Shown: piece after piece, positions 1 through 25,045 of the stretch
Layout of the letters: each line of letters starts with the position of its first letter
Position numbering within the stretch: the first letter of the stretch is position 1
Origin: a virus
Strand: one strand, 5' to 3'
Virus record (IMG/VR): IMGVR_UViG_3300023507_000010
Location: 1-25,045 of that record
DNA: 25,045 bases
Notes under the pieces: generated by a model
What the model saw: the letters and a program-made list of their open reading frames with translations, nothing else
Databases searched by the model: none
Told to the model about the DNA's origin: nothing
Program-made: the position numbers and the translations under genes

Positions 1-96
1 AAAAATCACGAACAAGAAGTGAAAGAAAGAACACCCCCACCTATTGATATAAAGGAAATTATTATTGGTGAGTTTCGTCACTTCAAGCAAAAGTAA
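1..96 (+). CDS. C-terminal end of a rightward gene (partial)
   Basis: Frame 1 is open from the window edge to a TAA at 94-96, giving 31 residues rich in Lys, Glu and Pro and ending in FRHFKQK. The composition looks like the hydrophilic tail of a real protein, but 31 codons is too short to be sure. If real, it runs toward the leftward operon that ends at 216, so this would be the convergent end of the late rightward genes. No function can be assigned. Confidence 0.35.
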   Translation, partial: KNHEQEVKERTPPPIDIKEIIIGEFRHFKQK

Positions 97-215
97 TAGA
101 AGCAAAATAGTATTAAGTTCGATAAGGTTTTTTATGGTTCTTCTCCAAATAAGTGCCCTGCGTGGAACGTCCGGGCCAGACGAGGAGGTAGCCTCTCCAC
201 GCTGAGTTATGAAGC
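97..215. other. Convergent intergenic region with nested inverted repeats
   Basis: No gene seen. A 7-bp inverted repeat GCGTGGA (160-166) / TCCACGC (196-202) encloses a smaller hairpin GAGG-TAG-CCTC (185-195). It lies just past the stop of the leftward ATPase gene. There is no clear T-run next to the stem in the leftward sense, so it may be a terminator, a processing site or simply structured DNA. In the rightward sense a run of six T lies at 128-133 without a strong stem. Confidence 0.35.
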
Positions 216-1283
216 TCAGACCTGGAGGAGCTCCTGATTCTCCTTGGCGAAGTCGAGGAAGGACTTAGTGTCTGCTACCCCAATGTCCTTGATAAGAGCC
301 TGACGGACGAAAGCAGTCTGGAACTCAATGTGATCGATGCGAGTGATGAACTTCATCAGGTCATCGAAGTTATCCTTGCAGGCGTGCATGGCCAGCATGG
401 TAGTGACTGCATAGAGAGCATCCAGCTTCTTGGGGGTCTTGGCCTTTTCGGGCTTCTTGAGAATCTCTTCAGGATCAGGAAGCTCGTTGAAGATGCGAAT
501 CATGGCTTCGAGCTCTCCTGCAGGGCCTTCTCCGATACAGCCAGCCAGAAGCTGGAAACGAATGCTATCGGGAGCATCGATATGCTTGGAAGCCTGTGCA
601 GTGCTCCTAGGAGTGCAGTTGATGTCCAGCTTGGGATCGAAGCTATCCAGCAGATTCGGACGATACTTGGCAAAGGCAACGACTGCCGGATGCAAGTTGG
701 TCTTGGTGGCCCATTCAACCCAATCTTCAAGGCTGAATTCGAGCGGAAGCTCGTTCATGCGGTCCTTGATGTGCGTGGGCACCTTGTGAGCGTCAGCACG
801 GTCCTTCTGACGGTTACCGGCTGCCACGAAGCGCCATCCTTCGGGGATGACATGCTTACCGATACGATGCTCCAGAAACGCTTCAGAGAAGCCGCCCATG
901 GTGCTCGGAGATGCCTGAGGCAGCTCATCAACGAAGATGATGCCCTGACCGAAGAGAGGGATAAAATCCGGACGAGCGAACATGTATGCCCGCTTGTCTT
1001 CCGTGAAAGTGGGGAGGCCATACAGATCCATAGTAGTAATCATGTTGGCCCGGAAGTCGATAAAGCCGAAACCAGTTTCCATTTCTTCTTTGGAGTGCTC
1101 AGAGTTACCCCGGAAGAGATAGAACTCCTTGCCTGCTTCCTTGGCAAGTTCTTTAGTTGCCTGCAGTACCAGACTGGACTTACCAACGCCAGGGCTGGAA
1201 GTGAGAAACGGAATGATTCCGTGATTCACACAGTGCTTGATGGCAGAGATGGCGGATTTGGGGGTGATTGCAAGAGTGCTCAT
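216..1283 (-). CDS. MoxR-type AAA+ ATPase
   Basis: 355 residues. An AAA+ ATPase of the MoxR/AAA_5 kind is indicated by Walker A SSPGVGKSS (about 29-37), Walker B GIIFVDEL (114-121) and a sensor-1-like AAGN (154-157), followed by a helical lid. MoxR ATPases usually remodel or activate a partner, often a VWA-domain protein. No VWA gene is visible here, although one could lie beyond the window edge. The start ATG overlaps the stop of the upstream array gene (ATGA), so it is the last gene of the leftward early operon and probably translated by coupling. A plausible role is remodelling of a phage or host complex during replication or takeover. The family call is firm and the role is inferred. Confidence 0.85.
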   Translation of the reverse strand: MSTLAITPKSAISAIKHCVNHGIIPFLTSSPGVGKSSLVLQATKELAKEAGKEFYLFRGNSEHSKEEMETGFGFIDFRANMITTMDLYGLPTFTEDKRAYMFARPDFIPLFGQGIIFVDELPQASPSTMGGFSEAFLEHRIGKHVIPEGWRFVAAGNRQKDRADAHKVPTHIKDRMNELPLEFSLEDWVEWATKTNLHPAVVAFAKYRPNLLDSFDPKLDINCTPRSTAQASKHIDAPDSIRFQLLAGCIGEGPAGELEAMIRIFNELPDPEEILKKPEKAKTPKKLDALYAVTTMLAMHACKDNFDDLMKFITRIDHIEFQTAFVRQALIKDIGVADTKSFLDFAKENQELLQV

Positions 1284-1474
1284 TTATTACCTCCTAGTTT
1301 GTTTAACGGTTTGAAACAATTTTCTACTTCTTCATGAAGAAGAACATGCCCATCTAAGAAAAAACAGAGCTCTCTTGGAGCAAGGTTGACTATAGACCCG
1401 ATTGGATATTTAGTGTTAAGTTTCTTATTAATATGCCAACTTGGATCGAGTTCTTTAATTTTAATAGCTTTCAT
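1280..1474 (-). CDS. Array paralogue 13 (MKAI-x-x-K family)
   Basis: 64 residues. Shows the array family pattern: an N-terminal strand MKAIKIKEL, the central KYPIGSIV segment (about 22-29), and a C-terminal EEVENCFKPL. This predicts a small beta-rich, possibly SH3-like barrel (inference from the pattern only). It is the last copy before the MoxR ATPase. Its ATG overlaps the upstream copy by 4 nt and its TGA overlaps the ATPase start by 4 nt. The C-terminus ends NKLGGNK rather than in the DES tail of the central copies, which fits its plain ATGA junction. Function unknown. Confidence 0.75.
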   Translation of the reverse strand: MKAIKIKELDPSWHINKKLNTKYPIGSIVNLAPRELCFFLDGHVLLHEEVENCFKPLNKLGGNK

Positions 1475-1662
1475 TCAAGTAACTTTAATTCCTCTGGATA
1501 AAAAGTCCAACGTCGGTTTCTATAAAAGAATTTATAGAAACGACCGTCTGAACTTATATTTAAATCGAGAACAGAACCTAATTTAAAAGTTCGTTTGTAT
1601 TCTTCGTGCATAGCAGGGTCATCATCCTGTCTGAGAACTAGTTGTACTAGTATCGCTTTCAA
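1471..1662 (-). CDS. Array paralogue 12 (MKAI-x-x-K family)
   Basis: 63 residues. N-terminus MKAILVQLV, central FKLGSVLDL, and C-terminal FYPEELKLLE. The usual Lys7 is Gln here (CAA in place of AAA). Because the upstream gene normally finds its TAA stop across codons 6-7 of the following copy, this change removes that stop and leaves the upstream copy with a longer tail. The stop of this gene is an ATGA overlap with copy 13. No clear Shine-Dalgarno sequence; coupled translation is likely. Function unknown. Confidence 0.7.
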   Translation of the reverse strand: MKAILVQLVLRQDDDPAMHEEYKRTFKLGSVLDLNISSDGRFYKFFYRNRRWTFYPEELKLLE

Positions 1663-1840
1663 TGATTTTCAACTCCTCTGGCCTGAACATCCAAGTATTT
1701 CCGTCTTTATCAATAGTCCGATACATCCCTTCAACTAAGAAGACATCAAGGATTTGACCGATATGGAATCTTTCCAGGTATGAATTGAAATAGAGTTTGC
1801 CTATTTCAGCTTCATTCCATTTGATTAATATGGCTTTCAT
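1622..1840 (-). CDS. Array paralogue 11 with extended tail
   Basis: 72 residues. MKAILIKW start, FHIGQILDV core and RPEELKIIESD near the C-terminus. The last eight residues (TSTTSSQTG region) are an extension read over the start of copy 12, producing a 41-nt overlap in place of the 20-nt overlap typical of the array. The core is recognisably the same family as its neighbours, although the middle segment (GMYRTIDKDGNTW) is divergent. Function unknown. Confidence 0.7.
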   Translation of the reverse strand: MKAILIKWNEAEIGKLYFNSYLERFHIGQILDVFLVEGMYRTIDKDGNTWMFRPEELKIIESDTSTTSSQTG

Positions 1841-2012
1841 TGAGTACTTTGAAAAAGTGTTTCAGAGTGTGTTGGTCAATCAACTGACTAAATTTGTAAT
1901 AGTATTGGTCGCGTATTTTTTCAAATTCTACTATTTGACCTGGTAAAAATTTATAGGATTCTTTTCTATAAAGACGATTTAAAGTAAATGGTTTAACACA
2001 TATCACTTTCAT
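1812..2012 (-). CDS. Array paralogue 10 (divergent)
   Basis: 66 residues. Starts MKVICVKPF, has the central FLPGQIVEF segment and ends KHFFKVLNESHINQME. The NES tail is the array signature, but the reading frame runs three codons past the usual stop, giving a 29-nt overlap with copy 11. Tyr, Phe and Lys are abundant. Function unknown; membership rests on N-terminus, core and junction structure. Confidence 0.7.
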   Translation of the reverse strand: MKVICVKPFTLNRLYRKESYKFLPGQIVEFEKIRDQYYYKFSQLIDQHTLKHFFKVLNESHINQME

Positions 2013-2262
2013 TGATTACAAAACAACTTAATTCGTTATCAAGTATTGGAAACCCGTTTCTATCAGGCCCCTCCCACATAGTATTTTCTAAATGTGGGTA
2101 ATCGTTTTTATTTGGGATAAGTACAGCGTAATTGGCACGAGCATATGGAAGGCCTTCTAATTTAATCAATTCAAAAATAGTAAACAAGGGAAAATAAATA
2201 TTAAAATATTTATTCAGTTCTACCCCTTGTTCTGGTAAGTGTTTAATCAAGATCGCTTTCAT
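1993..2262 (-). CDS. Array paralogue 9 (long form)
   Basis: 89 residues, one of two long copies. MKAILIKHLP start, YFPLFTIFEL core, then an inserted segment ending DNELSCFVINESDMC. It closely parallels copy 8 in the start and the C-terminal half, so the two probably arose from a recent duplication. The stop lies within the first seven codons of copy 10 (20-nt overlap). The glycine of the core P-x-G motif seen in short copies is replaced in both long copies. Function unknown. Confidence 0.75.
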   Translation of the reverse strand: MKAILIKHLPEQGVELNKYFNIYFPLFTIFELIKLEGLPYARANYAVLIPNKNDYPHLENTMWEGPDRNGFPILDNELSCFVINESDMC

Positions 2263-2515
2263 CAGTTACAAAACAGTCCCTCTCATCTTCTTCGATAGGG
2301 AAAGCATTATAGGATTCCCCTTGCATATCAGTACCACCAGCTATACAAGTTTTAAACTTCTGTAAAATTTCTTCTGACTCAACAATCACACCGAAAGCGT
2401 ATCCGTTTGCTACTTCTGTTTCGATTTCAAACTGAGAAAGTAAAGGAAAATACTTATTAAACGTGCGGTTTGCTGCACCTTTATTGGGTAAGTGCTTAAT
2501 CAGAATTGCTTTCAT
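2243..2515 (-). CDS. Array paralogue 8 (long form)
   Basis: 90 residues. MKAILIKHLP start, NKYFPLLSQFEI core, and an acidic C-terminus EEDERDCFVTDESDLD. Sister of copy 9 by length and by the shared MKAILIKHLP, YFPL and CFV..ESD elements. The final DESDLD and stop are encoded by the first 20 nt of copy 9 in another frame. No Shine-Dalgarno sequence is evident upstream of the ATG, so initiation probably depends on ribosomes terminating on copy 7. Function unknown. Confidence 0.75.
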   Translation of the reverse strand: MKAILIKHLPNKGAANRTFNKYFPLLSQFEIETEVANGYAFGVIVESEEILQKFKTCIAGGTDMQGESYNAFPIEEDERDCFVTDESDLD

Positions 2516-2693
2516 CGATTATCCGAAAATATTTTGGGTCAAGTCTGCAGTTTCCTGCTAATACTTTAGCGCTTGGGTAGAAAATTGTAGATCCATCAGT
2601 TTCAAAAATAGAGCCTACAGGATATTTCTGATGAAAGTGTTCTATTTTTGATGGATGAATATAATTAAGAGGTTTAACCAGAATCGCTTTCAT
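2496..2693 (-). CDS. Array paralogue 7 (MKAI-x-x-K family)
   Basis: 65 residues. MKAILVKPLN start, HQKYPVGSIFE core (about 24-34) and C-terminal RLDPKYFRIIDESNSD. Very similar to copy 6, sharing the spacing, the QKYP-hydrophobic-G core and the FRIIDES ending. The last residues and stop are double-coded with the start of copy 8 (20-nt overlap). Predicted small beta-rich protein; function unknown. Confidence 0.78.
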   Translation of the reverse strand: MKAILVKPLNYIHPSKIEHFHQKYPVGSIFETDGSTIFYPSAKVLAGNCRLDPKYFRIIDESNSD

Positions 2694-2874
2694 CGATTAT
2701 TCGAAAAAATCTTGAGTCAAACGCACATAGCCCATTTAGTACAGAATCAGGTTCATAATAAACAAAACCATTGTCACTATTAAAAACAACACCTATAGGA
2801 TATTTTTGATTAAAATGATCTTCATGCTTTTTGATAGGCCAGTTAACTGGTTTAATCAAAATCGCTTTCTTCAT
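2674..2874 (-). CDS. Array paralogue 6 (MKAI-x-x-K family)
   Basis: 66 residues from the ATG at 2874, which gives MKKAILIKPV and aligns with the other copies. A longer frame from 2913 exists but lies inside the preceding gene and adds unrelated residues, so I reject that start. Core FNQKYPIGVVF and C-terminus SRFFRIIDESDSG. The gene overlaps copy 5 by 23 nt at its start and copy 7 by 20 nt at its end. The additional Lys at position 3 explains the 23-nt overlap. Function unknown. Confidence 0.75.
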   Translation of the reverse strand: MKKAILIKPVNWPIKKHEDHFNQKYPIGVVFNSDNGFVYYEPDSVLNGLCAFDSRFFRIIDESDSG

Positions 2875-3043
2875 AGGGAAGTAACCTAAAACAATCCAAT
2901 TCGTCGCCTTCAAGCGTTAGACCATCTACATTAGGATCTTCGGCGCTGATAGTAAGCTCATCTACTGTGACTTCGAAGATATAGCCTGGAAGGTAATTAG
3001 GTAGGTCAGGGTGTTGTTTTTTCAGGATCAACTTCAATTTCAC
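2852..3043 (-). CDS. Array paralogue 5 (divergent)
   Basis: 63 residues. MKLKLILKK start, LPNYLPGYIFEVTVDE core and acidic C-terminus LEGDELDCFRLLPYEESDFD. Divergent in the first ten residues but keeps the P-G-x-I-F-E core, the CFR element and the ESD tail. It starts inside the C-terminal extension of copy 4 (38-nt overlap) and ends inside the first eight codons of copy 6. Function unknown. Confidence 0.7.
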   Translation of the reverse strand: MKLKLILKKQHPDLPNYLPGYIFEVTVDELTISAEDPNVDGLTLEGDELDCFRLLPYEESDFD

Positions 3044-3206
3044 GGAAGCATTCCTCTACTTCTTTTGGGTACAAATACCAGCCATCAAGTGTTTGACCAT
3101 AATGGTTAACACATATTTCAACTATAGAACCTACAGGATACTTTTGATTGATTTCAACATTTACTGAATATTTAATAGGCAACGGTTTAACGAATATAGC
3201 TTTCAT
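3006..3206 (-). CDS. Array paralogue 4 (MKAI-x-x-K family)
   Basis: 66 residues. MKAIFVKPLP start, INQKYPVGSIVEI core and PKEVEECFREIEV at the C-terminus, followed by a short extension DPEKTTP read over the start of copy 5. A good consensus copy. Its own start is used in another frame as the end of the broken copy 3. Function unknown. Confidence 0.78.
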   Translation of the reverse strand: MKAIFVKPLPIKYSVNVEINQKYPVGSIVEICVNHYGQTLDGWYLYPKEVEECFREIEVDPEKTTP

Positions 3207-3431
3207 CTATAATTTTGAAGCATTCGAGTTCATGTCGATAAATAGGGTAATAAGGTTCACTAAGCTCGTTTGCTAATTCAGAATTATTAGTTATTCCTAA
3301 ACCAAGAACAAAAGCTTGATAGTTATCTGCTAAATAGATGCAATCGAATATCGAACCTACAGAAAAAAGCTTATTAAATTCCTTATTTCTTCATCGTCAT
3401 TAGGTAGGGGCTTAATTAGTATCGCTTTCAT
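3187..3431 (-). pseudogene. Frameshifted array paralogue 3
   Basis: The ATG at 3431 opens MKAILIKPLPNDDEE and then leaves frame, reaching TAG after 24 codons. In the minus-one frame the family sequence resumes at once: NKEFNKLFSVGSIFD, then a long middle segment, HELECFKIIDES and a TAA at 3187-3189 inside copy 4. One missing base, most simply an A in the GAAGAAATAAGG stretch near codon 15, explains both halves. The restored protein would be about 81 residues, close to copies 1 and 2 (80 and 77). No canonical slippery heptamer is present. A sequencing error in a short A-run is possible. Confidence 0.75.
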
Positions 3432-3661
3432 TTAAGCACTTTGAAACTTGTTTCAAGTTCTTCTTTAAATAAGGGAAAACAGCCAAATTCACCATAATCC
3501 TTAGCAAAAGCATCGGGGACCTTCAAACCAAATTCAAACATAACATCATCTTGTATTGAAATAACTTCGAATACAGTTCCTATAGAAAAAGTCTCGTTGA
3601 ATTCTTTATTCGACGGTCCTACTGGTGGGGTTGGAAGAGGCTTAACAAATATCGCTTTCAT
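3428..3661 (-). CDS. Array paralogue 2 (MKAI-x-x-K family)
   Basis: 77 residues. MKAIFVKPLP start, SNKEFNETFSIGTVFEV core and C-terminal FKEELETSFKVLK. Close sister of copy 1 through the shared SNKEFNE, FS-L/I-GTVFE and GLKV elements. Both junctions are plain ATGA overlaps of 4 nt, so the DES tail is absent. Function unknown. Confidence 0.78.
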   Translation of the reverse strand: MKAIFVKPLPTPPVGPSNKEFNETFSIGTVFEVISIQDDVMFEFGLKVPDAFAKDYGEFGCFPLFKEELETSFKVLK

Positions 3662-3900
3662 TCAAGTATCTTGAAACAAGTTTTAAATTCGTTGTCGTAT
3701 AAAGGAAATCCACCACACTCTCTATATTCTTCTTGGAAAACACCAGAAACTTTTAAGCCTATTTTAAAATCCTGATTGTCTTTAATAGCGATAGTTTCGA
3801 ATACTGTTCCTAAAGAAAATAATTCATTAAACTCTTTATTCGAACCTACGTAAAATCCATTTTTGTTAGTAGGCAGTGGTTTAATAAAAACAACTCTCAT
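3658..3900 (-). CDS. Array paralogue 1 (first copy after polymerase)
   Basis: 80 residues. MRVVFIKPLP start, SNKEFNELFSLGTVFET core and FKTCFKILE C-terminus. It follows the DNA polymerase directly: the polymerase stop TAA and this ATG share one base (TAATG), so the array is in the polymerase operon and probably coupled to it. Its stop overlaps the start of copy 2 by 4 nt. Function unknown. Confidence 0.78.
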   Translation of the reverse strand: MRVVFIKPLPTNKNGFYVGSNKEFNELFSLGTVFETIAIKDNQDFKIGLKVSGVFQEEYRECGGFPLYDNEFKTCFKILE

Positions 3901-5741
3901 TAGGGTTTCTCGTACCTCTTACTAATAACGTATTCGCCTTCGCAGGGGAATCCGGGTGCCCAGGGAGGCGGTGTCTTGAATGCTTCGTCCATGATTCTGG
4001 CTGCTTTTTCTTCCTCTCCTTCTGGGATAAGGAAAACTCCTTCGTCGTGTACCCTAAGAACGAGGGGGTAGTGTTCTGCAATTTGGTTAAGCTGCCAAAA
4101 TACGAAATGCCTTGCGAATGCTTGGTTGAGTCTGCCTGTTAACAAACCCCCGAAGACTTTGGAGTCCTTACCGTACTTCCAACCATCACCAGTATATCGA
4201 AGGTTAGGAAATTCATGCGGCAGACCTGATACATGAGAAACGACACGGTTCTGTTGCGTTGAATAAGCGATCCTGTCTGTTCCTGGAATGTACCAGAACA
4301 TCTGTTGCCCTTGGTACATGGCTGCGATGAACCGTTCCATGAGGTTCCAGAACTCTGGAACTTTAGAGTGTGCTTGGCGATAGGCCGCATGGATGAGCTG
4401 GGCTTCTGCATCCGAGAGTTGGATCGGAGGCCCCATAAGCCCTGCAGCGAAGATGTACTGCATCTTTCTCCAGGAAGTCTGGTACTGAAGACTCAGCATT
4501 GCAACCTTGCCAACAGCACGTTCCTTGTTTGTTATTTCTTCAATAGGCTTGTGATAAATGTGGTGAGCAGCAAAGTGTGTGTACAAGTCTTCACCAGCCC
4601 GTATCAGTGTGAGCTTGTCATGCTGGCCTGCAAGGTAAAACATGCTTCGAAGCTCGATATTCGAGCTATCTATGACTCCAAGCGAATAACCTGGAGGGGC
4701 CATGATGGCTTCACGAAGCTTGCTACCTCGCGGGAAATTTTGTTTGTTACTTGACTGTCCACCTGAATCCCTGAATGTAGCCTTGGCACCTGCATAGTTC
4801 AGGTAAACGCGACATTGCGGTGTATCGTCCTTGAGCATCCTCTCAGCTCTTGTCTTGAGGATGTTACTCTTTACATTGAGTCGTGCCTCGCACAAGATGC
4901 GAACAGTTGGGTCAGGGTGTTGCTGAAGAGCTTGAAACTCTAGATCCGCTTTGGCGAGCGCCGGTATCTTTTTAGCAGGATTCGATGGACTGGGTTTGTA
5001 GGGTACCTCTACGAATTCCTGAAGAGCCTCTTCAAACTGTTTGTTCGAAGAAAGTACCTTTTTTGTCTGGCTAGGAGTCAATCCAAGTATTTGGCTTGCC
5101 TGATTGAGCAAGCCAGCTCGCTCTTGCTCAGCTTGTTCGATGGCTTCTTCCAAAAGCTGAGTATCAAGCACTAGCCTAGGCTCCACATACATGCGTATGG
5201 TGTGGTGAAGCGTAGTATGCTCTTCTTCAGGTAGTGCTTGGCTGAAGAGCTGGTAAAGCTGATAAGTAAGCTCCACGTCTTGTTGGCAGTACTCCACAAG
5301 ATGTTCCTGCTCGTTTGGTGTCAGGTCGTCCCAGTGTTTACCTTTGACAGAGTCGAGCACACCTGAAAGTTTGGCATCTTGAAGGAACTGACGAGCCAGT
5401 GAATTAAGGCTGAAAGACTCCAGGGCGTTGTTGAATAGCGCCCTGGCTGCCGACAAGGTACAGAAATACCTGAACTTCCCGTGAGGTAGTAGCCCTAGCT
5501 CGTCAAGAACGACAGTATCGAACTGGAGGTTGTGCCCACAAAGGATCGTACCTTCTGGCAAATCTTCAAGGATCTGCTTGATCTGATTAGGCTTCACCCA
5601 GCGGGTAGGTTGGTTATCCAGCTTGATACACACGCCGAACAATTCGAAGTTCGGATGTCTCACGTACTCGATGTACGTGAGTTTCTTAAGAGTGCATTGC
5701 GTGTCGTAGTATGTTTCTATATCAAGAGTAAGTACTGACAT
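3900..5741 (-). CDS. Family A DNA polymerase with 3'-5' exonuclease
   Basis: 613 residues. The N-terminal proofreading exonuclease has LDIET (D7, E9), GHNLQFD (69-75) and an Exo III-like YCQQD (151-155). The polymerase domain has motif A IDSSNIELR (357-365), a motif B region with R408, K412 and Y420, and motif C VHDE (564-567). No 5' nuclease domain is present, as usual for phage family A enzymes. Motif A has DSSN where many relatives have DYSQ. It replicates the phage genome together with the primase-helicase upstream. The start places the DIET motif at the expected N-terminal position; no strong Shine-Dalgarno sequence is seen before it. Its stop shares a base with the first array gene. Confidence 0.95.
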   Translation of the reverse strand: MSVLTLDIETYYDTQCTLKKLTYIEYVRHPNFELFGVCIKLDNQPTRWVKPNQIKQILEDLPEGTILCGHNLQFDTVVLDELGLLPHGKFRYFCTLSAARALFNNALESFSLNSLARQFLQDAKLSGVLDSVKGKHWDDLTPNEQEHLVEYCQQDVELTYQLYQLFSQALPEEEHTTLHHTIRMYVEPRLVLDTQLLEEAIEQAEQERAGLLNQASQILGLTPSQTKKVLSSNKQFEEALQEFVEVPYKPSPSNPAKKIPALAKADLEFQALQQHPDPTVRILCEARLNVKSNILKTRAERMLKDDTPQCRVYLNYAGAKATFRDSGGQSSNKQNFPRGSKLREAIMAPPGYSLGVIDSSNIELRSMFYLAGQHDKLTLIRAGEDLYTHFAAHHIYHKPIEEITNKERAVGKVAMLSLQYQTSWRKMQYIFAAGLMGPPIQLSDAEAQLIHAAYRQAHSKVPEFWNLMERFIAAMYQGQQMFWYIPGTDRIAYSTQQNRVVSHVSGLPHEFPNLRYTGDGWKYGKDSKVFGGLLTGRLNQAFARHFVFWQLNQIAEHYPLVLRVHDEGVFLIPEGEEEKAARIMDEAFKTPPPWAPGFPCEGEYVISKRYEKP

Positions 5742-5775
5742 ATCTGTAGGTGCGTGGGTATGGAGTACTTACAGT

Positions 5776-6021
5776 TTAGCTCATGCGATACCCTTTGACA
5801 ACAGGCAACGCCTCTCGGTATTTGGGCTTGGAGAACAAAATTTGTTGCTCTGCAAGGAACTTGCGACCAAACGAGGTAAGCAGGGCTTCACCTTTTTGAG
5901 TGAAATCGATAAGGTCTCGGACGTAAAGCGCGGTGAGTGTCCCGAGATGAATGTCGAGGGTTGAGACTCGCTTGTTTTGGTCGATGGTATCGAGTACCTC
6001 CCATTGTTTTTCCGAAAGCAT
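5776..6021 (-). CDS. Small protein, possible winged-helix
   Basis: 81 residues starting MLSEKQWEVLDTIDQ. A Shine-Dalgarno AGAGGT lies 9 nt before the ATG. The predicted helices followed by TSFGRKFLAEQ resemble a small winged-helix or MarR-like layout (helix, helix, then a short wing), but this is a weak pattern match. It sits just upstream of the DNA polymerase in the same operon, so a regulatory or replication role is possible. Not otherwise recognised. Confidence 0.6.
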   Translation of the reverse strand: MLSEKQWEVLDTIDQNKRVSTLDIHLGTLTALYVRDLIDFTQKGEALLTSFGRKFLAEQQILFSKPKYREALPVVKGYRMS

Positions 6022-6118
6022 GGTGTTTGTACCTCTTTGCTAGTTGTGCGTAATACCTGGCTTTCTGGAACTCCGTGTAGAGCTCAAAAGCAAGGCGTAT
6101 GAACGGAATCAATCGCAT
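5888..6118 (-). CDS. Doubtful small ORF overlapping its neighbours
   Basis: 76 codons. The ATG at 6118 overlaps the preceding stop by 10 nt. The first 30 residues (including AFELYTEFQKARYYAQ) look like a plausible amphipathic helix. The rest lies over the 5776-6021 gene and is Arg/His-rich, as expected for a shadow frame. It fills an otherwise uncoded interval of about 90 nt, the only argument for it. No Shine-Dalgarno sequence is apparent. Confidence 0.3.
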   Translation of the reverse strand: MRLIPFIRLAFELYTEFQKARYYAQLAKRYKHHAFGKTMGGTRYHRPKQASLNPRHSSRDTHRALRPRPYRFHSKR

Positions 6119-6330
6119 GGGAGCAGCTCACTAGTCGTTTCTTCCTGTGGAAGGAAGGACATCAAGTGGGGACGAACCAGTTTCGAAGGCTTAAGCTGGT
6201 CAAGTACCTCTTGAGTGTCGGCTGGAGTGAGCTGGTCTGCCAGTTCAAAAAGTTCTTGTTCTAACAGAACTCGATTTTCCGGTTCCTCCCAGAGGCGCTG
6301 CCACGTTTTTGCAAAAGCTCTGGAAAGCAT
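6109..6330 (-). CDS. Small helical protein, unknown
   Basis: 73 residues, acidic and helical, with FAKTWQRLWEEPENR near the N-terminus and a C-terminal EETTSELLPCD. A strong Shine-Dalgarno AAGGAG precedes the ATG by about 8 nt. Part of the leftward replication operon. No family recognised. Confidence 0.65.
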   Translation of the reverse strand: MLSRAFAKTWQRLWEEPENRVLLEQELFELADQLTPADTQEVLDQLKPSKLVRPHLMSFLPQEETTSELLPCD

Positions 6331-6342
6331 GAGTAGATCTCC

Positions 6343-6765
6343 TTAGATTGAACAGGTTGAAAGTTCCTGGCGAAGGCTAGCAAGTTCCTCACTTTCTTTT
6401 GCCCATTGAAGCCACTCAGAAAAAGAAGCTTCAAGTTTCTTGGTAACAGACGCAGTTACAATAGAAGTATATTCTTCTCTAGAAATGTCATTATCACATT
6501 CAAAACATACTTTTGTCCCTCCAAGGTAAAATTTAATAATATAAGTTTTACCTTTTACTTCGATACTACCAGCCATACTTGAGGAGTATGAAGAATTATT
6601 AAAACGAGGATCAGTCACTCCCTTGATTTTTGCAGTGTCAGACTGCAATTTTTCTCGTTTCTTTTTGAATTCTTTCTCCATAGAAAGGAGCTTTTTGATT
6701 TTCTGTCCGTGCTTGGACATCCAGGCATCAAACAGCTCTTGTGCGTAGTCAAGCTCGGCTTTCAC
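6343..6765 (-). CDS. Coiled-coil N-terminus protein, GTG start, unknown
   Basis: 140 residues from a GTG at 6765. Residues about 5-45 are a Lys/Glu-rich probable coiled coil (KEFKKKREKL). A beta-rich middle follows (MAGSIEVKGKTYIIKFYLGG) with two Cys around VCFECD, then a helical end. The frame is open a further 21 codons upstream without an ATG (GKTLAPVLGIVFSRESP), so the true start may be different or the 5' end may have decayed. No good Shine-Dalgarno sequence lies before the GTG. Function unknown. Confidence 0.6.
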   Translation of the reverse strand: MKAELDYAQELFDAWMSKHGQKIKKLLSMEKEFKKKREKLQSDTAKIKGVTDPRFNNSSYSSSMAGSIEVKGKTYIIKFYLGGTKVCFECDNDISREEYTSIVTASVTKKLEASFSEWLQWAKESEELASLRQELSTCSI

Positions 6766-6842
6766 TGGAGACTCACGAGAAAAAACAATGCCCAGTACAG
6801 GGGCAAGAGTCTTACCACACTCGCTTTTTCAACGTGATAGTC

Positions 6843-6899
6843 TTACAGATCTGCTGCATCGAGAATGGACTGGCAGTTTTTACGGAAAATGATGGGCAT
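6843..6899 (-). CDS. 18-residue ORF with strong ribosome-binding site
   Basis: Reads MPIIFRKNCQSILDAADL. The sequence AAGGAGATCTAACT precedes the ATG, so the Shine-Dalgarno is near ideal, and the stop of the upstream gene lies inside it, 2 nt before the ATG. The same AAGGAGATCTA sequence precedes the gene starting at 6330. It may be a genuine micro-protein or the intact head of a longer gene that lost its frame, since a frame without ATG stays open into the GTG gene downstream. Confidence 0.4.
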   Translation of the reverse strand: MPIIFRKNCQSILDAADL

Positions 6900-6901
6900 A
6901 G

Positions 6902-7294
6902 TTAGATCTCCTTAGTGGTGTCTGTACCTTCTTTAATTTGTTCTAAAAACCACTTTAGTTTTTCTCTTTGAAAAGAAGGCAAGATTTCAATCGCCCTCTT
7001 TTTAGTTATTTGCTTAAAAAGTTTGTAATCAAAATTTGATGCGTATCGATTAAGATTTTTCCCGTGTTTAAGAAGATAAGCTGCTTTGTAATGTTTTAAC
7101 TTGTCTCCTCGGAGAGACCCAAAAAGAGAGTAACCAGTATGAGTCGGAATATCGAAGAGGTTAATTATCTTAGTTACTACTGAGCTATAAGAATGAGGGT
7201 TGTACCCTTCTTCAAGAACTTTAATAAGCCTGTTCCTGGTTACTGTTGATAGTTCAGAAGGGTGTAGGGTAATTGTATGTGTAACACCTTTCAT
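6902..7294 (-). CDS. Unknown basic protein
   Basis: 130 residues from the ATG at 7294 (MKGVTHTITLHPSEL). This start is preferred over an in-frame ATG at 7312 because AAGGA lies 7 nt upstream and the ATG forms an ATGA overlap with the preceding stop. Basic and Tyr/Lys-rich, with a C-terminal helix LKWFLEQIKEGTD. The middle (RGDKLKHYKAAYLLKHG) could bind nucleic acid, but no motif is clear. Function unknown. Confidence 0.65.
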   Translation of the reverse strand: MKGVTHTITLHPSELSTVTRNRLIKVLEEGYNPHSYSSVVTKIINLFDIPTHTGYSLFGSLRGDKLKHYKAAYLLKHGKNLNRYASNFDYKLFKQITKKRAIEILPSFQREKLKWFLEQIKEGTDTTKEI

Positions 7295-7497
7295 TCGAGT
7301 TTCCTTAACCATTTTTTATTGAAGCAAAAGCCCTCTGAGTTACGCGTCTGGACAAAACGTGGTGTAACAACTACAACAGTGTCAACCACTCCATGGAAAT
7401 GATCCATTTCTTCAAGCCAATAAGGCCGCTCTCTTATATCTTCCGGTTTGATAATTATTACCTTGTCCCCTGGTTTCAATCGAGTTCTTTCAGACAT
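7291..7497 (-). CDS. Second mini-array, copy 3 (KOW/SH3-like)
   Basis: 68 residues: MSERTRLKPGDKVIIIKPED, then a Val-rich strand segment, and NKKWLRKLE at the end. The PGDKVIIIKPED element resembles a KOW/SH3-like strand-turn-strand. It begins with the same MSERT codons as the next copy upstream, because those codons also encode the end (ECLKELD and stop) of that copy in another frame. Divergent in the core, so paralogy is probable rather than certain. Confidence 0.6.
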   Translation of the reverse strand: MSERTRLKPGDKVIIIKPEDIRERPYWLEEMDHFHGVVDTVVVVTPRFVQTRNSEGFCFNKKWLRKLE

Positions 7498-7679
7498 TCA
7501 TTAGCCTCTTCGTCAGTCCAGTAACAAAGATTACCGTTGTTTTTGTGAACAACGCATTTATTTTCTGCGTCAAGAACTACAATAGAACCCACAGGATGAA
7601 GCCTATTTATTCTTTTGTTTGCACTAGCAAACCAATCTAATGGAAGATCTTTAATAACTATGTAAGTTCTTTCAGACAT
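7476..7679 (-). CDS. Second mini-array, copy 2
   Basis: 67 residues: MSERTYIVIKDLP start, INRLHPVGSIVVLD core and TDEEANECLKELD end. The HPVGSIV core and the position of the KDLP element match the large array at 1280-3900, so this is a distant outgroup of the same family. The start overlaps copy 1 by 22 nt and the end overlaps copy 3 by 22 nt. No independent Shine-Dalgarno sequence is obvious. Function unknown. Confidence 0.7.
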   Translation of the reverse strand: MSERTYIVIKDLPLDWFASANKRINRLHPVGSIVVLDAENKCVVHKNNGNLCYWTDEEANECLKELD

Positions 7680-7861
7680 TCATTAACTTCCTTTGGTGTC
7701 CAGACGCAGACGCCTACACAAGAAGAGCATACAAGAGACCCATTACTTCTTAGGTTTCCCGTTATGACAGAGCCAACAGGATGGTTTTTGTTGATGAGCA
7801 GATTGAAATTCGAATGTTCTTCACTCAGGGCCTTGACTACAATGTAAGTTTTCGTAGGCAT
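7658..7861 (-). CDS. Second mini-array, copy 1
   Basis: 67 residues: MPTKTYIVVKALS start, INKNHPVGSVITG core and TPKEVNECLKELT end. It is about as long as copy 2 and aligns with it without gaps at the ends. Its first codons also encode the end of a truncated copy upstream. AGAGGA lies about 12 nt before the ATG, further than ideal, so coupling may matter. Function unknown. Confidence 0.7.
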   Translation of the reverse strand: MPTKTYIVVKALSEEHSNFNLLINKNHPVGSVITGNLRSNGSLVCSSCVGVCVWTPKEVNECLKELT

Positions 7862-7926
7862 TCTTTAACATGATCCTCTTCTAAACGCCCAAAATACTTT
7901 TTCTTATCTTTGGACCAGACGGCAAT
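7837..7926 (-). pseudogene. 5'-truncated mini-array copy
   Basis: A 29-codon open frame ends LEEDHVKECLRKLTL and TAG. It matches the ends of the two downstream copies (EEANECLKELD, KEVNECLKELT) and begins near IAVW, matching their VCVW element. An in-frame TAG at 7927-7929 closes it upstream and there is no start codon. It overlaps the next gene by 25 nt exactly as live copies overlap, so it is best read as the 3' remnant of a former copy. Confidence 0.6.
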
Positions 7927-8036
7927 CTACTGGCTAGCCGTATCTTTGCCTTCAAGTGGCTGGCTATTTCCTACGGCTAGACCTGCTGCTCATCTACAAC
8001 CTGCTTACCAGCAGCCAGCTTCATGCCATAAGCGTA
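7927..8036. other. Intergenic segment with 9-bp inverted repeat
   Basis: Between the primase stop and the mini-array remnant. CTAGCCGTA (7934-7942) and TACGGCTAG (7972-7980) form a perfect 9-bp inverted repeat with a 29-nt loop. The motif GGCT recurs several times. No T-run follows in the leftward sense, so it is not a standard terminator. It could be a processing or retroregulatory element in the operon, or debris from gene decay. Confidence 0.35.
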
Positions 8037-10451
8037 TTACGACTTGACTACTTTCAAACCTGCCTGTGTGTCCCCACCAGGCTTGTAGTAAGCCAGTGGC
8101 TGGTTGTTGTCGTCGTGCGCAGCCTGCTCGTAGAAGGTCACGTCCAGGGAGCCGCGCACCATGTCATACCGCAGTGCCATCCCGGTGGGACTCTCGCTGG
8201 GGTTCTTGAGCCTGATACCAACGAGCCGCTGACCGAACTTGTGCCGGTGCTGCCTGATACCGTCTATCTCGAGCAGACGGCGCTTGAGGGAGCGTGACGA
8301 CGGTGTGGACGAGAAACCTTCCACCTCCTGCACGTAAGCCTGCATCGCCTTGGTCAGGTTCATCGAGTAGGTGTACGCCATAGGGTCGAGTACACACTCG
8401 TTCTCGATGAACGACTTGAACAGGTCCTGTCCATCGAGCATGTCGATGGTGGCCTGGTGCGCACGAGCAGAGATGTAGTCGTCCAGAGTGTGGGACGACT
8501 CCTGGTACTGCTTGAGGTACTGCAGAAGCTTGTTCATGATGTAAGGCCGCTCGTTGAGAACCAGCTCGTCGATGTGCGGAATGCGCTCGCTGGAGGGCAG
8601 GGAGTGGTTCACAGGTATCTTGATGAACCTGCGGCGTATGGCCAGCGACGACGACTCGTAGAACGGAGGGTCGATGTTACCCACCATGAACGGCAGGAAG
8701 CCTGCTTTGAACTCGAACTGCTCACGGGAGTACAGAAGACGAGCAGTGATGGTGTCGTTACCAGTAAGCTTCTTGATCTGCTCGATGTCCAGCACCTGAG
8801 CAGCGCCGACCTCCGGGATCGACACGAACCGGGCTGACATGGCCCTGAAGAGGTGCGAGCCCCTGGACCCTTCGGAGGTGTTCCGAGTGAAGGTCTCTGC
8901 AGGCAACGTAGCTCCTGCCGAACCCGAGAAGAGTGAGAGACAGGCGTTGATAAACGCACTCTTCCCTGCTGCCGCTGCTCCGATCAGGAGGATGAACTTC
9001 GACTCGGGGTTAGTGCCCAGCAGGGCATAGCCGAGGAGAGTGTGGATGAAGTCGAAGGTCTCCTTGTCACCTCCCGAGAGGTGCATGACGATCTTGTCCC
9101 AGTACGGAGTAGCCTGGAGAGTGGCGGAGTATTCGTACTCGAAGTAAGTAGTAGGGTAGGTACCTTCGGGAGCTTCGTCAGTGAAGGTATGATCCTGAAG
9201 GTCATAAACCCCGTTCGTGAAGCCGATGTATCTGCGGTATTCAGGGTTGTCGAAATCTACGTAGGGCTGGGAGAACACGTCCGCCAGCGCCTTCATCATG
9301 GGAGAGGAGTCGTTACCGTAACATGCGCGTAAGCGCGCTACATGCTTGGCTTCAGCACCAGCCTTGAGCTCTTCTTGCTCGATGTAAGAGAAGACAGGGA
9401 TAAGCTGCTGGAACAGCAGGTTCTCATGGATGTGTTTCCATACACGATCCTTGTACCACCAGCCGGTAGAAGGAATGTGAATAAGCTGCGGTTGTAGGGT
9501 CTGGATTCGCAGAGAGAATCCAAGCCTGTCTGCTGGAAGTTCGAGAGCTGTTTGGGGGTTATAGGATTGAAGGAGCTGCTGGGTAAAAAGTGTTTTCTGG
9601 GTAGCAGTTTGAGCGGCTGGAGAGGGAACAGGAGCAGGTTGGCTCAACTTGTTCTGAATGTATGTATAAGCCCGTTGAGCCATGGACAGGAGCTCTTCAT
9701 CTTCTTTCTGGCCACGGTACGGAGGCTTGGTGTTGTTTGCCGCAGTAAGAAGGTTGTTGTGAATCAGGGAGACAGCAGTGGTTTCAGGCTCAGCACGGAA
9801 AGCATAGGCCAGTTTGCTGGCCAGCTTGAATAGAAGATCGTTCCTTTCTCCCTCAGTAAGTTCGCCCTGAAGAGCTTTGTAGAGTACATCAGTGGCGGAG
9901 AGGTCGTCCTGAGAGTTCGACGAGCTCCGGAACCATTCAAAGAACTCAGGGGGAGGAACGAGCGGGGTAAGGTCGTTGAGCCAGGTGTAGCCAGGTGTTG
10001 GAGGGATGTTGACGTATCCTCCAGTACCACGAAAGTCCAGGCCAGAAGGTCCATCGATATCGGGTACAGGCATGTTAGCCCGGTTGTTGAGGGTGCCTTG
10101 TTCTGCGGGTACCTGGATGTACAGGTGCATGCCTCCTGATTTGGTGGCACAAGCCAGCGTGGTCTCAGGGGAGAGGTTCCACGTGGAACTAAGCCAGTCA
10201 AGCACCTGCTGGTAAGGAGTGCCGCGCTTGTTGTCCACATCCAGGACACAGATGTTTCCGGATGGCATCCCGGTAAGAAGGCCCTGATGTTCAGGGATCA
10301 GAGGGGCTTCAATGCCTGTTACGGGGTCCTTTACCTTGGGCCAGTCGTCGTCACTGCGTACCCATACCGACTCGTCGGTGCTCCATTTCATCGGCCTCGG
10401 GTTCGTTGGAATGCGAGCTGAGATGGAGAGTAACGACGTCGGTAAATTCAT
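8037..10451 (-). CDS. Primase-polymerase / SF3 helicase (D5-like)
   Basis: 804 residues. The N-terminal prim-pol (AEP) domain shows VLDVDN (69-74), SGGMHLYIQ (105-113) and LDFRGTGGYV (138-147), the expected acidic, GGxH and D-x-R-G motifs. A central D5_N-like region is followed by an SF3 helicase with Walker A GAAAAGKSA (491-499), Walker B RFVSIPEV (541-548), a sensor-like GNID (591-594) and RRR (606-608). It should prime and unwind DNA at the phage fork. Shine-Dalgarno AAGGAG lies 8 nt before the ATG. The start overlaps the end of the ribbon-helix-helix gene by 101 nt. It is more GC-rich than its small neighbours. Confidence 0.93.
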   Translation of the reverse strand: MNLPTSLLSISARIPTNPRPMKWSTDESVWVRSDDDWPKVKDPVTGIEAPLIPEHQGLLTGMPSGNICVLDVDNKRGTPYQQVLDWLSSTWNLSPETTLACATKSGGMHLYIQVPAEQGTLNNRANMPVPDIDGPSGLDFRGTGGYVNIPPTPGYTWLNDLTPLVPPPEFFEWFRSSSNSQDDLSATDVLYKALQGELTEGERNDLLFKLASKLAYAFRAEPETTAVSLIHNNLLTAANNTKPPYRGQKEDEELLSMAQRAYTYIQNKLSQPAPVPSPAAQTATQKTLFTQQLLQSYNPQTALELPADRLGFSLRIQTLQPQLIHIPSTGWWYKDRVWKHIHENLLFQQLIPVFSYIEQEELKAGAEAKHVARLRACYGNDSSPMMKALADVFSQPYVDFDNPEYRRYIGFTNGVYDLQDHTFTDEAPEGTYPTTYFEYEYSATLQATPYWDKIVMHLSGGDKETFDFIHTLLGYALLGTNPESKFILLIGAAAAGKSAFINACLSLFSGSAGATLPAETFTRNTSEGSRGSHLFRAMSARFVSIPEVGAAQVLDIEQIKKLTGNDTITARLLYSREQFEFKAGFLPFMVGNIDPPFYESSSLAIRRRFIKIPVNHSLPSSERIPHIDELVLNERPYIMNKLLQYLKQYQESSHTLDDYISARAHQATIDMLDGQDLFKSFIENECVLDPMAYTYSMNLTKAMQAYVQEVEGFSSTPSSRSLKRRLLEIDGIRQHRHKFGQRLVGIRLKNPSESPTGMALRYDMVRGSLDVTFYEQAAHDDNNQPLAYYKPGGDTQAGLKVVKS

Positions 10452-10572
10452 TCTTGAACTCCTTTTTTATTAGGTATGCGATTTCTCCACGAAGAGAACG
10501 ATCGTGCAGGTCTGCAAGTTTGACAAGCATGGAGTGTAGCTCGTCTGGCAAGCGTAAGCCTAACCCTTTCAT
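10351..10572 (-). CDS. Arc-type ribbon-helix-helix DNA-binding protein
   Basis: 73 residues. The first 43 match an Arc/MetJ-type fold: strand GLGLRLP, helix DELHSMLVKLADLHD, turn, helix LRGEIAYLIKKEF. The remaining 30 residues are read over the start of the primase gene in another frame and may be unstructured. It is the first gene of the leftward replication operon and lies 33 nt from the promoter -10, so autoregulation is likely (inference). Shine-Dalgarno GGAG sits 7 nt before the ATG and can be sequestered in a leader hairpin. Confidence 0.8.
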   Translation of the reverse strand: MKGLGLRLPDELHSMLVKLADLHDRSLRGEIAYLIKKEFKNEFTDVVTLHLSSHSNEPEADEMEHRRVGMGTQ

Positions 10573-10577
10573 TGGTG

Positions 10578-10614
10578 GTCTCCAAATGGTGCTAAGGAGA
10601 CACTAGGCTAGCAC
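10578..10614 (-). promoter_or_regulatory. Candidate operator and leader hairpin
   Basis: Two interlaced inverted repeats. GTGCTA (10589-10594) / TAGCAC (10609-10614) overlaps the -10 and the start site and is a candidate operator. GTCTCC (10578-10583) / GGAGAC (10596-10601) would form a hairpin in the mRNA whose 3' arm contains the Shine-Dalgarno GGAG of the ribbon-helix-helix gene. Together they suggest transcriptional and translational control of the operon's first gene. Function is inferred. Confidence 0.4.
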
Positions 10615-10633
10615 TTGCCTGTAGGGCTGTCAA
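10605..10633 (-). promoter_or_regulatory. Sigma70-like promoter of the early leftward operon
   Basis: On the minus strand, a perfect -35 TTGACA (10628-10633) is followed by a 17-bp spacer and TAGCCT (10605-10610), which keeps the T, A and final T of the -10 consensus. The predicted transcript starts near 10598 and leads into the ribbon-helix-helix gene and, without an obvious terminator, through primase, polymerase and the array to 216. Confidence 0.65.
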
Positions 10634-11027
10634 GGTGTAGCTGGAAATGAATAGAAAAGACTGTAAGTTATTGATTTTATTGTTTTGATGTAGAGATGTA
10701 TTTTTCTGATGAAAAGAGGTTGAAATATTCTACCTTAGAAACAGTAGGGATATTAACTTGCTGCCGGTTTAGCATATAGAATGTAGGAATTTTCGTCATC
10801 AAATGAAGTTTTTTGGTGCTCAGTAAGGGGGGTAAGCGCTTGAAAAATAAGGAAGGGTGTAGAAATGTATTTTTATATTTATCATTGGTATTTAAAATAC
10901 GTGTATATATAGGTAAAAAGAAAAAAATCAGAAAGTTTTTGAAAAGGGGGTTTTTCCTACATCATGATGCATCTTTTGGAAAAACCTACATCGCTCATTT
11001 TTGATGAAGAGTTCGAACGATGTAGGT
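10634..11027. other. AT-rich non-coding region, candidate replication or control region
   Basis: Nearly 400 bp without a credible gene, rich in A/T runs. It contains an imperfect direct repeat around TGTAGAAATGTATTTTT (about 10690-10706 and 10859-10875), a 10-bp palindrome CATCATGATG (10960-10969), and CCTACATC at 10956-10963 and 10985-10992 with its inverse at 11019-11026. Position next to the primase operon and composition would suit an origin or control region. No DnaA-box set was recognised. Confidence 0.4.
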
Positions 11028-11029
11028 TT
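10982..11029 (-). terminator. Terminator after the left-arm block 1
   Basis: AAACCTACATCG (10982-10993) and CGATGTAGGTTT (11018-11029) form a perfect 12-bp stem with a 24-nt loop. In the leftward sense the 3' arm runs into GGTTTTTCC, giving a short U-tract. It begins at the stop codon of the 11028-11252 gene. The loop is longer than typical, so it may be a weak terminator. Confidence 0.55.
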
Positions 11030-11252
11030 AGTCCTTCCAGATAGACAGCTGAATGAGTGCCTGTTCGAATGAAACAGGCTCGTTTTTTGTGTGGAAAAGT
11101 TTGAACCACCACGCTCCGTCTGAGCAAATTCTGGCGACAGTTGGGTATTGGAATGCCCAAGGATCTCTAGTATCCATTTTCGGAAAGTACTGAAGAAGTT
11201 TTTGTAGTTGTTCCGGTGTTTTGATTGAGACTGTCAAGGAATCGCTTTTCAT
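11028..11252 (-). CDS. Small protein, paralogue of the next gene upstream
   Basis: 74 residues: SLTVSIKTPEQLQKLL near the start, DGAWWFKLF in the middle and EPVSFEQALIQLS at the end. The order and spacing of these three elements match the 11167-11577 product (VAISISNAEEFELL, DLVCWFSSI, EPISVEQAILIL), so the two are paralogues. Its start lies inside that gene (86-nt overlap) with no clear Shine-Dalgarno, implying coupling. Function unknown. Confidence 0.65.
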   Translation of the reverse strand: MKSDSLTVSIKTPEQLQKLLQYFPKMDTRDPWAFQYPTVARICSDGAWWFKLFHTKNEPVSFEQALIQLSIWKD

Positions 11253-11577
11253 AGGGTTTGAGTATCAAGATTGCTTGTTCTACTGAAATTGGTTCCAGTT
11301 CTTTTTGTTCTAGTGGGATACCTTCCGTATCCATTATTGAGCTGAACCAGCACACCAGGTCTTTACGAACTAGCAGTGTTGTTGGGAAGTCAAGCTCGTC
11401 TGTATTGAAGCTGTTAGGTCTATTCGGATGCCGCAGGGTTATCAAGGCTTGACGAAGAAGTTCGAATTCTTCCGCATTACTGATTGAGATGGCCACAAAG
11501 AAGTCATCGTGGTGCATCGTTGCTATGCCCATACGCTTTTTCAGTGGGTATGGAACTTGAATCTCGTAGTTGTACAT
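11167..11577 (-). CDS. Unknown protein, longer paralogue
   Basis: 136 residues from the ATG at 11577 (MYNYEIQVPYPLKKR), chosen because AAAGG lies 7 nt upstream. An in-frame ATG at 11598 has no ribosome site. The last 28 residues (rich in Thr, Ser and Asn) are read over the start of the 11028-11252 gene and look like a stop-loss extension. The core shares three elements with that downstream gene. Function unknown. Confidence 0.65.
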   Translation of the reverse strand: MYNYEIQVPYPLKKRMGIATMHHDDFFVAISISNAEEFELLRQALITLRHPNRPNSFNTDELDFPTTLLVRKDLVCWFSSIMDTEGIPLEQKELEPISVEQAILILKPYEKRFLDSLNQNTGTTTKTSSVLSENGY

Positions 11578-11618
11578 TTTTGTACCTTTCGTATCCATTG
11601 TTGATTTGTGCTGATTAT

Positions 11619-11846
11619 TTAGCTCCAGATAAGTTCGTAAAGTTCTTTGGAAGCGTCTTTTGGTTTGGGTGTTATTGCTATTTGTTTATACGAACACCTT
11701 TCAAAATACGAGACGCTCCAATAAGACCATTCACCGTTTTCTATGTATTTAGGTTGGTGACTGTATACGTAAACAGTTTCGGTGGGGTTGATGACAAGCC
11801 ATTTCGCTCATTCAGGAATTTCAACATCGATTTTGAGAGTAGCCAT
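11619..11846 (-). pseudogene. Small gene interrupted by in-frame TGA at codon 13
   Basis: The ATG at 11846, with a good Shine-Dalgarno GGGAGG upstream, reads MATLKIDVEIPE and meets TGA. The same frame then continues open for 62 codons as AKWLVINPTETVYVYSHQPK and on to ELIWS, TAA. The joined sequence resembles small phage proteins with an IPxWAK-x-I/L motif followed by a VYxYxxxP strand pair, where the interrupted position is Trp. A TGG-to-TGA change is therefore the simplest explanation. No ATG restart lies in the following frame. Readthrough or a sequencing error are alternatives. Confidence 0.65.
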
Positions 11847-11890
11847 AGGTGCTTACCTCCCTTGGCATCCCGGTTGATTTGGTTCGTAAG

Positions 11891-11952
11891 AATCAAACAA
11901 ACCTCTCTGTGAAAGTCGCTGTCAGACCTTGTACAGAGAGGTTTGTTTGATT
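11891..11952. terminator. Long perfect inverted repeat, probable terminator
   Basis: A 20-bp perfect inverted repeat, arms 11891-11910 and 11933-11952, with a 22-nt loop. It lies between the stop of the leftward gene at 11954 and the next leader. In the leftward sense the 3' arm is U-rich (GGTTTGTTTGATTCTT), consistent with termination. The stem is unusually long and repeats perfectly, so a regulatory RNA or recombination role is also possible. Confidence 0.5.
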
Positions 11953-11953
11953 T

Positions 11954-12196
11954 TCACTGAGTTGTTTTTCTTGTCCACCACCAGTTCATGAGCCTGAGCC
12001 CTGCAGAGATAGTTATCCCTGCGTAGGTAGTGACTGTTACTACCATGTTCGACCTGACCATGATAATCAGGTACACCAGCAGACAGAGCAGGGCCAGATC
12101 GATCCAGGCTCGGTAGGGCAGGGCTTGCGCCCTGAAGGGCCATATGACCCACAGGAAGCCTAAACCCATGCTAATCCCTGTGATCATCTCGTTCAT
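11954..12196 (-). CDS. Small membrane protein, holin-like topology
   Basis: 80 residues from the ATG at 12196, with Shine-Dalgarno GGAGG 6 nt upstream. Hydrophobic stretches at about 5-20 (ISMGLGFLWVIW), 30-45 (IDLALLCLLVYLIIM) and 48-66 are compatible with two or three TM segments, followed by a basic tail NWWWTRKTTQ. Topology resembles small holins, but the phage lysis genes appear on the other strand, so the role is open. It starts inside the end of the upstream membrane gene (26-nt overlap). Confidence 0.6.
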   Translation of the reverse strand: MNEMITGISMGLGFLWVIWPFRAQALPYRAWIDLALLCLLVYLIIMVRSNMVVTVTTYAGITISAGLRLMNWWWTRKTTQ

Positions 12197-12335
12197 TGAA
12201 GCCTCCGAAGTAAGCCAGTCCGAGAATACCAAGGCTGATAAGCCCCAAGATGAAGATTGCCCCTTTGAATAGGGGCACGACGAGGGGGGCTGCCAGAGCC
12301 CCTACTAGCCCTGCTATCAGTACTTCTTTACTCAT
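12171..12335 (-). CDS. 54-residue hydrophobic membrane protein
   Basis: Reads MSKEVLIAGLVGALAAPLVV and continues with a second hydrophobic stretch FILGLISLGILGLAYF, then an acidic, hydrophilic tail. Two TM segments predicted. The ATG lies at the end of the upstream gene, whose stop is in ATGAGTAA, so translation is probably coupled; AAGG lies about 10 nt upstream. Function unknown; membership in a small-membrane-protein cluster is clear. Confidence 0.65.
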   Translation of the reverse strand: MSKEVLIAGLVGALAAPLVVPLFKGAIFILGLISLGILGLAYFGGFNERDDHRD

Positions 12336-12465
12336 CAGGAGCTACCTTTTTGCTGAGGCAGGAAAGTACCTTAGAGAGCTCTTTGCGAGCTTTCTTGATG
12401 GGCTGCGGACGCTTGTATTGGTCCACTGTTGTTTTCTTAGGCCTTTCGATGATTACCTTGATCAT
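12328..12465 (-). CDS. 45-residue basic protein
   Basis: Starts MIKVIIERPKKTTVDQYKRP at the ATG at 12465, preceded by a near-perfect Shine-Dalgarno GGAGGTGATCC. Longer frames upstream read out of phase through the neighbour. Very Lys/Arg-rich middle, suggesting nucleic-acid or membrane-surface contact, but no domain is recognised. The start overlaps the upstream stop (ATGA). Confidence 0.6.
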   Translation of the reverse strand: MIKVIIERPKKTTVDQYKRPQPIKKARKELSKVLSCLSKKVAPDE

Positions 12466-12671
12466 TGGATCACCTCCATATTTCCGTTGATAACGCGATA
12501 GACTGGGGTACCGGCGCTGTCGTAGCAGACTCGATTCGCTGATTCGTGTGGTTGATACAGACGGCAGGTGACTTCTTGTCCCCGCCACGTTTCTTGAACG
12601 TACTCGCTAGGCACGAACAGTAGGGCTGAAAGTCCTACTAACAGTGCTAGCATCTCAAAAATTACACGCAT
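12462..12671 (-). CDS. Small exported or membrane-anchored protein
   Basis: 69 residues. Residues 5-20 (FEMLALLVGLSALLFV) form a hydrophobic signal or anchor after a short basic N-terminus. The remainder is polar with two Cys (about 36 and 49) that could pair in the periplasm. No lipobox. A strong GGGGAGGTAACC precedes the ATG. It is the first of four consecutive small genes, three of them membrane-associated. Function unknown. Confidence 0.6.
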   Translation of the reverse strand: MRVIFEMLALLVGLSALLFVPSEYVQETWRGQEVTCRLYQPHESANRVCYDSAGTPVYRVINGNMEVIQ

Positions 12672-12702
12672 GGTTACCTCCCCGATTGATAGTTACCAAG
12701 CC

Positions 12703-12740
12703 TTGTTAAAAAGAAGAAATAAGGGGGCCGAAGCCCCCTT
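12703..12740 (-). terminator. Rho-independent terminator (TTCG loop)
   Basis: In the leftward sense AAGGGGGC-TTCG-GCCCCCTT (12721-12740) is followed by ATTTCTTCTTTTT. It ends the transcript of the 12746-13615 gene. The same stem type recurs at 13903-13926 and at 22020-22039, so it is a favoured terminator design of this phage. Confidence 0.9.
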
Positions 12741-12745
12741 GAAGG

Positions 12746-13615
12746 TCAGTGACATGCAGGGCGGACACCTGCGTCTTGTTCGGCGCGAGTTTGAAGGTCA
12801 TCGACTTCTGAGCCCTCTTGTTGCAGTTCCTCGCGTTTCTTCTCGAGGTGCGTGATCTCGGGCTCCAGAAGTTCAGCCAGTGCCTTGAGTTCCAAGTGAT
12901 TGGCTTGGATCTCATGTGAGAGGTCTTGGCTCCAATCATCTACGATGCTCCTGGCCACCGTATTTTTGGTAGCTTTTGCAGCGCGGATAATGGCGTTGGC
13001 GATAGCCAGTTCTTCGCTGATCTCGAGATCGAAGATGGAGCTTTTGCGCTTGGCTACAGCTTGGGCGATGAACTCATCACCCATCATGAACGCCGTGCGC
13101 AGGCGCTCTTTTGCGCGTTCCACCCTCTTGGCCATGGCGGCTTTGAAGAGAGTGACGAGTTCATCGCCCTCGAAGCCGAGCTTCTTGAGCTCCTCGGCCT
13201 TTTGTTTGAAGCCGAGGGGGACGCCAGACTTGAGCAGCTCCTGTTGCTCTTCTTCACTGAAGCCCAGTTCCTTCATGAGATCTGGGTCAGGCTCTTCGGT
13301 GCGAGGCATGAAGCCCCGCTGTCTGCCATCGACGAAGTCCTCGACGATGGGTTCCAGAGCCATCACTTCAAGCTGCCCTGCAGCGTAATGGACTGCGTCT
13401 AACGTGTGTTCCAGCTCCTGCTCTGCTTTTTGGAGCAGTTCTGCTTGGTGCTGGCGTTGCTTCTCGGTAGTGCCTTCTACGCGAATGGAATGTGTCCGCT
13501 CCATCGCGTTCCACGCCCTGAAGAGCAGGGCATTCAGAGCTACCCTGCGGGCGTTCATGGGGTTGTTGCTCATGGGAGAGCTGCCTTCGTTGATCATGGT
13601 AAGTACTTTGCTCAT
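12746..13615 (-). CDS. Long helical protein, unknown
   Basis: 289 residues, strongly helical and charged, starting MSKVLTMINEGSSP. Coiled-coil propensity is visible at about 50-75 (QHQAELLQKAEQELEHTL) and near the C-terminus (THLEKKREELQQEGSEVDD). A Pro/Glu linker lies around residue 105. Shine-Dalgarno GAGGA is 7 nt before the ATG. No catalytic motif recognised. The length and charge suggest a DNA-associated or scaffolding role, but that is only a guess. Confidence 0.7.
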   Translation of the reverse strand: MSKVLTMINEGSSPMSNNPMNARRVALNALLFRAWNAMERTHSIRVEGTTEKQRQHQAELLQKAEQELEHTLDAVHYAAGQLEVMALEPIVEDFVDGRQRGFMPRTEEPDPDLMKELGFSEEEQQELLKSGVPLGFKQKAEELKKLGFEGDELVTLFKAAMAKRVERAKERLRTAFMMGDEFIAQAVAKRKSSIFDLEISEELAIANAIIRAAKATKNTVARSIVDDWSQDLSHEIQANHLELKALAELLEPEITHLEKKREELQQEGSEVDDLQTRAEQDAGVRPACH

Positions 13616-13618
13616 GGT

Positions 13619-13780
13619 TCAGTCCTCTTGGTTTTGGTGAATTTCTTCCTCTTCGATCAGCTGTTCGAGAGGATCTTTGCAATTGGCGGGCACTTGCACC
13701 CACCAGCCTTCGTCCTTCGAGACGAAGCAGTCTTGATCGACGAGCAGTAACAGCTCGCCGGGTTGTTGCTTCATAGCCAT
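13619..13780 (-). CDS. 53-residue acidic protein
   Basis: Starts MAMKQQPGELLLLVDQDCFV, contains GWWVQVP and ends in an acidic helix (EQLIEEEEIHQNQED). GGAGGTAACC precedes the ATG. Its stop is 4 nt before the start of the next gene, whose Shine-Dalgarno lies inside its last codons. The strand-rich first half with a WW pair is compatible with a small SH3-like fold. Function unknown. Confidence 0.65.
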   Translation of the reverse strand: MAMKQQPGELLLLVDQDCFVSKDEGWWVQVPANCKDPLEQLIEEEEIHQNQED

Positions 13781-13790
13781 GGTTACCTCC

Positions 13791-13876
13791 ATCTAGTTGC
13801 TCTAGAAGCACTAACAACTACTAGCCAGCTTCGCTGGCCTGACAGCGAGCGAAGCGAGCTGGCATCCCGGAGTAAC
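13791..13876 (-). promoter_or_regulatory. Repeated leader element, copy A
   Basis: Shares an ordered series with 14145-14202: ATCTAGTTG, AGCAC, AAC-ACTAC, a hairpin GCCAGC-TTC-GCTGGC (13824-13838) and TCCCGGAGT-AC. Copy A has about 25 extra bases, including AGCGAGCGAAGCGAGCT, which can fold further. It sits directly upstream of the ribosome site of the 13780 gene, so it is part of its leader or promoter. Role unknown. Confidence 0.5.
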
Positions 13877-13889
13877 GTAGGGAGGCAGA

Positions 13890-13926
13890 GAAAAACAAAG
13901 TAAATAAGGGGCCGAAGCCCCTTATT
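13890..13926 (-). terminator. Rho-independent terminator (TTCG loop)
   Basis: In the leftward sense AATAAGGGGC-TTCG-GCCCCTTATT (13903-13926) is followed by TACTTTGTTTTT. It lies directly after the stop of the Cys-rich protein gene. Confidence 0.88.
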
Positions 13927-13928
13927 AG

Positions 13929-14132
13929 TCAGATAGGTCTAATCTCTCTGCTACGTTCGACTCTTGCCCACTCTTCACTAAGAATGTACTGTTCTTGCGG
14001 ATCGAGTTCAGGCAGAGGCTGCCATTCGTTGCACCATTCATTGGCATTGACAGGCAGCATTTGATCTGCCTGTGGGCAGAAGCCGGGGTTAAGACCCGCA
14101 ATCTTGCAGTTTTTGCAATTAAATTGACTCAT
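13929..14132 (-). CDS. Small Cys-rich, probable metal-binding protein
   Basis: 67 residues from the ATG at 14132 (MSQFNCKNCKIAGLNPGF), preceded by GGAG 7 nt upstream. Cys6, Cys9, Cys19 and Cys34 (CxxC, then FCP, then EWCNEW) could bind zinc or a small cluster. The C-terminal half is acidic and helical. It is the first leftward gene after the central repeat region and has its own terminator. An upstream in-frame ATG at 14165 has no ribosome site. Role unknown; DNA binding or transcription control would be a guess. Confidence 0.7.
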   Translation of the reverse strand: MSQFNCKNCKIAGLNPGFCPQADQMLPVNANEWCNEWQPLPELDPQEQYILSEEWARVERSREIRPI

Positions 14133-14144
14133 CTTTTGTCTCCT

Positions 14145-14202
14145 ATCTAGTTGAACAAGCACCAACCACTACAGGCCAGCGCAGCTGGCGTCCCGGAGTC
14201 AC
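14145..14202 (-). promoter_or_regulatory. Repeated leader element, copy B
   Basis: Second copy of the leader element at 13791-13876, with hairpin GCCAGC-GCA-GCTGGC (14175-14189). It lies just upstream of the ribosome site of the Cys-rich gene. The stem is identical in both copies while the loop differs (GCA here, TTC in copy A), which suggests the stem matters. Confidence 0.5.
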
Positions 14203-14300
14203 CCGTATGGGTCCCCCTTCAAGTTTTCGAAATCCGAAATCCGAACCGGGGTGTATCAAATAGAAGAGGGGGAGGGGTACTTTCACCACCTTACTTATCA
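14203..14300. other. Non-coding flank of the central region
   Basis: No gene. Contains a small hairpin ACCC-GTAT-GGGT and a tandem CGAAATC-CGAAATC-CGAACC (14228-14247). The leftward promoter for the Cys-rich gene should lie in or next to this segment, but I see no convincing -35/-10 pair. Confidence 0.35.
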
Positions 14301-14690
14301 CATTTTTACTAGGAGCACTCCGTACCTATGTATTTAAATACATTTTTACTAGGAGCACTCCGTACCTATGTATTTAAATACATTTTTACTAGGAACACTT
14401 CGTACCTATGTATTTAAATATATTTTTACTAGGAACACTCCGTACCTATGTATTTAAATATATTTTACTAGGAGCACTCCGTACCTATGTATTTAAATAT
14501 ATTTTACTAGGAGCACTCCGTACCTATGTATTTAAATATATTTTTACTAGGAACACTCCGTACCTATGTATTTAAATATATTTTTACTAGGAACACTCCG
14601 TACCTATATATTTAAATATATTTTTACTAGGAACACTCCGTACCTATATATTTAAATATATTTTTACTAGGAACACTCCGTACCTATGTA
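14301..14690. repeat. Ten tandem copies of a 40-bp repeat
   Basis: Units begin at 14301, 14341, 14381, 14421, 14461, 14500, 14539, 14579, 14619 and 14659. Each has ACTAGGA(G/A)CACTCC, then GTACCTAT(G/A) and TATTTAAATA. Units 5 and 6 are 39 bp after loss of one T. The last unit breaks off before the TTTAAATA part. There are no variable spacers, so it is not CRISPR. It lies at the divergent centre, 75 bp upstream of terS. Candidate roles: terminase recognition (pac), replication origin, or an array of regulator-binding or weak promoter sites. Confidence 0.95.
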
Positions 14691-14765
14691 CTCCATAGGT
14701 ACTTACTCTTAACCTCTTATACCTTATACTTGTACTAAATCAGTACTCCCACTAAACTACGCAGT
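14680..14765 (+). promoter_or_regulatory. terS leader with hairpin at the array end
   Basis: GTACCTATG-TACTC-CATAGGTAC (14680-14702) is a perfect 9-bp hairpin formed by the end of the last repeat and the sequence replacing its AT tail. Downstream, TATACT (14725-14730) could serve as a -10 for the rightward late genes, but no good -35 is present. No Shine-Dalgarno sequence precedes the terS ATG. Confidence 0.4.
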
Positions 14766-15227
14766 ATGCTAAGCCTTGCAGAACAACAGTTTGCAAAGAA
14801 CCTGGCTCTAGGCATGCCGCAAACTGCGGCTGCCCGTGCTGCATCTGTCCCTGCTTCTAATGTAAAGGACTTGATGGCGAACCCTGAAATACACCAGGCA
14901 GTAGCCCAGCATAGACAGGAAATCGAAAATCGTGTGCTTGTTAGTAGGAATGACGTATTACAAGGCCTTTTGAGCGCCGTAGAAGATGCGAAATTACAAG
15001 GTGAAGTAATGCCTCAAGTTGCTGCCTGGCGCGAAATCGGGAAGATAATCGGAGCTTACGCCCCTGAAGAGAAGAAAATTACTTATTCTGGTGATGTAAC
15101 AGTCATCCAAAGAAAAATCCGTGAGCTGGCCGATGAAAAGCTTCAGGAATATGCTTTGATTGAAGGAGAAGTTGTTAGTGAAGAACTTCCCGAAGAACCT
15201 ACTGAACTTAAGGAGCAAGCAGGTTGA
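14766..15227 (+). CDS. terS: Terminase small subunit
   Basis: 153 residues. An N-terminal helical DNA-binding region (SLAEQQFAKNLALGMPQTAA, then SVPASNVKDLMANPE) is followed by a helical oligomerisation region and an acidic tail. This layout, the length and the position immediately before terL identify the packaging subunit that recognises phage DNA. The tandem repeats just upstream are its obvious candidate target. The ATG has no visible Shine-Dalgarno sequence, unusual among its neighbours. The stop overlaps the terL TTG start. Confidence 0.8.
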   Translation: MLSLAEQQFAKNLALGMPQTAAARAASVPASNVKDLMANPEIHQAVAQHRQEIENRVLVSRNDVLQGLLSAVEDAKLQGEVMPQVAAWREIGKIIGAYAPEEKKITYSGDVTVIQRKIRELADEKLQEYALIEGEVVSEELPEEPTELKEQAG

Positions 15228-16849
15228 ATTCTTCACTAGCTGCAATAGCTAGAGACGAACTTATTCAGCGCGAATTAGCGCGGAAGTCCCTGATAGCTTT
15301 CGCAGAACGCTTCGTACCCGGATACTCTGCTGGGTGGGCGCATAAGTTCCTGGCTTCCAAGCTTGAACAGGTATATGAGGACGCTAGAGCCGGAAAAGAG
15401 CCTCGTATCATCCTCTGCTACTCTCCCCGTTTTGGTAAGTCCAAAATGGCGTCTCAGCTCTTCCCAGCCTGGGTTTTAGGGCACTGGCCCGAAGCTGAGT
15501 TCATGATAGCTTCTTACTCGTCAGCACTAACCCTGGACTTTTCCAGAAACGTACGGGACATCCTAATGTCCCAGGACTATCAGGTTCTCTTCCCTGAAAC
15601 GCGCATTGACCCAAACGCAAAATCCCTTGAGAACTGGTTCACGACGAAGAACGGTCGTTATTACCCAACCAGCTGGGGCGGCTCGCTTACTGGTAAAGGT
15701 GCGCATTTCCTGATCTGTGACGACCTCGTAAAAGACTCCGAGGTGGCCGACAGTGAGTCGCAACTGGATAAGATCTATGAGTGGTATACCTCGACGGCGT
15801 TGACTCGTCTTGCTCCCAAGAACAACGCTATCATCCACATCATGACCCGTTGGTCGATGCGTGATCCGGTAGGACGCCTGTTGGAGCATCAAATTGAACA
15901 AGAGAAACGCCTCAAGGACGAATACGACCACGCAACAAACCCGGAATTCAAGGAGTTTCTGAAGAAAGAACTCGACGCGCTTGAGCACTGGGAGCTTCTT
16001 TCTTTCCCTGCTCTTGCAGAGGCTGATGAGTACGTTACTCCTGATTTACGCCTCACCTATACTCCTGTACCAGGCTCTATAAAGGTACGTTCCAAAGGAC
16101 AGGCTCTACACCCAGAAAGGTTCGATGAGGCTACTTTGGCGCGTATCAAAGCGTCTCTACCCCCGCGACAGTGGAACGCTCTGTATCAGCAGAATCCAGT
16201 GCCTGAGGAAGGCAGTTTCTTCAAGAAGTCTGATTTGCGCCATCAACAAGTTGTACGGCACCCGGAGTTTCCGGTAATTCAGACCTGGGATTTCGCTATT
16301 GGTACAAAACAGCAGAACGACTGGACAGTAGGTATTACCGGATTTCTTGATTACAACGGCATCCTGCATGTAATCGACCTTGTACGAATCAAGGCAGGCA
16401 CCTATGAGATTGTCCAGGCCATGGCTGACCAGATACAGAAACACAGTCCCTCACTGGTTGGTATGGAGAAAGGTCATATCTCTCAAGCCATTTTCCCCGT
16501 TCTTGAGAAGGAACTCGTCAGGCGCAGGCTGTACCCTTCTATAAACGCTGAGATAACACCGCTTACCGACAAGGTTCTTCGTGCTCGCCCCCTACAAGGT
16601 ATGATGCAGCGCGGCATGATCAGCATCGATCCTTCCCAATCATGGTATGAAACATTGAAAACCGAGCTGCTTCAGTTTCCTCACGGTATGCATGATGACA
16701 TAGTAGACGCCCTGGCTTGGTTGGCTAAACTTGCTATGGATACTCCGGTTCCAAGGAAACCTAAACAATATAAACGTAAATCGTGGCGGGACAAGTTAAG
16801 ATCACATATGGTAGCATCCACCAAAGGTGCTGGGCATTTGAGTGCCTAG
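15224..16849 (+). CDS. terL: Terminase large subunit
   Basis: 541 residues. ATPase domain: Walker A variant SPRFGKS (67-73), Walker B FLICDDL (162-168), coupling motif MTRW (207-210). Nuclease domain: TWDFAIG (354-360, D356), D366, GMEKG (413-417) and MHDDIVDALAW (489-499), the expected acidic RNase H-like residues. It drives DNA packaging and cuts concatemers. The start is TTG at 15224, with AAGGAG 8 nt upstream and overlapping the terS stop as TTGA. Length and motifs are complete. Confidence 0.95.
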   Translation: MNSSLAAIARDELIQRELARKSLIAFAERFVPGYSAGWAHKFLASKLEQVYEDARAGKEPRIILCYSPRFGKSKMASQLFPAWVLGHWPEAEFMIASYSSALTLDFSRNVRDILMSQDYQVLFPETRIDPNAKSLENWFTTKNGRYYPTSWGGSLTGKGAHFLICDDLVKDSEVADSESQLDKIYEWYTSTALTRLAPKNNAIIHIMTRWSMRDPVGRLLEHQIEQEKRLKDEYDHATNPEFKEFLKKELDALEHWELLSFPALAEADEYVTPDLRLTYTPVPGSIKVRSKGQALHPERFDEATLARIKASLPPRQWNALYQQNPVPEEGSFFKKSDLRHQQVVRHPEFPVIQTWDFAIGTKQQNDWTVGITGFLDYNGILHVIDLVRIKAGTYEIVQAMADQIQKHSPSLVGMEKGHISQAIFPVLEKELVRRRLYPSINAEITPLTDKVLRARPLQGMMQRGMISIDPSQSWYETLKTELLQFPHGMHDDIVDALAWLAKLAMDTPVPRKPKQYKRKSWRDKLRSHMVASTKGAGHLSA

Positions 16850-16852
16850 ATG

Positions 16853-16872
16853 CTTACTTGTAAGCAAGTAAG
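16853..16872 (+). other. Short intergenic hairpin between terL and portal
   Basis: CTTACTTG-TAAG-CAAGTAAG is a perfect 8-bp stem with a 4-nt loop, immediately after the terL stop and before the portal ribosome site. Only TTTG follows, so termination would be weak. It may be an mRNA-stability or processing element. Confidence 0.5.
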
Positions 16873-16898
16873 TTTGAAAGAACTAAGAGGTTGGTAAC

Positions 16899-19019
16899 AT
16901 GGGCTCGATCGATGAAGCGAAACTTATAAACGAGTTACATAACAGGTATCTGTATGTAAGAGACTCAGGGCACCTTGAGTATCAGAAAAAAGCGCGCAAG
17001 TGTGAAGAATTCTTCGCTGGCCAACAATGGGACGAAGCTACCAAGCGCCGTCTGGAGCAGCAACGACGCCCCGCGCTGACGCTCAACAAGACACTTTCTT
17101 CCATGATGGTGTTGTTCTCTGAGCAGCTTCGGAACCGCGCTTCCATCAACTTCGTTCCTGCCACCTCTGACGCCTCCCCAGAAATCGCTACCATCCTCAA
17201 CAAGCTTTGGTTGTATACCGCTAATTCGAACAGGCTCCGGTGGGTAGAATCCCAGGTATTCGATGACGGGGTCATTACTGGGCGTGGCTTCTTCGATATT
17301 CGCATGGACTTCTCCAAGAACGTGTTTGGGGGGATCAAGATCAGCCACGTCAACCCTATGAACGTGATGATCGACCCTGACGCTGAGGAGTATGATCCTG
17401 ACCACTGGTCGGACGTGTTCTACTCGAAGTGGCTCAGTATCGAGGACATCAAGCGTATTTATGGTAAGGAGAAAGGGGAAGAGGTTCGACAGGCTTCGTA
17501 TAACCAGCTCCCGTTGGGCTATGACTTCTATGACGAGCGCCCTGATACGTTTGGTGGGTACGAGTTGGCTCGTCAGGCCGCATATTCCTATGTTGCTTCG
17601 ATGAACGACTACCGGCGTCGTGTCCGTGTTATCGAGCGTCAGTGGAAACAGGTCGAGATGCAGCCGCACTTCATCGATCTCGAGACCGGGGACATGAGCA
17701 TGATCCCCGAGGGCATGCCTAAGGAAAAGATCCACGCTATTTGTTGTGAATTCAACGTGGCGGTTATTGACCGTCCAGTAGATGTGTACTACTGGACTGT
17801 GTCTGCTGCAGGTGTACTGCTCCATCACGACGAGATGCCCTACAAGCACTTTACCATCGTGCCCTTCTTCCCGGTATTCAGGCGCGGTAAAACTATCGGG
17901 ATGGTAGAGAACCTCATCGATCCGCAGGAGCTGTATAACAAGGCTCGTTCGCAGGAACTGCACGTTATCAACACGAGCGCTAATAGTGGCTGGAAGGGTA
18001 AGATCAGCGCTATCAAGAACATGACGGTCGAGGAGCTCGAAGAGCGCGGAGCAGAGACCGGACTCGTTATTGATATCGATAACCCTGGTGATATTGAAAA
18101 GATTACACCTAACCAGATACCTTCTGGATTGGACAGGATCAGTTATGTTGCTGGGGAAGACCTCAAGGAAATCTCTATGGCCAGCGACAGCATGCGCGGG
18201 TTCGATAGGGAAGATGTAGCTGCCAAGGCTATCCAGGCGAAGCAGAAGGTTGGAGGTAAGAACTTCGCCAAGATCATGGACAACCTGGCGCATACCAGGA
18301 CTCTTCTGGCCTCTCGTGCATTGGACCTCATGCAGACCTTCTATACCACCGAAAGGCAGTTCCAGATTACAGGGGAAGGGCTCAAGGCCGAGACGGAGAC
18401 GCTTGTCATCAACTCTCCGCAAGAAGCACAGGAAGAGTCCACCGAACAGGAAACCCCGTCGGTTGTTAATGACATTACTCTGGGTAAGTACGACGTAGTC
18501 GTCTCCACGGTTCCTGACCGTGAGACGGTGCAGCAGACGAACCTGGAGCAGGCTATTCAGCTTCGTGAGCTTGGCGTGCCTATTCCGGACAAGGTTCTTA
18601 TCGAGAACAGCACCCTCGAAAACAAAGAAGAGCTGCTGGAGACTGAGCCTGATCCACTTACCCAACAGAAGGTCAGTATCGAGCTTGAACAGGCTCAAGC
18701 GGAAGTTGAGAAGGTTCGGGCTGAAGTTGCGAAACTCAAAGCCGATGCAGCTCTGTCTCTGGTTCGCGCAGGTCGAGATGTTACTGATGCACAGGTAAAA
18801 GAGCATGAAGCAATTCAACCCCAACAGGCCCCTCAACCCGCTACTGCGGTTGACCCTGCAAAGCTTCGAGAGCTTGCCCTCAAGGAGCGTGAACTCGCTC
18901 TCAAGGAGCAGGAGCTCAAAGCGAAACAGGCACTGCAGGCCCAAGAGCTTGAACTCAAACGAGTATCGGAAAAAGCCAAGGCTCTTGTTGAGTTGAAAAA
19001 GTTGCAGAAAGCAGGTTAA
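16899..19019 (+). CDS. Portal protein, P22-type
   Basis: 706 residues, typical of P22-type portals. The N-terminal KKARKCEEFFAGQQWDEA, then LNKTLSSMMVLFSEQLRNR and HVNPMNVMIDPDAEEYD, are characteristic of this family. The C-terminal 120 residues form a long charged coiled coil (IELEQAQAEVEKVRAEVAKL, then repeated KERELALKEQEL), likely the barrel-like extension or tail contact. Twelve copies would form the head vertex through which terL packages DNA. AGAGG lies 8 nt before the ATG. Confidence 0.9.
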   Translation: MGSIDEAKLINELHNRYLYVRDSGHLEYQKKARKCEEFFAGQQWDEATKRRLEQQRRPALTLNKTLSSMMVLFSEQLRNRASINFVPATSDASPEIATILNKLWLYTANSNRLRWVESQVFDDGVITGRGFFDIRMDFSKNVFGGIKISHVNPMNVMIDPDAEEYDPDHWSDVFYSKWLSIEDIKRIYGKEKGEEVRQASYNQLPLGYDFYDERPDTFGGYELARQAAYSYVASMNDYRRRVRVIERQWKQVEMQPHFIDLETGDMSMIPEGMPKEKIHAICCEFNVAVIDRPVDVYYWTVSAAGVLLHHDEMPYKHFTIVPFFPVFRRGKTIGMVENLIDPQELYNKARSQELHVINTSANSGWKGKISAIKNMTVEELEERGAETGLVIDIDNPGDIEKITPNQIPSGLDRISYVAGEDLKEISMASDSMRGFDREDVAAKAIQAKQKVGGKNFAKIMDNLAHTRTLLASRALDLMQTFYTTERQFQITGEGLKAETETLVINSPQEAQEESTEQETPSVVNDITLGKYDVVVSTVPDRETVQQTNLEQAIQLRELGVPIPDKVLIENSTLENKEELLETEPDPLTQQKVSIELEQAQAEVEKVRAEVAKLKADAALSLVRAGRDVTDAQVKEHEAIQPQQAPQPATAVDPAKLRELALKERELALKEQELKAKQALQAQELELKRVSEKAKALVELKKLQKAG

Positions 19020-19056
19020 TATACCCGCGTACGTACCCACTTATTAAGGAGCAAGT

Positions 19057-19965
19057 ATGTCCGAAGAAATTGAAAACCTGGATCGTGGTGACGAGCTTCT
19101 CGAGGAAGAAGAAACTGTCGAGGAGGAAGTAGAGGAAACCGAAGATAATGAGGCAGAAGAAGCGACAGAAGAGGAAGCAGAGGAAGAAGCGGGAGAAAAG
19201 GAAGACTCTGACGAAGAGGTTGACGAAGAGCCTCGTATCCCTAAAAAGCGCCTTGATCAGGTTATTCAACAGCGCCGCGCTCTCGAAGAGCGTATCAAGC
19301 GCATGGAGCAGGAGCGCGAGGAGCTTCTGAAACAGGCTAAGGAACGCGCTCCGGAAAACGAGTCCAACAGTGACGAGCCCTCTGCGGAGGAGCTTCTCGT
19401 AGAGCTTGACGAGAAGATCAACGATGCGCTTCTCGACGGCGACAAGGAGCTTGCCAAGCAGCTGCGGCAACAGCAGCGTGAGCTTGAGAGGCATATTTAT
19501 CAGCAGGAACTTGAGCGCACTACCCAGACCGCTGCTGCCCAGGCCCGCGAACAAGTTCGTTTGGACGCCACTATCGACTTCCTGGAGTCTACTTACCCTC
19601 AGCTCAACCCCGAGTCTGAAGAGTTCAACCAGGATCTTGTAAACGAGCTGGAGTCTCTGCGTTCTGTACTTGAACGCTCTGGCGAATACTCCCCCAGTCA
19701 GGCTGTATTGGCAGCAGCGAAGTATGTACTGCGGCCTGATATGCCTGAAACTCCTCCCGCCTCCAAGCCTGCCCCGACTAAGTCGAAGGCAGTCAAGAAA
19801 GCTGTGGAAGCAGCCAAGAAGCAGCCGCCTAACCTTAAAGATGTTGGTGAAGATGCTGACAAAGCAGGTATGGTCGAAGAGATCGACCCGCTTAAACTTA
19901 CCGAGAAGGATCTTGAGACGCTGCCTGCAGCCACGCTGGCGAAACTCAGAGGTGATATCCTGTGA
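19057..19965 (+). CDS. Capsid scaffolding protein
   Basis: 302 residues. A very acidic first 50 residues (mostly Glu and Asp) are followed by a charged coiled coil (ALEERIKRMEQEREELLKQA), a helical middle, and a Lys/Pro-rich C-terminal region. Position between portal and capsid, acidity and helix content are typical of phage scaffold proteins that guide procapsid assembly. AAGGAG precedes the ATG. The stop overlaps the next GTG start (GTGA). Confidence 0.85.
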   Translation: MSEEIENLDRGDELLEEEETVEEEVEETEDNEAEEATEEEAEEEAGEKEDSDEEVDEEPRIPKKRLDQVIQQRRALEERIKRMEQEREELLKQAKERAPENESNSDEPSAEELLVELDEKINDALLDGDKELAKQLRQQQRELERHIYQQELERTTQTAAAQAREQVRLDATIDFLESTYPQLNPESEEFNQDLVNELESLRSVLERSGEYSPSQAVLAAAKYVLRPDMPETPPASKPAPTKSKAVKKAVEAAKKQPPNLKDVGEDADKAGMVEEIDPLKLTEKDLETLPAATLAKLRGDIL

Positions 19966-20171
19966 GCAGGAGTAAATATGACCCAGGCCGTATCTTGATG
20001 ACCTTGTTTGATGAGAAGGGCGCCAGAATCGGCACTGGAGTTATGGAAAGTGACAACTTTATAAAAGCTGTAGAAGCTGGAGAGAGACTAGTACAACAAA
20101 AAGAGTGTTCCAGTTTTGTTCTCCATCGAGTTGTGTACAACTCATTACAGAAACCAGGAAATTTTAGTTGA
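19962..20171 (+). CDS. Small protein between scaffold and capsid
   Basis: 69 residues from a GTG at 19962 (MSRSKYDPGRILMTLFDEKG), with AGAGGTGAT upstream. A compact alpha/beta composition with EAGERLVQQKECSSFVLHRV. Its stop codon overlaps the -35 of the capsid promoter. No family recognised; a head-assembly role is suggested only by position. Confidence 0.6.
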   Translation: MSRSKYDPGRILMTLFDEKGARIGTGVMESDNFIKAVEAGERLVQQKECSSFVLHRVVYNSLQKPGNFS

Positions 20172-20195
20172 CAAGCTTTATTTGCTTGCTAAACT
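20168..20195 (+). promoter_or_regulatory. Sigma70-like promoter before the capsid gene
   Basis: TTGACA (20168-20173), 16-bp spacer, TAAACT (20190-20195). A consensus -35 with a four-of-six -10. Transcription would begin near 20202, giving the capsid mRNA a structured leader of about 215 nt or, if terminated, a short RNA of about 170 nt. Confidence 0.6.
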
Positions 20196-20201
20196 AAGCA
20201 C

Positions 20202-20373
20202 AAACCTCTACATACCTGAGCCAGTATGTAGTTGTATACAAGGCTCCCGGTTATCGGAGGACAGCCCCTCCTTAAAAAATGACGGCGTACCGGCACACTT
20301 AGGACTTTGGTTCTTGGTGGGCTGTTACGCTTTGGAAAAAGCCCACCTACGACAAGCAGGTGGGCTTTTTCTT
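20202..20373 (+). ncRNA. Structured capsid leader or small RNA
   Basis: Between a promoter and a strong terminator hairpin. Elements in order: hairpin CTACATAC-N8-GTATGTAG (20208-20231); GGAGG-ACAGCC-CCTCC (20256-20271), where the GGAGG could alternatively be a ribosome site; a 7-codon ORF MTAYRHT (20279-20302); then GGTGGGCT (20316-20323), which can pair with AGCCCACC (20340-20347), the 5' arm of the terminator. The arrangement resembles an attenuator or riboswitch expression platform. Not assigned to a known RNA family. Confidence 0.5.
20336..20373 (+). terminator. Strong terminator ahead of the capsid gene
   Basis: AAAAAGCCCACCT (20336-20348) and AGGTGGGCTTTTT (20358-20370) form a perfect 13-bp stem with a 9-nt loop, running into TTTTTCTTT. 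It stands between the capsid promoter and the capsid gene, so it must be bypassed or conditional for high capsid expression from that promoter; it also ends upstream late transcripts. Confidence 0.85.
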
Positions 20374-20417
20374 TGTGAGGAGCCCTGAAGGTATTAACGA
20401 TACATGAGGATAAGTTA

Positions 20418-21545
20418 ATGGCACTGACTAATTTTGCAGCGCTTACCGAAGAACAGAAGACCGTATGGTCCATGGACTTCTGGAAGAAGGCGCGAAACAA
20501 CTCTTTCATTATGAAGTTCACTGGTTCCAGCCAAGATAGCCTGTGCCAGCGTATTACCGAGCTTCGCAAAACTGAAAAGGGCGCTCGGGCAGTCATCACT
20601 CTGGTAAATGACCTGGAAGGTGATGGTCGCGCAGGGGATCGTCAGCTGGAAGGTTTCGAGGAGGCTCTGACCTCCGAGGATCTGGTGATCCAGATCGACC
20701 AGCTGCGGCACGCCAACCGCAACAAAGGTCGTATGTCCGACCAGCGCTCTGTGGTCAACTTCCGCGAGCAGTCTCGGAACAAACTGGCTTACTGGATCAG
20801 TGATCGTATTGACCAGCTGGCTTTCTTGACCCTGGCCGGTATCAGTTACGACCAGTACACCAACGGTGCTCCCCGTGTCGGTTCTGACCTCCCCCTGCTG
20901 GAGTTCGCCGCTGATGTGACTGCTCCTTCTGCAAACCGTACCTTCACCATGACCAGCGGTAGCTGGGTGGCTGCAGGTACCACTGGTAACGTCACCCCCA
21001 CCGACACCCTGACCTGGAAGTCCATCGTTGAGATGAAGGCTTACGCCCAGGAGAACTACATTCGTCCGATTCGTACTCAGGACGGTGTGGACTTCTACCA
21101 CCTCTTCGTGACTCCGAAGGGTCTGGCTGGTCTGCGCATGGATAACGACTTCATCCAGATCTGCCGTGACGCTGGTGTCCGTGGCCAAGCTAACCCGCTG
21201 TTCAAGGGTACTGATACCGTGATGGTAGACGGTATCGCTATCAGTGCCTATCGCCACGTGCCCAACACCACCGGACTGGCCTCTGGCGCCAAGTGGGGCG
21301 GTGCTGGTGACGTAGAAGGCCAGACGGCTATCCTCTGCGGTGCCCAAGCTCTGGCAATGGCCGACATCGGCAACGCTACCTGGGATGAGGAGATGTTCGA
21401 CTACAACAACCAGGTCGGTATCTCCATCGCCAAGATCTTCGGTCTCCTGAAGCCTCAGTTTGAGGGTAAGGATATGTCCGGTCGACTGACTGGTCAGAAA
21501 GAAGATTTCGGCGTCATCACCCTGAAGACTGCTGTTGCTCAGTAA
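20418..21545 (+). CDS. Major capsid protein, N4 gp56 family
   Basis: 375 residues. The elements NDLEGDGRAGDRQLEGFEEA, IDQLRHANRNKGRMSDQRSV and YWISDRIDQLAFLTLAGISY are signature segments of the N4 gp56 (DUF4043) capsid family, an HK97-fold group. Length is normal. GAGGA lies 7 nt before the ATG. Codons are notably GC-rich at third positions compared with the early array, consistent with high expression. It has its own promoter and leader and is followed by a hairpin. Confidence 0.92.
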   Translation: MALTNFAALTEEQKTVWSMDFWKKARNNSFIMKFTGSSQDSLCQRITELRKTEKGARAVITLVNDLEGDGRAGDRQLEGFEEALTSEDLVIQIDQLRHANRNKGRMSDQRSVVNFREQSRNKLAYWISDRIDQLAFLTLAGISYDQYTNGAPRVGSDLPLLEFAADVTAPSANRTFTMTSGSWVAAGTTGNVTPTDTLTWKSIVEMKAYAQENYIRPIRTQDGVDFYHLFVTPKGLAGLRMDNDFIQICRDAGVRGQANPLFKGTDTVMVDGIAISAYRHVPNTTGLASGAKWGGAGDVEGQTAILCGAQALAMADIGNATWDEEMFDYNNQVGISIAKIFGLLKPQFEGKDMSGRLTGQKEDFGVITLKTAVAQ

Positions 21546-21556
21546 GTTTGAACTAA

Positions 21557-21578
21557 GCCCCTCGGTTACCCGAGGGGC
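21557..21578 (+). terminator. Hairpin after the capsid gene
   Basis: GCCCCTCGG-TTAC-CCGAGGGGC is a perfect 9-bp GC-rich stem. No T-run follows, so it may stabilise the capsid mRNA 3' end or give partial termination before the next gene. Confidence 0.6.
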
Positions 21579-21599
21579 GTAACTGAAGAGGAAACAAAC

Positions 21600-22016
21600 A
21601 TGGCACTTATTCGTGACTCCATCGGCAAATACAGCCAGGGCGCACAACGCAAGATGTGCGTTGTTGGTAAGGCTACCGCCGCTGATATCGGCACCAACAG
21701 CCTCCAAATTGGTGAGATCCCTGCTGGTGCTATCGTGACTGATGCTCACATCGTCATCACCGAGGCCTTCGACGGCACTACTCCGGCACTTACCACTGAG
21801 GTAGTGGACGTTGACGGTACCTCCCTGTACGGGCTCCAGAGCGCTGTAGCAGCTACTGCTACGGGTCGTACTTCTGGCGCAGTTACTGCTGATCCCGCTA
21901 CTGTGGTCGGTATCGTGGCTATTAGTAACTCTGCTGCTGATAGCACGGCAGGCGAGGTTCAGGTGATCGTTGAGTACTTCGTACCTGGCGGTCGCGCAGA
22001 CGAGAACGCAGGCTGA
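21600..22016 (+). CDS. Putative head decoration protein
   Basis: 138 residues: Ala, Thr and Val-rich and almost wholly beta-like (IPAGAIVTDAHIVITEAFDG, GEVQVIVEYFVPGG). Small beta-rich proteins directly after the capsid gene and followed by a terminator are commonly decoration proteins; the composition supports high-level structural expression. GAGGA lies upstream of the ATG. Decoration is inferred from context and fold type, not from a recognised family. Confidence 0.55.
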   Translation: MALIRDSIGKYSQGAQRKMCVVGKATAADIGTNSLQIGEIPAGAIVTDAHIVITEAFDGTTPALTTEVVDVDGTSLYGLQSAVAATATGRTSGAVTADPATVVGIVAISNSAADSTAGEVQVIVEYFVPGGRADENAG

Positions 22017-22019
22017 GTG

Positions 22020-22045
22020 AAGGGGGCTTCGGCCCCCTTTCTCTC
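22020..22045 (+). terminator. Rho-independent terminator (TTCG loop)
   Basis: AAGGGGGC-TTCG-GCCCCCTT (22020-22039) followed by TCTCT. Identical stem-loop to the leftward terminator at 12721-12740. The T-tract is short, so readthrough into the lysis genes is likely. Confidence 0.8.
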
Positions 22046-22057
22046 TGGAGAACTCTG

Positions 22058-22264
22058 ATGGCTAAGCTTACAAGTAAGCAGCGTAAAGGCTTGCGCAGAA
22101 GTTCGTTCGCGTTCCCGTCACAACGAAAATACCCAGTACCTGATAAGTCACATGCCGCGAATGCGAAAGCACGCGCTAGGCAGATGCTGAACAAAGGTAA
22201 ACTCTCCCAGAGCGCCTATCAGCGTATCGTGGCTAAAGCTAATAAGGTCCTTGGTAAAAAATGA
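22058..22264 (+). CDS. Small basic phage protein (DUF6582-like)
   Basis: 68 residues: MAKLTSKQRKGLRRSSFAFP, RKYPVPDKSHAANAKARARQ and a basic helical end. The order 'KQRK..L..S.FA.P..R.YP..D..HA.NA.AR' is a common phage pattern, often found near head genes. It is sometimes fused to head maturation proteins. GGAGA precedes the ATG. The exact role is unknown. Confidence 0.65.
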   Translation: MAKLTSKQRKGLRRSSFAFPSQRKYPVPDKSHAANAKARARQMLNKGKLSQSAYQRIVAKANKVLGKK

Positions 22265-22581
22265 CACTCAGGGAACAGCAAAGTAGGTTCGTAGATATGG
22301 TCCGTTTGCTTTTAGCTTATGCGGACTTTCTTGGCTACGAAGTTACTTTTGGTGATTGTTATCGTGACGCTCGCTGTAAGTATGGGCACCCTAGAAGCTT
22401 GCACAAGACTCGCAGGGCTATTGACTTGAACCTGTTTAAGGACGGTAAGTATCTTCAAGGCAAGAAAGCACGAGCAGCACATGCCAAGCTTCATGATTTT
22501 TGGGACCTTATCGGCGGGAACAAACGTATCGAAGATGATATGAATCACTACAGTTACTCGGAAGGCGGAGGCGTCCGCTGA
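22261..22581 (+). CDS. Endolysin, M15-type peptidase
   Basis: 106 residues. GDCYRDARC and SLHKTRRAIDLNLFKDGKY give H48 and D55; MNHYSY gives H96, completing a His-Asp-His zinc set of the M15 (VanY/L-Ala-D-Glu peptidase) family. E91/D92/D93 just before H96 could provide the general base. It should cut peptide bonds in peptidoglycan. Lack of a signal peptide implies release through a holin. Starts as ATGA overlapping the previous gene. Confidence 0.85.
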   Translation: MTLREQQSRFVDMVRLLLAYADFLGYEVTFGDCYRDARCKYGHPRSLHKTRRAIDLNLFKDGKYLQGKKARAAHAKLHDFWDLIGGNKRIEDDMNHYSYSEGGGVR

Positions 22582-22916
22582 TGGCTGAAAGAAAACTAGA
22601 ACAAGAGTTTGATTCAATGTCCGAACGTCTTGCCCGGATCGAGCAGAGCCAGATCCATTTGGCGAATCAGCTTGATAAAGTCGTTACGCTCCTTGATCGA
22701 ATGGTAAGAGTCGAGGAGCATATTGAAGAGCATAAAGAGTCAATGCAGCGGCTGTTCAAGCGGCTAGAGCGGGCAGAGACTCGGATTGCGGAGCAAGAGA
22801 AAGAGCTTGCTCGATGGCATACCGGGAAAAAGATTTTCATTTGGGTGATTGGGACTGCAATCTCAATCGGCGGTTTGGTTTTGGCTCTTTCGGCAAGTGG
22901 CGCTCTGGGTAAGTGA
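22581..22916 (+). CDS. Coiled-coil protein with C-terminal TM segment
   Basis: 111 residues. Heptad-rich coiled coil (about 10-78: LARIEQSQIHLANQLDKVV, MQRLFKRLERAETRIAEQ), then a TM segment (IFIWVIGTAISIGGLVLALS). This resembles XhlA-like or spanin/holin accessory proteins. It sits in the lysis cluster directly after the endolysin (TGATG junction), which supports a role in membrane disruption, but the exact class is uncertain. Confidence 0.65.
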   Translation: MAERKLEQEFDSMSERLARIEQSQIHLANQLDKVVTLLDRMVRVEEHIEEHKESMQRLFKRLERAETRIAEQEKELARWHTGKKIFIWVIGTAISIGGLVLALSASGALGK

Positions 22917-23205
22917 GACGAGCGGCGTTCTTCGAGTTATTGACGGAGAACCAGAAGAGTTACCCGAGTATCGGGTTCTTGGAGCTTTAGCTTTCCACGG
23001 AGACGTCGTCCTTATTGAAGGACTGCATGGAAAGGCTAAACTTTGTGAAGTAAAGCAGTTTTACTTGATGATGCGGGAACGTGGGTATCGGTGGCTTTTG
23101 GCACGGAGAGTTGGAAACCACCGGCTTCCCTGGGCAAGGAAGATTGAACGAGAAGGAGCTTTTCAAGGTTGGCACGAGGTCGATTTAAATGAAGTACCTG
23201 ATTGA
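22897..23205 (+). CDS. Unknown protein in the lysis cluster
   Basis: About 102 residues from a GTG at 22897; an ATG at 22849 in the same frame is possible but adds residues over the TM segment of the previous gene. The body reads VLGALAFHGDVVLIEGLHGK and then RERGYRWLLARRVGNHRL. The alternating strand-helix pattern with a G-x-H-x-L-P region hints at a GNAT-like alpha/beta fold, but no acetyl-CoA motif is clear. Function unknown. Confidence 0.6.
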   Translation: MALWVSETSGVLRVIDGEPEELPEYRVLGALAFHGDVVLIEGLHGKAKLCEVKQFYLMMRERGYRWLLARRVGNHRLPWARKIEREGAFQGWHEVDLNEVPD

Positions 23206-23359
23206 ACGGCTTAGTGAGCCATCGACTTACGGAAGTCTTGCTGGACTTGCGCTGCTGTTTGGTGTTCCGCAAGAGATTTTCAACGAGTACGTAAAGGCAA
23301 TCGCTGGTGTGTTTTTCTTTGTACAAGCGCTTGCGCCGGAGAAAGGAACCAAGAAATGA
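23189..23359 (+). CDS. 56-residue membrane protein, holin candidate
   Basis: Reads MKYLIERLSEPSTYGSLAGL, a hydrophobic stretch (LAGLALLFGV), a short polar hinge, then AIAGVFFFVQALAPEKGTKK. Two short TM segments and a basic tail resemble small phage holins with the ERL-x-EPSTxxx start. It lies between lysis-related enzymes. The start overlaps the preceding gene and the stop overlaps the next start (ATGA). Confidence 0.65.
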   Translation: MKYLIERLSEPSTYGSLAGLALLFGVPQEIFNEYVKAIAGVFFFVQALAPEKGTKK

Positions 23360-23820
23360 AAGTCCTGGCCTATAAAGGAATTAGTTTAATCAGCAAAGCC
23401 ATTCGTTGGCAAACGCGCTCCGAGTTCTCGCACATTGCTGTGGAGTTGAACGATGGCTCTGTTGTAGAGGCATGGCACAAAGGAGGAGTGGTACACTCTG
23501 GATCGTTCCGTGCTCTCCACACTCCAGGGACTGAGGTGGTAGTTTACGAATTTGATCCTGGACTGACCGAAGAACAGGAGCTCGCCCTTGAAAGATGGCT
23601 TCTTTCCCAAGTCGGGAAGAAGTATGATTTTCGCAGCGTGTTCCGGTTTCTTACTCGTCGCAAAGCTCCGGCGGATGACATGTGGTTTTGCTCTGAATAC
23701 TTACTTACTGGTTGTATCAAGATACATAACCGGCTGCTTAATGGTAACCCTTCAGAGCAATCCCCACGAGATACCGTTATGAGCCCTAAGTTGAAGGCAG
23801 TAGATGTGAGGGTATGTTGA
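23356..23820 (+). CDS. Permuted NlpC/P60-type (YiiX-like) hydrolase
   Basis: 154 residues. FSHIAVEL (H26) precedes GKKYDF (88-92) and WFCSEYL (C112), the inverted His-before-Cys order of the circularly permuted papain-like amidases. These cut peptide or amide bonds in cell walls or lipid-linked substrates. Together with the M15 endolysin this gives the phage two potential wall-acting enzymes in one cluster. No signal peptide. Its stop shares TGATG with the thermonuclease start. Confidence 0.8.
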   Translation: MKVLAYKGISLISKAIRWQTRSEFSHIAVELNDGSVVEAWHKGGVVHSGSFRALHTPGTEVVVYEFDPGLTEEQELALERWLLSQVGKKYDFRSVFRFLTRRKAPADDMWFCSEYLLTGCIKIHNRLLNGNPSEQSPRDTVMSPKLKAVDVRVC

Positions 23821-24149
23821 TGTATCGTTATAGAGCCGAGGTTATTGACGTTTACGACGGTGATACGGTTACAGTAGATGTGGACCTTGGACTCTGTATT
23901 TGGGTACGACGACAAAAGATCAGACTTTACGGGATTGATGCTCCAGAACTGCGCGGAGAAGATCGAGGGATTGGAATCAAAGTTCGGGATTGGCTTCGTA
24001 ATCGAATTGCAAACAAGCGCATTGTTCTGGAAACGATTAAAGACGAAAAAGGGAAATTTGGTCGCTGGTTAGGGAAGATCTGGATTGACGGTGTTTGTGT
24101 AAACGATGAGATGCTTGAACTTGGATTGGTGAAAGAATATGGAGATTGA
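23820..24149 (+). CDS. Thermonuclease-like (SNase) protein
   Basis: 109 residues from the ATG at 23820 (GAGG 8 nt upstream); an ATG two codons earlier is an alternative. DGDTVTV (13-19), IRLYGIDAPE (34-43; R35 and E43) and GRWLG (81-85) are the calcium- and catalysis-associated motifs of staphylococcal nuclease. The protein lacks a signal peptide, so it should act in the cytoplasm or after lysis, perhaps degrading host DNA. It lies oddly within a lysis/structural cluster rather than near replication genes. Confidence 0.87.
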   Translation: MYRYRAEVIDVYDGDTVTVDVDLGLCIWVRRQKIRLYGIDAPELRGEDRGIGIKVRDWLRNRIANKRIVLETIKDEKGKFGRWLGKIWIDGVCVNDEMLELGLVKEYGD

Positions 24150-24303
24150 ATGGGATCGCAAGACTGAGTATCTGTGCGAAGAGACTGACCAGGTTCGTGT
24201 CTTCGCTACAGAGTATTTTAAGGACAATGAAATGGTTCGAAGGGACGTTCGTGTTGAAGTGAAAGAAGGCTTTCTTGTTGAAGACGAGGTGAAAAATGGC
24301 TAA
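24139..24303 (+). CDS. 54-residue acidic protein, unknown
   Basis: Reads MEIEWDRKTEYLCEETDQVR and continues as an acidic strand-rich chain (VRVEVKEGFLVEDEV). The start overlaps the end of the thermonuclease gene and the end overlaps the next start by 8 nt. Function unknown. Confidence 0.6.
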   Translation: MEIEWDRKTEYLCEETDQVRVFATEYFKDNEMVRRDVRVEVKEGFLVEDEVKNG

Positions 24304-24727
24304 CACTGCTGGGATTTGTAATTCCTACAAAACCGATATGCTCACCGGGAAACACAATCTCGGCGGCACTGATGTATTCAAACTGGCGCTGTATGATCCT
24401 ACTGCGACTATTGATCCTACTATTACGGCATATACGGCTACGGGCGAAGTAAGCAGTGCTGGTTACACTGCTGGTGGTGCAGCTGTAACGAATGGCACCC
24501 CGGCTTATGATGCTGTAAATGGTGCCGCGCACTGGACGCCCACTGCTGATGTGCAGTGGACTGGAGTGACGTTTTCTACTGATTGCGCTCTGCTCTACAA
24601 CGACACTGATGCAGGTAAAGCGGCGATTGCAGTGTTTACGTTCACGTCGCAGACTGTGACGAATGGTACGTTTACTCTGCAGATGCCTGTTGATGATGGT
24701 GCTACTGGACTTATCAGGGTGGCGTAA
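24296..24727 (+). CDS. Probable virion structural protein
   Basis: 143 residues: MANTAGICNSYKTDMLTGKH, then DVFKLALYDP and a Thr/Ala-rich beta region, ending MPVDDGATGLIRVA. The ANTA-x-CNS-x-K start with a KLALY strand is a recurrent pattern in phage structural proteins of unknown exact position (tail or head surface). GAGG upstream of the ATG. Stop and next start share one base (TAATG). Confidence 0.65.
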   Translation: MANTAGICNSYKTDMLTGKHNLGGTDVFKLALYDPTATIDPTITAYTATGEVSSAGYTAGGAAVTNGTPAYDAVNGAAHWTPTADVQWTGVTFSTDCALLYNDTDAGKAAIAVFTFTSQTVTNGTFTLQMPVDDGATGLIRVA

Positions 24728-24999
24728 TGAAAAAGGTTCTGTTGATTCTTCCTTTTCTTGGTGGTTGTGCTGCTATGGGCGGCGGAGCTGATTACAAATA
24801 CACGCACATTGACAAGAACGGCGCTAGTTGCGAGATCATCGTCGGTAGCACTCGTTCTCTGTCTGGTGTGTCGATCACTATCGATGACAAGTGCCAACTG
24901 ACGGCGGATGCGGAGTCGGCTACTGCCAACCGCAAGATGCTGGAGGTAATGGGTAAAGCGCTCGACAAGATTCCGGCATTGCCGGTAGGAGGTATGTAA
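24727..24999 (+). CDS. Phage lipoprotein
   Basis: 90 residues. MKKVLLILPFLGGCAAMGGG is a basic start, a short hydrophobic core and a lipobox LGGC with the lipidated Cys at 14. The mature part has two further Cys and a beta-rich start. Possible roles: outer-membrane spanin partner or superinfection exclusion lipoprotein; sequence alone does not decide. Starts from TAATG. Confidence 0.75.
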   Translation: MKKVLLILPFLGGCAAMGGGADYKYTHIDKNGASCEIIVGSTRSLSGVSITIDDKCQLTADAESATANRKMLEVMGKALDKIPALPVGGM

Positions 25000-25045
25000 T
25001 GCCTTTACAACCTGTTCCTATTCCCCAGCACTATAGCGCTGATGT
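24999..25045 (+). CDS. Start of next gene (partial)
   Basis: ATG at 24999 shares a base with the previous stop, with AGGAGG 7 nt upstream. The visible residues are MPLQPVPIPQHYSADV. The frame is open to the window edge. Too short to identify; by position probably a structural gene. Confidence 0.6.
   Translation, partial: MPLQPVPIPQHYSAD

Follow-up and report, generated by a model that had tools for sequence, protein, structure and literature searches.

An array of thirteen overlapping, diverged paralogs, predicted to encode small SH3-like proteins, between the DNA polymerase and MoxR ATPase genes of an uncultured phage

Introduction

In Bacillus phage G, a zinc-ribbon gene is reported to have undergone a lineage-specific expansion to about 35 copies (PMC7824862). 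In phage T4, segmental tandem amplification of tifA has arisen in the laboratory via recombination at short homology and has been linked to counter-defense (PMC9391042). T4 also encodes MotB, an early protein with a predicted SH3-like/KOW domain that binds DNA and alters the interaction of H-NS with DNA; a related gene, motB.1, lies adjacent to motB (PMC7827196). In jumbo phages, a small SH3-fold gene has been described beside the DNA polymerase gene (PMC7824862).

Here, we describe a gene array in an uncultured phage, represented by the IMG/VR virus fragment IMGVR_UViG_3300023507_000010, whose 25,045 bases constitute the window that we analyzed. Like the zinc ribbons of phage G, the array is a lineage-specific expansion of one small gene family of unassigned function, although its products are predicted to be SH3-like barrels. 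The remark in a first-pass annotation that a genome under packing constraints would normally not retain such a number of copies of one gene was thus too strong in view of phage G; expansions of phage paralogs are already known, and the array is a fresh variant of them. The amplification of tifA, likewise a tandem amplification of a phage gene, offers a parallel but not the same state, as it consists of recent repeats of one segment, whereas the copies described here are old, with about 30% identity, and the link to counter-defense drawn for tifA is conjectural for the array. MotB and MotB.1 are, by description, alike in being small early phage proteins from adjacent genes of one family, with an SH3-like/KOW domain predicted in MotB; unlike the array proteins, both share a second, OB-fold domain, and the T4 genes are few against fifteen here. 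The jumbo phage gene, also compared by description, lies upstream of a different polymerase type, whereas here thirteen copies lie downstream of a family A polymerase.

Results

Gene layout and members of the family

The phage has distant relatives in Pseudomonas phages KPP25 and phiR18, with 39% identity in the portal and 34% in the polymerase. On its minus strand, read from the right, the primase gene comes first, followed by a set of small genes, the gene for a family A DNA polymerase, the array, and the gene for a MoxR-type ATPase, a gene order from which the label "early operon" would follow. The array spans positions 1280-3900 (minus strand) and holds 13 overlapping ORFs of 63-90 aa, without gaps; it begins 1 nt inside the polymerase stop codon and finishes 4 nt inside moxR, and successive ORFs overlap by 1-41 nt in the full range. 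The ORFs bear out the initial description of twelve intact copies and one broken copy between the two flanking genes. Thirteen, however, is not the full size of the family, since two more paralogs lie at 7476-7861, bringing the total to fifteen. The flanking genes and the family members are as follows.

Family A DNA polymerase, 3900..5741, minus strand: upstream of the array; PF00476 E 1.2e-18, phrog_17 E 4e-72
MoxR-type ATPase (moxR), 216..1283, minus strand: downstream of the array; phrog_1297 (ATPase) E 1e-75
c1, 3658..3900, minus strand: 80 aa; jackknife E 4.8e-13; start and polymerase stop share 1 nt
c2, 3428..3661, minus strand: 77 aa; jackknife E 4e-14; 55% identical to c1
c3, 3187..3431, minus strand: broken, one frame change after about 15 codons; profile matches the halves in two frames
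c4, 3006..3206, minus strand: 66 aa; best family-profile match; jackknife E 1.5e-16; AlphaFold2 pLDDT 90
c5, 2852..3043, minus strand: 63 aa; GTG start; weakest member, jackknife E 0.012; position and junction fit the array
c6, 2674..2874, minus strand: 66 aa; jackknife E 1.1e-9
c7, 2496..2693, minus strand: 65 aa; jackknife E 2e-10
c8, 2243..2515, minus strand: 90 aa, long form; jackknife E 1.6e-10
c9, 1993..2262, minus strand: 89 aa, long form; jackknife E 4.3e-14; AlphaFold2 pLDDT 85
c10, 1812..2012, minus strand: 66 aa; jackknife E 3.8e-6
c11, 1622..1840, minus strand: 72 aa; jackknife E 1.7e-5
c12, 1471..1662, minus strand: 63 aa; TTG start; jackknife E 3.7e-5
c13, 1280..1474, minus strand: 64 aa; jackknife E 4.4e-13; 3' end carries the moxR ribosome-binding site (AGGAGGT)
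d15, 7476..7679, minus strand: 67 aa; paralog outside the array; jackknife E 1.1e-13
d14, 7658..7861, minus strand: 67 aa; paralog outside the array; overlaps d15; jackknife E 1.3e-9

Past its single frame change, c3 is otherwise readable to the conserved C terminus; the change could be a real mutation or, the source being a metagenome assembly, a sequence error. Next to d15, a 68-aa ORF at 7291-7497 (minus strand) has the start sequence ATGTCTGAAAGAACT in common with it and overlaps its neighbors by 22 nt; this ORF looks SH3-like by eye and is not among the sequences of the family profile.

The copies form one diverged family

To assess the relatedness of the copies, we built a profile without each copy in turn and searched it for the copy left out (Z=500), with 200 shuffles per copy as a control. 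Left-out copies were recovered at E values from 1.5e-16 to 3.7e-5, and the top score across all shuffles was 8.3 bits. The exception was c5, recovered at E 0.012 with 11.1 bits, compared with 3.2 bits for its best shuffle. Homology beyond chance was thus found for the copies, with c5 alone weak, in agreement with the paralogy first proposed. The coding frame is free of stops in every intact copy, and each of the other two forward frames holds 4-13. The shared motifs that had been reported are looser than claimed: over 14 copies, only I4 and K7 are near-invariant, and the core varies among YPVGSI(V/F), FSLGTVF, FHIGQIL, FLPGQIV, and FPLFTIF.

Mean identity among the copies is 30%, and the closest pair, c1 and c2, reaches 55%. 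Net charge ranges from -10.6 to +3.5, being below -1 in 10 of the 15 copies; c10 and c13 are basic. The C-terminal part is the more variable, with an identity of 0.22 versus 0.34 and a length of 30-60 versus 24-35 residues. In a neutral-drift simulation, the product for twelve open frames was under 1e-12 with as few as 0.3 draws per site; open frames at such deep divergence suggest that the copies are probably kept by selection. dS was computable for four pairs, and dN was the lower value in each; dS was often saturated, and adaptive diversification is therefore not separable from relaxed constraint.

The GC content of the array is 34%, compared with 49% for the polymerase and 53% for moxR, and its GC3 is 27% versus 60% in the large genes. 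Because the small genes near 6343-7861 are likewise AT-rich, this composition marks accessory genes here generally.

Predicted fold

In the AlphaFold2 models of c4 and c9, the elements follow one another identically: strand, helix, strands, short helix, strand. Of the five models computed for c4, two reached only 53-55 pLDDT, and the fold is based on the three that scored higher. In comparisons with solved structures, all matches stayed below a Z of 5, and most were to SH3 domains, to the SH3-like domains of DtxR/IdeR, to FeoA, and to PsaE. Despite these weak matches, the two models support the earlier guess of an SH3-like fold as a likely prediction, that is, small SH3-like barrels. The extra residues of the longer copies are located in the C-terminal half, between core strands. 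In a Foldseek search of a viral library, the common top match of both models was an uncharacterized protein of Aeromonas phage AS-zj (E 0.02-0.04), a genome in which the family profile found nothing.

Junctions, duplication, and translation

Adjacent copies resemble each other more closely than copies do on average (mean identity 0.351 versus 0.295, permutation p 0.0003), indicating that the array would have arisen through serial tandem duplication. Neighbors also pair in the tree, whose support is modest, with a single strongly supported fork and some long branches. As no pair of copies exceeds 55% identity, none of the duplications is recent.

The most conserved DNA of the array is found at the gene starts. 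Over the first 23 nt of twelve copies, the major base has a frequency of 82%, compared with a mean of 44% and a maximum of 52% in random sets, and a 30-nt direct repeat present in 8 copies is located at these starts. Successive genes overlap by 4, 20, 23, 29, 38, or 41 nt when the c6 start is placed at 2874. In the 20-nt type, for example ATGAAAGCGATTCTGGTTAA, one stretch serves both to end a gene (DESDSG or similar, then stop) and to begin its successor (MKAILVK). Such a junction also forms the longest exact repeat of the array, the 15-nt ATAATCGATGAAAGC, which occurs between c6 and c7 and again between c7 and c8, making recombination at junctions during array growth plausible.

Few good Shine-Dalgarno sequences are found inside the array, and most copies are without one, unlike moxR, primase, and the large terminase, each of which has a Shine-Dalgarno of 6-7 nt; translational coupling via overlapping stops and starts is therefore likely. 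We also considered a single polyprotein made by frameshifting, which was rejected on inspection, as the junctions have no repeated slippery site and each copy has its own start.

Search for relatives

None of the copies matched a curated family (Pfam, PHROGs, NCBIfam, PADLOC) above threshold. The best curated match was DUF7397 for c6, at E 0.0044 and 17.2 bits against a cut-off of 27. The PADLOC scan, against a library of mainly defense proteins, was empty. tblastn of c4, d15, and c9 against 50,697 phage records yielded nothing or chance matches, and single-protein scans of IMG/VR, with polymerase, MoxR, primase, d15, or c4 as the query, recovered no relatives. Degenerate DNA patterns were also scanned, two of them against IMG/VR and one against genome contigs; judged by profile, all matches were due to chance. 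The IMG/VR and genome-contig scans (viral and prokaryote) used exact patterns of limited sensitivity, so absence elsewhere is not established. Two candidate profile matches were discarded: one in Klebsiella phage N1M2, which is antisense within a 10-kb gene and contains a stop, and one weak match among 398 bacterial genomes of one phylum, which lies inside a 602-aa frame.

By profile, no family members were detected in KPP25, ctwe8250, phiA008, or the examined part of AP1. A terminase scan led to IMGVR_UViG_3300009408_000073, which stops short of the array, and to more distant loci without family members; the closest environmental contigs do not span the array region. The former record is 99.98% identical to the window over 10916-25045 and runs about 900 bases further. 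The databases and contigs searched yielded no related phage with the array, and copy-number change is therefore not observable. Literature searches for tandem phage paralogs were mostly empty. Judged by its sequences, the family turned up in none of the databases and searches covered here.

Discussion

Tentatively, and with rather less than even confidence, we favor the reading that the products of an old amplification have been retained as small, diversified proteins for early binding, each probably with a different partner, host proteins being the likeliest. One gene for a small SH3-like barrel would have undergone an old, lineage-specific expansion, the array growing by repeated tandem duplication at the junction. 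The copies would be translated one after another from one message, coupled at the overlapping stop and start codons. Each copy would keep the barrel core and differ in length, charge, and surface, probably binding a different partner; the likeliest would be host proteins, including defense and host-regulatory proteins, bound early in infection. We infer this last step from gene position, the AT-rich accessory character, the lack of detected relatives, and the pattern of divergence. Position and divergence suggest that the most likely use is probably anti-defense or host takeover. Against this reading, no copy matches a known anti-defense protein or a profile of known function, and K7 and the core residues common to the copies could point to one common job for all instead.

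That near-invariant K7 and core would also suit copies acting as distinct subunits or adaptors within a single phage machine, built on the upstream DNA polymerase or the downstream MoxR ATPase, with paralogs in non-equivalent places. The array adjoins both genes without gaps, small SH3-fold proteins beside jumbo phage polymerases have been suggested as possible polymerase subunits, and MoxR-vWA chaperone pairs have been described in phages (Iyer et al., PMC7824862). The wide range of net charge and the large differences in length do not, however, suggest equivalent positions, one copy is broken, and no member is detectable in the sampled KPP25-like relatives; we regard this explanation as unlikely, if worth serious weight. 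Slightly harder to credit is a role as regulators that each bind DNA or RNA at a site specific to the copy and modulate the transcription or translation of host or phage genes. Nucleic-acid binders occur among SH3-like folds, the early DNA-binding protein MotB is a precedent (PMC7827196), and similarity to the SH3-like domains of DtxR/IdeR is predicted, but most copies are acidic and the resemblance is at fold level only.

We find it doubtful that the array is a diversification cassette, in which each junction would be gene end, gene start, and recombination site at once, so that SH3-like binders could be added, lost, and reshuffled as a repertoire of alternative inhibitors against varying host defenses. 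Protein dosage, one of the hypotheses first put forward, is suggested by the tandem layout and by the increased expression that accompanies tifA amplification in T4 (PMC9391042); raising the amount of one protein would call for near-identical copies, whereas these differ in sequence, length, and charge, which leaves dosage very improbable. Equally hard to accept are non-functional remnants of a past duplication burst, retained by chance: one copy is broken and no conserved catalytic residues are seen, but 12 of 13 frames remain open at deep divergence, where the neutral expectation is negligible, and dN is below dS where measurable.

With thirteen overlapping, diverged copies in a compact phage genome, the array is a ready-made resource for experiments on the diversification of binding proteins by phages. 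Should the copies each act on a different host target, new anti-defense or host-takeover proteins built on one small scaffold could be screened for among them. The dual-coding junction is a testable model for the growth of overlapping gene arrays.

Other features of the window

Positions 14302-14690, which lie between the early genes on the minus strand and the terminase genes on the plus strand, contain a 40-bp tandem repeat in about 9.8 copies; it includes the palindrome TATTTAAATA and is a candidate for origin iterons or a promoter array. At 23356-23820 on the plus strand, a 154-aa protein matches phrog_1128 (E 1.1e-22), annotated as enoyl-CoA hydratase-like in the moron/host-takeover category.

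Follow-up and report, generated by a model that had tools for sequence, protein, structure and literature searches.

Co-directional prokaryotic genes can overlap in phase 2, and simulations indicate that most such overlaps are produced by 3' elongation of the upstream gene, selection being unnecessary (PMC3887535). Native termination–reinitiation pairs are found chiefly at distances of -4, -1 and -8 nt, longer overlaps being rare (PMC10666635). A documented coupled overlap of -50 nt is that of the coat and lysis genes of phage MS2 (PMC12548453). Here, we describe a viral array of small paralogous genes in which 1-nt and 4-nt overlaps stand beside overlaps of 20 to 41 nt.

An array of small paralogous genes

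The window analysed is a 25,045-base IMG/VR virus record. Its plus strand encodes terminase, portal and major head proteins, its minus strand a primase, a DNA polymerase and an AAA ATPase. Between the DNA polymerase gene (3900-5741) and a MoxR-like ATPase gene (216-1283) lies a minus-strand tandem array of related small genes (1280-3900), consisting of 12 intact copies and one frameshifted unit (Table 1). The members are roughly 17-54% identical to each other and follow the consensus MKAILIKxLP...FPxGSIFE...E...CFKxL, the family marks being MKAILIK at the N-terminus, FN.KYP.GSIFE, and ECFK.L at the C-terminus. The array proteins that were scanned gave no significant Pfam or PHROGs family match. 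In a comparison with solved structures for an SH3-like small barrel, the best Foldseek E was 0.62 and VIA-align scores against SH3 domains reached Z = 4.0, over 47 residues; among viral predicted structures, the Foldseek matches were for the most part small phage proteins that are uncharacterised (best E 0.055). Within the last codons of g1474 (L-G-G-N-K; 1280-1300, minus strand) lies AGGAGG, which serves the ATPase gene as ribosome binding site.

No relatives of the array were found in the collections searched. IMG/VR searches with the ATPase and the DNA polymerase yielded no confirmed relative. A search with the major capsid protein gave 54 relatives, in whose available stretches the start motif did not occur in array form. 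A family profile found nothing in 13 whole capsid-relative records, some of 40-67 kb, in a search that had no positive control; six of these 13 records carry a related DNA polymerase, and the ATPase was found in none of 19 capsid-relative records. The array proteins had no tblastn match among phages and plasmids, the single match of the array DNA to phages was spurious, and the family patterns met one unrelated gene in IMG/VR and otherwise nothing. With its dozen diverged members and no significant match in Pfam, PHROGs or the phage and plasmid collections, the array is a more interesting object than its overlaps, and the region is possibly a fast-evolving accessory one.

Two further family members, g7861 and g7679, form a second small group (7291-7861, minus strand) whose overlaps with the following gene measure 22 nt and lie in the other phase. 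Here, ATGTCTGAAAGAACT reads M-S-E-R-T in one frame and the conserved C-L-K-E-L core in that of the upstream gene, so that this overlap touches a conserved part on its upstream side. A gene at 7497 has MSERT in common, the remainder being unlike the family by eye. Elsewhere in the window, close to the point where gene direction changes, an ORF of repeated peptide (MYLNIFLLGTLRTYVFKYILLGALRTYVFKYILLGALRTYVFKYIF...; 14408-14575, plus strand) corresponds to a short tandem DNA repeat.

Table 1. Genes and junctions of the array and adjoining or related features, in window positions
Feature	Position	Strand	Remarks
g3900	3658..3900	-	First array gene (MRVVFIKPLP...CFKILE-stop); starts TAATG on DNA polymerase stop
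g3661	3428..3661	-	Array gene; ATGA overlap of 4 nt with g3900
g3431	3187..3431	-	Array unit with frameshift; DESYIR-stop end inside g3206
g3206	3006..3206	-	Array gene
g3043	2852..3043	-	Array gene; GTG start; end EESDFD-stop
g2874	2674..2874	-	Array gene; end DESDSG-stop
g2693	2496..2693	-	Array gene; end DESNSD-stop; structure model m7f5e1e6b15ec
g2515	2243..2515	-	Array gene; end DESDLD-stop
g2262	1993..2262	-	Array gene; end NESDMC-stop
g2012	1812..2012	-	Array gene
g1840	1622..1840	-	Array gene
g1662	1471..1662	-	Array gene; TTG start; ends at ATGA of g1474
g1474	1280..1474	-	Last array gene; AGGAGG of ATPase gene within 3' end
MoxR-like ATPase gene	216..1283	-	Sole strong Shine-Dalgarno site adjoining the array
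g3431/g3206 junction	3187..3206	-	20 nt; g3206 start = tail of broken g3431 unit
g3206/g3043 overlap	3006..3043	-	38 nt
g3043/g2874 junction	2852..2874	-	23 nt
g2874/g2693 junction	2674..2693	-	20 nt; ATGAAAGCGATTCTGGTTAA
g2693/g2515 junction	2496..2515	-	20 nt
g2515/g2262 junction	2243..2262	-	20 nt
g2262/g2012 junction	1993..2012	-	20 nt
g2012/g1840 overlap	1812..1840	-	29 nt; codon 6 = ATC, no TAA at nt 20
g1840/g1662 overlap	1622..1662	-	41 nt; TTG start, codon 6 = GTA
Second small group, same family (g7861, g7679)	7476..7861	-	22-nt overlaps, other phase

Junctions between the array genes

From upstream to downstream, the overlaps measure 1, 4, 4, 20 (broken unit), 38, 23, 20, 20, 20, 20, 29, 41, 4 and 4 nt, the 1-nt overlap lying at 3900 and those of 4 nt at 3661, 3431, 1474 and 1283. 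The nine overlaps of 20 to 41 nt are all on the same strand and of length 3n+2, with the upstream stop inside the downstream gene; the first of the nine (20 nt at 3206) comes from the broken unit. The starts at 2693, 2515, 2262 and 2012 each overlap the preceding gene by exactly 20 nt, and the 23-nt overlap at 2874 (ATGAAGAAAGCG..., M-K-K-A-I-L-I-K) corresponds to one extra codon. At 2693, ATGAAAGCGATTCTGGTTAA encodes M-K-A-I-L-V and, read one base earlier, D-E-S-D-S-G-stop. The first-pass annotation had derived the TAA from the Lys7 codon alone; in fact, its T closes codon 6 (ATT or GTT), and Lys7 contributes AA.

That annotation also listed six junctions of 20 to 23 nt. Five of them (2874, 2693, 2515, 2262 and 2012) stand, and the gene preceding that at 3206 has an open frame only past a frameshift. 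The DESYIR-stop frame at 3206 has no ATG, GTG or TTG start of its own and is part of the unit starting at 3431, in which a single frameshift lies between NDDE and KEFN. This unit may be a broken gene (pseudogene) or a sequence or assembly error, the two being indistinguishable. With the corrections at 3206 and in the origin of the TAA, the overlaps are real and the pattern had been well read.

Origin of the repeated overlap

At all 14 starts examined, A comes next, and hence the upstream phase-1 frame ends at NTGA (TGA, nt 4). Where the third base of codon 6 is T, the upstream phase-2 frame meets TAA at nt 20, with the exception of the start at 1474, where an extra TAA in phase 2 ends at nt 14. 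Where codon 6 is ATC (1840) or GTA (1662), the overlap extends to 29 or 41 nt. The protein motif of the downstream start thus fixes the phase-1 and phase-2 stops, so that the overlap length can be read off from the downstream start. Because neighbouring paralogs have a common junction type, the repeated junctions are not independent events.

The best and simplest account, and probably the right one, is that upstream genes ran on into the next stop and that the resulting junctions were copied with the genes by tandem duplication. The shared start, roughly ATGAAAGCNATNNTNRTTAAR, closes each of the other two frames, one by TGA at nt 2-4 and one by TAA at nt 18-20. If an upstream copy ends in phase 1, it stops at ATGA; a copy shifted by one nucleotide into phase 2 runs on six codons to TAA, and such run-on copies would then have been duplicated along with their junctions. 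The ATGA and 20-nt junction types are one nucleotide before the ATG apart: the spacing between the conserved Phe codon and the ATG that follows is 14 nt at the ATGA junctions 3661 and 3431 (TTCAAGATACTTGA before ATG) and 13 nt at the 20-nt junction 3206 (TTCAAAATTATAG before ATG). This difference and the existence of tail-less paralogs fit 3' elongation of the upstream gene, in a comparison that has no outgroup for polarity. Close paralog pairs share their junction type (2874/2693, 49% identical; 2515/2262, 41%; 3900/3661, 54%), which fits joint duplication of unit and junction; the family tree is poorly resolved (2 of 12 branches starred), and deeper order was set aside. We infer which way the indel went, the order of duplication and the functional neutrality of the tails.

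When public collections were scanned for the start motif, genes unrelated to the array proved to have the same junction. Two related phage contigs (L065, L067) encode an upstream protein that ends in LLKELEDESNTY (DESNTY-stop) over MKAILIKT. In a Tissierellia genome (L150), GdpP ends in EEEMKDESNTN-stop over ribosomal protein L9, which begins MKAILIKD, both proteins being confirmed by Pfam. Among the genome-scan matches listed, L130 and L133 are further candidate phase-2 cases with putative upstream ORFs. The same architecture arose independently in the phage contigs and in Tissierellia gdpP-rplI. Because the junction recurs in unrelated genomes and the shared start sequence dictates the overlap, the array overlaps are mostly ordinary.

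One feature counts against the run-on account. Of 13 family starts, 11 have T as the last base of codon 6 (or of the codon that precedes the N-terminal Lys), compared with 36% of the other Ile/Val codons of the array. The naive P of this excess is 4e-4, calculated over related rows that include starts making no use of the TAA. Such a bias might point to selection favouring the phase-2 stop. However, other columns are equally uniform (TTT in 7 of 8, TCT in 7 of 8 and GAA in 8 of 8), so that selection on the codon-6 wobble base, suggestive alone, is unexceptional among these columns of related rows. A reading in which the shared start is kept as a cassette that stops either wrong frame, by TGA at nt 4 or by TAA at nt 20, allowing duplicated units to be joined in any frame without fusing, is very unlikely; if true, it would favour rapid expansion and contraction of the array. 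It is also scarcely credible that assembly indels created some of the ORF ends and that the real junctions are ATGA throughout. The clear frameshift in unit 3431 could be a sequencing or assembly error, but the four consecutive 20-nt junctions are flanked on either side by long, unbroken ORFs of the family, and each would need a separate error at the same place.

The first-pass annotation had assigned three constrained roles to the overlapping segment. It does serve as start site, as first codons (a predicted N-terminal beta strand) and as the stop of the previous gene; the constraint on the tail is not supported, the tail showing no sign of selection of its own. That the acidic D-E-S-D tail is a functional C-terminus under dual-coding selection is very improbable, although most tails are acidic and such tails occur in more than one unit. 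The E and S of the tail are forced by AAAGC / ATGAAAGC, namely the codons of M-K-A, and the other positions vary freely (D/N/Y and S/L/M/I). In simulations of the five 20-nt junctions that kept the downstream peptide constant and sampled synonymous codons according to their usage in the array, tail likeness equalled the null (mean pairwise BLOSUM62 of 12.5 observed and 12.53, sd 2.81, simulated; P = 0.49), a comparison of five related sequences with low power; tails such as DESDSG and DESNSD are thus no more alike than MKAILIK conservation alone predicts. Members with ATGA junctions end directly after CFKIL-E or SFKVL-K, without a tail. In the AlphaFold2 model of g2693 (mean pLDDT 81.7), the first strand spans residues 2-5 and the last residues 56-58, and the tail lies past the last strand within the least confident block (pLDDT about 53); in that of the tail-less g3900, the last strand ends at residue 79/80 (pLDDT 89). 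The two models indicate that members end either right after the last strand (ATGA) or several residues later.

Translational coupling along the array, as the first-pass annotation had proposed, deserves more weight but is still doubtful. Ribosomes that terminate at the TAA would backtrack by about 17 nt and start anew at the ATG, thereby keeping the array proteins in step without Shine-Dalgarno sites. The overlaps are unbroken through the whole array, and the earlier observation that the six junction ATGs have no Shine-Dalgarno site is borne out (duplex energies of +2.2 to -3.5 kcal/mol, against -11.5 for the ATPase gene); the GTG start at 3043 and the TTG start at 1662 are preceded by GAGG-containing sequence (-6.0 and -8.6). 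The -50 nt of MS2 coat/lysis (PMC12548453) offers a precedent for a longer coupled overlap, but coupled pairs concentrate at -4, -1 and -8 nt (PMC10666635), and the array overlaps are mixed, ranging from 1 to 41 nt. The stop lies within about -8 to +10 nt of the start at 3900, 3661, 3431, 1474 and 1283, and outside this range at the 20- to 41-nt junctions. RNA structure hiding the array starts was considered and rejected: the mRNA around them has no extra structure relative to elsewhere in the array, giving no sign of a start that needs unmasking. Local termination–reinitiation between neighbours is plausible as a putative mechanism and is likelier at the 4-nt junctions.

Comparison with described overlaps

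The 1-nt and 4-nt junctions of the array have exactly the geometry of known termination–reinitiation pairs (ATGA, TAATG; PMC6728339, PMC10666635), whereas its 20- to 41-nt junctions fall outside the usual window. In MS2 coat/lysis (PMC12548453), as in the array, a phage gene starts well upstream of the stop of the previous gene, the coupling being that of MS2. It is explained there by the unfolding of RNA structure, and the array starts have no special structure. Tissierellia gdpP-rplI has the 20-nt overlap, the phase and the DESNTN-stop/MKAILIKD arrangement in common with the array; it differs in being a single junction between unrelated cellular genes, with a GAGGAGG sequence upstream.

A further likeness is to prokaryotic same-strand phase-2 overlapping pairs (PMC3887535, PMC2542354), which are co-directional and short and have the upstream stop in another frame inside the downstream gene. 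The array differs from these pairs in showing four consecutive equal lengths, its genes being paralogs with the same start. The pattern is best explained as run-on overlap combined with tandem duplication and is of an already known kind, in which one conserved start motif and tandem duplication can give a striking repeated overlap without selection on the overlap.

What the first reader, a model, noticed from the sequence alone, without database searches (positions are those of the whole stretch)
14301..14690. Ten 40-bp tandem repeats at the divergent centre next to terS
Unit length close to 40 bp (about four helical turns) puts all copies on one DNA face, which suits cooperative protein binding. 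Each unit has a GGA(G/A)CACTCC core, GTACCTAT and an AT-rich palindrome. The location between early and late units and before terS suggests a packaging (pac), origin or master regulatory site. Each unit also holds a weak promoter-like TTTACT-16-TAT(G/A)TA, so a promoter array is possible.
Basis: partly seen in the sequence, partly recalled or inferred. Interest (0 to 1): 0.72.

Follow-up and report, generated by a model that had tools for sequence, protein, structure and literature searches.

The report
Repeat array at a phage packaging-start site
Ten near-identical 40-letter DNA repeats in front of the gene for a virus's DNA-packaging protein sit at a conserved landmark that many related bacterial viruses share, sometimes with other, unrelated repeats, so this is most likely the place where the virus's packaging machine first grips its own DNA.

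Summary
The array is real: ten units at 14302-14690, seven 40-bp and two 39-bp steps, identical in a second contig, and the unit occurs nowhere else in the window. Two details fail: the copies do not lie on one DNA face (39-40 bp is 3.7-3.8 turns), and promoter-like sites are no commoner than chance. The main result lies beside the array. About 25 bp to its left is a diverged copy of an apparently undescribed single-copy element, consensus CCGAATCCGAAGTGGGG-N~20-GGGGAGGGG, found in 80 related phage loci. The small terminase gene follows within 3 kb in 75 of 80. In relatives without arrays, helically phased A-tracts (curved DNA) start about 50 bp after the element. The array occupies exactly that slot, and six relatives carry unrelated tandem arrays there. 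The element follows terS, not the window's replication primase, and break-points of near-complete contigs cluster around it. Best explanation (0.5): a pac-like packaging-initiation site, as in SPP1/SF6, where TerS selects bent DNA and repeats differ between related phages; the array would be a lineage-specific expansion of the bent-DNA module. Rivals: replication origin, transcription switch, neutral slippage. TerS binding, DNA termini and transcription were not testable.

The parts
14302..14690 (.). Tandem array, ten 39-40-bp units, consensus TTTTTACTAGGAACACTCCGTACCTATGTATTTAAATATA; 29% G+C in a 48% G+C window
14680..14702 (.). Inverted repeat GTACCTATG-TACTC-CATAGGTAC that closes the array (the only inverted copy of GTACCTAT)
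14228..14253 (+). Diverged copy of the conserved element core: CGAAATCCGAAATCCGAACCGGGGTG (group consensus CCGAATCCGAAGTGGGGTG)
   Evidence: the window copy is weaker than most (repeat spacing 7 instead of 6)
14266..14277 (+). G-rich second block of the element, GAGGGGGAGGGG
14703..14765 (+). Leader between array and terS; probable place of the terS promoter (TATACT at about 14728 is a -10 candidate; the relative L009 has TTGAAA-17-TAGAAT in the same place)
   Evidence: inference
14766..15227 (+). terS, small terminase, 153 aa, N-terminal HTH
   Evidence: PHROG 51 E 1e-10; PF03592 22.5 bits, below its 26.1 cut-off; AlphaFold2 model with SPP1-like TerS as first Foldseek match, E 0.18
15224..16849 (+). 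terL, large terminase
   Evidence: PF03237, PHROG 38
13929..14132 (-). First gene of the leftward unit (small protein, no family)

Best explanation
The array is part of a packaging-initiation (pac-like) site. SHOWN: a conserved single-copy DNA element (CCGAATCCGAAGTGGGG ... GGGGAGGGG) lies upstream of terS across a wide phage group. Curved A-tract DNA follows it at a fixed distance. In this phage that slot holds ten 40-bp AT-rich units, and in six relatives it holds other, unrelated tandem arrays. INFERRED: a TerS ring binds the AT-rich repeated or curved DNA through its HTH domains, largely by DNA shape, which explains why position is conserved and repeat sequence is not. TerS positions TerL to make the first cut at or near the conserved element, and packaging then runs rightward. 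By analogy with SPP1, TerS bound here would also repress its own promoter. The ten copies would enlarge the landing strip for TerS.
For: Element found by DNA pattern alone is followed by terS: 24/24, 75/80 pooled with 3 of the 5 exceptions lacking sequence; one copy per record in 42/42. Protein-selected terS loci carry it in 21/51 against 14/782 control windows. G+C minimum about 50 bp after the element; tandem arrays in 8/80 centres against 2/72, 0/75 and 11/1600 in controls; 7 of 8 arrays start at +41 to +66. Phased A-tracts, period 10-11 bp, in 71 array-free relatives. Second half-site on the terS side in 13/78, 0.18 expected. The element does not follow the window's primase (0 of 15 records) and persists in two records without the DNA polymerase homologue. 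Break-points of contigs of 55 kb or more: 8/13 within 5 kb of the element, 1.9 expected; both ends of a 63.8-kb record lie in the element. TerS fold: nearest match SPP1-like TerS. Precedent: SPP1/SF6 pac (PMC4737164; PMC6316719); HK97 TerS reads an A-tract by shape (PMC11331095). The large terminase of the KPP25 group was grouped with headful packagers (PMC13119210).
Against: No binding, cutting or terminus data. In KPP25-type phages three genes lie between element and terS. Most relatives have no array, so the array itself cannot be essential to the site. The window's element is diverged and it lacks the second half-site. Contig break-points may reflect poor assembly of G-rich DNA; the 5-kb limit was chosen after the fact and the Rayleigh p is only 0.04. 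Foldseek E-values for TerS are weak. Curvature of the 40-bp array itself was not computed, and its step is not a whole number of turns.
Confidence: 0.5

Rival explanations
1. Replication origin: the element is an initiator-binding site, the AT-rich slot is the DNA-unwinding element, and the array is a multiplied unwinding or iteron region at the divergent centre.
For: AT-rich slot next to a conserved site, direct repeats, divergent centre; SPP1 origins are direct repeats plus an AT-rich unwinding element (PMC6316719). A family A polymerase relative is present in most element-bearing records.
Against: The element follows terS; the window's own primase-helicase is not shared with any element-bearing record tested and the polymerase relative is missing from two. 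Another initiator, or a host one, is possible.
Confidence: 0.2
2. Transcription switch: the repeats are an operator array, or promoters for a phage-encoded or phage-modified polymerase, that sets early leftward against late rightward transcription.
For: Divergent position; an inverted operator-like copy at 14680-14702; an Arc-like ribbon-helix-helix protein is encoded at 10351-10572; TTTACT-16-TAT(G/A)TA in each unit.
Against: Sigma-70-like sites at chance level; no further copy of the unit in the window; repeat sequence not shared even with the closest relatives. SPP1 TerS both packages and represses, so this need not exclude the favoured model.
Confidence: 0.15
3. Neutral slippage: AT-rich intergenic DNA has expanded by replication slippage and the array has no function of its own.
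For: Most relatives, including the closest, have no array. Unit variants form runs along the array, as slippage or unequal crossing-over produces.
Against: Arrays concentrate at +41 to +66 after the element and are rare in the flanks (2/72). The slot keeps helically phased A-tracts in array-free relatives, so it is unlikely to be without function.
Confidence: 0.12

Closest known systems
pac site of Bacillus phages SPP1 and SF6 (recognised by TerS gp1/G1P)
   Same: Lies at the terS promoters and gene start; contains direct repeats that differ between related phages; intrinsically bent DNA; similar, weakly, TerS type (PMC4737164, PMC6316719)
   Different: Here a 17-bp core plus G-rich block is conserved across a very diverse group, up to ten long tandem units are present, and the site lies at a divergent centre. 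Cut site and TerS binding unknown.
HK97 / lambda cos with TerS sites
   Same: Order cut site - TerS site(s) - terS - terL; in HK97 TerS reads a G and an adjacent A-tract by shape (PMC11331095). The lambda order is from my own knowledge.
   Different: No sign of a fixed genome end: large contigs run through the element, and relatives are reported as circular assemblies (PMC4859162).
Phage origins of the SPP1 oriL/oriR kind
   Different: The element is tied to terS and not to the window's primase-helicase

Membership tests
SPP1/SF6-type pac site | Located at the promoter/5' end of terS | tested here: met
   Array ends 75 bp before terS; element to terS mostly 110-300 bp in relatives; three genes intervene in KPP25
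SPP1/SF6-type pac site | Contains direct repeats that need not be conserved between relatives | tested here: met
   Unrelated arrays in the same slot
SPP1/SF6-type pac site | Intrinsically bent DNA | tested here: inconclusive
   A-tract phasing in 71 array-free relatives; curvature of the window's array not computed or measured
SPP1/SF6-type pac site | SPP1-type TerS | tested here: inconclusive
   PF03592 below cut-off; Foldseek first match 3zqq, E 0.18, and SF6 DNA-binding domain 4zc3, probability 0.85
SPP1/SF6-type pac site | TerS binds it and TerL cuts within it; headful packaging series starts there | not testable with these tools
   Only indirect: contig break-points cluster near the element
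cos site | Fixed genome ends at one position | tested here: inconclusive
   Several contigs of 55 kb or more run through the element; break-points scatter over kilobases, which does not look like one fixed end, but metagenome contigs can be built from concatemers
Iteron/DUE replication origin | Site found together with its initiator gene | tested here: not met
   Prim-Pol primase present only in the window, the candidate tested; an unknown initiator is not excluded
sigma-70 promoter array | More promoter-like sites than chance | tested here: not met
   2 found, 2.7 expected; a phage-specific RNA polymerase is not covered by this test

The most novel reading that the evidence does not exclude
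A previously undescribed, deeply conserved packaging-initiation element of a large group of environmental phages (including Kochitakasuvirus KPP25), built as a fixed sequence core plus a curved-DNA slot that has repeatedly and independently turned into satellite-like tandem arrays, so that TerS would recognise DNA shape and copy number and not repeat sequence.
Probability: 0.4. Interest if true: 0.75.

Novelty: new variant of a known kind. Interest (0 to 1): 0.6.

Why it matters
How a small terminase picks out its own genome is still debated (base sequence, or the shape of bent DNA). A phage group in which the neighbouring element is conserved while the terS-side DNA is rebuilt again and again as unrelated repeats is a natural experiment on that question. 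It also gives a DNA signature that may mark the packaging start in phages known only from metagenomes.

Tried and rejected
Search for the unit elsewhere: an exact 25-mer pattern in viral contigs gave only the near-identical contig; distant blastn against phage records gave none; a PWM scan of the window gave nothing convincing; TerS as a single query found only the same virus. Coding: 40 bp is not a multiple of 3 and the 55-aa ORF across the array is mechanical. RNA: no Rfam match; RNAalifold finds no conserved structure of the element on either strand, although single sequences fold well, so an RNA reading was dropped. Promoter array: chance level. One-face cooperative binding: not compatible with 39-40 bp spacing. 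cos with one fixed end: large contigs run through the element and break-points scatter. GC skew was not used to argue for an origin, because divergent transcription gives the same pattern. Literature: no held paper contains the element; phrase searches for repeats near terS gave little; papers on KPP25-type phages report no mapped termini. Foldseek for TerS gave weak E-values and is used only as support.

Full report
OBSERVATION. The array is at 14302-14690: ten units, seven steps of 40 bp and two of 39 bp, 97% alike, score 701; shuffled versions of the same centre never exceed 49. A second contig of the same virus (3 differences in 13.7 kb) has the identical array; both may be short-read assemblies, so the true copy number is not certain. 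The window is the whole of a linear 25,045-bp virus record. The array lies between a leftward unit (replication genes) and a rightward unit (terS 14766, terL, P22-type portal, capsid). The last unit merges into an inverted repeat with 9-bp arms at 14680-14702. The unit is found nowhere else in the window. At 10.5 bp per turn the copies rotate around the helix. Promoter-like sites are at chance level.

RELATIVES. Exact-unit and blastn searches find only the same virus. Protein searches with TerL, portal and capsid gave relatives from 54% TerL identity (L009, L010) outward, including Pseudomonas phage KPP25 and Aeromonas phage phiA008. L009 and L010 keep the gene order but have no array.

THE CONSERVED ELEMENT. 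Reading these centres side by side showed a shared element between the leftward genes and terS: CCGAATCCGAAGTGGGG, then about 20 bp, then a GGGGAGGGG block. The window holds a diverged copy at 14228-14277, about 25 bp before the array. The core is nearly invariant in 78 aligned loci, but most of those were selected by exact match to it. In loci selected by protein alone it was found upstream of terS in 21 of 51, against 14 of 782 control windows, and inspection shows two more with altered spacing (L070, L089). Scans of 2.9 million viral contigs by DNA pattern gave 24 and 69 hits. Pooled with the protein-found loci these make 80 unique loci, 75 of which have terS within 3 kb downstream; three of the five exceptions have under 300 bp of sequence there. 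All 42 newly scanned records have exactly one copy. No conserved RNA structure was found on either strand, no Rfam family matches the window's region, and no held paper contains the sequence.

THE SLOT. After the element, mean G+C falls from 0.66 to 0.29, lowest about 50 bp on. In 71 array-free relatives the slot has A-tracts whose autocorrelation peaks at 10-11 bp, dips at 19 and rises again near 22, which indicates curved DNA (the absolute z-scores are inflated by local AT-richness, and the shape of the curve is the evidence). Tandem repeats occur in this centre in 8 of 80 loci, against 2 of 72 left-flank regions, 0 of 75 coding regions and 11 of 1600 shuffles. Seven of the eight start at +41 to +66: window 40 bp x9.8, L296 24 bp x8.2, L255 (= L159) 23 bp x5.5, L239 46 bp x2.7, L065 15/30 bp, L263 15 bp x3, L291 23 bp x2. 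The eighth, L144, has 12 bp x4.5 at +100. The units are unrelated, though most contain A/T tracts. So position is conserved and sequence is not: the array has replaced or expanded a curved-DNA slot. In 13 of 78 loci a second half-site, A(A/T)CCGAA...CCCC (0.18 expected), closes the slot on the terS side; the window lacks it.

WHICH PROCESS. The genes right of the element are conserved (TerL in 33 of 37 genomes, TerS in 32), those to the left far less. The window's Prim-Pol primase-helicase is missing from all 15 element-bearing records tested, with the window itself as positive control, and no DnaB was found. The DNA polymerase relative is missing from two element-bearing records. The element therefore follows terS and not the replication enzymes tested. 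Break-points of 13 contigs of at least 55 kb cluster near the element: 8 within 5 kb, 1.9 expected, binomial p 1.6e-4, Rayleigh p 0.04 (from positions). In G009 both contig ends lie in the element. This fits a packaging start, but assembly trouble in G-rich DNA could do the same, and the 5-kb limit was chosen after the fact.

MECHANISM. The TerS is a small HTH protein whose best fold match, weakly, is an SPP1-like TerS. For SPP1 and SF6, published work shows that pac spans the terS promoters and gene start and contains direct repeats, that SPP1's boxA repeats are absent from SF6 although TerS is interchangeable, and that TerS appears to select bent DNA with a ring of weak binders (PMC4737164; PMC6316719). 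HK97 TerS reads a G and an adjacent A-tract by shape (PMC11331095). The same logic explains a conserved core beside a slot of curved DNA that may be filled by different repeats. I therefore favour a pac-like site at 0.5: the architecture, linkage and recurrence are shown; TerS binding, the cut and self-repression are inferred. An origin (0.2), a transcription switch (0.15) and neutral slippage (0.12) remain.

NOVELTY. What it works like: SPP1/SF6 pac. Membership: position and repeats are met; bending and TerS type are inconclusive; cutting and binding were not testable, so it is not filed as a member. The element and the recurrent arrays appear undescribed in the literature that could be searched.

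Noticed in passing
L065, L073, L168, L229, L240, L244, L251, L271, L276, L279, L280, L286, L291; 60-175 bp after the element: A second half-site A(A/T)CCGAA-N0-4-CCCC on the terS side of the AT-rich slot, 13 of 78 loci against 0.18 expected; it may pair with the main element as the two flanks of one site.
   Followed up: partly
L024:7507-7607, L026:7498-7592, L029, L031, L044, L045, L047: Distant TerL relatives carry tandem 20-27-bp palindromes (e.g. TAGAAATGATAAATGATTTCTA) after the probable terS and before a small ORF that resembles a LexA DNA-binding domain, itself just before terL; looks like an operator array of another kind.
   Followed up: no
window 1280-3900, minus strand: About a dozen adjacent small ORFs, most beginning MKAI(L/F)(I/V)K or similar, that look like one tandemly duplicated gene family.
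   Followed up: no
window 13791-13876 and 14145-14202: Two leftward gene starts share leader repeats (ATCTAGTTG..., AGCTGGC(A/G)TCCCGGAGT), possibly a duplicated leader or regulatory unit.
   Followed up: no
window 10351-10572, minus strand: A 73-aa Arc-like ribbon-helix-helix protein overlapping the start of the primase gene; weak matches to Arc and to a partition family.
   Followed up: partly
L206 (G009 contig ends) and L223:1-60: Both ends of a 63,764-bp contig lie inside the conserved element and overlap with small sequence differences.
   Followed up: partly
L076:2180-2251: A perfect 28-bp repeat, 2.6 copies (ATGGCCCGCTAGGGCCAGGTTTTGACGT), about 1.9 kb upstream of the portal gene, apparently at the end of a gene.
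   Followed up: no
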